A DNA stretch of 56,191 nt from an uncultured Candidatus Actinomarina sp. (GTDB taxonomy: Bacteria; Actinomycetota; Acidimicrobiia; Actinomarinales; Actinomarinaceae), in assembly GCA_902609285.1 (NCBI GenBank), contig CACLRL010000008.1, positions 1 to 56,191 on the forward strand. Direction: 5' to 3'. Positions 1 to 56,191 of this stretch are shown piece by piece. The notes beneath the pieces were generated by a model. The model worked only from the letters and a program-made list of their open reading frames with translations, made no database searches and was not told the DNA's origin. The number at the start of each line of letters is the position of its first letter. Within the stretch, counting starts at the first letter, position 1. The position numbers and the translations under genes were made by a program.

Positions 1-780
1 AGGTAGCCAGACGTGAAGTGGAAATTGAGCGCTTTTTCCCATTGCTCCAATAAAAAGAAGTACTCCTCCTAAATAAGCCACCGTCTTTATATCTTCATAG
101 TCATGAGTTGATTGATATAAAATTTCAGAAATCCTAAGTGTTTTAGTTGATAGCGCAAGTACAATAATTCCGATCATTAAACCTATGTCAGCAATTTTAT
201 TAGTGATAAAAGCTTTCATAGCTGCAGATGAATTTTCTTTTTTCTCCCAGTAATGGCCTATAAGTAAATATGAACAAACTCCAACAAGTTCCCAGCCAAT
301 TAAAAGTTGAAGGAGGGTTGGAGAAGATACTAAAACCAACATGCTTCCAGCGAATAAAGTTAACGAGGTAAAAAAGAATGTGTAACGTATTTCACCTTGC
401 ATATAGTTTGTTGCATATACAAATACTAGAGATGAAACAGTTCCAACTACAAAATACATCATTATTGATAATCCATCTACAACCCAACCAAATTCAAGAT
501 CGTAAGACCCTACACTTCCAACATTGATAAAAAATTCGTTAGCAATCCCTTTAGTTGCATGTTCATAAAGTAAAGCTGAACTATACAAAAATATAAATAA
601 GACTGTTCCTAAAGCTAATTCAGCTCCCTTTAAAGGAAGATATTTACCTAGAAAAGTTATAAACAAAGCTGCAAGAAAAGGTAATACAACAATTAGCCAC
701 GTAAATTCTGCAATTACACCACCATCTGTATATTCTGGTTTACCTTCAGCAAGAAAATTTACAAAATTTTGATTTACCAT
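1..780 (-). CDS. nuoL: NADH-quinone oxidoreductase subunit L, 5' part (complex I no. 1)
   Basis: Proton-pumping antiporter-like membrane subunit of complex I. Only the first 260 codons are in the window; the gene runs off the left edge, and the family is usually above 600 residues. Several hydrophobic segments are visible, with the conserved glutamate in the motif LIGWELVGVCSYLL and the lysine-containing GAMGKSAQFPLHVWLP at the cut end. The ATG at 780 overlaps the end of nuoK by seven bases, the usual operon coupling. It is clearly different from the second nuoL at 21121-23010. nuoM and nuoN of this operon would lie beyond the edge and cannot be confirmed. Confidence 0.95.
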   Translation of the reverse strand, partial: MVNQNFVNFLAEGKPEYTDGGVIAEFTWLIVVLPFLAALFITFLGKYLPLKGAELALGTVLFIFLYSSALLYEHATKGIANEFFINVGSVGSYDLEFGWVVDGLSIMMYFVVGTVSSLVFVYATNYMQGEIRYTFFFTSLTLFAGSMLVLVSSPTLLQLLIGWELVGVCSYLLIGHYWEKKENSSAAMKAFITNKIADIGLMIGIIVLALSTKTLRISEILYQSTHDYEDIKTVAYLGGVLLFIGAMGKSAQFPLHVWLP

Positions 781-1079
781 TTCATCAGATCGAATTCATT
801 AATATTTGCTGTTTCTCGATTCCTAAACAGCATTAATACAATTGCTAATCCAATACCGACTTCGGCTGCGGCGATTGTGATAATAAATATCGAAAATATT
901 TGTCCATTTAAAAAAACATCTGAAAGCATAGCATTAAATGCCACAAAATTTATATTTACTGCATTAAGAATTAGTTCGATTGAAAGCAAAACCATTACTG
1001 CATTTCTCCTAACAAGAATTCCATAAATACCTATGGAAAATAATGCTGCTGCTGCAATTAGTATCGGTTGAATACTCAT
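774..1079 (-). CDS. nuoK: NADH-quinone oxidoreductase subunit K (complex I no. 1)
   Basis: Small antiporter-like membrane subunit of complex I, 101 residues, the normal length. Three hydrophobic helices are present. The conserved helix-2 glutamate sits in SIELILNAVN and a second acidic residue in AAAEVGIGLAIV, both part of the proton path in this family. The ATG overlaps the nuoJ stop (ATGA) and the stop overlaps the nuoL start, so translation is probably coupled. A paralogue lies at 23013-23321. Confidence 0.96.
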   Translation of the reverse strand: MSIQPILIAAAALFSIGIYGILVRRNAVMVLLSIELILNAVNINFVAFNAMLSDVFLNGQIFSIFIITIAAAEVGIGLAIVLMLFRNRETANINEFDLMKW

Positions 1080-1594
1080 ATTTGGTCTTCGTCCATTAAT
1101 GCATTATCTTTTCTTGCTAGTGTTATTCCACCAATTAAAGCTCCCAATAAAACAAATGAAACTAATTCAAAAGGAAAAACAAATCTGCTTAATAAAATTT
1201 CGCCCAATAGCTTTGTTGATGTTCCCTCACGAATTACAACTGTTGAGTCGAATGTTTGTAGAAGAATATAAGTAAATATTCCAAAAATTGAGATCGATAT
1301 CAAAGTAGCAAATATTTTGTTTTGATCATTATCTAACTCAGCATTTGGACCTAAAGGAGCTCTTGTTATCATCACCCCAAATAAAAATAAAACAATTACA
1401 GCTCCTATGTATACAAGAACTAGGACCAAGGCTACAAACTCTGCAGATAATAAAATGAATAAAATAGCAGTAGTAGCTAGGGTGAAAACTAAAAAAATAG
1501 CAGCATGAATAACATTTGAAGTTGTCACTACTTTTATTCCACTAAGGAGAAGCAACAATAAAAGAAAGTATGAAAATATGTCTATTGCTTCCAT
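1076..1594 (-). CDS. nuoJ: NADH-quinone oxidoreductase subunit J (complex I no. 1)
   Basis: Five-helix membrane subunit J of complex I. The conserved third-helix segment reads LVLVYIGAVIVLFLF. The ATG at 1594 forms a TAATG junction with the nuoI stop. A 14-codon upstream extension is open, but it would overlap nuoI and adds a basic, non-hydrophobic tail, so the 172-residue form starting MEAIDIF is preferred. Product identity is firm; the start is very likely. Confidence 0.93.
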   Translation of the reverse strand: MEAIDIFSYFLLLLLLLSGIKVVTTSNVIHAAIFLVFTLATTAILFILLSAEFVALVLVLVYIGAVIVLFLFGVMITRAPLGPNAELDNDQNKIFATLISISIFGIFTYILLQTFDSTVVIREGTSTKLLGEILLSRFVFPFELVSFVLLGALIGGITLARKDNALMDEDQI

Positions 1595-2079
1595 TAGCTT
1601 TCTAAGCCTGGGCTTTCGGGAACAGTCTTTAACCATTCATCAAGCCTGTCTTTGTCATGAAGCATATCACCCATAGAAAACTCGGAATATTCATATTCAG
1701 GTGACCAGAACAGGGCATCAAAAGGGCACACCTCAACACAAATTCCACAGTACATACAAAGTGCATAATCGATATCAAAGCGATCGAGTACTGCTCTACT
1801 TCTTTGACGCCCTCCTGGTTTTGAAGGTGGTTGTAATTCTTTGTGACCTTCTATGTAAATACACCAATCTGGGCAAGATCTTGCACACAACATACAACTT
1901 GTACAAGCTTCTGAGTCTAAAGCAATAACTCCTCTTGTTCTTGGCGCAAGGACTTCTTTTTCAAAAGGATAATTAACGTTTGGGTTTTCAAAAAAAGGAA
2001 GAAGAGTCTTAAACATATTTCCAATAACAATTTTTAACCCAATCAAAAACCCAGGAATCCTTGGTTTAAATTTTTGCAT
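1594..2079 (-). CDS. nuoI: NADH-quinone oxidoreductase subunit I, 8Fe ferredoxin-type (complex I no. 1)
   Basis: Peripheral-arm subunit that carries two [4Fe-4S] clusters and passes electrons toward NuoB. Two cluster motifs are visible: CTSCMLCARSCP and CMYCGICVEVCP. The frame is open 38 codons further upstream, but that part overlaps nuoH and does not resemble the family. The ATG at 2079 gives the TAATG junction seen elsewhere in this operon and a normal 161-residue protein starting MQKFKPRIP. The product precedes nuoJ in the standard order. Confidence 0.94.
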   Translation of the reverse strand: MQKFKPRIPGFLIGLKIVIGNMFKTLLPFFENPNVNYPFEKEVLAPRTRGVIALDSEACTSCMLCARSCPDWCIYIEGHKELQPPSKPGGRQRSRAVLDRFDIDYALCMYCGICVEVCPFDALFWSPEYEYSEFSMGDMLHDKDRLDEWLKTVPESPGLES

Positions 2080-3059
2080 TAGAAAACTACTTTCATAATT
2101 GCTGTAACCATTATATTCAAAAGAGATACAGGTATAAGCACTTTCCAAGCTAGAGTCTGAAGTTGATCTTCCCTGAAGCGTGGAAAAGACCATCTGACAG
2201 CAATAAGAAGAAATGCTAAAATAAATGTCTTACCAATTAGAACCAATGGACCATAAAAGTTAACCCATTCTGTCGGTAAAAGTGGAATATGATAACCCCC
2301 TAAGAAAAGAGTTGAGGCAATCGCACACATTACAAATAAATTTATATATTCAGATATATAAAAAATAAGAAATCTAATCCCAGAATATTCTGTCATAAAG
2401 CCCATAGTTAATTCAGATTCGCCAATTGGCATATCAAATGGTGTTCTCATCATTTCAGCAGTTGCAGCAATCATAAAAATAATGAAAGCAATACCCTGTC
2501 CTGCTATTACAAAAGGAAATCCAAATTCAATCTGTTTTTCAACTATTCCAACTGTTGACATAGTTTCAGCTTGTATAACAACACCAACTACAGATAAAAT
2601 TAGTGGCAATTCATAGGCAATAAGTTGGCCCGCTGCTCTTAAACCACCCATTAAAGAAAACTTATTGGCAGAGGACCATCCAGCGGTTAGTACTCCGATA
2701 GTGGAGATGGAGCTGATTGCAAGTAAAAAGAAAACTCCTAATTCTAGATCGCGAACAACTAGTGTCGGACTTAATGGAATAATTGTGAAAAGGCCGACTA
2801 CAGCAGCTATAACCCAAGCTGGCGCCCACTTAAATACGGGCTCATCAACATCTTTTGGAATGATTGTTTCCTTTTGAAAATATTTTGCAGCTGTTGCAAG
2901 TGGAAATATAAATCCTCTTAAACCAACATGAAGAGGTCCAGGTCTCCTTTGCATCCAGGCAGAACCTTTAACCTCTAGCAAGGTAAGTCCTAAAGCCATT
3001 ACTGGAGCTGTCGCTAAAACAACCAAAACTTTGATAAGTAGTTCACTACTAAAACTCAT
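2079..3059 (-). CDS. nuoH: NADH-quinone oxidoreductase subunit H (complex I no. 1)
   Basis: Membrane subunit at the quinone-binding junction of complex I, 326 residues with about eight hydrophobic segments. The family signature is present as MQRRPGPLHVG near the N-terminus, and the acidic quinone-cavity loop is present as TPFDMPIGESELTMGFMTEYSGIR split over two helices. Its ATG overlaps the nuoD stop (ATGA). In 14-subunit operons nuoE, F and G sit between D and H. Here D is joined directly to H, so the NADH-oxidising module is absent from this operon. Confidence 0.96.
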   Translation of the reverse strand: MSFSSELLIKVLVVLATAPVMALGLTLLEVKGSAWMQRRPGPLHVGLRGFIFPLATAAKYFQKETIIPKDVDEPVFKWAPAWVIAAVVGLFTIIPLSPTLVVRDLELGVFFLLAISSISTIGVLTAGWSSANKFSLMGGLRAAGQLIAYELPLILSVVGVVIQAETMSTVGIVEKQIEFGFPFVIAGQGIAFIIFMIAATAEMMRTPFDMPIGESELTMGFMTEYSGIRFLIFYISEYINLFVMCAIASTLFLGGYHIPLLPTEWVNFYGPLVLIGKTFILAFLLIAVRWSFPRFREDQLQTLAWKVLIPVSLLNIMVTAIMKVVF

Positions 3060-4252
3060 CTATCAACATCCCCAAGAACAAAATCTAAACTACCCATTAT
3101 CGCTATCAAGTCAGGAAGCAATGCCCCTTCAAGCATGATTGGCAAAATTGAAATGTTACTAAATGAAGCTGTTCTTATTTTTAATCTATATGGCCCTAAA
3201 CCACCTTCAGAAATAATATAATATCCCATTTCACCCTTTGGATTTTCTGCTCTTACATATGTTTGTCCTTTAGGAACTTTTATAACTTTTGGTACCTTTG
3301 CTTGGATTGGTCCGGAAGGCATGTCTTCAATTGCTTGTAAAATAATTTTTGCAGATTCTCTCATCTCAGATGTTCTTACAGACCATCTGTCAAAACAGTC
3401 ACCATTTTCACCTATTGGTATTTCAAAATCAAATTTGTCATATGGTAAGTAATCTGATTGTTTTCTTAGGTCGAACTCAACACCTGATGCCCTTAATATT
3501 GGTCCAGACACTCCATACTCTTCCGCAACTTCTTTTGTTAGAACACCTACCTTTTTTGTTCTAGCTTGAAATACTTCATTTCCACCAATTAAGTCTTCAA
3601 AAGTATCAACAGCTTTCAAAACTTTTTCCATTGCAACTTTGGTGTCATGATAAAATCCTGCTGGCAAATCCTGTATATCTTTTTTTGTTGTTGGTCCAGC
3701 ACCTGCCACAGGTTTTACACCACCAATACGGTTGAAGTTTGGATGGAATCTTCCACCAGTGACCGATTCGAGCAAATCAAGAACTCTTTCTCGATCTTCC
3801 ATGGCTAGGAAAATAGGTGTTAGGGCACCAATCTCAAGAGGGAAGGCACCATTAAAAACAAAATGTGAACTTATCCTTGCCATTTCAGTCAAAATTAATC
3901 TAATGTATTGTGCCCTTTCAGGTACTTCAATTTCCATAAGTTTTTCTGCACCAGCGATAAATGGAATCTCATTTGCAAAACCTGAAACCCAATCAATTCT
4001 ATTAACTAATGTTGTTACTTGTGGATAAGTTCTGACCTCTGCAAGCTTTTCATATCCTCTGTGCATGTATCCAAGTACAGGTTCAACACTAGATATTTTT
4101 TCTCCATTGACTTTAGCTACTAACCTCAAAACTCCATGAGTTGATGGATGCTGAGGGCCAATATTTAAAGTCATATCTTCTGTTTCAATTTCTACAGAAA
4201 CTGATGCTTCAGATAAAATTGGCATATTGTTTGGATCCATAGTCTGAGACAT
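3056..4252 (-). CDS. nuoD: NADH-quinone oxidoreductase subunit D (complex I no. 1)
   Basis: 49-kDa-type subunit that forms the quinone pocket together with NuoB. The 398-residue protein has the conserved IGPQHPSTHGVLRL segment after a leader of roughly 30 residues, the YMHRGYEKL loop, and the typical C-terminus LDFVLGDVDR. Translation starts at an ATG overlapping the nuoC stop (TAATG). Paralogous to the protein at 29782-31137, but with a much shorter N-terminal extension. Confidence 0.96.
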   Translation of the reverse strand: MSQTMDPNNMPILSEASVSVEIETEDMTLNIGPQHPSTHGVLRLVAKVNGEKISSVEPVLGYMHRGYEKLAEVRTYPQVTTLVNRIDWVSGFANEIPFIAGAEKLMEIEVPERAQYIRLILTEMARISSHFVFNGAFPLEIGALTPIFLAMEDRERVLDLLESVTGGRFHPNFNRIGGVKPVAGAGPTTKKDIQDLPAGFYHDTKVAMEKVLKAVDTFEDLIGGNEVFQARTKKVGVLTKEVAEEYGVSGPILRASGVEFDLRKQSDYLPYDKFDFEIPIGENGDCFDRWSVRTSEMRESAKIILQAIEDMPSGPIQAKVPKVIKVPKGQTYVRAENPKGEMGYYIISEGGLGPYRLKIRTASFSNISILPIMLEGALLPDLIAIMGSLDFVLGDVDR

Positions 4253-4812
4253 TAGCTACCTTTTTCTTCTACAACGATACTGTCTTCAGGCATGCCTTCA
4301 ACATCAACATCACCTGGCCAAGGTTTTACTTCTCTACTAATTAGTTCAAAAGATTTCAAAAGAGGATTTCCCTCATAATCATCAGGTAAGTAAAGTTTTG
4401 TTAGATTTGGATGGTTCAAGAAATTTATTCCAAACATTTCATATGCTTCTCGCTCATGCCAGTTAGCACCAGCAAATACATCAACTAAAGATTCAATCTC
4501 AGCATTTTCTTTAGAAATTACTGTTGAAGAAATAACTAAATTATTTGAATTTGTTTGAGAAAGACAACTAAGTATTTCAAAACTTGGTGTTACAGGTTCT
4601 TTGGGTGCATCCCCAGTTTTTACTTCATTGTCCCAATCAACCGCTGACAACCAATTAAAAAAACTTAGATTAAAATCTTTTTTTAAAATTTTATGTGTAT
4701 CAATCCAAGATGATAAATCAACATTTATTTTTAAAGTATCAAAGTTATAAGACGTGTTTTTAAAGGAACTTTGTATTGAATTAATAAATTCGTTTTGGTC
4801 AGACTGGTTCAA
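4252..4812 (-). CDS. nuoC: NADH-quinone oxidoreductase subunit C (complex I no. 1)
   Basis: 30-kDa-type peripheral subunit of complex I. The signature is visible around [39 protein letters not shown] (split here; residues about 125-165). The start is uncertain. A TTG at 4812 has a GGAGAG ribosome site seven bases upstream and overlaps only the last codons of nuoB. A GTG at 4848 would overlap nuoB by 50 bases. I prefer 4812. Adjacent B-C-D order is standard. Confidence 0.9.
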
Positions 4813-5296
4813 TGTCTTTCTCTCTCCACTTTCCTTTAATATCTTCACCTTTTATTTTTTTCTGAAGTAAAACAATTCCCTCTTGCAATGCTTCTGGTCG
4901 AGGTGGACAACCTGGGACATATACATCAACAGGAATGAGTTGATCAACACCCTTTGTAACTGAATATGAGTCCCAATAAGGACCCCCGCTATTTGAACAA
5001 GAACCCATGGAAATCACATATTTTGGTTCAGGCATTTGATCATATAATCTTTTCACAGAAGGTGCCATTTTGTCAGTTACGGTACCTGCAACTACCATCA
5101 AGTCAGCTTGTCTTGGAGATGCAGGAAGAGGTATGATTCCTAATCTCATAAAATCATGTCTTGGTCCGCTAGCAGCCATAACTTCTATGGCACAACATGC
5201 TAGTCCAAATTGAAAATACCACATATCATAAGCTCGCGCCCAATTAAGTATTTTAGAAATAGGCTTAGGAACTCCAAATTTGTCGATTACTCCCAT
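4799..5296 (-). CDS. nuoB: NADH-quinone oxidoreductase subunit B (complex I no. 1)
   Basis: Subunit holding cluster N2, the last iron-sulfur centre before quinone. All expected cysteines are visible: the CC pair in [15 protein letters not shown], one in [10 protein letters not shown] and one in VPGCPPRPE. The length of 165 residues is normal. The ATG overlaps the nuoA stop by ten bases. Intact N2 ligands argue that this EFG-less complex is an active quinone reductase rather than a decaying copy. Confidence 0.96.
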
Positions 5297-5652
5297 TTCA
5301 ACACATCCTTTCTAATTGCATAAATTAAACCAAGCAGAAGTATAAAAATAAAAATAAACATCTCAATTAAACCAAAATATCCAAGATTCTCCAGATTTAA
5401 TGCCCATGGAAAGATAAATACAGCCTCAACATCAAATATTACAAAAAGTAACCCAAAGATATAGTATCTAACATATGTTTGGCTCCATCCCCCTCCAACA
5501 GGATCTACACCACACTCATAAGTCTTAATTTTTTCTGGAGTAGGTTTCTTTGGACTGAGCAATGCAGATAGAGATATAAAAACTAAAAACAATAAAAGTC
5601 CCAAACCTATCATTGCTCCAACCGTTACGTAATCTTGAAAATAAGAAATCAT
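5287..5652 (-). CDS. nuoA: NADH-quinone oxidoreductase subunit A (complex I no. 1)
   Basis: First gene of the first complex I operon; 121-residue, three-helix membrane subunit. The conserved loop with the quinone-switch cysteine is present ([15 protein letters not shown]), and the [21 protein letters not shown] segment (split) contains the conserved acidic residues. The promoter must lie in 5653-5727, which is shared with the divergent gene at 5728. No Rex-type palindrome occurs there, unlike upstream of the second nuoA. Confidence 0.96.
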
Positions 5653-5727
5653 ATATTAACTTTAGTATGCTTCTAAAATTTTAGTTTTTTTTAAAACATC
5701 GGTGGAATTCTTTTGTAAAATTTTTTG

Positions 5728-6810
5728 ATGGATAAAAAAAATTTTCTTAATTCTCCAAACATTACAGACTTGATAAAAATAATCGTGAACAAATTATGTT
5801 CTGAAGAGGTTTTCAAATCAGATAGTAAATTACGTTTGAAGAAATATGAAAGCTCAATGAAAAAAATTAACTTCATATTAGTAGATGGCCTTGGTAGTAA
5901 AAATATTGAGAATTTAGACAATATACTTACACAGAACCAGACTGATGAAATTGTCTCAACATTTCCAAGTTCAACAAGTGTAGCTTTGGGATCAGTCAAT
6001 TTAGGAAGCAACCCGATAGAAAATGGGTTGATTGGATATTACCATTTTGATAAATCCGAAAATAAATTAATTAATACATTGAATTGGAGAGGTTCGGAAA
6101 ATTATTTACAAGATAAAGATTTTTTTTCTAATCAAAAAACAATTTGGAACATTCTCAATGAAAAAAATATAGTTTTTAATGTCATTCAACCTAAAGATTT
6201 AATCAACACATCTTTATCAAAACATTTATATAAAGGCGCAAATCAAATTGGATATGAAACGTTAGATGAACTTGGAGAAATATTCAACCTTCCAAATATT
6301 TTAGATAATCAATTTAACTTTTTATATTATCCCGTAATTGATGTCGCTGCACATGTTTATGGTACAAATAGTGAAGAATGGTTAATAGAAGTTGAAAAGT
6401 TTTCTGAGTTTCTATCAGAAATAACAAAAAGTGATGAGGGTCGATACACTTGTTTAACAGCTGATCATGGTGTCATAAACGTAGATGATAAAAATAGACA
6501 CAAAATTATATATGATGATTCAATAAAGATTTATGGAGACCAAAGATCGGTATATATAAATGGAAACATGAAAAAAATAAAAAATATCTTTAAGAATATC
6601 CCTGGACATTTCCTAGAAAAACAAGAAATAGAATCACTCATTGGATTGCCAAATGACGATGAAAGAAATAATTTCTTTCCTGAACATGTGTTCTTACTTG
6701 ATGATGGTCATATTATTTTTCCAAATCATCTGAGTGCAAATTTAAGAGGATATCATGGCGGACTTTCACCCAAAGAAGTCTCCATCCCATTAATTGAGAT
6801 TGTGGGTTAA
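5728..6810 (+). CDS. alkaline phosphatase superfamily phosphodiesterase / nucleotide pyrophosphatase
   Basis: Predicted metal-dependent phosphohydrolase of the type I phosphodiesterase/nucleotide pyrophosphatase group (PF01663-like). Visible motifs: ILVDGLGSKN (metal aspartate about residue 53), the nucleophile loop TFPSSTSVALGS (threonine about 83), the metal-binding DVAAHVYG, LTADHGV, and the C-terminal YHGGLSPKEVSIPL. No signal peptide is seen, so it is probably cytosolic. The first ATG at 5728 is used; a TTG lies one codon upstream. No ribosome site is obvious. It is divergent from nuoA and convergent with the heliorhodopsin. Substrate unknown. Confidence 0.8.
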   Translation: MDKKNFLNSPNITDLIKIIVNKLCSEEVFKSDSKLRLKKYESSMKKINFILVDGLGSKNIENLDNILTQNQTDEIVSTFPSSTSVALGSVNLGSNPIENGLIGYYHFDKSENKLINTLNWRGSENYLQDKDFFSNQKTIWNILNEKNIVFNVIQPKDLINTSLSKHLYKGANQIGYETLDELGEIFNLPNILDNQFNFLYYPVIDVAAHVYGTNSEEWLIEVEKFSEFLSEITKSDEGRYTCLTADHGVINVDDKNRHKIIYDDSIKIYGDQRSVYINGNMKKIKNIFKNIPGHFLEKQEIESLIGLPNDDERNNFFPEHVFLLDDGHIIFPNHLSANLRGYHGGLSPKEVSIPLIEIVG

Positions 6811-6885
6811 AAATGGTTTTGTCATATATAGGTATGGTTTTTATTTTTGTTTTAATGTTTTTTTTAATTAAAAAAATAAAATAAT

Positions 6886-7692
6886 TTAATTAGGTTGGTA
6901 GGTTCCAAAAAATACTTGCCATGCTAAAGCTGTTTTTGCTAAAAGACTCAACCATATATATGCTCTTTCTCCATACAAATAATCTTTCCATTTTCCAACA
7001 CCTTTATATTGGAGAACCATATTTATGGAAAAAGTATTAAAGAATAAAAATATACTTACAAATATCCAAACAACAAATTGAGGAACTCCTTGTGGATTGG
7101 AATCAGTAGCTACTCCGTCACCTATCAGATTGATAAATATAAATATCCATGGTGTAACACCAACCAAACACCCCATAATGTAACTTGTCCAATCAACCTT
7201 ATCTGTATATTGGTTATTAACTTCCATCATCCATCCAAACCAACACATCGCAGCATTCATGAAGAAAATTCCAAGAAGGGCCCAAACATCATAAATTCCA
7301 ACAAGTAATGCAATAAGGACAATCATTACAGAAGCGCTTATTGAATATTCAATCCATCTAACTTTGTTGATTCCTTTTCCAAGATCTTCTTGATATTTTT
7401 CATAAAATGGCCCAGAAATCAAAAAATGTGCGACAGCAGAAGCTAACAAAAATGTTGCCACAGCTGGACCAAAGTTCGTTACTTCTCTCCAGATTTCTAA
7501 TTCTGGAACAAGTGCAAAAGATGAGGGATTTTCGGAGCTACCTACACCAACCAGTTGAGTAAGCGTAATAGGTACAACAAAATCAGAATTTACAACAGTT
7601 CCTAGCCAAAATAATCCAGAGCCTTGAATCAAGTGCATGAAGCCCATGATGATATTAAAACGTCTTAGTTTTCTTATTTTTTCAGATATCAA
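6886..7692 (-). CDS. heliorhodopsin
   Basis: Seven-helix retinal protein of the heliorhodopsin family, whose members have an inverted membrane topology and are thought to be light sensors or enzyme regulators, not pumps. Diagnostic positions match the family: retinal Schiff-base lysine K253 in SLLAKTALAWQ, with S249 before it; counter-ion E115 in RWIEYSISASVMI; H20 in GFMHLIQG; H89 in SAVAHFLIS; plus QYKGVGKW and YGERAYIWLS before helix 7. The length of 268 residues is typical. A TTG start at 7692 is preferred because a GGGGGG ribosome site lies just upstream; a GTG at 7713 is the alternative. No retinal-synthesis gene (blh, crtB, crtY) is present in the window. Confidence 0.95.
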   Translation of the reverse strand: MISEKIRKLRRFNIIMGFMHLIQGSGLFWLGTVVNSDFVVPITLTQLVGVGSSENPSSFALVPELEIWREVTNFGPAVATFLLASAVAHFLISGPFYEKYQEDLGKGINKVRWIEYSISASVMIVLIALLVGIYDVWALLGIFFMNAAMCWFGWMMEVNNQYTDKVDWTSYIMGCLVGVTPWIFIFINLIGDGVATDSNPQGVPQFVVWIFVSIFLFFNTFSINMVLQYKGVGKWKDYLYGERAYIWLSLLAKTALAWQVFFGTYQPN

Positions 7693-7721
7693 ATTCCCCC
7701 CTTTGACACTCACATATTAAT

Positions 7722-7943
7722 ATGGAATTTACAAACATCTACTTAAATATGAATAAACAAGAAATGTATCAAGAAATCCAAAATATGCTTAATGAAATTG
7801 AGGTAATCTCAAAATCTATATCCTCAACAAGGGAATTTATTTCAGAAAATTCTAATAAAAGAGCAAAACAGAGATTAGCTGAAATAGAAAGTGATTTACA
7901 AAATATTGCAGGTAAAATTTCAAAAATTAATTCAGCGCTTTGA
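7722..7943 (+). CDS. small coiled-coil protein, unknown function
   Basis: Unrecognised 73-residue protein, rich in Glu, Lys, Ile and Ser, with a heptad-like pattern through most of its length (for example EMYQEIQNMLNEIEVISK), so probably a helical coiled coil. No membrane segment. It could also start at the ATG at 7749, giving 64 residues. A TTGACA box at 7703-7708 could be its -35 element if the later start is used. Divergent from heliorhodopsin with at most about 30-55 bases between them; its end overlaps the convergent fbpC end by 12 bases. It could be a partner of the heliorhodopsin, but nothing proves this. Confidence 0.55.
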   Translation: MEFTNIYLNMNKQEMYQEIQNMLNEIEVISKSISSTREFISENSNKRAKQRLAEIESDLQNIAGKISKINSAL

Positions 7944-8957
7944 GGGAAAAGTAGTAACCTCGGTTACATCAATACATACTTGATCTCCTGGCTCAAAAAT
8001 CATTGAAGGTAAGGATCGAGCTCTAAAAACTTCACCATTTTTATTTTCAAATGAGATCACTTGATCATGTCCATAGAATATACATTCTTTTACAATGTAA
8101 TCCCCATTAGAGTCTAAATTAACTTCTATACATTCTGGCCTAATTGATACATCTAAGTCTCCATCATATGCTGAATTAAATGTACCAAGAGAAGTTTTCA
8201 CTCTTCCATTTGTAGAGATTCCTTTTATGATATTTGGATCACCCACAGAGTTTGCAACTGTTTGACTGATAGGATTTAAGTATATCTCTTGTGGGGTTGC
8301 GCTTTGTATAACTTTTCCGTTTTCAAGGACACTTACAATATCACAAACTGATAGGGCTTCTTCCTGATCATGTGTGACGATAATTCCAGTAGTTTTTGTT
8401 GCTCTTAATAAAGAAACAACTTCTTCTCTTAAGTCCCTGGCCATTTGTGCATCTAAGCTTGTAAAAGGTTCATCCAATAATATGACTTCTGGTTTTGGAG
8501 CTAAGGCTCTTGCAATAGATACTCTTTGTTGTTGGCCCCCAGAAATATCTTGTGGATACTTATTTCTATATGGTTGTAAGTTAGTCATGTTGATTATTTC
8601 TTCTAATCTTCCATTTCTAATTTCGTCCTTTGAAAGACCGAATGAAATATTTTTTTCAACAGTTAAATGAGGAAAAAGAGCATAATCCTGAAAAACCATA
8701 CCAATTTTTCTTTCTTCTGGTGGAATATTAGTTTTTTTGTCATAAATTACTTTATTATGCATTTCAATTGTTCCCGCGTCGGGGTTTTCAAATCCAGCCA
8801 ATAACCTTAAAGCTGTTGTTTTACCAGATCCGGAAACACCTAGGATTCCAAAAATTGAACCATACCAAATATCAATATTGAAGTTTTCTAATACGATTTC
8901 ATCGCCATAAGATTTTGATAATGATCTAGCTCGAATAATTAAATTATCAAATACCAT
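7932..8957 (-). CDS. fbpC: ferric-iron ABC transporter ATPase
   Basis: ATP-hydrolysing subunit of a periplasmic-type iron(III) importer. Walker A GVSGSGKTT (about residues 40-48), Q-loop MVFQDYALFPH, signature ISGGQQQRVSIARAL, Walker B VILLDEPFTSLD and switch histidine TGIIVTHDQEEAL are all intact. The last roughly 100 residues form a TOBE-like regulatory domain, and the whole length (341) matches FbpC/FutC proteins. Starts two bases after the permease stop, so it is co-transcribed with fbpB. Substrate assignment rests on the iron-type binding protein at 10626-11741. Confidence 0.9.
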   Translation of the reverse strand: MVFDNLIIRARSLSKSYGDEIVLENFNIDIWYGSIFGILGVSGSGKTTALRLLAGFENPDAGTIEMHNKVIYDKKTNIPPEERKIGMVFQDYALFPHLTVEKNISFGLSKDEIRNGRLEEIINMTNLQPYRNKYPQDISGGQQQRVSIARALAPKPEVILLDEPFTSLDAQMARDLREEVVSLLRATKTTGIIVTHDQEEALSVCDIVSVLENGKVIQSATPQEIYLNPISQTVANSVGDPNIIKGISTNGRVKTSLGTFNSAYDGDLDVSIRPECIEVNLDSNGDYIVKECIFYGHDQVISFENKNGEVFRARSLPSMIFEPGDQVCIDVTEVTTFPSKR

Positions 8958-8959
8958 TT

Positions 8960-10516
8960 TTAAACCTCTAAATTCCTAGTACTTAATATATAAGTCGGAA
9001 TTGCACTTATTGCCAACAATATAAATGCCGAAAATGCAGCTTGAGTAAATAGTGCTTCAGATGCAAACGACCATACGTCAACTGCCATTGTGCTAAACTC
9101 TGTTGGTCTTAGTAGCAAGGTCTGAGGCAACTCTTTCATTGTTGAAAGAAAAACAAGTGCACCACCAGCAAATAAACCTCGATATATTAATGGGAAAGTG
9201 ATTCTTCTAAATGTTTCTATTTTTGACTGTCCAAGGCCAAGACTTGCTTCAATATAAGATGACTTCACTTGTTCCATTGAAGCTTGACCTCCACCTATTG
9301 CCTGGGGTAAAAAGACAATTAAATAAGAAATTACGAGTGCAAAAAAACTTTGATAAATATTAGGAAATAATTTTATGGAGATGAATAATATTGAAACACC
9401 TACTGCGAGATGAGGTAATCCATAAAGAGATAACATTATCTTTTCAAGAAGGTCACCATATCTTGATTTGTATTGAGATATCAGAATTACGATAGGCATA
9501 GCTATAATTATCGCAAAAAATGAGGTTGCTATTGCAGCTGTAAAAGATCCAAGAATTCCAGGAATTGAAGAACTAACATCGTTACCATAATAAATCCCTC
9601 TTATTAACCAAAAGCTCAATACAGAAATTGGAATAATCAAGCCAAGAAAAACTACAAGGCCTAGAAACGAGTAAGCGATTAATTTGCCTTTACCATTAAG
9701 CAATATTTTTTTTGGTATTCTTGGCGTTCCTGATACTTTTGCAGATCTTGAGGTGTCAGATCCTCTTTGAGCAAAACTAATTATTAAGGCTAGAACAATT
9801 AAAAGGCTTGAGTAAAAAATTACAGGGTCTCCAAGTATGCTCAATTCATAATAGGCATAAATAGCTTTCGTAACAGTAGAATATCGCATTAATGAAACTG
9901 CTCCGAAATCAGATATAACATAAAGGCCCACCAATAATCCAGAATATATTATGGGCTTTTTAAGCCGTGGAATAACAACATTCGTATAGACTTTGAATTG
10001 ATTTACGCCAAGAGAACGTGCAGCATCTTCAACTGTTGAATCAAGATTTCTCAATGCACTTGTGCAAATGAGCTGTACATAAGGGTAAGTAAACAAAGTT
10101 AAAACTAACCAACTTCCTAAAAAACCTTCTATTCCACTGATTTCATTAATACCGTACCTGTTAAAAATTTGAACGAATAATCCTTTAGGAGAGAATGCTG
10201 AAATATATGTCAAGGCCCCTATATATGAGGGTATAACTAATGGCAGTGCACACAAAGTGAATAAGATTTTTGATCCTGGAAAATCAAACCTTACGGTGAT
10301 AATTGATATTATTAAACCAATTATCAAGCTTGAAAATACAACAGCAAAAAATACAATTAATGTATTAAACACTAAGCCAAAAACATCCCATGATTCGAAA
10401 AAACTGGAAATAGATCTTGAGAAATTAAGAAATCTCCAAAGCATGTAAATTACAGGAGAAATAAAAATTACTAAAATTAAAGAATTTATTGTTAACAGAC
10501 TTTTTGGGATCCTCAC
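8960..10516 (-). CDS. fbpB: ferric-iron ABC transporter permease (two fused domains)
   Basis: Membrane permease with about twelve hydrophobic segments in two homologous halves (518 residues), as in FbpB/SfuB iron transporters. Each half carries the EAA-type loop that contacts the ATPase: VEDAARSLGVNQFKVYTNVV in the first half and YIEASLGLGQSKIETFRRI in the second. The GTG start at 10516 has no clear ribosome site. A stem-loop at 10558-10585 separates it from fbpA, which probably lowers permease expression relative to the binding protein. Confidence 0.9.
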   Translation of the reverse strand: MRIPKSLLTINSLILVIFISPVIYMLWRFLNFSRSISSFFESWDVFGLVFNTLIVFFAVVFSSLIIGLIISIITVRFDFPGSKILFTLCALPLVIPSYIGALTYISAFSPKGLFVQIFNRYGINEISGIEGFLGSWLVLTLFTYPYVQLICTSALRNLDSTVEDAARSLGVNQFKVYTNVVIPRLKKPIIYSGLLVGLYVISDFGAVSLMRYSTVTKAIYAYYELSILGDPVIFYSSLLIVLALIISFAQRGSDTSRSAKVSGTPRIPKKILLNGKGKLIAYSFLGLVVFLGLIIPISVLSFWLIRGIYYGNDVSSSIPGILGSFTAAIATSFFAIIIAMPIVILISQYKSRYGDLLEKIMLSLYGLPHLAVGVSILFISIKLFPNIYQSFFALVISYLIVFLPQAIGGGQASMEQVKSSYIEASLGLGQSKIETFRRITFPLIYRGLFAGGALVFLSTMKELPQTLLLRPTEFSTMAVDVWSFASEALFTQAAFSAFILLAISAIPTYILSTRNLEV

Positions 10517-10557
10517 ATATATAAGAATATCTATGATTTTAAGTTATTTAAAGAAAA

Positions 10558-10585
10558 ATTCTGGCCAAGTTTCCTTGGCCAGAAT
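10558..10585 (-). terminator. hairpin between fbpA and fbpB (attenuator/partial terminator)
   Basis: Perfect 12-bp stem (ATTCTGGCCAAG and its complement) with a four-base loop. On the minus strand it is followed by TTTTTCTTT. It lies after the fbpA stop and before the fbpB start. It looks like an intrinsic terminator that lets some transcripts through, a common way to make more binding protein than permease. Confidence 0.8.
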
Positions 10586-10625
10586 CTTATTCGGTTTCGA
10601 GCTTACTAGTTAATTTAATGACTGA

Positions 10626-11741
10626 CTAGAAACCTGCCTGCGCAATCAATTCAACAGCTTTTTCCTGCCAAAGTGCTAACGCTGACCAATTTAAATTCGA
10701 TGGAGAATTCAAACTGTTTATATCTGGTAGTAATGCATTTGGTGTTACACCTGGAACGAGAGGGAACTCATATACGGTATTAGTAAAATGCTCTTGAGCA
10801 CTTGTTGAATGTAAATATTCAATAAATGCTAAGGCTGCCGGTTTGTTTTGACTAGTTGACAAAACACCTGCACCTGCTGGCATCACCATTGCACCACAAC
10901 CACCATCTAAAAACACATTCTTAATAGGAGTATCACCAGCTTCAGCCAATGTTCTCAATGTGTAATAGTGATTAATCATTCCAATATCTAGCTCACCTGC
11001 AGCTGCAGCAGCAACTTGGGGTGAGTTCTTTGGATATTCTGTATATCCAAGTCCATTGATAGCAGTTAACCACTCAAGAACTTTTTCCTCACCATCAGAC
11101 TCAATCATGCAAGCAATCATCGCAATGAAAGATGAGTTTGTTGGTGCAAGTCCCAATCTATTTCTAAATTTTTCATCATTTAAACCATAAATATCAGAAG
11201 GTAATTCGGCATCTGTTACATCTCTTGTATCAACAACTAAAGATCGAGATCTTCCTGATGTACCTACCCAAAAACCATTTTTATCAACAGCCCATGATGG
11301 GACGTTATCAAGTAAATCAGCTGGCAATCTATCAAATAGACCTGCTTTGGCTACAACACCAAGACTTACTGGATCTTGTGAAAGAAAAACGTCTGCTGGG
11401 CTAATTGCACCTTCAAGTTCTAAAGTCCCTGCTAGTGCAGCACTCTTTGCATATCTAACTTCAACTTTTACTCCTGAAGTAGCTTCAAAAGCAGCAATTA
11501 CATCAGCAACTAAGCTTTCTTTTCTACCACTATAAATAACAAGTGTTCCTCCAACTTCTGCCTCAGGTTCAGCCAGAGCAGCTTCAACAGCAGCATCAAT
11601 AGCTTCTTGTGAAACCTCGCCTGCTGGTCCTGCTGGTCCTGCTTCACCTGCTGGTCCTGCTTCACCTTGCTCACCTTCGGTGGCACATGCTGCGAAAACC
11701 ATCAACATTACAGAAATCAAAGCAATAAATTTTTTATTCAT
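10626..11741 (-). CDS. fbpA: iron(III)-binding lipoprotein of ABC transporter
   Basis: Extracytoplasmic solute-binding protein of the FbpA/FutA group. Signal peptide with lipobox MVFAAC (Cys19). It is followed by an unusual collagen-like linker of seven Gly-X-Y triplets (about residues 22-42: GEQGEAGPAGEAGPAGPAGE). The mature part begins LVIYSGRKESLV, typical of iron-binding members, and the adjacent tyrosines that bind iron are in INHYYTLRTLAEAG. A ribosome site (AAGGT) lies just before the ATG. Divergent from hemH; an inverted repeat at 11766-11785 lies between them. Confidence 0.9.
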   Translation of the reverse strand: MNKKFIALISVMLMVFAACATEGEQGEAGPAGEAGPAGPAGEVSQEAIDAAVEAALAEPEAEVGGTLVIYSGRKESLVADVIAAFEATSGVKVEVRYAKSAALAGTLELEGAISPADVFLSQDPVSLGVVAKAGLFDRLPADLLDNVPSWAVDKNGFWVGTSGRSRSLVVDTRDVTDAELPSDIYGLNDEKFRNRLGLAPTNSSFIAMIACMIESDGEEKVLEWLTAINGLGYTEYPKNSPQVAAAAAGELDIGMINHYYTLRTLAEAGDTPIKNVFLDGGCGAMVMPAGAGVLSTSQNKPAALAFIEYLHSTSAQEHFTNTVYEFPLVPGVTPNALLPDINSLNSPSNLNWSALALWQEKAVELIAQAGF

Positions 11742-11765
11742 TTTTTACCTTTTTTAGCTTGTATT

Positions 11766-11785
11766 TTGTTAATACTAGTTAACAA
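11766..11785. promoter_or_regulatory. operator-like inverted repeat upstream of fbpA/hemH
   Basis: TTGTTAA-TACTAG-TTAACAA: 7-bp inverted arms with a 6-bp spacer, in the divergent fbpA-hemH region. A possible fbpA -10 box (TACTAT on the minus strand, 11800-11795) lies just upstream, so the repeat would sit near the transcription start, where a repressor would block initiation. A near-identical element precedes the DtxR-family gene at 13205. The binding protein is inferred. Confidence 0.6.
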
Positions 11786-11873
11786 TAAAAGTTAATAGTA
11801 ATTATTTTTAAAGTATTTTTTCTCTACATAGATTATTGATTTTTTAAGTTTCAAGTTAAAATTAAATATTCGA

Positions 11874-12920
11874 ATGAAATTAAAAAAAGCAATCTTACTA
11901 GTTAACTTAGGATCTCCTCAGGAGTTAAACAAAAAAAGTGTAAAAAAATATTTAAATATTTTTTTATCAGATGATTATGTTGTTGATATTCCTAAATTTT
12001 TACAACAACTTATTTTAAAATTGTTCATTTTACCTTTTAGACCAAAACAAACACTTCATGCTTATTCCCAAATTTGGACAGAAAAAGGTTCCCCACTTAT
12101 AATTTCTACATTTAAAATTAAGGAAAAATTGTCTAAGAAAACAGGCTGGCATGTAGAAGTTGCAATGAGATACGAGGAGCCAAGTATTGAATCTGCTCTT
12201 AAAAATTTAGAGTCTAAAGGTTTTAACAAAATATTTGTTGTAGCTCTATATCCTCATAATGCAATGTCAACAACTATCACTTCTCAAGTTGAAGTTGATC
12301 GGATTGCGAAAGAAATTATCCCTAATGCTGAATTGGTACATATAAAACCTTTTTACAACAATCAAAAATATATAACCGCCGTTGCAAATTCTGTTCAGAA
12401 ATATCTTAAAACAGAAAAATTTGATAAGTTAATATTCAGCTACCACGGAATTCCAAAGAGGCATGCAAAAAAGACGGACATGACTGGCTCTCACTGTTTT
12501 GTTAATAATGATTGCTGTGAGGTTGAAGAACTTGGTTCATCTGATTGTTATAAAGCTCACACAGTACAAGCCTCAATTAAGATAGCAAAAGAATTAGGAC
12601 TCAAGGATACAGAATGGGAAATTGCTTATCAATCAAGAATTGGTCCAGGATGGTTGACTCCTTTTACTGACAAGCGATTAGAAGCTTTGCCTACAGAAGG
12701 TAAAACATCAATAGGAATTCTTTGTCCTTCTTTTATTTCAGATTGTTTAGAAACCTTGGAAGAAATAGATATAAGAGGGAGAAAGACTTTTTTTGATTCA
12801 GGTGGAGAAAATATGACCTACATACCTTGTTTGAATGATTCTGAAGAAACTATAAATCTTTTAATTTCTATAATAAATGATGCTGAGAGTGTAAAAATTA
12901 AATCTTTGAATGTTGCTTAA
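11874..12920 (+). CDS. hemH: ferrochelatase
   Basis: Inserts Fe2+ into a porphyrin in the last steps of heme synthesis. Visible motifs: LLVNLGSP at the N-terminus, catalytic histidine H191 in FSYHGIPKRH, and acidic active-site E293 in CPSFISDCLETLEEI. The length of 348 is normal. Between residues 204 and 226 is a cysteine-rich stretch (C208, C214, C215, C225) which, with later cysteines, could bind a [2Fe-2S] cluster as reported for some bacterial ferrochelatases. Lying divergently from the iron importer, it belongs to an iron/heme block. No ribosome site is obvious. Confidence 0.95.
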   Translation: MKLKKAILLVNLGSPQELNKKSVKKYLNIFLSDDYVVDIPKFLQQLILKLFILPFRPKQTLHAYSQIWTEKGSPLIISTFKIKEKLSKKTGWHVEVAMRYEEPSIESALKNLESKGFNKIFVVALYPHNAMSTTITSQVEVDRIAKEIIPNAELVHIKPFYNNQKYITAVANSVQKYLKTEKFDKLIFSYHGIPKRHAKKTDMTGSHCFVNNDCCEVEELGSSDCYKAHTVQASIKIAKELGLKDTEWEIAYQSRIGPGWLTPFTDKRLEALPTEGKTSIGILCPSFISDCLETLEEIDIRGRKTFFDSGGENMTYIPCLNDSEETINLLISIINDAESVKIKSLNVA

Positions 12921-13037
12921 ATAAAGCGCGTGGAAAAATTTTTCCGCCATTACGGACTACCCACATAAAAGCTAAAAGTATATATGCAAAAGGACATGCC
13001 ATATAAACTATTTTACAACAATGTTAAAATAAAAGAA

Positions 13038-13154
13038 ATGGATAACAATATAAAAGAATTAGACAACAACCCAAAATTAATAACAAAATTTGAGCCACTC
13101 GTCTGGTTAGCCTTTATTGCCCTAACTGCAGTTGTCGGTTGTCCTGTTTTCTAG
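13038..13154 (+). CDS. 38-residue putative membrane peptide
   Basis: Unrecognised short ORF between hemH and the DtxR-family regulator. The sequence starts MDNNIKELDNNPKLITKFEP, followed by one predicted membrane helix (VWLAFIALTAVVG) and the end CPVF. The charged N-terminus followed by a clean helix is not what random AT-rich sequence gives. A weak purine-rich stretch (AAAAGAA) lies before the ATG. It lies in the only larger gap of the region, directly before the regulator's operator-like repeat. Possibly a metal-responsive small protein; function unknown. Confidence 0.45.
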   Translation: MDNNIKELDNNPKLITKFEPLVWLAFIALTAVVGCPVF

Positions 13155-13175
13155 AAATATAACAAAATGGCGAAA

Positions 13176-13195
13176 ATGTTAATACCTGTTAACAT
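13176..13195. promoter_or_regulatory. operator-like inverted repeat upstream of DtxR-family gene
   Basis: ATGTTAA-TACCTG-TTAACAT, 7-bp arms and 6-bp spacer, ending nine bases before the ATG at 13205. It matches the fbpA/hemH element at 11766 in 16 of 20 positions, including the spacer start TAC. The simplest reading is autoregulation and shared control of iron uptake by the adjacent regulator. The spacing differs from the classical DtxR/IdeR box. Confidence 0.6.
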
Positions 13196-13204
13196 GTTTA
13201 CACT

Positions 13205-13918
13205 ATGCAAATTGATGATTTGAACTCTCAAAATTCTTTAGATAAAGATCAAATATTGAGCTATGAAGAAATAGAAAAATTTCCTAAATCTTTTTATACA
13301 CATGCTGAAGCCATATTTCATCTGAAGGAAGTTGGCATCGAAATTAAGCAAACACGTGTTGCTGAATGGTTATCTGTTAGCAGAGCAAATGTATCTCAAG
13401 TTGTCGGAAGAATGCAAAATAGTGGTTTAATTGAATTTAGCGATGACTTAAAACTTACCGAGACTGGTGAATGTCTTGCAATGAATATTTCGAGAAGACA
13501 TAGGATAACTGAACGATTTCTTTCTGAAGTACTTAACTTACCTTGGGATAAAGTTTATGAAGAAACTTCTAGATGGGAAAATGTTTTAAGCCCAATTACT
13601 GAAAAAGCAATGTTAAAAATGTTAGGTTATCCAAAAACAGGTCCTTTTGGAAATCCTATTCCTTATTCAAATTATCAAGAAAAAAACATGGTGAGTTTAT
13701 TAAATGTAGAATCAAATAAAACTTACTCTATAGAAAAAATAACAGAAGAGTTAAAAAAAGATTCATCTATGATTGATTTTCTCCAAACTCATGAAATGAT
13801 TCCTGGATCAACAATAAATGTTGCTGATGCCGGAGATTATTCAATTACCATCAGTACAAATAAAAATGATTATTTTGGTATTGATCAATTTATTGCAAAA
13901 AGAGTATTTGTCACATAA
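13205..13918 (+). CDS. DtxR/IdeR-family transcriptional regulator with degenerate metal site
   Basis: Winged-helix DNA-binding domain (about residues 30-90; recognition helix in SRANVSQVVGRM), dimerisation domain (about 95-155; RRHRITERFL and TGPFGNPIP), and a C-terminal SH3/FeoA-like domain (about 165-237). It aligns well by eye with DtxR/IdeR, but the metal ligands are mostly replaced. Primary-site Met10, Cys102 and His106 correspond to T32, S122 and N126; only E125 is kept. At the ancillary site H99 and E103 are kept and His98 is Y118. Likely controls fbpA and itself through the repeats at 11766 and 13176. The signal sensed is therefore uncertain. No ribosome site precedes the ATG. Confidence 0.85.
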   Translation: MQIDDLNSQNSLDKDQILSYEEIEKFPKSFYTHAEAIFHLKEVGIEIKQTRVAEWLSVSRANVSQVVGRMQNSGLIEFSDDLKLTETGECLAMNISRRHRITERFLSEVLNLPWDKVYEETSRWENVLSPITEKAMLKMLGYPKTGPFGNPIPYSNYQEKNMVSLLNVESNKTYSIEKITEELKKDSSMIDFLQTHEMIPGSTINVADAGDYSITISTNKNDYFGIDQFIAKRVFVT

Positions 13919-13959
13919 TACAATTTATGATTACTCTTCATCTGCTCAATAATTAATAT

Positions 13960-14445
13960 ATGGTAAATTTTTTAGAACAGATTCCTTTAAATCTATTCCT
14001 ATATATAGGTGTAGGTATTTTTGTTTTAATAATTATTTATAGATTTTTTCCAAAAGTCTTTATCAAAATACATAAACCATTCTTCTTTACAATTGGTATA
14101 TTGTCATTATCTCTTGGATATATTGGAATATTAATTCCCGGACTTCCTACGACTGTCTTTATTTTGATTGCTGCATGGGCTTTCTCAAAATGCTCGGATA
14201 GATTTACATTATGGTTGGAAAATCATAGACTTTTTGGTCCAATGATTTTAAATTGGAAAACATACAGAGGTCTTTCAAGGAGAGCCAAAAAGCTTGCTAT
14301 TTTGATGATAATTCCAACTTTCGTATTAACAATTTTTCTAGTATTTTCGCTTATAGGAGATTTGATTTTTGGTTCTTTTGGAGTATTGCTTTGTGTTTGG
14401 TTAGCTACAAGACCTGAGCCACCCTTAGAAAGCAGCAAAAACTAA
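13960..14445 (+). CDS. DUF454 (YbaN-like) membrane protein
   Basis: 161-residue membrane protein with an N-terminal helix followed by the DUF454 core: [23 protein letters not shown], then [21 protein letters not shown] and a GLSRRAKK loop (given in parts). About four membrane segments. The family is widespread and its role is unknown. The ATG at 13960 follows the regulator after 41 bases; the last codons overlap the convergent tdk end by four bases. Confidence 0.85.
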
Positions 14446-15044
14446 TTAGCTTCGGGGATTTGGTAATCTATGGGTGAAACTTTATCTAATTCAAATACAT
14501 CTCTAGCTTGAGACTCATAATTCAGACCAATTGATATTTGGTCACCTTCTGTGACTCTGTTTCCGTTTTCATCTAATCGAGCGTTAAAGGTTGCTTTTTT
14601 TCCAGATTTGCAAATTGTCTTTAACTCAATTATTTCATCTGACCAACCTAAAAGATATATACTTCCGGGAAATGGTTCTCCTCTAAAATCAGTTCTTAAG
14701 CCATAACATAAGACTGGTATTTTTAATTTGTCTACTACTAAGGAGAGCTGGAGTACTTGTTTTGGAGTTAGAAATTGAGCTTCATCAACTAAAACACAGG
14801 AAATTTTTTCTCTTTGATGTTCATGAGCTGTCCAAACATATAAATCATCTTCGCCCTCAAATTTTTCTACATCCCTCTCAAGTCCGATTCGAGATGAAAC
14901 CTTTCCTTCTCCAAACCTGTCATCAAGTTTTGGAGTAAAAATTAATGTTTTCATGTTTCTTTCTTCATAGTTGTGAGCAGACTGAAGTAAGTTTGTACTT
15001 TTACCAGCATTCATTGCCGCATAATAAAAATAAAGTTTTGCCAT
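14442..15044 (-). CDS. tdk: thymidine kinase (type II)
   Basis: Phosphorylates thymidine in the salvage route to dTTP. P-loop [10 protein letters not shown] (about residues 9-18), Walker B with catalytic glutamate [10 protein letters not shown], and the substrate loop [17 protein letters not shown] are present. The usual zinc-binding Cys pair appears broken: the sequence reads TICKSGKKA, and the second cysteine pair near the C-terminus is absent, so the structural zinc may be lost. Length of 200 is normal. Stand-alone gene, convergent with DUF454. Confidence 0.93.
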
Positions 15045-15096
15045 ATTTTTATATTACCGTTTTATTGTTATCTTTATCCTTTTGTATCATATAAAT

Positions 15097-15477
15097 ATGG
15101 AAAATATACTAAAGTATGCTCATATTTTAGGACTTTCAATATGGCTTGGTTCAATGGTGATGTGGGCAATGTTTGCTCCAAAATTATATAAAATTGATCC
15201 GACAAGAAATACAACGAACGTCTTAAGAAAAACCTTCAGCAATCTTTCTTGGGGTTCTTACGCATTATCTTTTCTAACTGGAGTTGGGCTATTTCTTTCA
15301 GTTGATAATCCCATGTCATCATGGGGAAGAGAGCTCTCAGTCTTAGCTTTTGCAGGCCTTCTGATAGGCCTTCACAGCTTTGCTTCAAACTTAAGTTCAG
15401 CTGTTAGAGGTATGCTAAATGGATTTATGTTAGTGAGTGCCTTAATTGTTGTATATCTAGCGACAATTTATATCTAA
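15097..15477 (+). CDS. four-helix membrane protein, unknown function
   Basis: 126-residue protein with four predicted membrane helices and a short basic loop (KLYKIDPTRN) after the first. Helix 1 has a conserved-looking histidine (YAHILGLSIWLG), and another histidine is in GLHSFASNL. This arrangement resembles small heme- or copper-related membrane proteins (CopD- or DUF4149-like), but I cannot assign it. The ATG at 15097 is preferred over a TTG five codons upstream. Its end overlaps the convergent lipoprotein gene by four bases. Confidence 0.65.
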   Translation: MENILKYAHILGLSIWLGSMVMWAMFAPKLYKIDPTRNTTNVLRKTFSNLSWGSYALSFLTGVGLFLSVDNPMSSWGRELSVLAFAGLLIGLHSFASNLSSAVRGMLNGFMLVSALIVVYLATIYI

Positions 15478-16007
15478 TTTGATCGAATCAAATCTAATTC
15501 TTGCTCAGTAATTACACCAACTCCTTGAAGAATAATATTGCTTGAGCCTTCTTCAATTAAAAACCAATAAATTGTGTTTTCATTTGGTATATCTAGATCA
15601 TTTTTAAAAGCCTCTTTATCAAGGTAAGCAGTTATTGTTCGATTACGAATTCTATCATCCCTGATTCCAGCTCTCATAACGCCATCTAAGTAAAGCTCGT
15701 TTAATTTATTTGTTTTTCTAATTGTTGGAACCTCAATAATATTGTGAGTAGAATCCATATCATTTCCTTCCAATAGATTTATTGATTGGTCTACTAAGCC
15801 TTGATGCCATTGTTGAAATGCAACAATTATTATTAAATCTTTATCCACAAAATCATCTGGAACAATTTTCTTTTCTTTATTTAAATTATTTCCTTGAATT
15901 GAGGGAAACTCATTAATTTCTCCACTCATGTATATATTTTCGCTTGATTGACAGCTAATTGTAAGTAGAAAAATTAATATATATTTTTTAAATTTAAACT
16001 GGACCAA
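15474..16007 (-). CDS. lipoprotein with thioredoxin-like fold lacking CxxC
   Basis: Predicted lipoprotein: short signal peptide with lipobox LLTISC near residue 19, so probably membrane-anchored outside the cell. The body resembles thioredoxin/peroxiredoxin folds (strand IIIVAFQQWHQGL, a possible cis-proline in EVPTIRK, and a final strand pair YWFLIEEGSSNIILQGVG). The position of the redox CxxC reads WHQGL, so it should not be a disulfide oxidoreductase. A TTG start at 16007 is chosen because GAGGA lies five bases upstream. Overlaps the SRPBCC gene before it. The fold call is tentative. Confidence 0.55.
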   Translation of the reverse strand: MVQFKFKKYILIFLLTISCQSSENIYMSGEINEFPSIQGNNLNKEKKIVPDDFVDKDLIIIVAFQQWHQGLVDQSINLLEGNDMDSTHNIIEVPTIRKTNKLNELYLDGVMRAGIRDDRIRNRTITAYLDKEAFKNDLDIPNENTIYWFLIEEGSSNIILQGVGVITEQELDLIRSN

Positions 16008-16425
16008 GGACTTCCTCAAGATTTTTAATTTGTGTATTCATAAGCTTTGTCCAAATTGGTCCAAAGAACAAGCCTACAATAATGAAGATTCCTTTGTATT
16101 TAACTTCTACACTATAAGTGAGTTCAGTTCCTCTTGAGTTTGCAGATAAAAATATAGTGTCAATGAGCTTAAAGTTCTTTGTTTCGGCCTGTAGAGAGGC
16201 TCTTAAAGGTGCTCCCCACTCAATCACCTCATAATCTAAAACCATTTCTCTATTATTAAAATCTGTAGTGGCTCTAAAAATAGTTCCTTCTCTTATAGGT
16301 TCATTAGTAACTAGTTCTGCAGTACTAGCGGTATCCCATTTCTCAAGATTGCGAAAATCAGCAGTAAAATTAAATGCTGATTCGATATCGCCTTTAACAG
16401 TTATTGTTCTTGAATACAATGGCAT
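15994..16425 (-). CDS. SRPBCC (START/polyketide cyclase-like) domain protein
   Basis: 143-residue protein with the helix-grip pattern of the SRPBCC superfamily. It begins with strand SRTITVKGDIESAFNFTADF and the loop NLEKWDTA, has alternating beta strands in the middle, and ends with a long C-terminal helix (KLMNTQIKNLEEVLG) with a hydrophobic stretch before it. Such proteins bind lipids or other hydrophobic ligands; the ligand is unknown here. Probably co-transcribed with the downstream lipoprotein, whose start it overlaps. Confidence 0.8.
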   Translation of the reverse strand: MPLYSRTITVKGDIESAFNFTADFRNLEKWDTASTAELVTNEPIREGTIFRATTDFNNREMVLDYEVIEWGAPLRASLQAETKNFKLIDTIFLSANSRGTELTYSVEVKYKGIFIIVGLFFGPIWTKLMNTQIKNLEEVLGPV

Positions 16426-16466
16426 GTTTATATTTTAAGCCAAAGAATGTTTAGTTTGAAATAAAT

Positions 16467-17291
16467 TTATCTAAGATTTAAGGATCTTTTCCTAAATCCT
16501 ATAAAACCTATTGCTATGAACATTATTATTTTTGCAGTTACCAAGATCAAATCTTCAGCAACTAAACCATCTTGATAAGGATTCCCATATGCTCCAAAGG
16601 ATGAAATATTGTCATCAACCCATTGAAAGAAATCATTAGTTCCTGAAAGTGAATTTGTTAGGTACTCAAAAGCCATTAAGCCTCCACCAAAAGCCCATGC
16701 CATGGAAGACTTTCCAGTGAAAGCCCCGAGTGCAAAACCGAGTGCACCAAAACTTACACCCGCTAATGCTGCTTGAAGTGTTGCTTTCATCAACGGCCCA
16801 TAGTCAAGTGTTTGACTAAGCTCCATTGTCGCAATTGGAATAAACATTATATTGGTCCATGCGAAGGTAATAAACAAGCCAAAAAGCACTGTAATGATTG
16901 CTTGTGATAAATATACTGTTGATCTTGTCATTGGTAGTGAAGCAACAAATTCAAAAGTTCCATCTTCCTCAGCTTTTGATCCCAACTTATTTAAAAGAAT
17001 AATTGTCGCTGTACCAATCAAAAGTGGGACAAATGGTACTAAGAAATAAGTTGTTACCATCCCTTCTAGTGTAAAAACATTATCCCAATCTGATATTCCT
17101 AATAAACTCATCGCAGTATCATTTTCAGAAATTCCCCTAAAAGCTTCTCTTTGTGTATCAATAAGTAAACTTTCTACACTTGAGTTTGCGAAAGCTAATG
17201 GAAGTATCAACAAATAAACTCCCCCAGATATTGCCCAATTTAAGATGAATTTTCTAGGTACCCTAATCATATATTTTAGATAATTAAGCAT
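16467..17291 (-). CDS. ABC-2 type exporter permease
   Basis: 274-residue membrane protein with about six hydrophobic segments. It is paired with the ATPase gene immediately upstream, whose stop it overlaps (ATGCTTAA junction). The segment EFVASLPMTRSTVYLSQAI is the typical cytoplasmic loop of ABC-2 permeases that export drugs, lipids or polysaccharides. The ATG at 17291 is preferred to starts further upstream that would overlap the ATPase more deeply. Substrate unknown. Confidence 0.85.
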   Translation of the reverse strand: MLNYLKYMIRVPRKFILNWAISGGVYLLILPLAFANSSVESLLIDTQREAFRGISENDTAMSLLGISDWDNVFTLEGMVTTYFLVPFVPLLIGTATIILLNKLGSKAEEDGTFEFVASLPMTRSTVYLSQAIITVLFGLFITFAWTNIMFIPIATMELSQTLDYGPLMKATLQAALAGVSFGALGFALGAFTGKSSMAWAFGGGLMAFEYLTNSLSGTNDFFQWVDDNISSFGAYGNPYQDGLVAEDLILVTAKIIMFIAIGFIGFRKRSLNLR

Positions 17292-18003
17292 TTGTTTCTT
17301 TTCTGTCATAAAACTCAAAGAAAGCATCTTCCAAATCTTTTCCTTCTTCTTGTGCTTTACTTAAAAATGTTTCATAAGTTTCGTCATAAACTTTTACACC
17401 TTCTCTTAAAACGGCCATAGAGTTAGCTACTTTCTCAACTTCAGAAATTATATGAGATGACAAGAGTATGGATGCTCCATTATTTGAAAATTCTTCAATT
17501 ATTTCAAAAAATGACCTCTGGTGAAATGGATCCAGGCCAGAAGTTGGCTCATCTAGAATTAAAGCTTTTGGTTTGTGTAACACTGCAAGGATTATGGCTG
17601 CCTTTTGTCTGTTTCCTTTGGACAGCTCTTTAATTGACGGGTCTACTTCCAATTCAAATTTGTCTGCTAACTCCATTGCGTAGTCAGTTGACTGTCCTCT
17701 CATATCGGCACCAAGTTTAAATAGTGATTTAGAATTGAGATTTTGTGGAAGCTGTGGATCGCCAGGAAGATAGCCAATGATTTCTTTTGCCTCAACTGGA
17801 TTTTCAATTGTATTTATTCCTTCAACAGAAAGAGAACCCTCCGAGGATTTTAAGAAACCCATTAAGCTTCTCATTGTTGTTGATTTTCCTGCACCATTTG
17901 GACCAAGTAAACCTTTTACTTCCCCATTGTTAACAGAAAGACTGAGGTCAAAGACGCCTTTACCATTTTTGTATTTCATGGTTAAATTTTTAATTTCAAT
18001 CAT
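17284..18003 (-). CDS. ABC exporter ATPase
   Basis: Nucleotide-binding subunit of an ABC-2 exporter, 239 residues. Walker A LLGPNGAGKSTT, signature ELSKGNRQKAAI (the KGNRQK variant common in exporter ATPases), Walker B KALILDEPTSGLDP and H-loop ILLSSHIISEVE are all present. Located 27 bases downstream of the small ORF ending the second nuo operon and overlapping its permease gene. It may be read through from the nuo operon, as no clear terminator lies between. Confidence 0.92.
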   Translation of the reverse strand: MIEIKNLTMKYKNGKGVFDLSLSVNNGEVKGLLGPNGAGKSTTMRSLMGFLKSSEGSLSVEGINTIENPVEAKEIIGYLPGDPQLPQNLNSKSLFKLGADMRGQSTDYAMELADKFELEVDPSIKELSKGNRQKAAIILAVLHKPKALILDEPTSGLDPFHQRSFFEIIEEFSNNGASILLSSHIISEVEKVANSMAVLREGVKVYDETYETFLSKAQEEGKDLEDAFFEFYDRKETNA

Positions 18004-18030
18004 TTTTTTAATTATATAAATAATACTGTT

Positions 18031-18168
18031 TTAATTTTCACTGTCTTCAGAATTTTGTCTTTTTCTTAGCCAGGTAAGTAGAAGAGCAGGAATTAAAAAC
18101 ATAAGCATTTCATCCCATCCTCCTTGATGATGAAAAACTGGCTTAATATTTGTATAAATAAAAATCAT
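18031..18168 (-). CDS. 45-residue membrane protein coupled to nuoN
   Basis: Short ORF whose ATG overlaps the nuoN stop in an ATGA junction, the same coupling used between the nuo genes. It encodes a histidine/glycine-containing segment (KPVFHHQGGWDEM), one membrane helix (LMFLIPALLLTW) and a basic, then acidic tail (LRKRQNSEDSEN). The junction and the helix make it credible as a real gene. It may be a lineage-specific small accessory protein of complex I, or unrelated. I do not recognise a named family. Confidence 0.6.
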   Translation of the reverse strand: MIFIYTNIKPVFHHQGGWDEMLMFLIPALLLTWLRKRQNSEDSEN

Positions 18169-19637
18169 AGATAATTCTGTACAACCCATCTTGAAATATT
18201 TATCAATGTATCTGGAAGAAGGCCAAATATTATTGTTAAGGATGCTAATGATCCAATTAACAGATATTCTGATTTTTTAATCAAAAGCGTTTCTACGGGC
18301 TCATCTACTTTTTCAATAGTTGCTATCCAAATTGGTCTTAGATAGAAATAAAAACCAACAACCGTTGAAAGTAAAAGTATTGATACCAAAAAATATCTTT
18401 CATAGGCCCAAAGATTTGTTAATAAAATAAATTTTGATACAAAACCACTCGTTAAAGGTATCCCAGCTAATCCAAACATGAAAACACAAAATGAAATTCC
18501 TAAAAACCTATTATTTTTTATAAGACCGTTAATATTGTCCATTTCAAAGTTAGAAGACAATTTTCCACTTATTATTGAAAATATTGTGAAAATTCCAATT
18601 AGTTGAAGAATGTAAGCAAACAAATAAAACATAGATGCACTTGTTCCGTTTACACCTGAAGTGATGCCAGAAAGAATAAAGCCAGACTGAACAACTCCAC
18701 TATACGCAATAAGCCTCTTTAGATCTGATTGTACAGACGCAAAAAATGATCCAATTAAAACTGAAAGCAAAATTACTACAAAGAAGAAAGTTTGAAAATC
18801 TTCAAGAATAAATGCCATTGATACCATACACATTCTCGCTATAACAATAAAAGAAGCTACTTTGGCAATTGAAGCCATGTATCCTACGTATCCAGTCGGT
18901 GAGCCTTGATAAACATCAGGCGCCCATGATTGAAATGGGGCAGCTGCAATCTTAAATAGTAAGCCAACAAATATGAATAAGACGCCTACAAAAGTAGTTA
19001 AAGGTACAATATCAGGTCCTGTATATGCAAGTGCTAACGCAAAATCATAGAAACTCATGACAGAATATGAAACATATACCAATGCAACCCCATAAATTAA
19101 AACACAAGAAGCCAAAGATCCAAGTAGAAAATACTTTAAAGATGCTTCATTGCTTAACTTGTCGCTTCTATTTAACCCAGCCAATGCATACAAACTTATC
19201 GATCCAATTTCAAGTCCAATAAATAACATAATTAAGTTTTCCGCATCGACCATTAGGAAGAATCCAGAGGCACTCATTAAAGTTAAAATAATAGCCTCAG
19301 AAGTTTTTTCATTTAATTTGGAGGAGGTATCCCATATTGGTAGAAAATTTAAAAATAATATCATAGCAATCAATACATTTCCAAATAATGAAAATTCATC
19401 TAGCAGGATTTTTTGAGTGAAATAGGAACTTATTCCATTTTGAAGAAACAAGCCAAATTTTAAAAATACACAAAATACTGTTACGAGTATTCCCAAAAAC
19501 GTAATCCATTTCTTAACACTGAGGCTAGTTTCAACAGTTATCGTAAAGAATAAAAGTATCAGAACAGTAATTACTAATGTAACTGAAGGAGAAATCACAA
19601 TTAAATTAAACCCGATGGCTTCAGCTATTTGGCTCAT
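18165..19637 (-). CDS. nuoN: NADH-quinone oxidoreductase subunit N (complex I no. 2)
   Basis: Antiporter-like proton-pumping subunit, 490 residues with about fourteen hydrophobic segments. The conserved helix glutamate is in LFIGLEIGSISLYAL, the lysine in GLLFKIAAAPFQSW and a second lysine in SDLKRLIAYSGVVQSG. Its ATG overlaps the nuoM stop, and its stop overlaps the start of the 45-residue ORF. Completes the 14-subunit set. Confidence 0.96.
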   Translation of the reverse strand: MSQIAEAIGFNLIVISPSVTLVITVLILLFFTITVETSLSVKKWITFLGILVTVFCVFLKFGLFLQNGISSYFTQKILLDEFSLFGNVLIAMILFLNFLPIWDTSSKLNEKTSEAIILTLMSASGFFLMVDAENLIMLFIGLEIGSISLYALAGLNRSDKLSNEASLKYFLLGSLASCVLIYGVALVYVSYSVMSFYDFALALAYTGPDIVPLTTFVGVLFIFVGLLFKIAAAPFQSWAPDVYQGSPTGYVGYMASIAKVASFIVIARMCMVSMAFILEDFQTFFFVVILLSVLIGSFFASVQSDLKRLIAYSGVVQSGFILSGITSGVNGTSASMFYLFAYILQLIGIFTIFSIISGKLSSNFEMDNINGLIKNNRFLGISFCVFMFGLAGIPLTSGFVSKFILLTNLWAYERYFLVSILLLSTVVGFYFYLRPIWIATIEKVDEPVETLLIKKSEYLLIGSLASLTIIFGLLPDTLINISRWVVQNYL

Positions 19638-21124
19638 TTTGATAATCCTATTGTGTTGTTTATTGATTCATAAATAACTGATACATCTTGAACAACATAA
19701 CTTTCAATAAAGCTTGGATATAGTCCTATGAACAACATCAGGATAAGTAAAGGAGCAACTGATACAATTTCTTTTGAATTTAAATCTAGTACATTTTTGT
19801 TGTCTTCATGTGTTAACTCTCCATTAAACATTCTCTGGTAAGCCCACAACATGTATATTGCAGCAAGAACAACTCCAAAAGCTGCTATTGAAGAAAGTAA
19901 ATTAAATGTTGGGAAACTTCCCATTAAAATCATAAATTCTCCAACAAATCCATTTAAACCTGGCAACCCTATAGATGCAAATGAAGTAAATAGAAAAATT
20001 CCTGCATAAATAGGCATAGATTTTTTTAATCCACCAAAATCAGAGATACGTCTTGTGTGTCTTCTCTCATAAAGAAAACCAACGAGCATAAATAGGGCGC
20101 CAGATGTAATTCCGTGATTTATCATCTGAATTACTGCTCCCTCTAAACTTAAATATCTTCCTGCCGAAATACCAAGCATTACAAAACCCATATGACTTAT
20201 TGAAGAATATGCAATTAATTTCTTAATATCTATTTGAACAATAGCGACTACTGCTCCATATATAATTCCAACTACTGATAAAGTAGCGATTAAGAACTGA
20301 TACTCAATAAATCCCTCTGTGAAAAAAGGAATTGATACTCTTAATATTCCGTAAGCTCCGACTTTTAAAAGCACTCCAGCAAGTAAAATACTCCCCGCTG
20401 TTGGCGCCTCTACATGTGCATCAGGCAACCAAGTATGAAGTGGAAAAATAGGGACTTTAATCAAGAAACCGAATGTAAAGAGAAGAAATAGTATTTTTGA
20501 TTGACTTGAAGTTATTGATAATGAGGATAAAGAGTCAAAATCGAGTGCAAAATTTCCTGAGGAAAGATAACTCAAAACTCCTGTGTATATTGTTCCAGCA
20601 AGAATAAAAATTGATCCAAAAACTGTATAAAGAATAAATTTGATGGTTGCATATCTTTTGTTTTCACCACCCCAAATTCCCATTAAGAAATACATTGGTA
20701 TAAGCAAGGCTTCAAAGAAAATAAATAAAGAAATTAAATCACCTGCTAAGAATACGCCGTTCACTGAAGCTTGTAATAACATTAGCGCACTCAAAAATCC
20801 TTTACTAAAAGAATGGTTTTCATTTAAAGAAAGAATTGAAAGTAAAACAAGTAAACAATTTAATGTAACCAATAAAAAGGACATGCCAGAAAGTCCAATA
20901 ATTAGATCAATACCATATGCACTTATCCAGGAAAACTCATCTACAACATAAAAGCTAGTTTTTAAATTTTGATTTAAAAATACATACAAACATAAGCCAA
21001 GTGGAATTAGGCTCAAAAAGATTGTTAAGGGCCTAAATAACTCTGCCCTTCTTTTTGGTATCAAGAATATAAATACTGAATTGACTAATGGAAGAAGTAT
21101 GAAGCTATAAGTTAGACCTATCAT
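19634..21124 (-). CDS. nuoM: NADH-quinone oxidoreductase subunit M (complex I no. 2)
   Basis: Antiporter-like subunit with about fourteen membrane helices (496 residues). The pump residues are visible: glutamate in FIFFEALLIPMYFLMG, lysines in GFLIKVPIFPLHTWLPDAH and IDIKKLIAYSSISHMGFV (given in parts), and a later histidine in MINHGITSGALF. ATG overlaps the nuoL stop. Standard position between nuoL and nuoN. Confidence 0.97.
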   Translation of the reverse strand: MIGLTYSFILLPLVNSVFIFLIPKRRAELFRPLTIFLSLIPLGLCLYVFLNQNLKTSFYVVDEFSWISAYGIDLIIGLSGMSFLLVTLNCLLVLLSILSLNENHSFSKGFLSALMLLQASVNGVFLAGDLISLFIFFEALLIPMYFLMGIWGGENKRYATIKFILYTVFGSIFILAGTIYTGVLSYLSSGNFALDFDSLSSLSITSSQSKILFLLFTFGFLIKVPIFPLHTWLPDAHVEAPTAGSILLAGVLLKVGAYGILRVSIPFFTEGFIEYQFLIATLSVVGIIYGAVVAIVQIDIKKLIAYSSISHMGFVMLGISAGRYLSLEGAVIQMINHGITSGALFMLVGFLYERRHTRRISDFGGLKKSMPIYAGIFLFTSFASIGLPGLNGFVGEFMILMGSFPTFNLLSSIAAFGVVLAAIYMLWAYQRMFNGELTHEDNKNVLDLNSKEIVSVAPLLILMLFIGLYPSFIESYVVQDVSVIYESINNTIGLSK

Positions 21125-23010
21125 GCTAAAACCTCTGGGGAAATTAAAAATATAAGTACCAAAATTAATGTAAATAACCCAAAGTAAACTACATAGTTTC
21201 TAACTAATCCTGTCTGGGTATAGGACAACTGCTTTGATGATTTAAGAAAATACTTTGAGATACCGTTAACTATTCCATCAATTGTCATTGCATCAACATT
21301 TACAGCTACTTTTCTTGATACCGACTTCAAACCCTTAACAAATACTTTGTTTCCAATATCATTAATGAAGATAACGTTCTTTGATAAGTTTTTAATTTCA
21401 TTGATAAAAGGAATTTTTAATTTGAAGTAGGATATGATATCAAAAATATAAATTAGATATGCCAGAACAAGACCAGTAAATCCTGCACCTATCGACAACA
21501 CCGCCAAAACTGCAAGAGTTAATCCTTTTGGCAAGTGAGTAACTTCTACGTGGTGAAGCGTTTCTTCCAAGACTTTTTCTAGACCATGAAAAAAAGGCGT
21601 ATTTATGAAGCCAATAAAAATTGTAGATATACCTAGTAGAATCAATGGTCTTGTCATATTTTTTGGGGCTTCATGAATATTTTCTAAACTATTTTTTGGT
21701 TCTTTAACAAAAATTAATAACCAGTGTCTACCCATATAAAATGCAGTCATAAGGGCAGCTAACAACGATAAAGCCCAAAAACCATAATAAATTCCACCTT
21801 TTGAAAAAACTGATGCAAGTATTTCATCCTTTGACCAAAATCCTGCAAGAGGAGGTATTCCCGATATTGCTAAAGTACCTATCCCCATCATGGCAGCAGT
21901 TATAGGCATCTTTTTTCTCAATCCACCCATCTTGTGAATATTCTGTTCATGGTGCATTTCATGAATAACTGCACCAGCTCCAAGAAATAATAGAGCTTTA
22001 AAAAATGCGTGTGTGACTAAATGAAAGATTGCCGCAACATACGCCCCAGCACCAATTGCAATAAACATAAATCCAAGTTGAGATATTGTTGAATAAGCCA
22101 ACACTTTCTTGATATCATCTTGATTTATTGCAGCAAAGGCACCGATAAGAGCTGTTAAAAGTCCAAATCCAATTATTGTCAAACTCGCAAGTTCTGAAAA
22201 TTGCAACATCGGAGAAACTCTTACAAGCATAAATACCCCAGCAGTAACCATTGTTGCAGCATGAATTAAAGCACTTGCAGGAGTTGGTCCCTCCATTGCA
22301 TCTGGAAGCCAACTAAATAAAGGAAACTGGGCAGACTTTCCAAATGCACCCAATAATAGAAATAAAATTATTAGATCAAGATTTGAAGGTTGTTTGATTA
22401 ATACTGATTCAAAAATGTTAATAAAATTAAATGTTTCAAAATAATTTAAAATCATCATTAAGCCAATTAGAAATCCAAAATCACCAATACGATTCAAAAT
22501 GAAAGCTTTATTTCCTGCTTTTGCTGCAGATTTTTTTTCATACCAAAAAGAAATAAGTAAATAAGAGCTCAATCCTACAAGCTCCCAACCAAAAAACATT
22601 ACAAGAAAATTTCCAGACAGTACGAGTAAAAGCATTGAGAAAACAAAGAAATTAAAGTATTCAAAATATTTCGTATACTTTTCGTCTTTACTCATATAAG
22701 AGGTAGAAAATAACTGAATTACAAGACTTAGACCAGAAATAAGAATCATCATTACTCCAGATAAACCGTCCAAATAAAATTCAAAAATTATTTGTGGACT
22801 TGGATACCATTCAAATAACTCAAATTTGATTGGTTCAAATTTATCTAAATAAAGATAGCCAAACATAAAAGACGATACTGCAACTGAAAGTAGAGCAGCA
22901 TTAATTGTTATAAAATTTGTAAGCAGTTCATTCAAAAACCTATTTGCAAATTTAAGAAATAAAGCAGTCAAAAGAGGGAGTGTCACTACAGCAAGAATTA
23001 GAATCTCCAA
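21121..23010 (-). CDS. nuoL: NADH-quinone oxidoreductase subunit L (complex I no. 2)
   Basis: Largest antiporter-like subunit, 629 residues. It has the usual C-terminal extension with the long lateral helix and a final membrane helix. Conserved motifs: FFGWELVGLSSYLLISFWY (glutamate and YEKK loop), GAFGKSAQFPLFSWLPDAM, QDDIKKVLAYSTISQLGFM and LVTHAFFKALLFLGAG. Full length, unlike the truncated copy at the left edge. Starts two bases after the nuoK stop. Confidence 0.97.
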   Translation of the reverse strand: MEILILAVVTLPLLTALFLKFANRFLNELLTNFITINAALLSVAVSSFMFGYLYLDKFEPIKFELFEWYPSPQIIFEFYLDGLSGVMMILISGLSLVIQLFSTSYMSKDEKYTKYFEYFNFFVFSMLLLVLSGNFLVMFFGWELVGLSSYLLISFWYEKKSAAKAGNKAFILNRIGDFGFLIGLMMILNYFETFNFINIFESVLIKQPSNLDLIILFLLLGAFGKSAQFPLFSWLPDAMEGPTPASALIHAATMVTAGVFMLVRVSPMLQFSELASLTIIGFGLLTALIGAFAAINQDDIKKVLAYSTISQLGFMFIAIGAGAYVAAIFHLVTHAFFKALLFLGAGAVIHEMHHEQNIHKMGGLRKKMPITAAMMGIGTLAISGIPPLAGFWSKDEILASVFSKGGIYYGFWALSLLAALMTAFYMGRHWLLIFVKEPKNSLENIHEAPKNMTRPLILLGISTIFIGFINTPFFHGLEKVLEETLHHVEVTHLPKGLTLAVLAVLSIGAGFTGLVLAYLIYIFDIISYFKLKIPFINEIKNLSKNVIFINDIGNKVFVKGLKSVSRKVAVNVDAMTIDGIVNGISKYFLKSSKQLSYTQTGLVRNYVVYFGLFTLILVLIFLISPEVLA

Positions 23011-23012
23011 AG

Positions 23013-23321
23013 TTACCCTTTCGATGAACTCAACATATCTACTGAAGCAGATTCTTGTTTTTTGAAAATAGAAACAATTATTGCAAGACCCACTACTACT
23101 TCAGCGGCAGCTACAACAAGTACAAAAAATACAGCAATTTGTCCATCAATTAATCCCAAATGCTTTGAAGCAGTTATAAAAGTTAGATTTACTGCGTTCA
23201 ACATCAATTCAATACACATAAACATAATTAATGCATTTTTTCTAAACATCATCCCTAAAAAACCAATTGAAAATAATACGGCAGAAAGGGTTAAGTACCA
23301 GTCCGAAGTTACTTCAATCAT
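23013..23321 (-). CDS. nuoK: NADH-quinone oxidoreductase subunit K (complex I no. 2)
   Basis: Three-helix membrane subunit of about 102 residues. The conserved acidic residues are in [14 protein letters not shown] and [12 protein letters not shown]. The ATG at 23321 overlaps the end of nuoJ; a GTG three codons upstream is the alternative. The C-terminal tail ([12 protein letters not shown]) is slightly longer than in the first copy. Confidence 0.94.
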
Positions 23322-23841
23322 TAGATTCACTTTTCTTAAACTCGTAAGCTAATGCCAAAGCTGAAGTGGTAGCAACGATTAAAAGAATTGAAATTACCTC
23401 AAAAGGAAATACCCATGAAGTGAACATTGAAGATGCCAGAAGTGAAGGAGTTCCCTCAATTGCATTTTCAGATTCAGGAAATAGTAAATCCCAGTTAAGT
23501 CCATTTTCTAAACCAATATATACAATAATTGAGACCAAAAGTATCAAAGTTCCTGATATTAGAAAGGTTTGACCTTTAATTTCTTTCCTTGATTGTTCTG
23601 GTTTATCAACTCCAATCATCATTATTACAAAAAGGAACAAGGTCATTACTGCTCCTGCATAAACAAGCATTTGAACCATAGCTACAAATGTTGCATTTAA
23701 AGAAATGTAAACGATCGCTAAAGAAGTCAATGTCAAAACCAATCCCATTGCATTATGCACTGGGTTTTTAGCGAATACTACAATTAGCGCCCCCAGTATT
23801 ATCAACAATGCTGGTATCGCAAAAAGTAGTATCTCTGTCAC
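23314..23841 (-). CDS. nuoJ: NADH-quinone oxidoreductase subunit J (complex I no. 2)
   Basis: Membrane subunit J of 175 residues with five hydrophobic segments. The conserved helix-3 segment is [20 protein letters not shown], and the typical N-terminal [13 protein letters not shown] is present. It follows nuoI after one base and overlaps nuoK. Clearly paralogous to the gene at 1076-1594 but divergent in sequence. Confidence 0.95.
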
Positions 23842-23842
23842 A

Positions 23843-24457
23843 CTATTCTTCCTCTAAGAATTGACCTTTTTCAGGATCTCTTTTGCCAACTCCTAATGAA
23901 CCTGTCCAACTTACTAAGTTTTGGTAGTTAGGATTTCCGTTTGAAGAAGTTGCTCTCATCCATCCATCTGAAGTTTTTAATTCATTAAAGTTTGTTAATT
24001 TTGTCTGTTCCTCATGAGTATTGGGAATACCCTTTTCGTCAACTAATAAAACATTTTTATCAAATACAGCCTCATCTCTTGATCCAATACTGATCTCAAA
24101 AAGAGACGTCATTGTGATTGCTTCTGTTGGGCAGGCTTCTACACATAGTCCACAATAAATACATCTAAGCATATTGATCTCATAAATGAATCCATATCTT
24201 TCTCCTGGACTAACTGGTTGTTCTTCTGGATTATCTTCTCCTCTGACATAAATACATTGTGCTGGACAGACACCTGCACAAAGTTCACAACCTATGCACT
24301 TTTCCATTCCATCTTCATATTTATTTAGAACATGTCGTCCATGAAATCTTTGTGGCTTAGTCCTAAATTCTTTAGGGTACTTATCAGTCACAGATTTTTT
24401 GAACAATTCTTTGAAAGTTACTTTTAAACCTTTTACTAAATCATATCCTGCGCTCAT
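23843..24457 (-). CDS. nuoI: NADH-quinone oxidoreductase subunit I (complex I no. 2)
   Basis: Two [4Fe-4S] clusters: CIGCELCAGVCPAQC and CIYCGLCVEACPTEA. The ATG at 24457 is chosen because AGGA lies five bases upstream; an earlier ATG at 24484 would overlap nuoH and adds nine unlikely residues. The C-terminus extends about 50 residues beyond the core (to KGQFLEEE), as often seen in actinobacterial NuoI. Confidence 0.94.
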   Translation of the reverse strand: MSAGYDLVKGLKVTFKELFKKSVTDKYPKEFRTKPQRFHGRHVLNKYEDGMEKCIGCELCAGVCPAQCIYVRGEDNPEEQPVSPGERYGFIYEINMLRCIYCGLCVEACPTEAITMTSLFEISIGSRDEAVFDKNVLLVDEKGIPNTHEEQTKLTNFNELKTSDGWMRATSSNGNPNYQNLVSWTGSLGVGKRDPEKGQFLEEE

Positions 24458-24464
24458 ATCGTTC

Positions 24465-25562
24465 CTAGCTCCAAGGTAATCCAAAATCTCTAATTCCTAA
24501 GACAATTGCAGAAACTAGAAGCCAAATCAGGGATATTGGGATTAACCTTTTCCATCCTAATTCCATTAGTTGATCATATCTTAATCTTGGTAATGTAGCC
24601 CTTATCCAAAAATAGACAAATAAAAGGCCAACTGTTTTAAGACCAAGCCATATTGTTGGCATCATTGCCGATAATAATGGAGGAAAAATTCCAGGAAAAG
24701 TTGGACCCAACCAGCCACCTAAAAAAAAAGTTGCGGTAATAGCACACATGTTAAACATGTTTATGTATTCAGCTAGAAAAAACATTGCAAACCTAAACCC
24801 TGAGTATTCTGTATGAAACCCACCGACTAATTCCTGTTCTGCCTCGACGAGATCAAAAGGTGCACGGTTTACCTCTGCAATCGATGCTACGAAGAAGATC
24901 CCAAAAGCTAAAAATTGAGGAAACACATTCCAATTTGGAATAAATCTAACTATAGAATCAATTACAGGAATAGTGCTTGATAAATTTCCAGCCTGACTTT
25001 CTACAATTTTTGACATTGACATAGATCCTGAATATAAAATTACCGGAACTAAAGAAAGTCCCATAGCAGCCTCATAAGAGATCATTTGAGCAGATGCTCT
25101 AACACCTCCAAGTAGTGGATATTTAGAGCCTGATGACCAACCTGCTAAAACAACACTGTAGACAGCTAAAGAAGATATCGCTAAAAAAAATAAAACTCCT
25201 ACATTTATATCTGCGCCTACTAAATTTATAAATCTAGTTTCTTCTCCAATTGTTAAATCAAAACCTGGACCTAGTGGGATTATCATAAAAATCAAAAAAG
25301 AAGGTACTAGGGCAATTATTGGAGCCAGCAAATACATTGCTTTATCAGCCCTCAGTGGAAGGATTTGCTCCTTTAATAAAAGTTTAATTGCATCAGCAAG
25401 AGTTTGAAGGATCCCAAAAGGTCCTGCTCTATCTGGTCCAACCCTTGATTGCATTCCGGCAACAACTTTTCTTTCTAACCATATAAGAATAATTGTATTT
25501 GTTAATACAATGCCTAAAACTAATAGAGGTTTAATCAATGAAATTAAAATATCAATTGACAC
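24465..25562 (-). CDS. nuoH: NADH-quinone oxidoreductase subunit H (complex I no. 2)
   Basis: Quinone-junction membrane subunit, 365 residues. Signature near the N-terminus WLERKVVAGMQSRVGPDRAG, and the acidic loop RAPFDLVEAEQELVGGFHTEYSGF (given as one conserved region at about residues 230-255). It carries an extra segment at about residues 170-200 compared with the 326-residue copy. The GTG start overlaps the nuoG end by 11 bases. Confidence 0.96.
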   Translation of the reverse strand: MSIDILISLIKPLLVLGIVLTNTIILIWLERKVVAGMQSRVGPDRAGPFGILQTLADAIKLLLKEQILPLRADKAMYLLAPIIALVPSFLIFMIIPLGPGFDLTIGEETRFINLVGADINVGVLFFLAISSLAVYSVVLAGWSSGSKYPLLGGVRASAQMISYEAAMGLSLVPVILYSGSMSMSKIVESQAGNLSSTIPVIDSIVRFIPNWNVFPQFLAFGIFFVASIAEVNRAPFDLVEAEQELVGGFHTEYSGFRFAMFFLAEYINMFNMCAITATFFLGGWLGPTFPGIFPPLLSAMMPTIWLGLKTVGLLFVYFWIRATLPRLRYDQLMELGWKRLIPISLIWLLVSAIVLGIRDFGLPWS

Positions 25563-27876
25563 TTAGTTCCTCCAGATTTTTTACTTCAATTAGCTCATAG
25601 GGTTTAGTTGTATCAATATCTCTAAATCCTCTTCTGTTTAGTGGAGCAATTATTAATTCATTAGGTAAATGATTATTAATTTTAATTTTTACCTGTAACG
25701 TAATAACTCCTTGTACAAGGTTCACTGTGTAGCTAGATAGGTTATGCTTAATGAAAGTATCATTATTCATTTCTATGAATCTTTCGGCTCCCAACATCGA
25801 AATTGAAGGTGAATTGATTTGAGTAGAAGAATCTCCATAAAGTCTATTAACAAATAGTATTTCAAGTGTTCCTGGCTCAACATTTTCTATTTCAATGTTG
25901 ATAGATTTTGAATTTAAAACTCCATCTAGATTTGAGGGCTTGTTTAAATTGTCAAAAGAGGGAACATTGTCTTTATCTAAATACTCCTCACATAATTGTA
26001 AATTTAACTCGAATTCAGATTCATAATTGTTTTCAATATCTATTTTATTTAGCATCATTGACCAATATTCCCATTCATTCAAGACAGAACCAGGAGTAGG
26101 TAGTATTTTGTTTTGTTTAAGTATTCTCATTTCAAGATTTGTAAATGTTCCCTCTTTTTCTCCAAGAGAAGTTGTTGGAAGAATTATATTGGCTAGTTCT
26201 GTTGTTTCATTTTTAAACAAATCTAAGGAAACCACGAAATTTGCATCCATTAATTTATCTTTTATTTGGTTACTGTAAATTGAGCTGTTGACCGGATTAG
26301 ATCCAATCGTAAATACAATATTGTTTTTCCTGCTATCAAATTCATTAATAAACTCATTTAAACCCTTTACTAAATCTATATTCTGTAAAGCACCAAATGT
26401 ATTACCCTTTGCAAAACAATTAAGTATTTTTAGATTTGAGTTTTTATCTAAATAATTAATTAAATTTGAAATTGGATTTGTGTTTTGAATTGGCGATGAC
26501 TTTCCAATTATTGCTAATACATTTTTATTATTTATTAATTCATTGAAATTTGGTATTTCAGATATTTCTACATTAAACTCTAAGTTTTTTGAAATTATTT
26601 CTTGACCAAAATATGAATCTGCTAGTTCCTTCATAGCTGTATTTGTATGACCGAATATTACTAATTTTTTTCCATTTTTAACTGCCTGTCTTATTCTTAA
26701 ATAAAGAGTGGGTAGATTATCTTTTATATCTTGTGCCCACAAAATTATTGTATCTACTAAATCTAAGTCTTGAACTTTCCCTAGTAAATCAGTGTTCTGA
26801 AAAAATCCTTCATATAAGTAATCATCACTTAAATAGACATTTATGTTTTGATCTTTGTTAACTTTATTTAAATTTTCTGCAAAATTATTTAGCGCATAAT
26901 ATTCCTCGTTTGTACTGTTGTGTCCAACTATAAAGCTGATATTTGAATTATTATCAACAGATATTTCATTACTGATTAATTCCATTGATTCATTTATGCT
27001 TATTTCATTTGTTGAATCGTTATTAAGCACAGGTTTTAAAATTCTTTTTTCTGAATGTAAATATTCAAAATTGTACCTGCCTTTATCTGATAACCAACCC
27101 TGATTTGTGAATTCATTATCTTCACCTAAAATTCGTAGCATTTTGTTTTGGGATACATTTAATTCAACCGAGCATCCCATTGAAGAACAATTAGAGGTAG
27201 ATGAGACTTTTTTAAGATCCCATGGTCTTGCTTTAAATCTATATGAGGTAGAAGTCAATGCTCCAACAGGACAGATTTGCACCGTGTTGCCTGAAAAGTA
27301 TGATCTAAAGGGTTCATCTGGAAATGTGTTGACTTCAGTTTTGTTACCTCTTTGAATAAATTCAATCAACGGATCACCAGATATTTCATCAGAAAATCTC
27401 GTACAGCGTGCACACAAAATACATCTTTCTCTATCAAGGAGAATTATTTCTGAAATTGGTATAGGTTTTTCAAAATGTCTTTTATCTTCAACAAATCGAG
27501 ACTCACCAGGTCCATAAGCCATAGTTTGGTCTTGCAAAGGGCACTCTCCAGCCTTATCGCATACAGGACAATCCAAAGGATGGTTTATTAATAAAAATTC
27601 TAAAACGCCCTCTTGAGCTTTTTTTACTACTTCTGATTCAGTATCTACAACTAAATCTTCTGAAACTTTAGTAGTGCATGAGGGGACTAGAGCTTTTCCA
27701 CGTGGGGTTTCAATTTCAACTAAGCACATGCGGCACATGCCAACTGGATCCATGCGTTTGTGCCAGCAAAATCTTGGAATATGAATGCCAGAATCTTCAC
27801 AAGCTTCAATGATTAGCTGATCAGAATCTGTTCTGATTTTTGAACCGTTAACATTTATGTTAATTTGATCACTCAT
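25552..27876 (-). CDS. nuoG: NADH-quinone oxidoreductase subunit G (complex I no. 2)
   Basis: Large iron-sulfur subunit of the NADH module, 774 residues. N-terminal [2Fe-2S] cysteines (FCWHKR, GMCRMCLVE, PSCTT), the HxxxC type cluster (HPLDCPVCDKAGECPLQ), and two further motifs CILCARC and ICPVGAL. The extra N7 cluster motif seems absent: only NCSSMGC is seen. The C-terminal molybdopterin-oxidoreductase-like half is poorly conserved and AT-rich, which is common for this subunit. ATG overlaps the nuoF stop. Confidence 0.95.
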   Translation of the reverse strand: MSDQININVNGSKIRTDSDQLIIEACEDSGIHIPRFCWHKRMDPVGMCRMCLVEIETPRGKALVPSCTTKVSEDLVVDTESEVVKKAQEGVLEFLLINHPLDCPVCDKAGECPLQDQTMAYGPGESRFVEDKRHFEKPIPISEIILLDRERCILCARCTRFSDEISGDPLIEFIQRGNKTEVNTFPDEPFRSYFSGNTVQICPVGALTSTSYRFKARPWDLKKVSSTSNCSSMGCSVELNVSQNKMLRILGEDNEFTNQGWLSDKGRYNFEYLHSEKRILKPVLNNDSTNEISINESMELISNEISVDNNSNISFIVGHNSTNEEYYALNNFAENLNKVNKDQNINVYLSDDYLYEGFFQNTDLLGKVQDLDLVDTIILWAQDIKDNLPTLYLRIRQAVKNGKKLVIFGHTNTAMKELADSYFGQEIISKNLEFNVEISEIPNFNELINNKNVLAIIGKSSPIQNTNPISNLINYLDKNSNLKILNCFAKGNTFGALQNIDLVKGLNEFINEFDSRKNNIVFTIGSNPVNSSIYSNQIKDKLMDANFVVSLDLFKNETTELANIILPTTSLGEKEGTFTNLEMRILKQNKILPTPGSVLNEWEYWSMMLNKIDIENNYESEFELNLQLCEEYLDKDNVPSFDNLNKPSNLDGVLNSKSINIEIENVEPGTLEILFVNRLYGDSSTQINSPSISMLGAERFIEMNNDTFIKHNLSSYTVNLVQGVITLQVKIKINNHLPNELIIAPLNRRGFRDIDTTKPYELIEVKNLEELSVN

Positions 27877-29168
27877 TGAGCAATAGGAATTTTTGTTGGC
27901 AACATCTTCATCAATTCATCTGAAAAATTATCTAACAAAGATGTTATCGGAGATACAGCAGATGGACCTAAAGGACAAATTGTTGTCATTTTAGGTGGCC
28001 ATGACAAGCCTGGTGAAATATTATCACAAACATCTACCAACAAGCTTATGTCTGACAGCCTTCCTCTTCCGCTTGCTATTCGCTCCAGTATCATTTCTAA
28101 CCATGTAGTTCCTTCTCTACAAGGAGTACATTGACCACAAGATTCATGAGCAAAAAAACTTACAATGCTTTTAGCTGCGTAGACTAAATTAGTATCCTCG
28201 TCCATTACGACAACTGCACCTGAACCCAGCATAGATCCAGCATCAGCAACATCGTCTATTGTCATTTTTATATCGAGTTGATCTCCAGTAAACCATGGCG
28301 CTGAAGCACCTCCAGGAATATATGCTTTTACTTTTTTGTCATCTTTAATTCCATTACCAAAAGTATCAATAAACTCTCCGAAACTTTTTCCCATTTCTAT
28401 TTCAAAATTTCCTGGGGTTCTAACATGTCCTGAAAGACTGAAGATTCTTGTTCCTGTTGAACCTTCTACTCCAAGTTTTGCGTACTCTTTGCCTGAATTA
28501 TTTATGATCCATGGAACTGAAGATATTGTTTCAACATTGTTAACCAAAGTTGGTTTGTTATATAATCCCATCACGGCAGGAAAGTAAGGTGGTTTTAGTC
28601 TGGGTTCTCCTCTCTTTCCTTCAAGTGAGTTAAGAAGAGCAGTTTCTTCTCCGCATATATAGGCTCCTGCCCCTAGGTGAACTACAATATCAAGTGATAA
28701 ATTGGTTCCAAGTATGTTATCTCCCAGATATCCTTTCTCATAAGCTTGCTCTACAGCTTCTTGTACTCTTCTTGCCGGTTTTGCATATTCACCACGAATA
28801 TAAATGAATGCTTTTTTAATATTTGAGGCAAAACAAGTAATTATTACACCTTCAATTAATTGGTGTGGATCTCTTTCCAATAGAATCCTGTCTTTAAATG
28901 TACCCGGCTCGGATTCATCACCATTAATTACTAAATACCTGTCTTCATCCTCAGCTAAAAAGCCCCATTTTACCCCTGTAGGAAAACCTGCTCCTCCTCT
29001 ACCTCTAATGTTTGAATCTTTAATTTCGTTAATTACATTTTCCGGATTGTCTTCTTTTAAGACTTTTTTTAAAGCACTGTAGCCATTATTTTTTTCATAA
29101 ACCTCAATTTTGTGACTGTTCTCAGGAAAATCGCGCATATGTTTGGTAAGTAATAAAGTTTCTTTCAT
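27873..29168 (-). CDS. nuoF: NADH-quinone oxidoreductase subunit F (complex I no. 2)
   Basis: NADH- and FMN-binding subunit with one [4Fe-4S] cluster, 431 residues. Glycine-rich NADH/FMN segments are visible (IRGRGGAGFPTGVKWGF, then GAGAYICGEETALLNSLEG), and the cluster motif is HESCGQCTPCREGT with a distal cysteine in TTICPLG. Its presence shows that complex no. 2 oxidises NADH. The ATG is joined to the nuoE stop (TAATG). Confidence 0.97.
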   Translation of the reverse strand: MKETLLLTKHMRDFPENSHKIEVYEKNNGYSALKKVLKEDNPENVINEIKDSNIRGRGGAGFPTGVKWGFLAEDEDRYLVINGDESEPGTFKDRILLERDPHQLIEGVIITCFASNIKKAFIYIRGEYAKPARRVQEAVEQAYEKGYLGDNILGTNLSLDIVVHLGAGAYICGEETALLNSLEGKRGEPRLKPPYFPAVMGLYNKPTLVNNVETISSVPWIINNSGKEYAKLGVEGSTGTRIFSLSGHVRTPGNFEIEMGKSFGEFIDTFGNGIKDDKKVKAYIPGGASAPWFTGDQLDIKMTIDDVADAGSMLGSGAVVVMDEDTNLVYAAKSIVSFFAHESCGQCTPCREGTTWLEMILERIASGRGRLSDISLLVDVCDNISPGLSWPPKMTTICPLGPSAVSPITSLLDNFSDELMKMLPTKIPIAQ

Positions 29169-29785
29169 TAATTATCCTTCTCTTTTGCTGTTCCAATATT
29201 TTGAAAACCTGGCACTGTATATGCTGAACCGGTATTGTCTTCAATTGCCCAGTCAAAAGATTGTGTACCTCCAAATTTATTCTGTAATTGATCAGCAACA
29301 ATTATTTCTGGTTTGTCATTTTTTAACCACTCACACATTTCGATCGTTTTTTCAGGTGTTAATCCCTCTACTGTTTCATAATTCACTTGTATAGCAGGAG
29401 CTCCTCCACAAGCTCCAATGCATTCGACTTCTTCGAAAGTAAATAGCTTATCTTGATCTGTTTCATAATTTTCTAATCCAGTGAATTCTTTTACGGAGTT
29501 GATAACACTTCTAGAATCATTAATTTCACAAGATATTGATTTACATACACTTAATAAATAAGTTCCTGTTTGCTCCTCTTTATACATTGAATAAAAAGAA
29601 GAGACAGATTTTACTTGAACCTCCGTTATATCTACAAGATTACTTATTTCAACAATGGAATCATCAGAAATAAAGCCATCTTTTTCTTGGGCCAAATATA
29701 ACAGTGGACCAAGTGCAGATCTTTTCTGTGGATACAATTCAATTATCTTATGAGCTCTTTCAAGCAGTTCATTATCCCAACTCAT
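29168..29785 (-). CDS. nuoE: NADH-quinone oxidoreductase subunit E (complex I no. 2)
   Basis: Thioredoxin-like [2Fe-2S] subunit of the NADH module, 205 residues. Cluster cysteines are in VCKSISCE and CIGACGGAPAIQVN. A helical N-terminal domain precedes it (ALGPLLYLAQEKDGFIS). The C-terminal 45 residues after the fold (from IIVADQLQNKFGG) form an extra tail. ATG overlaps the nuoD stop by four bases. Confidence 0.95.
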   Translation of the reverse strand: MSWDNELLERAHKIIELYPQKRSALGPLLYLAQEKDGFISDDSIVEISNLVDITEVQVKSVSSFYSMYKEEQTGTYLLSVCKSISCEINDSRSVINSVKEFTGLENYETDQDKLFTFEEVECIGACGGAPAIQVNYETVEGLTPEKTIEMCEWLKNDKPEIIVADQLQNKFGGTQSFDWAIEDNTGSAYTVPGFQNIGTAKEKDN

Positions 29786-31137
29786 CGATCAACATCTCCT
29801 AAAACTGGATCAAGAGATGCTATCGCAGCTACGGCATCTGCTATCGGGCTGTCCGACATAACTACTGGTAAAGCCTGGAGATTACAAAACGAAGGACCTC
29901 TAACATGCATTCTGTAGGGTTTTGGTGATCCATCAGAAACAATAAAACAACCTAATTCTCCTCTTGGAGATTCTACTGTTGTGTAAACCTGACCTGGTGG
30001 AACTTTAAATCCTTCTGTGTAGATTTTGAAATGGTGGATTAATGCTTCCATCGATTCATCTAATCTTTTACGAGGAGGGGGTGTAATTTTTTTATCTTGA
30101 ATTTTGAAAGGTCCTTTTGGCATATCTCCTATAACCTGCTCGACAATTTTAAGACTTTCAAAAATTTCGAGGACTTTAATTCTCCAACGAGCAAAAACAT
30201 CCCCTTCTTTTAATACCGGAACATCAAATTCATATTTATCTATACCTGAATAAGGTTGCATTTTTCTTAAGTCCCACGCATAACCGCTTGCTCTAAGACT
30301 TGGACCTGTAATTCCATAAGCAAAGCATTCTTTAGTTGTTAAAATTCCAACATTTTTTAATCTACCCTGCCAGATTGGATTATCTAAAAGCATCTCATCA
30401 TAATCTTTTAGTTTTTCAGGAATTATTTTTAATATTTGCTCAACATCTTTTTGCCAATTGTCTGGTAGGTCCGCTGCGACGCCACCAGGTCTAATAAAAT
30501 TATGATTCATTCTTAAACCAGTTGTTTTTTCAAAAAAATCTAAAATTAATTCTCGCTCCCTGAATCCAAAAATCATCATTGATAAAGCTCCAATATCCAT
30601 ACCTCCAGTAGCTAGAGCAACAAGGTGTGAAGAAACTCTATTCAGCTCTGTCATAAGAATTCTTATTGTTGATGCTCTTTCGGGAACATCTATATCAAGT
30701 AATTTTTCAGTTGCTAAAGAAAAAACAAGTTCATTAAAAAATGGTGATAAATAATCCATTCTTGTAGTGTTTGTCGGACCTTGAAAATAATTTAGCTCTT
30801 CCCCTGTTTTTTCCATTCCAGTATGTAAATAACCGATTACAGGCTGGACTCTTCTAACTACTTCACCTTCAAGCTCCACTTGAAGCCTTAGAACGCCATG
30901 AGTTGATGGGTGCTGTGGGCCCATGTTTAGTATCATTCTTTCATCATCTGATACATCTTCTTCTATGAAGTAATCATCAACAACCTCTGAACCCATCTGT
31001 ATCTTTGTGTTAACATCATCCTCTTGATCTAGCATTTTTTGAGATCCTTCATCAGTTGATGAAATATTCCAACCGCCTTCTTCAGAATTTGTTGCCCAAA
31101 AATCTAAGTCTTTTAAGGATTCTTTATTTTCTTCCAT
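29782..31137 (-). CDS. nuoD: NADH-quinone oxidoreductase subunit D with acidic N-terminal extension (complex I no. 2)
   Basis: Quinone-pocket subunit, 451 residues. The conserved core begins near residue 68 (MILNMGPQHPSTHGVLRL) and ends SLDPVLGDVDR. The first 67 residues form an acidic extension (DEGSQKMLDQEDDVN and DDYFIEEDVSDDER) not usual in the family. A start two bases after the nuoC stop supports its being translated; an internal ATG at the core is possible. Copy no. 1 has only about 30 residues here. Confidence 0.94.
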   Translation of the reverse strand: MEENKESLKDLDFWATNSEEGGWNISSTDEGSQKMLDQEDDVNTKIQMGSEVVDDYFIEEDVSDDERMILNMGPQHPSTHGVLRLQVELEGEVVRRVQPVIGYLHTGMEKTGEELNYFQGPTNTTRMDYLSPFFNELVFSLATEKLLDIDVPERASTIRILMTELNRVSSHLVALATGGMDIGALSMMIFGFRERELILDFFEKTTGLRMNHNFIRPGGVAADLPDNWQKDVEQILKIIPEKLKDYDEMLLDNPIWQGRLKNVGILTTKECFAYGITGPSLRASGYAWDLRKMQPYSGIDKYEFDVPVLKEGDVFARWRIKVLEIFESLKIVEQVIGDMPKGPFKIQDKKITPPPRKRLDESMEALIHHFKIYTEGFKVPPGQVYTTVESPRGELGCFIVSDGSPKPYRMHVRGPSFCNLQALPVVMSDSPIADAVAAIASLDPVLGDVDR

Positions 31138-31139
31138 AT

Positions 31140-31547
31140 TTATTCAACCTTCGGTGCATTTTTAAATTGAACTGGAATTCTTCCAGAACCATAATCTTTT
31201 CTCAGTGGGTGACCATTCCAATCATCTGGCATTAAAATTCTTGTTAAATCAGGATGGTCTTCAAAATTGATACCAAACATATCAAATACTTCTCTTTCGT
31301 AAAAGTTAGCGCTTGGATAGAGGCTTGTGATTGAGGGAACATTTAAATCATCATTAACTTTTACCACTAAACATACTCTTTTGTTTTTGGAAACAGATAA
31401 GAAATTAACTACGATTTCGAATCTGGGTTCTTTTTTCCTAAACCAATCTATAGCTGTTAAGTCAACCATCATTTCAAAACCATCATTTTTTAGTTCTTCA
31501 ACTTTTTCAAAATATTCATTTGGACTAAGTTCTATATTTTCAAACAT
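31140..31547 (-). CDS. nuoC: NADH-quinone oxidoreductase subunit C (complex I no. 2)
   Basis: Short 135-residue version of the 30-kDa subunit. The signature region is present as [20 protein letters not shown] and [24 protein letters not shown] overlaps the nuoB stop. About 50 residues shorter at the N-terminus than the copy at 4252-4812, with no sign of truncation in the core. Confidence 0.95.
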
Positions 31548-32008
31548 TATCTATTAATCTCCCTGTCCATAATTTTCTGATGTAAGGTTAAAATTCCGTG
31601 CATTAATGATTGAGGTCCGGGAGGACATCCAGGTACATATACATCTACAGGAACTATGTGATCAACACCTTGAACTAATGCATAATTGTTAAACATTCCT
31701 CCAGTCGAGGAACATGCACCCATTGCAATTACCCATTTTGGTTCGGCCATTTGATCATAGACTTGTCTCAATACAGGAGCCATTTTTTGGGAAACCCTTC
31801 CAGCAACTATCATAAGATCAGCTTGTCTTGGAGAAGCTCTAAAAACTTCCATTCCGTATCTTGCTAGATCATACTTTGCTGAACCTGCTGCCATCATTTC
31901 TATTGCACAACATGCAAGACCAAAGGTTACAGGCCACATGGATTGTGTACGAGACCATCTCACAGCTTTATCAATTGTGGTTGTAAAAATATTATCAGGT
32001 GAATACAT
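31547..32008 (-). CDS. nuoB: NADH-quinone oxidoreductase subunit B (complex I no. 2)
   Basis: Cluster N2 subunit, 153 residues. Ligand cysteines are in [23 protein letters not shown] and [10 protein letters not shown]. The ATG overlaps the nuoA stop by one base. The active-site region [14 protein letters not shown] is conserved with copy no. 1, while the flanks differ, consistent with two old, functionally distinct paralogues. Confidence 0.97.
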
Positions 32009-32415
32009 TAAATACTTCCCTCATAATCTTTGACTGGTTCGTGATATCTTTGTCTTCTAGGTACATTCCAATCTAGGACATTTCTTTTCCAGACATAATA
32101 TAAAGTTTCAAGAACAAAAAATGTAAATATGAAAATTACGATAATTCCGTACCAGCCAAGTTGCTCAAATCTAGTTGCCCAAGCGAGTAGGAAAATTATT
32201 TCTATATCAAAAACTATATAAAGCATGGCAACCATATAAAATTTCACTGGGAATCGTTGAGAGGGTTCTTCTTCTGGAAATATTCCAGACTCATATGGAG
32301 ATAACTTTTCAGGTGTTGGATTTTTGGGAGATAATAAATATGAAACACCTAATGAGGCAAGTGCAAACCCAATGCCTATAAATAACATCACCAAGATTGG
32401 TAACCAGTTAATCAC
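32008..32415 (-). CDS. nuoA: NADH-quinone oxidoreductase subunit A (complex I no. 2)
   Basis: First gene of the 14-subunit operon; 135 residues with three membrane helices. The loop carrying the usual cysteine reads [13 protein letters not shown]: the conserved Cys of the ECG motif is a serine here, while copy no. 1 keeps YECG. GTG start with a strong AGGGAGGG ribosome site. An 18-bp Rex operator lies 14 bases upstream of the start. Confidence 0.95.
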
Positions 32416-32428
32416 ATTCCCTCCCTAT

Positions 32429-32446
32429 TTGTGAAAATTTTCACAA
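32429..32446. promoter_or_regulatory. Rex operator upstream of nuoA
   Basis: TTGTGAAAATTTTCACAA, a perfect 18-bp palindrome that matches the known Rex consensus TTGTGAA-N4-TTCACAA exactly. A candidate -10 box (TACAAT on the minus strand, 32463-32458) would place the transcription start inside or beside it, so bound Rex would block the nuoA-N promoter when NADH/NAD+ is low. The rex gene is 1.4 kb away at 33875. Confidence 0.92.
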
Positions 32447-32482
32447 TGTGTGGTTCTATTGTAGTACTTATTCAGGTTTTTG

Positions 32483-33763
32483 CTACAGCGAAAAAGATGG
32501 AGATTTAGTGAAAAACCTTAATGTTTTGAAGGGTAGAATAAATTTTGCTGACAGTAAAAAAGTCTCTTTCAGAGTCAACCTAGCTTCATCAAACAAAAGC
32601 TCAACAACAAAGTTTATTGTATTTTTATCAACTGATGCGATTCTCAAAAGTCTTTTTGTCATAAATGGACTTTGAAGTACTAGTCTTGCTAATGCACAAC
32701 TTAAAAAATGTTTTCCAAACCTTTTATTGAGTGCTTTTTCATATCTTTTGATATTTTTATTTAAGTTAGTACCGTCTAATGATGTAAATGTTTCTTTAGC
32801 TAATAAATATCCAGCTTCCATTCCATAAAATATACCTTCCCCACTCATTGGATTTATCATAGATCCTGCATCTCCAACAAGTGCAACCTTATCATGAGCC
32901 AGTGTCGGTCTCGAAGATGCAAATGGAAGCATGTAGCTTTTTTCCATTCTTATATTTTCGACTATTACTCCCTTAGATTCCAATGTGTTAACAAATTGAT
33001 CTAGCATTTGATTGATATCCATATTGTCTTTTTTAAACAAATTCAATGGCATCCCAATTCCTATATTTATTAGATCGCCTTTACTTGGAAATGCCCATGC
33101 GTATCCTTTTAGAGCTGAAACATTTATTTCAAACATTAAGGTTCTCTCATTAAATATTTCAATATAGTTTGGACTGTCAATATATGCTCTAATAGCAATC
33201 GCTTTATGAATATCACTGTTCTGTTTCAAATGCAAACTTTTTCTAACTCTAGAGTTAGCTCCATCTGCCCCGACCAACAATTTTGTATAGATTGACGTTA
33301 TTTGATTTTCAGAATCTTGAACCTCTACTCTTAAAATATTTTCATCTTCTGTGTTTTCATATTTTACAAACCTCGTATTTTCATAACTTTCTACATTTAA
33401 CTCTTTAGCTATATTGAATATTCGATTATCAAGTTCATATCTTGGAATTACATAAACAACAGAATCATCTTTGTTTTTAACTTTAGGAATATAATTCTGA
33501 ATACCGATATCATCAGGACCAAATAATGAAGTAGAAATTACTTGTGGTTCATCATCTAAAATATGTTCATTGTTAAATCTTTTTAACGCATTTATGACTC
33601 CTGGGCCAATTGCATCTCCACAAGATTTATCTCTAGGAAATATTGCTTTGTCAATTATTCCAATATTTAAATTTGGGTCCAAATTTTTAAATGAAATTGC
33701 TGTATTCGAACCAGATGGGCCTGCTCCAACTATTAAAACGTCATATATTTTTTCATTTTTCAT
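32483..33763 (-). CDS. FAD-dependent geranylgeranyl reductase-family protein, MenJ-like
   Basis: Flavoprotein of 426 residues with N-terminal dinucleotide fold VLIVGAGPSGSNTA, the CGDAIGPG segment of the geranylgeranyl reductase family, and the FAD motif ALVGDAGSMINPMSGEGI. In actinobacteria such enzymes saturate isoprenoid chains, for example in menaquinone (MenJ) or lipids. Its place between rex and the Rex-controlled nuo operon makes menaquinone modification the likely job. It is upstream of the Rex operator, so it has its own promoter in 33764-33874. Exact substrate inferred. Confidence 0.8.
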   Translation of the reverse strand: MKNEKIYDVLIVGAGPSGSNTAISFKNLDPNLNIGIIDKAIFPRDKSCGDAIGPGVINALKRFNNEHILDDEPQVISTSLFGPDDIGIQNYIPKVKNKDDSVVYVIPRYELDNRIFNIAKELNVESYENTRFVKYENTEDENILRVEVQDSENQITSIYTKLLVGADGANSRVRKSLHLKQNSDIHKAIAIRAYIDSPNYIEIFNERTLMFEINVSALKGYAWAFPSKGDLINIGIGMPLNLFKKDNMDINQMLDQFVNTLESKGVIVENIRMEKSYMLPFASSRPTLAHDKVALVGDAGSMINPMSGEGIFYGMEAGYLLAKETFTSLDGTNLNKNIKRYEKALNKRFGKHFLSCALARLVLQSPFMTKRLLRIASVDKNTINFVVELLFDEARLTLKETFLLSAKFILPFKTLRFFTKSPSFSL

Positions 33764-33874
33764 TATTTATGTCTTTAAAAATACTCTAAATATCAATAAA
33801 ACGTTAATTTATAGAAAAATAAAAAATTAATTGTAAGTTATCTTATTTTTTAATCCTTATTAGATTGTGCATTA

Positions 33875-34519
33875 GTGAAAAATAATAACAAAATTCCACC
33901 GGCAACAGTTAAGAGACTGCCTATCTATTTACAATGTCTTGAGCTTATTGATGAGAAAACTATAGGAATATCCTCAAAAAAACTAGCAGAACTGGCAAAA
34001 GTTAATGACGCACAAGTTAGAAGAGACTTATCATATCTTGGAACTTTAGGTACGAGGGGTGTTGGATATGAAATTTCTACGTTGAGAAATCAGCTTCAAC
34101 TTGAACTTGGATTAGTAGAAGGATGGAGCGCAGTTATTGTTGGAGTTGGCAACCTCGGATCAGCACTTGCACATTATGGTGGATTTCAAGAAAGAGGTTT
34201 TGGTGTTGTTGGTCTATTTGATGATGATCCAAGAAAAATCAATAAACAAATTGCTGGATTGGTAGTTAAGCCAATATCAGAAATGCAAAATACATGTGAA
34301 AAATATAATGTTGCAATCGGAATAATTGCTACACCAGGAAAAGTAGCTCAAGAAATTGCAGATAAGCTAATTGAATGCAATATCAAATCAATTTTAAATT
34401 TTGCACCTGTTTTACTTAAGAACACTGCTGATGTTCAAATCAGATCGGTTGACCTTTCTCAAGAGCTTCAAATATTAAGCTACTACTTAGATAGACCTGT
34501 TCTTAAAGCAGTTAAATAA
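33875..34519 (+). CDS. rex: redox-sensing transcriptional repressor Rex
   Basis: NADH/NAD+-responsive repressor, 214 residues. N-terminal winged helix (about 8-80) with the recognition segment AQVRRDLSYLGTLGTRGVGY, then a Rossmann domain with AVIVGVGNLGSALAHYGGF and a following acidic DDDPRK, and the C-terminal swapped helix (LSQELQILSYYLDR). GTG start with no ribosome site, possibly leaderless. Divergent from the MenJ-like gene. Its perfect operator lies before nuoA at 32429. Confidence 0.96.
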   Translation: MKNNNKIPPATVKRLPIYLQCLELIDEKTIGISSKKLAELAKVNDAQVRRDLSYLGTLGTRGVGYEISTLRNQLQLELGLVEGWSAVIVGVGNLGSALAHYGGFQERGFGVVGLFDDDPRKINKQIAGLVVKPISEMQNTCEKYNVAIGIIATPGKVAQEIADKLIECNIKSILNFAPVLLKNTADVQIRSVDLSQELQILSYYLDRPVLKAVK

Positions 34520-34535
34520 TTATTGAAATAAATTC

Positions 34536-34835
34536 TTATTTACCTTCAAGATTTTTTGCTTTTGAAATTCCCCATATAATTATTTGATCACGTGCTTTTT
34601 CACCAAAATCATTAGGGGTTAAAGTAACCTTTAATTTAAGATCTTCATTTAAAAAAGTATTAATTATTTGTGTTGGTGTTTTTCTTTGAATCTCGAAATC
34701 TTTATTTAATTCACTCATTAAAGAGGACTTTAATGTATTTTCCTGTTCTTCAGTAAGATCAAAATCTATTTCTTTTAAATAACTTATAGTTCCAGTCATA
34801 AGAATTTTTATAAACAATGAAGTATCTAAATTCAT
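34536..34835 (-). CDS. 99-residue hypothetical protein
   Basis: Unrecognised small protein, mainly helical and charged (for example LTEEQENTLKSSLMSELNKDF), with no signal peptide. The first 20 residues are mildly hydrophobic (FIKILMTGTISYL). Its ATG overlaps the stop of the CvpA-CAP gene, so the two are co-translated and probably work together. Convergent with rex. No motif supports a function. Confidence 0.6.
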   Translation of the reverse strand: MNLDTSLFIKILMTGTISYLKEIDFDLTEEQENTLKSSLMSELNKDFEIQRKTPTQIINTFLNEDLKLKVTLTPNDFGEKARDQIIIWGISKAKNLEGK

Positions 34836-35845
34836 GTGAAAATTTGAACAATAATTAAACCATTAGGGCCAGATATAATTCCGATACCTATTCGTTTAAA
34901 CTCTGAGTCTAAAATTGTGTCACGGTGTGATTCGGAACCCATCAAGCTTTCATGGCCTGAATATATAGTTGAAGCCATGGCCAAATTTTCTCCTATTAAC
35001 CGTGGAGGTGGGTAACCAACCTGTAGTAATCGTTCTGTTACTAGATTTCCATTGCTTGGATCTTTATGACACCAAAAACCTTCTAGATACATTTTCTTTG
35101 CATAATCATTTGCGATATTTGATAATGTTTGTGAAAACTCCAAGGGGTCAGAATTTACATTAATTCTCTCAATATTCACAAGTTCGAATAATTCACTTAT
35201 TTCTTTTTGCTTAGATATTAATTTAGCTTCAGAAAATGAGGGAATTTCTAAACATCCTGATTCATTCAGGGATATTGAGGTTTTTCCTGTAAGTTCTTTA
35301 ATATTTGATGTTATTTTTAGAATATCTGTTCCAGTTATCACTTCAAGGGATTGCTGGGGTACCCCATCAGAATTTAAATAAAAAGATACAATATTTGATT
35401 CTTTAATATTTTGCTCAAGATAAATTGGGAGCGACAAAAGAGAGATTATTGTAAAGAAAAATGTTAATACTAAATTGCTCAAAACTAGCGAACCTATACT
35501 TCCCAATAATTTATTTCCAATATCTTTTTTTGAGTCTTGTCGATAAATAAATGTTTGAAATAATGAACTGAGTGTTAGAACAGAGATAAATATTGTTACC
35601 CCAGCAAATATTTGAGATGTAAGTTGGTTTGAATTTAGCCAACTACTTATATACTCGCCAATTGTAATAGAATATGTAAAACTTAAATAAATTGATATTA
35701 AAAAAGTTATTAAATAGTAAATAATCAAGACTGAACCACGTTTCCATCCAAAATAAATTAGATAAATAATAAATAGGTATACGAAAATGTCTAAATAGTC
35801 TAAATTATTTAGAAAAACTAGTAAATTTTCGATATTTTCAAGCAT
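34832..35845 (-). CDS. CvpA-like membrane domain fused to CAP/SCP (YkwD-like) domain
   Basis: N-terminal part (about residues 1-150) has four to five membrane helices of the CvpA type (YFGWKRGSVLIIYYLITFLI). The C-terminal part (about 215-337) is a CAP domain: an NIERIN-type start, WCHKDPSNG, GENLAMAS and SESHRDTILDSEFKRIGIG. The CAP domain is expected outside the cell. The ATG at 35845 is chosen; an ATG 63 bases upstream falls inside a leader hairpin of the divergent gene. Likely role in envelope or cell-wall processes; the activity of bacterial CAP domains is mostly unknown. Confidence 0.8.
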   Translation of the reverse strand: MLENIENLLVFLNNLDYLDIFVYLFIIYLIYFGWKRGSVLIIYYLITFLISIYLSFTYSITIGEYISSWLNSNQLTSQIFAGVTIFISVLTLSSLFQTFIYRQDSKKDIGNKLLGSIGSLVLSNLVLTFFFTIISLLSLPIYLEQNIKESNIVSFYLNSDGVPQQSLEVITGTDILKITSNIKELTGKTSISLNESGCLEIPSFSEAKLISKQKEISELFELVNIERINVNSDPLEFSQTLSNIANDYAKKMYLEGFWCHKDPSNGNLVTERLLQVGYPPPRLIGENLAMASTIYSGHESLMGSESHRDTILDSEFKRIGIGIISGPNGLIIVQIFT

Positions 35846-35906
35846 TTTTAAAAATTTTTTGTATCTGCTATTGAAGAGTACACAAATTACGCTATTGTTG
35901 TAATAC

Positions 35907-35933
35907 ATTCCTACAAATATGTAGGAATTTTTT
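35907..35933 (+). promoter_or_regulatory. terminator-like hairpin in the livK leader
   Basis: ATTCCTACA-AATA-TGTAGGAAT, a perfect 9-bp stem followed by TTTTTT on the plus strand, with no plus-strand gene ending before it. It therefore lies in the 5' leader of livK, ending 27 bases before the ATG, and looks like an attenuator or leader regulatory element. It could also be an operator. Confidence 0.55.
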
Positions 35934-35935
35934 AA

Positions 35936-35950
35936 TTTCAGTGACTGAAA
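35936..35950. promoter_or_regulatory. inverted repeat next to the livK ribosome site
   Basis: TTTCAGT-G-ACTGAAA: 7-bp arms around one base, overlapping the start of the AAAGGAAA ribosome site of livK. It could be a repressor site or, in RNA, a small structure controlling translation. No known motif was recognised. Confidence 0.4.
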
Positions 35951-35959
35951 GGAAATTAT

Positions 35960-37252
35960 ATGAGAAATCGCAAAGCTTTAGCTTTGTTTGCGGTTTTAGC
36001 GTTAATCGCTGCGGCCTGTGGTGGGTCTGACGGTGGATCTGATGATGCTGTAGAAGAAGTAGTTGAAACTACTGAAGCTCCAGCTGAAGAAGCCACTACT
36101 ACTACAGCTGCTCCTGCAAGTGACCCACTGATATTGGCATCATTAATGCCATTATCTGGTGACTTAGCTTCGTTAGGACCTGGTATTGCACTAGGCGCTG
36201 CTCTCGCTGTACAGCAAATAAACGCTGCTGGCGGTATAAACGGCCAAGATGTTGTCTTAATAGAAGGCGACAGTGGTTGTGATGGAGCTGTTGCTTTAAC
36301 AAGCCTCAATGATGTAATTGCACAAGGTGCACAAGGTGTTATGGGAGCCGCATGTAGCGGTACCTCACTAGCAATACTTGACACTGCAATTGCTGCTGAA
36401 GTTGTTATGGTATCTCCATCAAATACAAGTCCTCAATTTACCAAAATGGATAAAAAAGGATTTTATGCAAGAACTGCTCCTTCCGATCTTTTACAAGGTG
36501 ATGTATTAGCATCTCTACTTGTTGAAGATGGTGTAGAGACAGTTTCAATTATTTCAAGAGCAGACTCTTATGGTAGAGGTCTAGCAGAAGCTACTGCAGC
36601 TGCATTTGAAGCAGCAGGTGGAACAGTTAAAACAATTGTTTACCATGCTACAGATGCATCAGAATTTAGTTCTGAAGTAACGGCTGTAGGTAAAGGTGGA
36701 GCTGACGCTATTGTAGGAATCTTGTTTCCAGAAACTGGTTGTGGAGTTTTACAACCTGCTTTCGAACAAGGATTACTTGACTCACCTTGGTACATGACCG
36801 ACGGTGTTAAAGATGCTGGTCTTGCATCATTGTGTGGACTAGGTACCGCACTTGATGGATTCAAAGGTACTGCACCTGGATCTGCAGCTGGTGAAGCAAA
36901 AGATGCTTTCGAAGCTGCTTACGCTGGTGTAAGTGAAGATGGATCACCAACATTTATATTTGCTCCTCAAGCATATGATGCTGTCATGTTAATGGCAATA
37001 TCAGCTGCTGCTAATGGTGTAACTGGACCTGCAATAGCTTCAGGACTAGTTGAAGCATCATCTGGTGGAGAAAAATGTATAGGTGTTAGTTGTATAGCGC
37101 TTGCTGCTGACGGTGTTGATGTAGACTATGTTGGAGCTTCCGGTGAGATTGAATTAAATCAAGCTGGTGACCCAACTGCTGCTACATATGACATATGGAC
37201 AACAGAAGGTGACACTAACCCAGTTCTAAAATCAGTAGATTTTGGTTCATAA
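35960..37252 (+). CDS. livK: branched-chain amino acid-type ABC substrate-binding lipoprotein
   Basis: Extracytoplasmic binding protein (430 residues) of the LivK type-I fold. Signal peptide with lipobox LIAAAC (Cys20), then an acidic Thr/Ala/Glu linker (DDAVEEVVETTEAPAEEATT). The mature start LILASLMPLSGDLASLGP and INAAGGINGQDVVLIEGDS are typical. Cognate permeases and ATPases are the convergent livHMGF genes. Noticeably richer in Ala/Gly and GC than its neighbours, as are the other binding-protein genes here. Ligand not determined; amino acids, amides or urea are all possible for this family. Confidence 0.9.
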   Translation: MRNRKALALFAVLALIAAACGGSDGGSDDAVEEVVETTEAPAEEATTTTAAPASDPLILASLMPLSGDLASLGPGIALGAALAVQQINAAGGINGQDVVLIEGDSGCDGAVALTSLNDVIAQGAQGVMGAACSGTSLAILDTAIAAEVVMVSPSNTSPQFTKMDKKGFYARTAPSDLLQGDVLASLLVEDGVETVSIISRADSYGRGLAEATAAAFEAAGGTVKTIVYHATDASEFSSEVTAVGKGGADAIVGILFPETGCGVLQPAFEQGLLDSPWYMTDGVKDAGLASLCGLGTALDGFKGTAPGSAAGEAKDAFEAAYAGVSEDGSPTFIFAPQAYDAVMLMAISAAANGVTGPAIASGLVEASSGGEKCIGVSCIALAADGVDVDYVGASGEIELNQAGDPTAATYDIWTTEGDTNPVLKSVDFGS

Positions 37253-37267
37253 AATTTAATTAATTTT

Positions 37268-37297
37268 AAAAGAGCCTGTCAAAGACAGGCTCTTTTT
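37268..37297. terminator. bidirectional terminator between livK and livF
   Basis: AGAGCCTGTC-AAA-GACAGGCTCT followed by a run of T, and preceded by A residues, so it works in both directions. The stem is extended by A-T pairs. It serves livK on the plus strand and the end of livF on the minus strand. Confidence 0.93.
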
Positions 37298-38014
37298 TTA
37301 TAACTTACCTAAATATAAATCGACAACTCTTGAATCATTCAAAAGATCTTCGCCCTGACCCTGATAAGCATTTCTTCCCTGATCTAAAACGTAACCTCTA
37401 TTACTAAAATTTAAAGCCCTTTTGGCATTTTGCTCGACAAGCAAAATAGAAACTCCTGAGTTGTTGATTGTTTTTATTGTTTCAAATACTTCTTCAATAG
37501 CTACTGGAGATAAGCCTGCAGAAGGTTCATCCAACAGTAATAATGAAGGTGATGTTACAAGAGCCCTTGCTAAAGCAAGAATTTGTCTTTGGCCACCAGA
37601 TAAATTTCCTGCTTTATCTTTTCTTCGATCTTTAAGAAGTGAAAACTGATTAAATATATCTGATATTGTTGACTTTCCTTTGTTGCCGATTGTCCAGGCT
37701 CCAATTTCTAGATTTTCTTCAATTGTTAGTGATGGAAAGACATTTTCAACCTGTGGCACATATGCAACACCTTCTTCAACAATTTTATATGTTGGAGTCT
37801 TAGTTTTTTCGATTCCATTAATAAAAAATCTTCCAGCTGAAATATTAATTATTCCCATGATTGCTTTTAACAACGTTGATTTTCCAGCACCGTTAGGTCC
37901 AATAATTGAAACAATCTCATTCTGACTTACAACAAGATCTACACCTTGTAATATATCAAGATCTTTTACATATCCAGCTGCAATACCATTGCATTCTAAA
38001 ATTGGTTTATTCAT
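37298..38014 (-). CDS. livF: branched-chain amino acid-type ABC transporter ATPase LivF
   Basis: ATPase of 238 residues. Walker A IIGPNGAGKSTLL, signature LSGGQRQILALARAL, Walker B LLLLDEPSAGLSP and H-loop ILLVEQNAKRAL; the VEQN variant is typical of LivF. The ATG overlaps the livG end by eight bases. Last gene of the livHMGF operon; the stop lies in the shared terminator. Confidence 0.94.
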   Translation of the reverse strand: MNKPILECNGIAAGYVKDLDILQGVDLVVSQNEIVSIIGPNGAGKSTLLKAIMGIINISAGRFFINGIEKTKTPTYKIVEEGVAYVPQVENVFPSLTIEENLEIGAWTIGNKGKSTISDIFNQFSLLKDRRKDKAGNLSGGQRQILALARALVTSPSLLLLDEPSAGLSPVAIEEVFETIKTINNSGVSILLVEQNAKRALNFSNRGYVLDQGRNAYQGQGEDLLNDSRVVDLYLGKL

Positions 38015-38765
38015 TACCAGATCCTAAATATGCTTCTATGACTTTTGGATCTTTTCGAACTTTTTCTGGATTCCCGTCAGCAATTACAGAACCTTCAGCC
38101 AAAACAATAACTCTTTCAGAAATTTTCATCACCGCTTCAATGTTATGCTCAACCATAATAATTGTTATTCCCTGATCGGAAAGTTTTTGAATAATTGATA
38201 ATATCTCTTCAGCTAATTTTGGATTTACACCTGCTAGTGGTTCATCTAAAAGTAAAATTTTAGGATCATTAATTATTGATCTTCCGAGTTCTAACAACTT
38301 TTTTTGGCCACCTGAGAGTTCTCTAGCATAAGAATCAGCCATGTGATCAATATTTAAGTCTTTCATAATTTCAAATGCTTTTTCTCTAATCAAATTTTCA
38401 TTGTTCTTTTGTGTAGATAGTTTCATCAATGATCTAAACAGCGAGTCATTTTTTGTGTTAGACCCAGAAAACATCATATTTTCAATTACTGTCATCCTGT
38501 CAAAAACTTTTGTCAGCTGAAAAGTTCTAACCATTCCTTGTCTTGCAATTGAAAATGGTTGACTATTTGTAATATTTTTTTCATTTAAAAAAACTTTGCC
38601 TTCATCGCCTTCTGTGAATCCAGAAATTAAGTCAAAAAAAGTCGTTTTTCCTGCTCCATTTGGACCAATTATCGAAGTTAATTGATTTTGCTCAAATGAA
38701 ATATCATCAATATCAACAGCTTTAACACCTCCAAACCTTTTTCGTAAGTTATGAACTTTTAACAT
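38007..38765 (-). CDS. livG: branched-chain amino acid-type ABC transporter ATPase LivG
   Basis: ATPase of 252 residues. Walker A IIGPNGAGKTTFF, the LivG-type segment GMVRTFQLTKVFDRMTVIENM, signature ELSGGQKKLLELGRS, Walker B ILLLDEPLAGVNP and H-loop IIMVEHNIEAVM. Overlaps livM by 17 bases and livF by eight, so expression is coupled. Confidence 0.94.
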   Translation of the reverse strand: MLKVHNLRKRFGGVKAVDIDDISFEQNQLTSIIGPNGAGKTTFFDLISGFTEGDEGKVFLNEKNITNSQPFSIARQGMVRTFQLTKVFDRMTVIENMMFSGSNTKNDSLFRSLMKLSTQKNNENLIREKAFEIMKDLNIDHMADSYARELSGGQKKLLELGRSIINDPKILLLDEPLAGVNPKLAEEILSIIQKLSDQGITIIMVEHNIEAVMKISERVIVLAEGSVIADGNPEKVRKDPKVIEAYLGSGNE

Positions 38766-39810
38766 CTAACAATAACTCTTCTTTTTTGCCAAGTAACCCA
38801 CTTGGTCTAAATATCATTAAAAGCATTATGAGTAATCCAACAAGAATAAATCTTACGCCAGCTAGTTGTTGACCATTTGCATTTTCAAAAATTAATTGAG
38901 CTAATCTGTCTGTTTCTGAAATTATTACCCAAAATATAATTGATCCAAATATAGGGCCAGTTAAACTTCCGACACCACCTAAAATCATTATTGCCCATAT
39001 GTAGAAGGTAAGTAAAGGAACAAATGTAGTAGTTTGTAAAGAGCCATAATTAAATGCAAGAAATACTCCAGCTAACCCTGCTATTCCAGCTCCCAACATA
39101 AAACTCTGTAACTTTAACCATATAGCATTTTTTCCAAGAGCTCTTACAGCATCTTCATCTTCCCTAACTGCTCGGAGTGCTCTGCCCCATGGAGAATTGA
39201 TAAGTCGTCTCAGAAGGATTAGAACTATAAATATTGAAATCCAAGATAATAACCCTACCCACATTTGAGAAGAATTTAGCTCAAATCTTTCAGAAAAATT
39301 AATCAAAAATTCAGGTTTATAAATTTGTAGAGACTCAGAAAAATTTATAATTCCGTAAACACCTCCAGTTACTGACTCTAAATCTCTAACAAGTAGTCTA
39401 AAAATTTCTGCAGCAGCAATTGTTACAATAGCTAGATAATCGCCCCTAAGTCTTATTGCTGGTAATCCCAACAATAAACCAAACAACGCAGCTGCGATAA
39501 TTCCTATAACCAAAGCTGGAAAAAATGTTAAACCTGTATCGGTAATTTCACCTTCCCTTCCAGCAGCATGTGGAATTAATAATAGAGTTACATATGCTCC
39601 AACACCCATAAACGAGGCATGCCCAAAATTTAATAAGCCAGTAAGTCCAAAATGTACATTTAAACCTATTGCTGCAAGTCCATATATTCCAGCAAAAGTT
39701 AATAAGTTAAATAAAATTCTTAATGGACCTTCCTCATTTAATATGAAGACCAAATAAATTGATCCTGCAGTTAAAAAAATTGTCATCAAAAATTTTGCAG
39801 ATATTCTCAA
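38749..39810 (-). CDS. livM: branched-chain amino acid-type ABC transporter permease LivM
   Basis: Permease of 353 residues with about nine hydrophobic segments. Family motifs: GLTGLLNFGHASFMGVGAY, LPAIRLRGDYLAIVTIAAAE and the ATPase-contacting loop SPWGRALRAVREDEDAVRALG (residues about 225-245, given in part). ATG overlaps the livH stop (ATGA-like). Partner of LivH. Confidence 0.94.
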   Translation of the reverse strand: MRISAKFLMTIFLTAGSIYLVFILNEEGPLRILFNLLTFAGIYGLAAIGLNVHFGLTGLLNFGHASFMGVGAYVTLLLIPHAAGREGEITDTGLTFFPALVIGIIAAALFGLLLGLPAIRLRGDYLAIVTIAAAEIFRLLVRDLESVTGGVYGIINFSESLQIYKPEFLINFSERFELNSSQMWVGLLSWISIFIVLILLRRLINSPWGRALRAVREDEDAVRALGKNAIWLKLQSFMLGAGIAGLAGVFLAFNYGSLQTTTFVPLLTFYIWAIMILGGVGSLTGPIFGSIIFWVIISETDRLAQLIFENANGQQLAGVRFILVGLLIMLLMIFRPSGLLGKKEELLLDVKSS

Positions 39811-40724
39811 GATATTCTCTCTTTTTGTCCAAAAATTCCTTGAGGGCGAAATAGTAAAATTAAAATCATTATTGCTAATGCGACAGCATTTTTTGCTTCT
39901 GTATGACCCTCCATAAAGGGTAGAGCTACAGATACCTGAACAAAAATTCCAATCAGCAATCCGCCTACCATTGCTCCAAACGAAGTTCCTATTCCCCCTA
40001 ATACCGTTCCTGCAAAAATTAACAAAAGAATTAAAAAACCCATATTGTATCGGACATCATTAATAATTGCCTGAAAAATCCCTGCTAATCCAGCGAGCAT
40101 GCTTGATGCAATCCATGTAAACAGAATGATGTTGTCTGAATTTATTCCAGATACATTAGCTAACTCATTGGAGTCTCTTACAGCTCTCATTGCTTTTCCG
40201 ATCTTTGTATAAGAAAGAAATAGTCCAATAAAAATCATTACAATAAGGCCAGCAATCAAAACTTGAAAATTTCTCGGTGTCATATCAAAGAATAAATAGG
40301 TTTGTCTTCTCTCAAGTTCTAACGGAAAATTTTGAACTCTGCCAGTGGCAAAAAGAAGATATAAGTGTCTAAAAAATATTGATAGGCCAATTGTTACAAC
40401 TAACACTGCAATATTTCCAACTTCAGACTTTCGCAAAGGTCTAAATAGAAAGATTTCAAGTAAGCCACCAAAGATTCCACATATAAGGATTGCTATTAAA
40501 ATCGAAATTGAAAAGTTCATACCTAAAGGTGCAAATCTATCTAGGAACAAAATTTTTGAATCAATTGGGTTTGAAAAAAATAGTGTCATTATTGCACCTA
40601 AAGCAATAATTTCACCATGTGCAAAATTTACTATCCTTGTTACACCATAAAGCAAAGATAAAGCCACTGAAGCAACAGAAATTATGATACCAAGCAAAAG
40701 GCCATTCCCAAATTGTTCTATCAC
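39807..40724 (-). CDS. livH: branched-chain amino acid-type ABC transporter permease LivH
   Basis: Permease of 305 residues with about eight membrane helices. Conserved segments: LYGVTRIVNFAHGEIIALGA near the N-terminus, the contact loop TKIGKAMRAVRDSNELANVSG, and FAGTVLGGIGTSFGAMVGG. Located six bases after the stop of the unknown membrane protein upstream, which is thus in the same operon. Confidence 0.94.
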   Translation of the reverse strand: MIEQFGNGLLLGIIISVASVALSLLYGVTRIVNFAHGEIIALGAIMTLFFSNPIDSKILFLDRFAPLGMNFSISILIAILICGIFGGLLEIFLFRPLRKSEVGNIAVLVVTIGLSIFFRHLYLLFATGRVQNFPLELERRQTYLFFDMTPRNFQVLIAGLIVMIFIGLFLSYTKIGKAMRAVRDSNELANVSGINSDNIILFTWIASSMLAGLAGIFQAIINDVRYNMGFLILLLIFAGTVLGGIGTSFGAMVGGLLIGIFVQVSVALPFMEGHTEAKNAVALAIMILILLFRPQGIFGQKERIS

Positions 40725-40730
40725 ACTGTT

Positions 40731-41576
40731 TTATCCATCCTTAAATAATACTTGTGAACCATCAATAATATCAATTACTAAACTATAGGTTTTCTCTGGT
40801 GAGTTGAGTATTCCTACCGTTGCCTCTAGCCAACTGCTAGGTGTTTCAGCTTGTCCTATTATTAAAATTGAAAGATTGTCTGAGACTGTTATCTCATAAT
40901 TTCCACTGATAATTAAATTTTCCATTTTAAGCTTATCTCCAAGAAATATTTGCCCTGTACCTGATAGTTTTGAAGGTAATAACGATAGATTGTCTAGATA
41001 TATCGTAGAATCAATTGAAAAAATATCAAGTTCCCATAAGTTTCTATCTCCTAATCTAATATCCCAACCCTTGACTTTAAATAAGCTACTTGTATCAATT
41101 TCTCTAAAGATTACCGCTCTAGGATTACCTACTAATGTTTCAATAGATTCTGGATAACCAACTTTGCCAGGTCTGTCAATAATGTCTACAGAATATCCGA
41201 AACCATTAAAAGAACTTAGATCTAATGTACCATCAATATCTATTGAAAAATTATATTGAAAATCAGTACTAAGATCAGAGTTTTCAAAAAAAGATTCATC
41301 TTGATATGTCGATAAAAATCTTGAATCAAATATGTGAGCAAAAGAAAATATTGTGACAACTATTATCAATATAATATTTACAAAATTACCTAAAGTTTCT
41401 TTAAATTCTGAATTCCGAAAAATCACTACTAACAATATTGGAAGAACTGTTAGTGGCCAGTAATCTAGATAGTCGTAAATAATTGATGGTCTCAAATAAC
41501 CTATGAAATATAAAGAGATTTGTAAAAGTATAAGAGTAAATAATGTGACTCTAATTGTATTTTGGTAATTATTCAC
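40731..41576 (-). CDS. membrane-anchored beta-rich protein of unknown function in the liv operon
   Basis: 281 residues. Three hydrophobic segments in the first 85 residues (TLFTLILLQISLYFIGYL, WPLTVLPILLVVIF, NIILIIVVTIFSFAHIF) are followed by a beta-rich part with many short alternating segments (LSGTGQIFLGDKLKMENLI, SGNYEITVSDNLSILIIG), resembling adhesion/LiaF-like repeat folds. The GTG start lies only four bases after the encoded 3' end of tRNA-Thr, leaving no room for a ribosome site. Directly precedes livH. I do not recognise the family. Confidence 0.65.
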   Translation of the reverse strand: MNNYQNTIRVTLFTLILLQISLYFIGYLRPSIIYDYLDYWPLTVLPILLVVIFRNSEFKETLGNFVNIILIIVVTIFSFAHIFDSRFLSTYQDESFFENSDLSTDFQYNFSIDIDGTLDLSSFNGFGYSVDIIDRPGKVGYPESIETLVGNPRAVIFREIDTSSLFKVKGWDIRLGDRNLWELDIFSIDSTIYLDNLSLLPSKLSGTGQIFLGDKLKMENLIISGNYEITVSDNLSILIIGQAETPSSWLEATVGILNSPEKTYSLVIDIIDGSQVLFKDG

Positions 41577-41580
41577 TTTG

Positions 41581-41652
41581 AGCCGGAGAGGGGAGTTGAA
41601 CCCCTGACCTGCCGCTTACAAGGCGGCTGCTCTACCACTGAGCTACTCCGGC
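41581..41652 (-). tRNA. tRNA-Thr (anticodon TGT)
   Basis: Complete cloverleaf on the minus strand: acceptor GCCGGAG pairs with CTCCGGC; D arm GCTC-AGTGGTAGA-GC; anticodon stem GCCGC/GCGGC with loop CTTGTAA, giving anticodon TGT (reads ACA); T arm AGGGG-TTCAACT-CCCCT. The CCA end is not encoded (TCAAA follows). It sits between rlmB and the liv operon on the same strand. Confidence 0.96.
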
Positions 41653-41690
41653 GAATATCTAAATATTAGCAAGAATGGAATCTGAACAAA

Positions 41691-42422
41691 TTAATTTTTT
41701 ATAAATATATGTTGCATTGCTATGCCAGCTGCAACAGATACATTCAGAGATTCAATTTTATCTGTAGTAGAAATATTTAATACTTCATCTAATTTATTTT
41801 GAATCTCATTACTAAGACCGTTTTCTTCAGAACCAATAAAAAAAGCTAAGAGCTGATTTCCAACATCAAAATTCTGTATTGATTGATTGCCGTTCATATC
41901 TAATCCAATAGTCCAAATATCCATTGATTGAAATTTTTTTATTAAAGTAAAAATTGATTTGTATTCAACAATATCTATTTTCTCCAAACCTCCAGAAGAT
42001 ATTTTAAAAGTTCTCTCATTAAGTCTTGCCGATCTTCTTTCTGGAATGCACATGACATTAAAATCAAAAGATGCAGCTGAACGAGCAATTGCTCCTAAAT
42101 TATTTGTGTCTTGAATATGATCACAAACTATGAAGTTTGTTTTGGAAAATCTTCCTAAATCTGAATCGTTAAATATTTTTTTTGGGTTACAAATAGCTGC
42201 AATATATTCAGTTGATTTAAATTTCCAATTTTTATTATCCTTTACTACTTTAATATTTATCTTTTTAAGATCAGCAAGTTCTATTAAATCGTTTATTTTT
42301 TTTGATTGTAAATTTTTTTCTTTAATGTAAATTGCTTCAACTCTATGGTTTTCTAGGGCAGCATTTACAGAATTGTAACCCTCAACTATTTTTCCAATAC
42401 CATCCAACATTTTCACCATCAT
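41691..42422 (-). CDS. rlmB: 23S rRNA 2'-O-methyltransferase, RlmB/TrmH family
   Basis: SPOUT-fold RNA methyltransferase, about 243 residues. N-terminal substrate-binding part (EGYNSVNAALENHRVEAIYI) and the three knot motifs CDHIQDTNNLGAIARSAA, FIGSEENGLS and SLNVSVAAGIAM. The 5' end overlaps cysS by 41 bases; ATG codons at 42422, 42419 and 42410 are all possible and the last gives the smallest overlap. The cysS-rlmB pairing is the standard actinobacterial order. Exact RNA target inferred from the family. Confidence 0.9.
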   Translation of the reverse strand: MMVKMLDGIGKIVEGYNSVNAALENHRVEAIYIKEKNLQSKKINDLIELADLKKINIKVVKDNKNWKFKSTEYIAAICNPKKIFNDSDLGRFSKTNFIVCDHIQDTNNLGAIARSAASFDFNVMCIPERRSARLNERTFKISSGGLEKIDIVEYKSIFTLIKKFQSMDIWTIGLDMNGNQSIQNFDVGNQLLAFFIGSEENGLSNEIQNKLDEVLNISTTDKIESLNVSVAAGIAMQHIFIKN

Positions 42423-43785
42423 TAATAACTATTCCTATTTTCAAAATAGAATCTCTCATTTCGTCTGCTTCTCCATATTTTTTTTCATTCCTCAATTTAT
42501 TTCTAATTGAAATAAAATCATTCATTGCCGTGCCGATTTCAGTAAATTTAATATCATACATCGAAAAAAATTCAGATAATATTTTTTCATCATTAATGCT
42601 ATGATCCGACAACTTAAGCTGAAAGCCCAATATTTCAAAAATATATTTAATTGTTTGTTTTCTTTGAGTTCCTTCAAGACCTTCAAGGTTATTAGATTCC
42701 TTTATCATTTGGAAAATTTCACCTAAAAGTTTTGGTGTATTCATATCATCATTCATACAAGCTTCAAAAATCTCTAAAACTTTGGGATCAACTGGATTTG
42801 ATTCAGTACCTTCCGTATATTGTCGAATATTATTTAGTGTTTTTTTAGATTCTTCTAATAAGTCCTGACTAAATTCTTGTGGGCTTCTGTAGTGAGCCCT
42901 TAAAAAGAAAAAGCGGACAACTTCTCCTCCATATTGGTTAATATATTCGTTGAGTAGCTTTACATTTCCATCAGATTTAGACATTTTCTTACCAGATAGA
43001 TTCAACATCCCATTATGAAGCCAATAATTTACAAAATTTTCATTCTTTTCAACCCCTTTAGACTGAGCAATTTCGTTTTCATGATGAGGAAAAATTAAAT
43101 CTATTCCACCACAGTGGAAATCAATAGTCTTACCAAGTGTTTGATTAATCATAGTTGAGCACTCTATATGCCATCCAGGACGCCCAACACCCCATGGCGA
43201 ATCCCATGAAGGTTCTCCCTCTTTTGAGAATTTCCATAATGCAAAATCTTCAGGACTTTTTTTATCTTCTTCAGTCTCTATTCGTGTTCCTGTTTTTACT
43301 TCCTCAGTGCTTCTACCAGATAATTTAAGATAATCATCAAAGTTTGAAACATCATAATAAACACCTGACTTTGTAATGTAGCCATATCCATTTTTGATTA
43401 ATTGATCAATATATTGAACGATTTCTGGTACGAAGGCAGTTGCTCTTGGTTCAATATCTGGAACTAAACAATTTAAATTTTCATGAGCTTGAACAAACTC
43501 TTCCCAAACACTTTCAGCGAGTTCTTTATAATTAATATTTTTTTCTTTTGACTTTTGGATTATCTTATCATCAATATCAGTAATATTTCTAACGTACAAA
43601 ACAGAATAATTTAAATGTTTTAAGTACCTAATAAAGAAATCAAAAACAACTGCTGACCTTCCATGTCCAAGGTGGGGTGATGATTGAACTGTAGGGCCAC
43701 ACAAATATATCCTGACGTCTTCTTGATTTAAGTTGACTGCTTCTTGTTGTTTTGTATAAGAATTGTATAAATTAAGCATCTTCAA
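42382..43785 (-). CDS. cysS: cysteinyl-tRNA synthetase
   Basis: Charges tRNA-Cys; 467 residues, normal for the family. Zinc-site cysteine in YLCGPTVQ, class I HIGH-type motif SPHLGHGRSA, zinc ligands in GWHIECSTM and HHENEIAQ, and KMSKS in GKKMSKSDGN. A DALR-type helical domain follows. The ATG overlaps the ispF end by 14 bases. Confidence 0.97.
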   Translation of the reverse strand: MKMLNLYNSYTKQQEAVNLNQEDVRIYLCGPTVQSSPHLGHGRSAVVFDFFIRYLKHLNYSVLYVRNITDIDDKIIQKSKEKNINYKELAESVWEEFVQAHENLNCLVPDIEPRATAFVPEIVQYIDQLIKNGYGYITKSGVYYDVSNFDDYLKLSGRSTEEVKTGTRIETEEDKKSPEDFALWKFSKEGEPSWDSPWGVGRPGWHIECSTMINQTLGKTIDFHCGGIDLIFPHHENEIAQSKGVEKNENFVNYWLHNGMLNLSGKKMSKSDGNVKLLNEYINQYGGEVVRFFFLRAHYRSPQEFSQDLLEESKKTLNNIRQYTEGTESNPVDPKVLEIFEACMNDDMNTPKLLGEIFQMIKESNNLEGLEGTQRKQTIKYIFEILGFQLKLSDHSINDEKILSEFFSMYDIKFTEIGTAMNDFISIRNKLRNEKKYGEADEMRDSILKIGIVINDGENVGWYWKNS

Positions 43786-44242
43786 TCAATAAGCTTACTA
43801 TTGCTAAAGAAGCTTTTTCATCTCCAATTAATCCATAATCATCAGAAGATTTTCCTTTTATATTTAACATGTCTTTTGAGACATTAAGAAGATTGGATAA
43901 ATTTTCTTGAATTTTGTCAGCTTTTTCTTGAACATTAAATTTTTGAGTGACAATAGTTATATCTAAATTAATAAGTTTTAGGTTTTGATACTCAATAATA
44001 TTTAGAACTTCAGATAAAATCTCTGTGCTCGGTATATTTTTTGGCGTTGAGTCGTCTGAAGGAAAATAATAACCAAGATCTTTTTTTCCAGTAGCGCCTA
44101 GTAGTCCGTCACAAAGAGCATGTAGTAAAATATCTCCGTCAGAGTGACCAGTAAATCCATCTTCATCAAACTTTACTCCCCCAAGAATAAGCTTTTCATC
44201 TTTTGAATGTTGGTGTAAATCCCAACCATGACCAATTAACAT
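43772..44242 (-). CDS. ispF: 2-C-methyl-D-erythritol 2,4-cyclodiphosphate synthase
   Basis: Enzyme of the MEP isoprenoid pathway, 156 residues. Metal-binding GHGWDLHQ at the N-terminus, HSDGDILLHALCDGLLGA with the metal histidine, and the C-terminal KGKSSDDYGLIGDEKA. In many actinobacteria ispD lies between carD and ispF; here it does not, so it must be encoded elsewhere. Overlaps cysS; no clear ribosome site. Confidence 0.95.
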   Translation of the reverse strand: MLIGHGWDLHQHSKDEKLILGGVKFDEDGFTGHSDGDILLHALCDGLLGATGKKDLGYYFPSDDSTPKNIPSTEILSEVLNIIEYQNLKLINLDITIVTQKFNVQEKADKIQENLSNLLNVSKDMLNIKGKSSDDYGLIGDEKASLAIVSLLIEDA

Positions 44243-44262
44243 ATTTAATATTTTATTTTTAT

Positions 44263-44817
44263 TTACAAACCGTCGTCAGGTTCTTCTTCTGGAAGATATT
44301 GATTTATTTTTTCAACAGCCGCTTCTTCATCGATTTCAAGAGCGCATGCAACTTCACTAGCCAAAGTCACTCTTGCCTTAGCAAGCATTCTTTTGAGCGC
44401 CGGAGATATTCCCTTGTTCATTTGAGCATGAGAGAGGTCTCTAACTACTTCTGCAACTTGTATTATGTCACCAGAAGTCATTTTTTCTGTTAAAACTTTG
44501 TACCATCTACTCCAATTAGTTCCAGCTTCTTCAGGTTTTTCTTTAAATATCGGAAATACTTTTCTTGAAATAGCATTTTTTGAAACTATTGGTCTTATTA
44601 CTTCATCAACAGATTCAACTGGAACCATGACCGTTAAACCATCCATCAAAACCTGAATTTCAAAATATTGTATCCGCTTTGACTTTGGCTCCCCTTCAAC
44701 AAAAACTTCTACATTTTTATTTACCTTTCTCACGACTTTTGCAGCTCCATGGTGTGGGTGAACTACAAATTGATCTGGTTTATATTTATCTTGAGATTTT
44801 TTAGATTTTGTTGCCAT
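44263..44817 (-). CDS. carD: CarD-type RNA polymerase-binding transcription factor
   Basis: CarD stabilises the open complex at promoters in actinobacteria and others. The N-terminal RNA-polymerase-interaction domain (about 12-70: DQFVVHPHHGAAKVV, VPVESVDEVIRPIVS) is followed by a helical DNA-binding domain with the conserved tryptophans (NWSRWYKVLTEKM) and the typical GDIIQVAEVVRDL. The length of 184 is slightly longer than usual because of a basic head and acidic tail (LPEEEPDDGL). Lies beside disA, as in mycobacteria. Confidence 0.95.
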   Translation of the reverse strand: MATKSKKSQDKYKPDQFVVHPHHGAAKVVRKVNKNVEVFVEGEPKSKRIQYFEIQVLMDGLTVMVPVESVDEVIRPIVSKNAISRKVFPIFKEKPEEAGTNWSRWYKVLTEKMTSGDIIQVAEVVRDLSHAQMNKGISPALKRMLAKARVTLASEVACALEIDEEAAVEKINQYLPEEEPDDGL

Positions 44818-44849
44818 AAATTAGAAGATTAGTATAGATTTAAAACTAA

Positions 44850-45890
44850 TTAATTACCATTAATATAACTAAATCCTACATTTTTAAGTAAAGTATCAAA
44901 ATATTCTCTTAGCTGTCGTGCTCTATTTTGACCAATACCATCAACTTCAAAAAGTTTTGTAGTTGTGGCTGAAAGTAGATTTGGAAGCAATTTAAATTTT
45001 GAAACAAGGGAATCATGTAAATTATCAGGTAATCCTGGAAATCTTGCAAGGACTCTATATCCCTTTGCTATCGAAATTTCATCTAAAGGTTGCATGAAAA
45101 GAATATTTCCTAAGATTTGAATTGAATTTAATTCTTCATAAGTTAAATTTGAAATCTCATCAACAGCTTTATTTATATTCCTAAATTTTTTAGTTGGAAG
45201 ATGATCTTTTAAAACTAGGTCTAATGTTTGCCGAACACCAGACTCCAATGAATCAATTTGTATCATAACCAAACCTGAATCATCTCCAAGATTTTCAGCT
45301 TCGTTTTTAACTTGTTTTGATAAACGACCAAGTAATTCTCCTCTTTGAATAACTTCTAATACTTGTTGATTTGTTATTGAGTTTTCTATTTCTAATTCAC
45401 CAAGTTCAAACACTGAATCATCAAATCTTCGTCTTGTTCTGTCAATGGATTGAAGTGACTCATTTACCCTACCTAGGATCATTGATGATTCTTCTAACTC
45501 GTTAACTTTATTTTCTGAAAAAACTTTGATTATTCCAGATTCATCCGAGACTGCAATCACATCAAGTTCTGTTTCAACTGAAACACGATGAGCAGTTCTG
45601 TGTCTTGTCCCTGTTTGAGTTGTTTGAATTTCATCTGAAGGATTTAAATGGACGTTTGCTTTTAAAATTTTATTAACGTCTTCATCAACAATTATTGCTC
45701 CGTCCATTTTTGCAAGCTCTCCCAACATTTCTGGAGTAAAATTACAATTTGTTAGGTTGATCCCACCAGAGGAAATTTTTTCTAATTTTGAAGAATTCCC
45801 TACAACAATTAATGCTCCTGTCTTTTTATCAGCAATTAAGTCGACCCCTTCACGAAGAGGCTCGCCGGGTATTAATTGATTATTTTTCAT
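44850..45890 (-). CDS. disA: DNA integrity scanning diadenylate cyclase DisA
   Basis: Makes cyclic di-AMP and scans DNA. The DAC domain (about 1-140) has both catalytic motifs: DGA at residues 63-65 (KMDGAIIVDED) and RHRTA at 96-100 (GTRHRTAHRVS). Then comes a helical linker and a C-terminal helix-hairpin-helix domain (LFEVDGIGQNRARQLREYF). 346 residues, full length. The carD-disA neighbourhood is typical of actinobacteria. Confidence 0.96.
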   Translation of the reverse strand: MKNNQLIPGEPLREGVDLIADKKTGALIVVGNSSKLEKISSGGINLTNCNFTPEMLGELAKMDGAIIVDEDVNKILKANVHLNPSDEIQTTQTGTRHRTAHRVSVETELDVIAVSDESGIIKVFSENKVNELEESSMILGRVNESLQSIDRTRRRFDDSVFELGELEIENSITNQQVLEVIQRGELLGRLSKQVKNEAENLGDDSGLVMIQIDSLESGVRQTLDLVLKDHLPTKKFRNINKAVDEISNLTYEELNSIQILGNILFMQPLDEISIAKGYRVLARFPGLPDNLHDSLVSKFKLLPNLLSATTTKLFEVDGIGQNRARQLREYFDTLLKNVGFSYINGN

Positions 45891-45975
45891 AAATCCTCGT
45901 TTTATTATTTGAGTATTTTAATTATTTGAATGTTACTGTATTATTTTATTATTAATCGACTTACCAGGGAAAAAA

Positions 45976-46791
45976 TTGGAAAACATTACTTGTAAAGGTT
46001 GTCAAGCAACTGTTGACATAAACTTAGAATTCTGCTCCAGTTGTGGTGAGTGGCTTGGCTTAAAATTAGATGAAATTGTTGATGATGTTCCAGTTGAAAA
46101 TACATCTGAAGCTAAACGAATGAGAATTGAGAAGTTGCTAGACCTTCCCGTTAAACCTCTCAGTAATTATGGAGCAACTAATTTGCCCAATAGAAAAGAA
46201 GTACCTGGTATTAGGGCAGTTTTCTTTCTTGCTTTAATTGTTCCCTTGATAGCTGGGGCAAGTTTTTTCTATAACAGTCGTGTAGCCGATGAAGTAATTG
46301 AAGAAATAGCAATTATTGAACAGACCACTATCACATCAACAAGTACAACAATTGAAGGGAAGTTGAAATTTTTTAAACCTATATCGTGTTCTTCATCGAG
46401 TAATTTTAGTGATGATTTTTTGTGTACTAATTTATATGATGACTCACCATCAACATGGCAAGACGCTCAACAAAGTTGTGCAGACGCTTTTTTAGAGTTT
46501 GAATTTGATAGACCAATATCATGGGATACTATCATTATCCAAAATGCAGAAAAAAGTACAACATTTATCAAAAATTTTAAAATTAGAGATATAAACATCA
46601 CAACAGAAAATCCAGAATTTATTATTGAAAAAGAATTGCAAAATAACCAGTCACAACAGTGGGTTTCATTTGATACTGTATCTTCAAAAATTCGCATTGA
46701 AGTAATAAGTGCATATCCAGGTGAAGAGTTAAATGGTCAAAAGCCTTTTAAGGAATGTGCTATTCAAGAAATATCATTTTTAGGTAGATAG
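45976..46791 (+). CDS. zinc-ribbon, single-pass membrane protein with discoidin-like external domain
   Basis: N-terminal zinc ribbon (C6, C9, C20, C23: CKGCQ and CSSCGEW), a charged cytosolic linker, one membrane helix (about 81-99: AVFFLALIVPLIAGASFFY), a Thr/Ser-rich spacer (TTITSTSTTIEG) and a C-terminal beta-rich domain. That domain starts with a cysteine-containing YDDSPSTWQDAQQSC segment and resembles the discoidin-like/NADase-type glycan-binding module seen in other actinobacterial zinc-ribbon proteins. TTG start supported by CAGGGA upstream. Divergent from disA; convergent with nupQ after one base. Function unknown. Confidence 0.7.
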   Translation: MENITCKGCQATVDINLEFCSSCGEWLGLKLDEIVDDVPVENTSEAKRMRIEKLLDLPVKPLSNYGATNLPNRKEVPGIRAVFFLALIVPLIAGASFFYNSRVADEVIEEIAIIEQTTITSTSTTIEGKLKFFKPISCSSSSNFSDDFLCTNLYDDSPSTWQDAQQSCADAFLEFEFDRPISWDTIIIQNAEKSTTFIKNFKIRDINITTENPEFIIEKELQNNQSQQWVSFDTVSSKIRIEVISAYPGEELNGQKPFKECAIQEISFLGR

Positions 46792-46792
46792 A

Positions 46793-48037
46793 TTAATTTA
46801 GTTCGCCTTTTTTATAGGCAACCCCAACTTTTTTAGGCATTCTAAATTTCTGCTTTGAAAAAGAAAGAACAACTAGTGTAGTTAGGTGTGGTGTAAAATA
46901 TATGAACTGTATTGGAACTGAGGTTGAGTTTAAATACCAAACGAGAAAAAATAATCCTGTTATAAATGTACCTGTTGATACTTTAAAGTTTCTTTTGGAC
47001 AAATTATTTATTGTTAGAACAAACAAAAAAAGTGCAACAGCAATTAGTAACCCATGAATTGCTTCTTCTGAACGAAGTTGTAATGCGTCTGCAAAACCAA
47101 ACAAACCCGCACCCATTAAGACTCCAAGCGGGCGATAGTTTCCAAACAATAAAGATGCTAATCCTATAAACCCCCTGCCACCAGTTTGTCCTTGAAGGTA
47201 AACATTTGGTCCTTCCAAAACTAAATATGCACCCGCTAATCCAGCTAAACATCCGGAAATAATTACTCCAATATACTTCATTAAATAAACATTTACTCCT
47301 AATGATTCACTGCCTGAAGGGTACTCTCCAACACTTCGCATTTGTAGTCCAATTGGAGTTCTCCATAAAACATAAACTGAGATTGGAACTAGAAGCAAAG
47401 CAATTATTGTAAAATAAGATATATTCGAAGTTAGTCCGACTAAAAGTCCCGAAATATCCGATATTAAAAAGATATTCGCATTTTCTAAATCTCCTAAAAT
47501 GTTAGAAGTTTCATTTCCATTCAGTGTCCCTCCAGTCAAGAACGGTAGATTAAATTTGCCTACTTCTCCCTCAATTCTTGGAGATGCAGTAGAGCTTGCA
47601 AAAGCTATACCATCAAAAGCTAAAATATTAAAAAATCTCGCTGCACCTACTGCCAAAATATTTATTGCTACTCCTGAAACTATATGATCAACTTGAAAAG
47701 AAACAGTTGCAATTGCATGAATCAATCCAAATAGACCGCCCCCTATTAATCCAAACAATACTCCACCCCAAGGACCATACATGAAACCACCCCAGGCTCC
47801 GAACCAGGTACCCATTATCATCATTCCTTCAAGACCAATGTTTACGACTCCAGTCCTTTCTGAAAAAAGGCCACCTAGCCCAGCAAGAAGTATTGGTATT
47901 GAAAGTCTTAAAGCAGATCCAAAAGTTCCACTTGAAGTTAATTGTGAATATTGTTCATTCTGAGCAATGAAAATAATAATTAATAATGGTGCAATAATCA
48001 CATATTTTTTTTTGAAAAAATTAATCAAATCATCCAT
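46793..48037 (-). CDS. nucleoside-type ABC transporter permease NupQ-like
   Basis: Permease of 414 residues with about ten hydrophobic segments, from the BPD_transp_2 group. The segment ERTGVVNIGLEGMMIMGTW is typical of NupQ/YufQ-type permeases, and a later GYL-type loop IGLQMRSVGEYPSGSESLG contacts the ATPase. It follows the companion permease gene with no spacing. The C-terminal part adds extra helices (FITGLFFLVWYL). The substrate, nucleosides, is inferred from the BMP binding protein. Confidence 0.88.
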   Translation of the reverse strand: MDDLINFFKKKYVIIAPLLIIIFIAQNEQYSQLTSSGTFGSALRLSIPILLAGLGGLFSERTGVVNIGLEGMMIMGTWFGAWGGFMYGPWGGVLFGLIGGGLFGLIHAIATVSFQVDHIVSGVAINILAVGAARFFNILAFDGIAFASSTASPRIEGEVGKFNLPFLTGGTLNGNETSNILGDLENANIFLISDISGLLVGLTSNISYFTIIALLLVPISVYVLWRTPIGLQMRSVGEYPSGSESLGVNVYLMKYIGVIISGCLAGLAGAYLVLEGPNVYLQGQTGGRGFIGLASLLFGNYRPLGVLMGAGLFGFADALQLRSEEAIHGLLIAVALFLFVLTINNLSKRNFKVSTGTFITGLFFLVWYLNSTSVPIQFIYFTPHLTTLVVLSFSKQKFRMPKKVGVAYKKGELN

Positions 48038-49120
48038 TTAGTTTTCCCCAATTTTTTTGGAAGCATCTTTTATTTGTTGAGTAAGAATATATCGTCTAAT
48101 AATTTCGTAAAAAACTACAACAATAAGCAAGATGAATGCTGACATCATAGTTTCTATTTCTTTAGGAACTCCTCTTAAATCGAGAATTTGAGCAGATCTT
48201 TCTAAAAAACCAAACAATATAGCACCAAGAAACATTCCAACCGGATGGTTTCTTCCTAATAAAGCAACTCCAATACCGGCAAATCCTAATCCCGGCGGAA
48301 AGTCAATGGTATATTGATGAAAATATCCTAGCAAAGGACCCATCCCTACTAAACCCGCAAATCCTCCAGATATTATCATTGCAATAATTGTTAACCTTTT
48401 TGGATCAACACCACTAAATCTTGCAGCTATAGGGTTAGCTCCTGTCACTCTTAAGTCGTATCCAAGAGTAGTTTTCCAAATGAGTAAATAATAAATAAGA
48501 CCCAATAAAATTGTAATTGGAAGAAATCCATGAAGATTTGGTAAGTCTTCAATACCAAATAAATTATTTAATGCTGGAAGTCTTCCACTTTCAGGCAATT
48601 CTACTGTTTGAGGTATTGCATTTTTTTCATCTTTATCAAAAAAAATATTTGATAAAAGATAAGCAATAAGACCTGTTCCAATATAGTTGAGCATTATCGT
48701 AGAAATTACTTCATGGATGCCTTTGTAGACTTTTAAGTAACCAGCAATTGCTGCCCATAAAGATGATGCAACAACAGCAATTAGCATTATAAAAAATATA
48801 TGAATTGGTCTAGAAATTGCAAAAGATGTACCAATTGCTGCTGCTAACAAGGCTCCAAGCAAATATTGTCCCTCAACACCAATATTAAACAAGCCCATTT
48901 TAAAACCTACAGCGACAGCTACAGCTGATATATATAAAGGTGTTGTCCTGTTTAATACTGAAACTATAGATTTGCCGGTGCTTCCATACTCAAACATCAT
49001 TCTAAAAGTTTCGATTGGATCTTTTCCAATGCCTAAAAGAATAAGAGATGTCAAACTAACTGCCAACATTAATGCTATCAACGGTGCAGATAGACTAACA
49101 AGCCTCAACCTTAATTTCAT
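48038..49120 (-). CDS. nucleoside-type ABC transporter permease NupP-like
   Basis: Permease of 360 residues with about nine membrane segments. The characteristic FKMGLFNIGVEGQYLLGAL and the contact region YDLRVTGANPIAARFSGVD are present. ATG overlaps the ATPase stop (ATGA). Forms a heterodimer with the NupQ-like permease next to it. Confidence 0.88.
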   Translation of the reverse strand: MKLRLRLVSLSAPLIALMLAVSLTSLILLGIGKDPIETFRMMFEYGSTGKSIVSVLNRTTPLYISAVAVAVGFKMGLFNIGVEGQYLLGALLAAAIGTSFAISRPIHIFFIMLIAVVASSLWAAIAGYLKVYKGIHEVISTIMLNYIGTGLIAYLLSNIFFDKDEKNAIPQTVELPESGRLPALNNLFGIEDLPNLHGFLPITILLGLIYYLLIWKTTLGYDLRVTGANPIAARFSGVDPKRLTIIAMIISGGFAGLVGMGPLLGYFHQYTIDFPPGLGFAGIGVALLGRNHPVGMFLGAILFGFLERSAQILDLRGVPKEIETMMSAFILLIVVVFYEIIRRYILTQQIKDASKKIGEN

Positions 49121-50628
49121 TTTCTTAATCCGGTCATGTAGCTTCCTAGAATTTCTGGTGTAATTTCATCAGGCTTGAGTTCAGCAACAAAATTTCCCTG
49201 ATAAATTACAACTATTCTATCTGACAATCCAATTAGCTCTTCTAAGTCTGCAGAAATTAAAATTACTCCAAGTCCATCATCCCTTGTTGATCTTAATTTC
49301 TCCCAGATAAGAGCTTGAGCTCCTATATCAATTCCCCTTGTTGGCTGAGAAGCTATTAATAAAGTTGGATTGTCTTCTAACTCTCTGCCCACAACATATT
49401 TTTGCTGGTTTCCTCCTGACAAAGCAGTTGCAATAGTATTTGCATTTGGAGTTTTAACATCAAAATTGCCTATTACGGATTCAGATGCAGTTGTGGCATT
49501 TGATAAATTAACAGTCGTAAGTTTGGTCTTATACTTTTTTAAAGATTGACGACCCAAGATAATATTATTTGTTAGTGTCATATCCATTATTAATGCTTGG
49601 GCTTGTCTATCTTCTGGAATAAAACTAATTCCAAGTCCAAGTCTTTCTCTTATTCCAAGATCATCAATTATTTCATCTTTTAAGCGAATAGAACCTGAAT
49701 TATATTCTTGAATTCCGATAATTGCCTCTACCAACTCTCTTTGTCCATTTCCCTCTACACCCGCAATACCTAAAATTTCAGAGCTTTGAAGGTCAAAAGT
49801 AATATCATTAAAAATATCTTTACCATCATCATTTGATGCTGATAGATTTTCCACAGATAAGATTTTTAAGTCTCCAACAGAAGACTGCCTTTCTGGAGGT
49901 TTTGGCAAAGACTTACCAATCATCATTTCAGCAAGTTCCTTTTTGCTAATGTTCTCCGAATCAACAGTATTAACCATGACTCCACCTCTCATAACGCTTA
50001 TTTCATCTGCAATCTCAAGAACTTCATCTAGCTTGTGAGAAATAAATATTATGGTTACTCCATTATCTTTTAAGTCTCTTAAATTATTAAATAATTCTTC
50101 AACTTCTTGTGGAACAAGAACTGCTGTAGGTTCATCAAGAATTAAAATTTTTGCACCCCGAAATAAAACTTTTAAAATTTCTACTCTTTGCTTTTCCCCA
50201 ACACCAAGTTCGTCTATTGTCTTATCTAAATTAATGTTAAGGTTATATTTATTAATAACTTCCATAATTTCCGACTTATATCTTCTTAAATTAATATTTT
50301 TAAGCGTTGCATTGTCGATGCCTAATATAACGCTTTCCAGAACAGATAAGTTATCTGCAAGCATGAAATGTTGATGGACCATTCCTAATCCAGAATCAAT
50401 TGCATCTTTTGGTGAACTTAGTTGAGTAATTTTTTCAAATATTGATATTGAACCATCATCTGGTTTTACCATTCCATAAAGAATTTTCATTAATGTAGAC
50501 TTACCTGCACCATTTTCACCAACTATTGCATGAATGGATCCCTCAGAAACCTCTAAACTTACATTGGAATTTGCAAGAACACCTGGGTATGATTTTGTGA
50601 TATTTGATACAGTGATTGCTTTGTTCAT
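49117..50628 (-). CDS. nucleoside-type ABC transporter ATPase (two domains), NupO-like
   Basis: 503 residues with two fused ATPase domains. Domain 1 is canonical: VGENGAGKSTLM, the Q-loop region GLGMVHQHFMLADNLSV, LGVGEKQRVEIL and ILDEPTAVLVP. Domain 2 has the degenerate Walker A GVEGNGQREL and signature ALSGGNQQKYVVGREL, as in RbsA/YufO proteins. A stem-loop at 50638-50675 separates it from the binding-protein gene. No ribosome site is evident before the ATG. Confidence 0.9.
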   Translation of the reverse strand: MNKAITVSNITKSYPGVLANSNVSLEVSEGSIHAIVGENGAGKSTLMKILYGMVKPDDGSISIFEKITQLSSPKDAIDSGLGMVHQHFMLADNLSVLESVILGIDNATLKNINLRRYKSEIMEVINKYNLNINLDKTIDELGVGEKQRVEILKVLFRGAKILILDEPTAVLVPQEVEELFNNLRDLKDNGVTIIFISHKLDEVLEIADEISVMRGGVMVNTVDSENISKKELAEMMIGKSLPKPPERQSSVGDLKILSVENLSASNDDGKDIFNDITFDLQSSEILGIAGVEGNGQRELVEAIIGIQEYNSGSIRLKDEIIDDLGIRERLGLGISFIPEDRQAQALIMDMTLTNNIILGRQSLKKYKTKLTTVNLSNATTASESVIGNFDVKTPNANTIATALSGGNQQKYVVGRELEDNPTLLIASQPTRGIDIGAQALIWEKLRSTRDDGLGVILISADLEELIGLSDRIVVIYQGNFVAELKPDEITPEILGSYMTGLRK

Positions 50629-50637
50629 ATTTTTAAA

Positions 50638-50675
50638 ATTTATTCGTCCCAGGATTACACCTGGAACGAATAAAT
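50638..50675 (-). promoter_or_regulatory. stem-loop between BMP lipoprotein gene and NupO-like gene
   Basis: 16-bp stem (with one G-U pair on the minus-strand RNA) around a six-base loop; arms centre on ATTCGTTCCAGG and CCTGGGACGAAT. Only a short T run follows, so it may stabilise the upstream mRNA or attenuate transcription rather than fully terminate. Placed like the fbpA/fbpB hairpin. Confidence 0.7.
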
Positions 50676-50686
50676 AAAGTTTTCAA

Positions 50687-51805
50687 TTAACGGCTAGATG
50701 GTACTTCTATTTCTCCGCTAACAATTTTTGCCCTATAAGCTTCGATTTCATCTTTGATTCCATCAATGTATCCACCGGTGTATGAAATATCAATTCCACC
50801 ACTTTCAACATCTTCAGCTACAGGTCCTCCTGTAAATGTACCATTTACAGTATCTGCAATTGCGTTATAAACCGCAACTTCAACCTTTTTAACCATTGAA
50901 GTTAAGATGAATTCTTGAACTTCTGGGATTGCTCCACCAATAGTTAAATACTGATCTTGATCAACACCAATTCCCCAGACTTTTGATCCAGTTGATGCTG
51001 ATACTTCAGCGGCTGCTTCAAACATACCTATACCTGTACCTCCAGCAGCATGATAAATAACGTCAGCACCAGCTTCGTATTGAGCTAATGCAATTTCTTT
51101 ACCTTTGACTGGATCATTAAATCCTGAAAAATCAGGTGGTACGGATGCGTATTTTATGTCTATTTCTATATCTGGATTCACAGCTTGAACACCAGCAACA
51201 AAACCTACTTCGAAGGCATGAATTAATGGAATATCAACTCCACCAATGAATCCTATTTTGTTTGTTGTTGTGGTTAATGCTGCTGCAACACCAACAAGAA
51301 ATGAACCTTGCTCTGCTGCAAATATCATACCTCTTGCATTAGCAGGGTCGATAACTGAGTCAGTAATAGCAAAGTTAGTGTCTGGAAAGTTTGTAGCAGA
51401 TTCTGTCATAGCGACATCAAACAAGAAACCATTACCTATAATCAGGTCGTTTCCATCTTCTGCACAAAGATTGAGAAGTTCACCTCTATTCTCTCCACCC
51501 TCATCAGGCTCAAGAAAGGTTCCTTCAACTCCAAACTCATCTATTCCCATGTTGTAACCAAGATATGCGCTATCATTGAATCCTTGATCTCCCAATCCTC
51601 CAATATCAAGCACTAAACATACTTTTGTGGCAGGTGCTTCTGGTTCAGCTGCTGCTGCTGCAGTTGTTGCAGGTGAATCCAATTCTTCTGCTGGTTCCTC
51701 TGCTACAACTTCTTCAGCTGCATCATCACTTCCGCCTCCACAAGCAGTTAATATGAGGCCAAATACTATAAAAAGTACAAGCCATTTTGACTTCATTCGA
51801 GTCAC
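50687..51805 (-). CDS. BMP-family (nucleoside-binding) lipoprotein
   Basis: Binding protein of the BMP/PnrA/BmpA group, 372 residues. Signal peptide with lipobox LILTAC (Cys22), then an acidic/alanine linker (AAEEVVAEEPAEELDSP). The mature part has VLDIGGLGDQGFNDSAYLG, GNGFLFDVAMTESATNFPD and GFIGGVDIPLIHAFEVGFVAG (in parts), diagnostic for the family. The GTG start at 51805 has AGGAG six bases upstream. Other members bind purine nucleosides. It heads the operon with NupOPQ-like genes. GC-richer than its neighbours. Confidence 0.92.
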   Translation of the reverse strand: MTRMKSKWLVLFIVFGLILTACGGGSDDAAEEVVAEEPAEELDSPATTAAAAAEPEAPATKVCLVLDIGGLGDQGFNDSAYLGYNMGIDEFGVEGTFLEPDEGGENRGELLNLCAEDGNDLIIGNGFLFDVAMTESATNFPDTNFAITDSVIDPANARGMIFAAEQGSFLVGVAAALTTTTNKIGFIGGVDIPLIHAFEVGFVAGVQAVNPDIEIDIKYASVPPDFSGFNDPVKGKEIALAQYEAGADVIYHAAGGTGIGMFEAAAEVSASTGSKVWGIGVDQDQYLTIGGAIPEVQEFILTSMVKKVEVAVYNAIADTVNGTFTGGPVAEDVESGGIDISYTGGYIDGIKDEIEAYRAKIVSGEIEVPSSR

Positions 51806-51935
51806 GTTTACTCCTTGTCCAACTAGTTGTAGGTATAAAAATACCTTTAAATCCCTGTTGGAATTTATAGTAGCAATTTTAAATTAATTATCTTTTGAAA
51901 GAAGTTAATTTTTTATTACGAGTTGACAATTATAT

Positions 51936-54416
51936 TTAAGAATCTGAATCTGCAAAGTCTATGTTGGGCTCATTAGGAGCTTCTACCGATTCAAAATCTA
52001 GTTTGCCTTCTTTTTCGTTTAAGGAGACAATTATTGTTGAGCCAGCCTTGTATTTTCCTTTTAAAAGTTCTTCAGATAATGGATCTTCTAATAATCTTTG
52101 AATCGATCTTCTAAGTGGCCTTGCGCCAAATTCTTTGTTATATCCTTCTGTTGCAAGATATTCTTTTGACTCATCAGATAAAACAATCTCTAAATCAGAA
52201 TTTTTTAATTGTTTATGAACTCTGTCTAGCATCAAATCAACAATTTCTTTGACTTCATCAAGTGTTAATTCATGGAAGACAATTGTTTCATCAATTCTAT
52301 TTAGAAACTCTGGTTTAAAATATCTTTTTAATTCTTCGTTCACTTTTGCTTTCATTTTTTCATATGAACCAGTTTCAGATAAATTACTAAATCCTATATT
52401 TTTAGAAAGATCTTTTGTTCCTAAATTGCTTGTCATAATTATTACCGTATTTTTGAAATCAACGGTTCTACCTTGTGCGTCTGTCAATCTTCCATCTTCC
52501 AAAATTTGTAACAATGTATTGAAAACATCTGGATGAGCTTTTTCTACTTCATCAAGCAAAACAACACTAAAGGGCTTTCTTCTTACAGCTTCAGTCAATT
52601 GTCCACCTTCATCGTATCCAACATATCCAGGAGGTGAACCAATCAATCTACTAACTGTATGTTTTTCCATATATTCGGACATATCAATTTGAATTAATGA
52701 ATCTTCATCTCCAAATAAGAACTCTGCTAGAGACTTTGCTGTTTCTGTTTTACCAACTCCTGATGGACCTAAGAATATAAATGATCCAGATGGTCTTTTT
52801 GGATCTTTTAGTCCAGATCTCGTTCTTCTTATAGCTTTTGAAACTGCTGTTATAGCTTCATGTTGACCGACAATTCTCTTATGAAGCTCGTTTTCCATTT
52901 CAAGAAGTCTTGCTGTCTCTTCTTGAGTTAATCTGTGTACCGGAATGCCAGTCCATTGAGCTAATACTTCTGCAATTTCTTCTTCATCAATAACTAACTC
53001 AATATCTGATGAGCTAGAACCTTCAATAGAGTCGATTTCATCAAGCAACATTTTTTCTTGATCTCTGATTTGACCTGCTTTTTCGAACAATTGTGATTGA
53101 ACTGCGTCTATTTTTTGCTCTCTGAGATTTTTTAATTTGTCAGAAATCTCTTGTTTTTCAGCATCTAAAGGCTTCTTGTAAACTCTCATTCGGCTTCCAG
53201 CTTCATCAATTAGATCAATTGCTTTGTCTGGAAGAAATCTATCTGAAATATACCTATCTGCCATATTTACAGCCGAAGCAATTGCTTGGTCAGTAAATCG
53301 GACTCCGTGATGAATCTCATATCTGTCTTTAAGACCATCGAGTATCTCAATAGCATCAGATAGATTTGGTTCATCGACTTTTACAGATTGGAACCTTCTT
53401 TCAAGAGCAGCGTCTTTCTCAAAGTGTTTTCTAAATTCTTCAAGTGTTGTAGCACCAACTGTTTGTAATTCTCCTCGTGCAAGCATTGGTTTAAGTATCG
53501 AAGCAGCGTCAATTGCCCCTTCAGCAGCACCTGCTCCTACTAATGTATGAATTTCGTCAATAAAAAGAACTATGTCCCCTCTTGTTTTTATTTCTTTAAG
53601 AACTTTTTTAAGTCGCTCTTCGAAGTCTCCACGATATCTTGACCCCGCAACAAGTGCTGAAAGATCTAGAGTATAAATTTGTTTTCCCTGAAGTGTTGAT
53701 GGAACATCTCCAGAAATAATTTTTTGGGCTAAGCCTTCTACAATTGCTGTTTTACCTACTCCCGGTTCACCAATAAGAACAGGGTTATTCTTTGTTCTTC
53801 TTGATAAAATTTGCATTACTCTCTCAATTTCTGTTGTTCTACCAATAACTGGATCAAGCTTTCCTTCTTTGGCCATTCTTGTTAAGTTTCTTCCAAATTG
53901 ATCAAGTATTGCAGATCCTGTACCTGATCCTGGCCTTTCTCTTCCTCCGGTTGATGCTGCCTGTGCTTTTTTGCCTTCGCCAGAATTAGAAATTAGCTTT
54001 ATAACCGTTTGTCGAACCTGTGATAATTCAGCTCCTAATTTTTTTAGAACTTGAGCTGCAACGCCTTCTCCTTCTCTTATTAGACCCAGGAGAATATGTT
54101 CTGTTCCAATGTAGTTGTGTCCTAGCTGAAGTGCCTCTCTTAAAGATAGTTCTAAAACTTTTTTTGCTCTCGGTGTGAATGGAATATGACCACTGGGTGA
54201 TTGTTGACCTTCACCAATTATTTCTACGACTTCAGACCTTACGCTATCAATGTTGATATTTAATTCTTCAATAGCTTTTGCTGCGTGACCTTCTCCTTCT
54301 TGAATCAGACCAAGTAGTATATGTTCTGTGCCAATGTAATTGTGATTTAGTCTTCTTGCTTCTTCTTGAGCAAGAACAACTACTCTTCGGGCTCTATCTG
54401 TAAATCTTTCAAACAT
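51936..54416 (-). CDS. clpC: ATP-dependent Clp protease ATPase subunit ClpC
   Basis: AAA+ unfoldase of 826 residues. Two N-terminal Clp repeats ([19 protein letters not shown] and [19 protein letters not shown]), AAA domain 1 with [15 protein letters not shown], a UVR-type middle region ([12 protein letters not shown]), AAA domain 2 with [18 protein letters not shown], and a C-terminal D2-small domain. The protease-binding loop appears as [13 protein letters not shown]. Partner ClpP is not in the window. ATG with 79 bases to the divergent gene. Confidence 0.97.
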
Positions 54417-54495
54417 AGTTATATATTAATAAGCCCCTGTATATACATCTAAATGAAAATTACAACTATTTGTAAAATCATCTTATTCTCTTCTT

Positions 54496-55469
54496 ATGGA
54501 GTCAAAAGAACTTAAAAATATAATTCCTATAACAAGCATATGGGAAAACTTGAAAGAACTTGAAAAAAGATTGATTCAAGTTAGTAGTTCTTCTGATTCT
54601 TATCTGACTGAAATTTCTCAGTATTTAATTTCAGCTGGAGGTAAAAGGTTCAGACCATTAATTTCTTTACTGGCTGGTGAATTGGGTGATGGAAGTAAAG
54701 AAAAAGTAATTGATGCTGGTGTTTCTGTCGAGTTAATACATTTAGGTAGCTTATACCATGATGATGTAATTGATGATGCAACTACTAGAAGAGGTGTTGA
54801 AAGCACAAATAAAAAATGGAATTCTACTTTATCTATATTGGCCGGAGACTTTCTGTTAGCAAGATCTTCAGAATTAGCTGCGGAATCACTGGGTCTCGAA
54901 TCTGTGAAGTTACTTGCTTCAACTTATGCGCAGCTTGTAGAGGGACAAACAAAAGAAGTCCAGTTTTCATTTGATACAAATCATGGAACAGATGATTATT
55001 TAAAAATTATTGAAGGAAAAACAGCAAGTCTAATAAGAACTAGCGCAAAATTAGGAGCAATGGCCTCAGGCTGCAAAGAAGAGACTATAAATTCGATTAG
55101 TAAATGGGCATGGCATAGTGGTATTATTTTCCAAATTACTGATGATATTTTAGATTTAAGTTCTGATGAAAAAACTCTAGGCAAACCTTCCGGTAATGAC
55201 ATAATTGAGGGAACTTATACTTTACCTGTTTTAATTGCACTAGAAAAAAACCCGAAAAAAATAAATAAAATATTGTTAGATGTTTCTGAAAATAGAGTAA
55301 ACGTTCATGAAGTAATTAATGAATTTAACAATGATGAAATAATTTCTGAATCTAAATTATTTTTAAAAACTCACTTAGAAAAAAGTGAAATTGCGGCGAT
55401 GGAAATTGATAATAAAATAGTTAAAAACATTCTTCTAGACATAAACAATTATCTAATTGAAAGAAGTAA

Positions 55470-55473
<4 letters not shown>
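54496..55473 (+). CDS. polyprenyl (trans-isoprenyl) diphosphate synthase
   Basis: Isoprenoid chain elongation enzyme, 325 residues. First aspartate-rich motif in [22 protein letters not shown] region KRFRPL, second motif in [17 protein letters not shown], and the lysines [11 protein letters not shown]. Together with the MenJ-like gene it may make the menaquinone side chain; chain length cannot be read reliably here. Divergent from clpC; convergent with lysS. Confidence 0.93.

Positions 55474-56191
<718 letters not shown>

Follow-up and report, generated by a model that had tools for sequence, protein, structure and literature searches.

Heliorhodopsins (HeRs) have seven helices with a long beta hairpin between helices A and B, and the family is characterised by an inverted topology with a cytoplasmic N terminus. 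The function of these proteins is still an open question, and their neighbouring genes have been one of the main clues used to approach it. Partners have been described for three HeRs: glutamine synthetase for AbHeR (PMC9529153), a photolyase for TfHeR (PMC9769723) and the ABC transporter OmrDE for OcHeR (PMC11109279).

The HeR locus of the order Actinomarinales was described in 2020 (PMC7771536). According to that account the gene lies between two nuo clusters, one of them without nuoEFG, and an Fe3+ ABC transporter, a ferrochelatase and an iron-dependent repressor belong to the same locus. Two nuo loci which surround the HeR gene, and which are not directly adjacent to it, are also described in PMC9529153. 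For the second nuo cluster F420 input was suggested in PMC7771536, and the same source reports that a retinal synthesis pathway was not recovered from Actinomarinales genes.

The present analysis concerns a stretch of 56,191 nucleotides (the window) from contig CACLRL010000008.1 of an uncultured Candidatus Actinomarina sp. (GCA_902609285.1). Its HeR gene and the position of that gene agree with those of PMC7771536, from which the placement between nuo and iron genes is already known. The original prediction for this DNA, derived from the letters alone, had read the neighbourhood as a sign that HeR is linked to redox or metal stress signalling under light.

Identity and structure of the heliorhodopsin

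The open reading frame at 7692..6886 on the minus strand (stop included, 268 amino acids, TTG start) is a genuine, full-length heliorhodopsin of Candidatus Actinomarina; the original prediction had given its interval with no strand. The protein passed the cut-offs of Pfam Heliorhodopsin PF18761 (295 bits, cut-off 26.7) and of the NCBIfam HeR model NF038020 (310 bits, cut-off 100), and a sequence search of the PDB returned six distinct sequences, all named heliorhodopsin. The mechanically called reading frame is longer and begins with a GTG at 7713. The TTG at 7692, with which the originally proposed interval also began, is preferred because the Shine-Dalgarno-like AAGGGGGG stands immediately upstream of it and because the starts of relatives align at about the same place. 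Across the order HeR identity is 84-98 %, and the relatives in this range are mostly filed as Candidatus Actinomarina, with a few under broader names.

The five residues named as diagnostic in the original prediction (H20, H89, E115, S249 and K253) are indeed present, and each is found in 36/36 sequences of the order (the window and L031-L065; the partial L066 was dropped for length). We take K253 to be the retinal lysine, E115 the glutamate counterion, and H20, H89 and S249 the two histidines and the serine of the pocket. Of the 144 HeRs from outside the order one was dropped for length; among the remaining 143, 141 have H20 and all have the other four residues. Counted along the alignment, S249, K253 and E115 correspond to residues 237, 241 and 107 of the 48C12 HeR. 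At four further positions (W151, S222, L251, Y265) the HeRs of the order are invariant and carry a residue other than the one most common among the outside HeRs.

An AlphaFold2 model was obtained with an alignment of 56 rows, consisting of the window, 18 of the 36 loci of the order and 37 of the 44 outside loci from the first search. The model (pLDDT 90.3) has the seven helices and the long A-B beta hairpin of the family, whose strands (40-52 and 55-71) follow helix 1 and precede helix 2. Its best structural matches in the PDB were themselves HeRs (6is6 with TMq 0.89, 7clj, 7u55 and 6su3), and the model and the profile scores together bear out the initial heliorhodopsin call. The key residues and the model fold are common to TaHeR (6is6, 7u55) and 48C12 HeR (6su3, 6su4). 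In structural alignments the Actinomarina protein is 44-49 % identical to these two, and differs from them in having longer A-B and E-F loops. A cytoplasmic N terminus is assumed by analogy with the family. Compared with the L034 homologue the gene has a dN of 0.034 and a dS of about 2, which is near saturation; HeR is under strong purifying selection.

Gene layout of the locus

The features of the window to which we refer are the following:

774..5652, minus strand: portion of the second nuo cluster that falls inside the window (read as A, B, C, D, H, I, J, K, with D followed by H and lacking E, F, G there)
5725..6810, plus strand: type I phosphodiesterase/nucleotide pyrophosphatase-like protein (PF01663, 1.2e-12), convergent with HeR
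6886..7692, minus strand: heliorhodopsin (PF18761, NF038020, key residues in 36/36, AlphaFold2 match to PDB HeRs)
7693..7748, no strand: 56-nt spacer separating the start codon of HeR from that of the divergent 64-aa gene (sequence, aligned upstream regions)
7749..7943, plus strand: 64-aa helical-hairpin protein, divergent from HeR, sharing 12 nt with the 3' end of fbpC
7932..11741, minus strand: fbpC, fbpB and fbpA, ferric-type ABC transporter (Pfam; FbpA nearest to solved ferric-binding proteins)
11874..12920, plus strand: ferrochelatase hemH (PF00762)
13205..13918, plus strand: DtxR-type iron-dependent repressor (PF02742, PF01325)
18165..32415, minus strand: 14-gene nuo operon (A-N by reading of the ORFs; profile run for D only)

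The kinds of neighbour that had been named were recovered from the ORFs and Pfam, the phosphohydrolase as a type I phosphodiesterase and the small coiled-coil protein as a small helical ORF, together with nuo genes and iron/heme genes. Profiles were run for C, I, D and H of the second nuo cluster, and its other gene names rest on sequence and position. Among solved structures FbpA is nearest to ferric-binding proteins (7w3w, 1.2e-63), and its weak NCBIfam matches are phosphonate binders. The phosphodiesterase is fast-evolving, with identity down to 40 % inside the order.

Both genes that flank HeR lie on the opposite strand, the phosphodiesterase being convergent and the 64-aa gene divergent, and HeR therefore has no operon in common with the nuo, fbp or hemH genes. 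The partners of AbHeR, TfHeR and OcHeR, as given in the publications cited above, came from the operon of the respective HeR, whereas the Actinomarina HeR has no co-oriented adjacent gene, unlike the HeRs that PMC11109279 groups by operon partner. An operon of HeR with fbpABC was considered and rejected, as the two are separated by the 64-aa gene, which has the other orientation.

Among the 35 loci extending as far as the phosphodiesterase, 23 have a lipoprotein gene, assigned to DUF4349 from Pfam runs on two such genes, between HeR and the phosphodiesterase (e.g. L060:10884-11690), and HeR is then convergent with this gene; in the other 12 HeR adjoins the phosphodiesterase directly. The lipoprotein was rejected as a partner of HeR, being encoded on the opposite strand and missing from the window.

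Synteny within the order

Adjacency of the genes of the block was scored in 36 named loci of the order (L031-L066), and the context of HeR was found to be conserved in these relatives. The 64-aa gene adjoins HeR in 36/36 loci and fbpC in 35/35, and close by fbpB-fbpC and phosphodiesterase-nuoA2 are each adjacent in 34/34. Unrelated pairs of the block are equally kept (tdk-DUF454 and DUF454-dtxR in 31/31, o131-tdk in 30/30). Since such pairs are preserved as perfectly as the 64-aa gene and HeR, the context of HeR is read as synteny of the whole block. The pair nuoN1-abcA, adjacent in 6/18 loci only, was left unused, its nuoN1 query having further matches to other nuo subunits in the second cluster.

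In 11/31 loci the ferrochelatase gene was not found at its place; dtxR and fbpA are 204-512 nt apart there, which leaves too little room for it. In 2 of the 20 loci that have it between these two genes it is turned round. In L065, fbpABC is 46-62 % identical to the window, compared to 88 % for HeR and 66-90 % for the second nuo cluster, and dtxR was not found; the iron genes of this locus may have been replaced in place. The contig of L066 is filed as Proteobacteria and carries the Actinomarina block, probably as a result of mis-binning.

The redox or metal reading would have HeR tune iron uptake, through FbpC, or the EFG-less complex I by light. It draws on the constant linkage of HeR with fbpC and the second nuo cluster in the loci that cover them, on the ferric type of FbpA and on the interaction with an ABC transporter published for another HeR (PMC11109279). 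Part of it stands, i.e. the context is real and kept in the 36 named loci of the order. The functional link, however, is unlikely, given the opposite strand of the flanking genes and hence the lack of an operon, the equal synteny of unrelated genes of the block, the loci in which hemH was not found at its place, the divergence of fbpABC in L065 beside a well-kept HeR, and a context that is not repeated outside the order (see below). Most likely the nuo and iron neighbours of HeR are bystanders of block synteny.

HeR loci outside the order

From outside the order 144 HeR loci were compared, 44 from the first search for HeR relatives and 100 from genomes of the class, with a total of 2.24 Mb and many of them cut by contig ends. 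One of the 144 has a nuo operon beside HeR (L151, genome G242), which includes E, F and G and is separated from HeR by one gene, and one has fbpC together with fbpB (L159). In L087 a single nuoK-like match was seen, 6.6 kb from HeR, and a ferrochelatase match of 21 % identity was seen at the edge of L164. The ABC ATPase query, which represents a very large family, had some match in 25/144 loci. With a genome of 3 Mb and loci of 20 kb, chance would give about 1 % per locus, by a rough estimate made with no computed control, and on this estimate the occurrence of nuo and fbp genes in the outside loci is approximately at chance level. The comparison of neighbourhoods that had been proposed as a check on the original prediction thus did not extend the nuo and iron context beyond the order. 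It also illustrates a limit of the context method, as a context that is kept order-wide was no better conserved than unrelated gene pairs of the block and went unrepeated in the outside loci examined.

L151 belongs to another family of the class. There (L151:1-18286) HeR lies between the nuo operon, visible from A to I up to the edge of the locus, and an antiporter operon which, by reading of the sequence, is presumably of the Mrp type; a DUF1295 gene adjoins. Two tandem HeR matches were observed in a Methanomassiliicoccaceae genome (L097:9073-10738).

The three outside HeRs of highest identity (56 % by tblastn; L112/L142, L113/L143 and L115/L144) are all convergent with a DNA photolyase gene, and the patescibacterial HeR L071 is nearly as close to the HeR of the order (53 % in one comparison, 56 % in another). 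Including two more loci of the class, L191 and L234, photolyase was detected within 1 kb of HeR in 5/144 outside loci, with a single query that may miss other photolyase classes; Pfam was run for L191 only of the latter two. Near HeR and photolyase in L142 there is a pair of genes for an ECF sigma factor and an RskA-type anti-sigma factor.

Heliorhodopsin is widespread in the order: PF18761 is found in 36/42 genomes and in 8/8 of those at least 90 % complete. In the class as a whole it occurs in 143/296 genomes, and in 107/254 of those outside the order. A quick tree gave the HeRs of the order a long stem (1.14) and grouped them with HeRs of archaea, Patescibacteria and Chloroflexota, apart from 27 of the 30 HeRs of the class. 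Constraining them to group with those 27 was not rejected (p-AU 0.63), and the claim of a horizontal gain of HeR was dropped. A constrained grouping with the three photolyase-linked relatives was not rejected either (p-AU 0.61).

These relatives suggest another function for the Actinomarina HeR, namely that it acts on DNA photorepair as TfHeR does with its photolyase, the gene having lost its linkage. The order does possess a photolyase, described as lying beside the type-1 rhodopsin (PMC7771536), and in the genome of the window an ORF upstream of the type-1 rhodopsin (L111) has a sub-threshold PF03441 match. This photolyase, however, is linked to the type-1 rhodopsin and not to HeR, the linkage was seen in few of the outside loci with the one query used, and the grouping with the photolyase-linked HeRs is neither shown nor rejected. 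We consider a role in photorepair improbable.

Retinal supply and proposed function

Carotenoid cleavage genes, a search for which had been advised in the original prediction, were not found: BCD/Blh was recognised in 0/42 genomes of the order, eight of them at least 90 % complete, with a model that matches 13/246 genomes of the phylum and 0/14 standard controls. Neither RPE65 (controls 2/14) nor phytoene/squalene synthase (controls 7/14) was found in the same 42 genomes. A type-1 rhodopsin is present in 33/42 genomes of the order, including 8/8 of the near-complete ones. As the three retinal-pathway families were not found, HeR and the type-1 rhodopsin would both use external retinal, which is probably scavenged by Actinomarina, in line with what PMC7771536 reports.

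On balance we favour the view that the HeR is a slow-cycling photosensor on scavenged retinal, with light-regulated binding of a partner, and that the nuo and iron genes are bystanders. The retinal is expected to be bound at K253, with E115 as the counterion, in a seven-helix membrane protein. HeR would take up scavenged retinal and undergo a slow photocycle, and light may alter its cytoplasmic face so that the binding to a partner protein changes. The light-regulated partner is proposed by analogy with AbHeR, TfHeR and OcHeR, members of the same family, as they are described in the publications cited above. It is very unlikely that the protein is instead a light-driven ion transporter or channel like the giant-virus HeR V2HeR3, which is of the same family and predicted fold and transports protons (PMC9448325), since the order already has a type-1 rhodopsin that is a proton pump according to PMC7771536, where heliorhodopsins are said to be certainly not proton pumps.

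The 64-aa protein beside HeR

Among the neighbours of HeR, the 64-aa protein is the strongest candidate for the partner of such a photosensor, while a partner elsewhere in the genome is equally likely. Its homologues have 64 amino acids and zero indels in 36/36 named loci of the order, and 15 positions are invariant among 29 aligned rows. Relative to L034 the changes at the three codon positions are 8/5/28 (dN 0.123, dS 1.35); third-position changes dominate, and this is therefore a real, selected gene. The protein diverges much faster than HeR, with 39-53 % identity to distant members. AlphaFold2, run with 29 of the 37 rows available, gave a two-helix hairpin (pLDDT 97), for which Foldseek returned only generic helical bundles (best E 0.31), and no Pfam model reached its cut-off with the sequence.

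The window and L043 both have 56 nt between the start codons of the two divergent genes; in L060, L065 and L057 the distance is 48, 52 and 59 nt, respectively. A scan for promoters and terminators gave 8 promoter-like sites, compared to 13.4 in shuffles, and zero terminators.

A profile of the 64-aa protein matched 36/296 genomes of the class, and these are exactly the 36 HeR-bearing genomes of the order. It matched 0/6 genomes of the order without HeR and 0/254 other genomes of the class, 107 of which bear HeR, although a profile this short may miss distant kin. The shared absence counts as weak evidence because the six genomes are incomplete (60-78 %), and linkage inside the syntenic block may be the sole cause of the co-occurrence. 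We regard it as doubtful that the Actinomarinales HeR has in this protein a dedicated soluble transducer, the pair sharing a divergent promoter region. If true, it would be a rhodopsin-transducer pair unlike the operon-linked HeR partners known from the publications compared here.

The 64-aa gene beside HeR, as described here, is possibly new. A literature search, in the texts accessible to it, found no published link of a coiled-coil or small partner to the Actinomarinales HeR. The words 'coiled' and 'phosphodiesterase' are absent from the main text of PMC7771536, figures aside, and the account of the locus given there does not mention the divergent gene. One small uncharacterised protein has thereby been singled out that can be tested directly against HeR.

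The second nuo cluster

The FpoF/FrhB-type subunit (PF04432, FrhB_FdhB_C) was found in 0/42 genomes of the order, eight of them at least 90 % complete, and in 3/14 controls, which leaves the F420 input suggested in PMC7771536 with no subunit recognised in these genomes. NuoD2 scored 341 bits with FpoD (cut-off 600) and 453 bits with the best NuoD-type model (cut-off 522), both below the cut-off, and passed PRK06075 NuoD with 419 bits (cut-off 360). For NuoH2 the scores were 236 bits with FpoH (cut-off 475) and 290 bits with the best NuoH model (cut-off 305), neither of which was reached. With the subunit not recognised and the Fpo scores below the Nuo scores, the published F420 idea is weakened, and the results argue against F420 as the input of this complex I cluster. 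A direct donor of the ferredoxin type is a candidate alternative.
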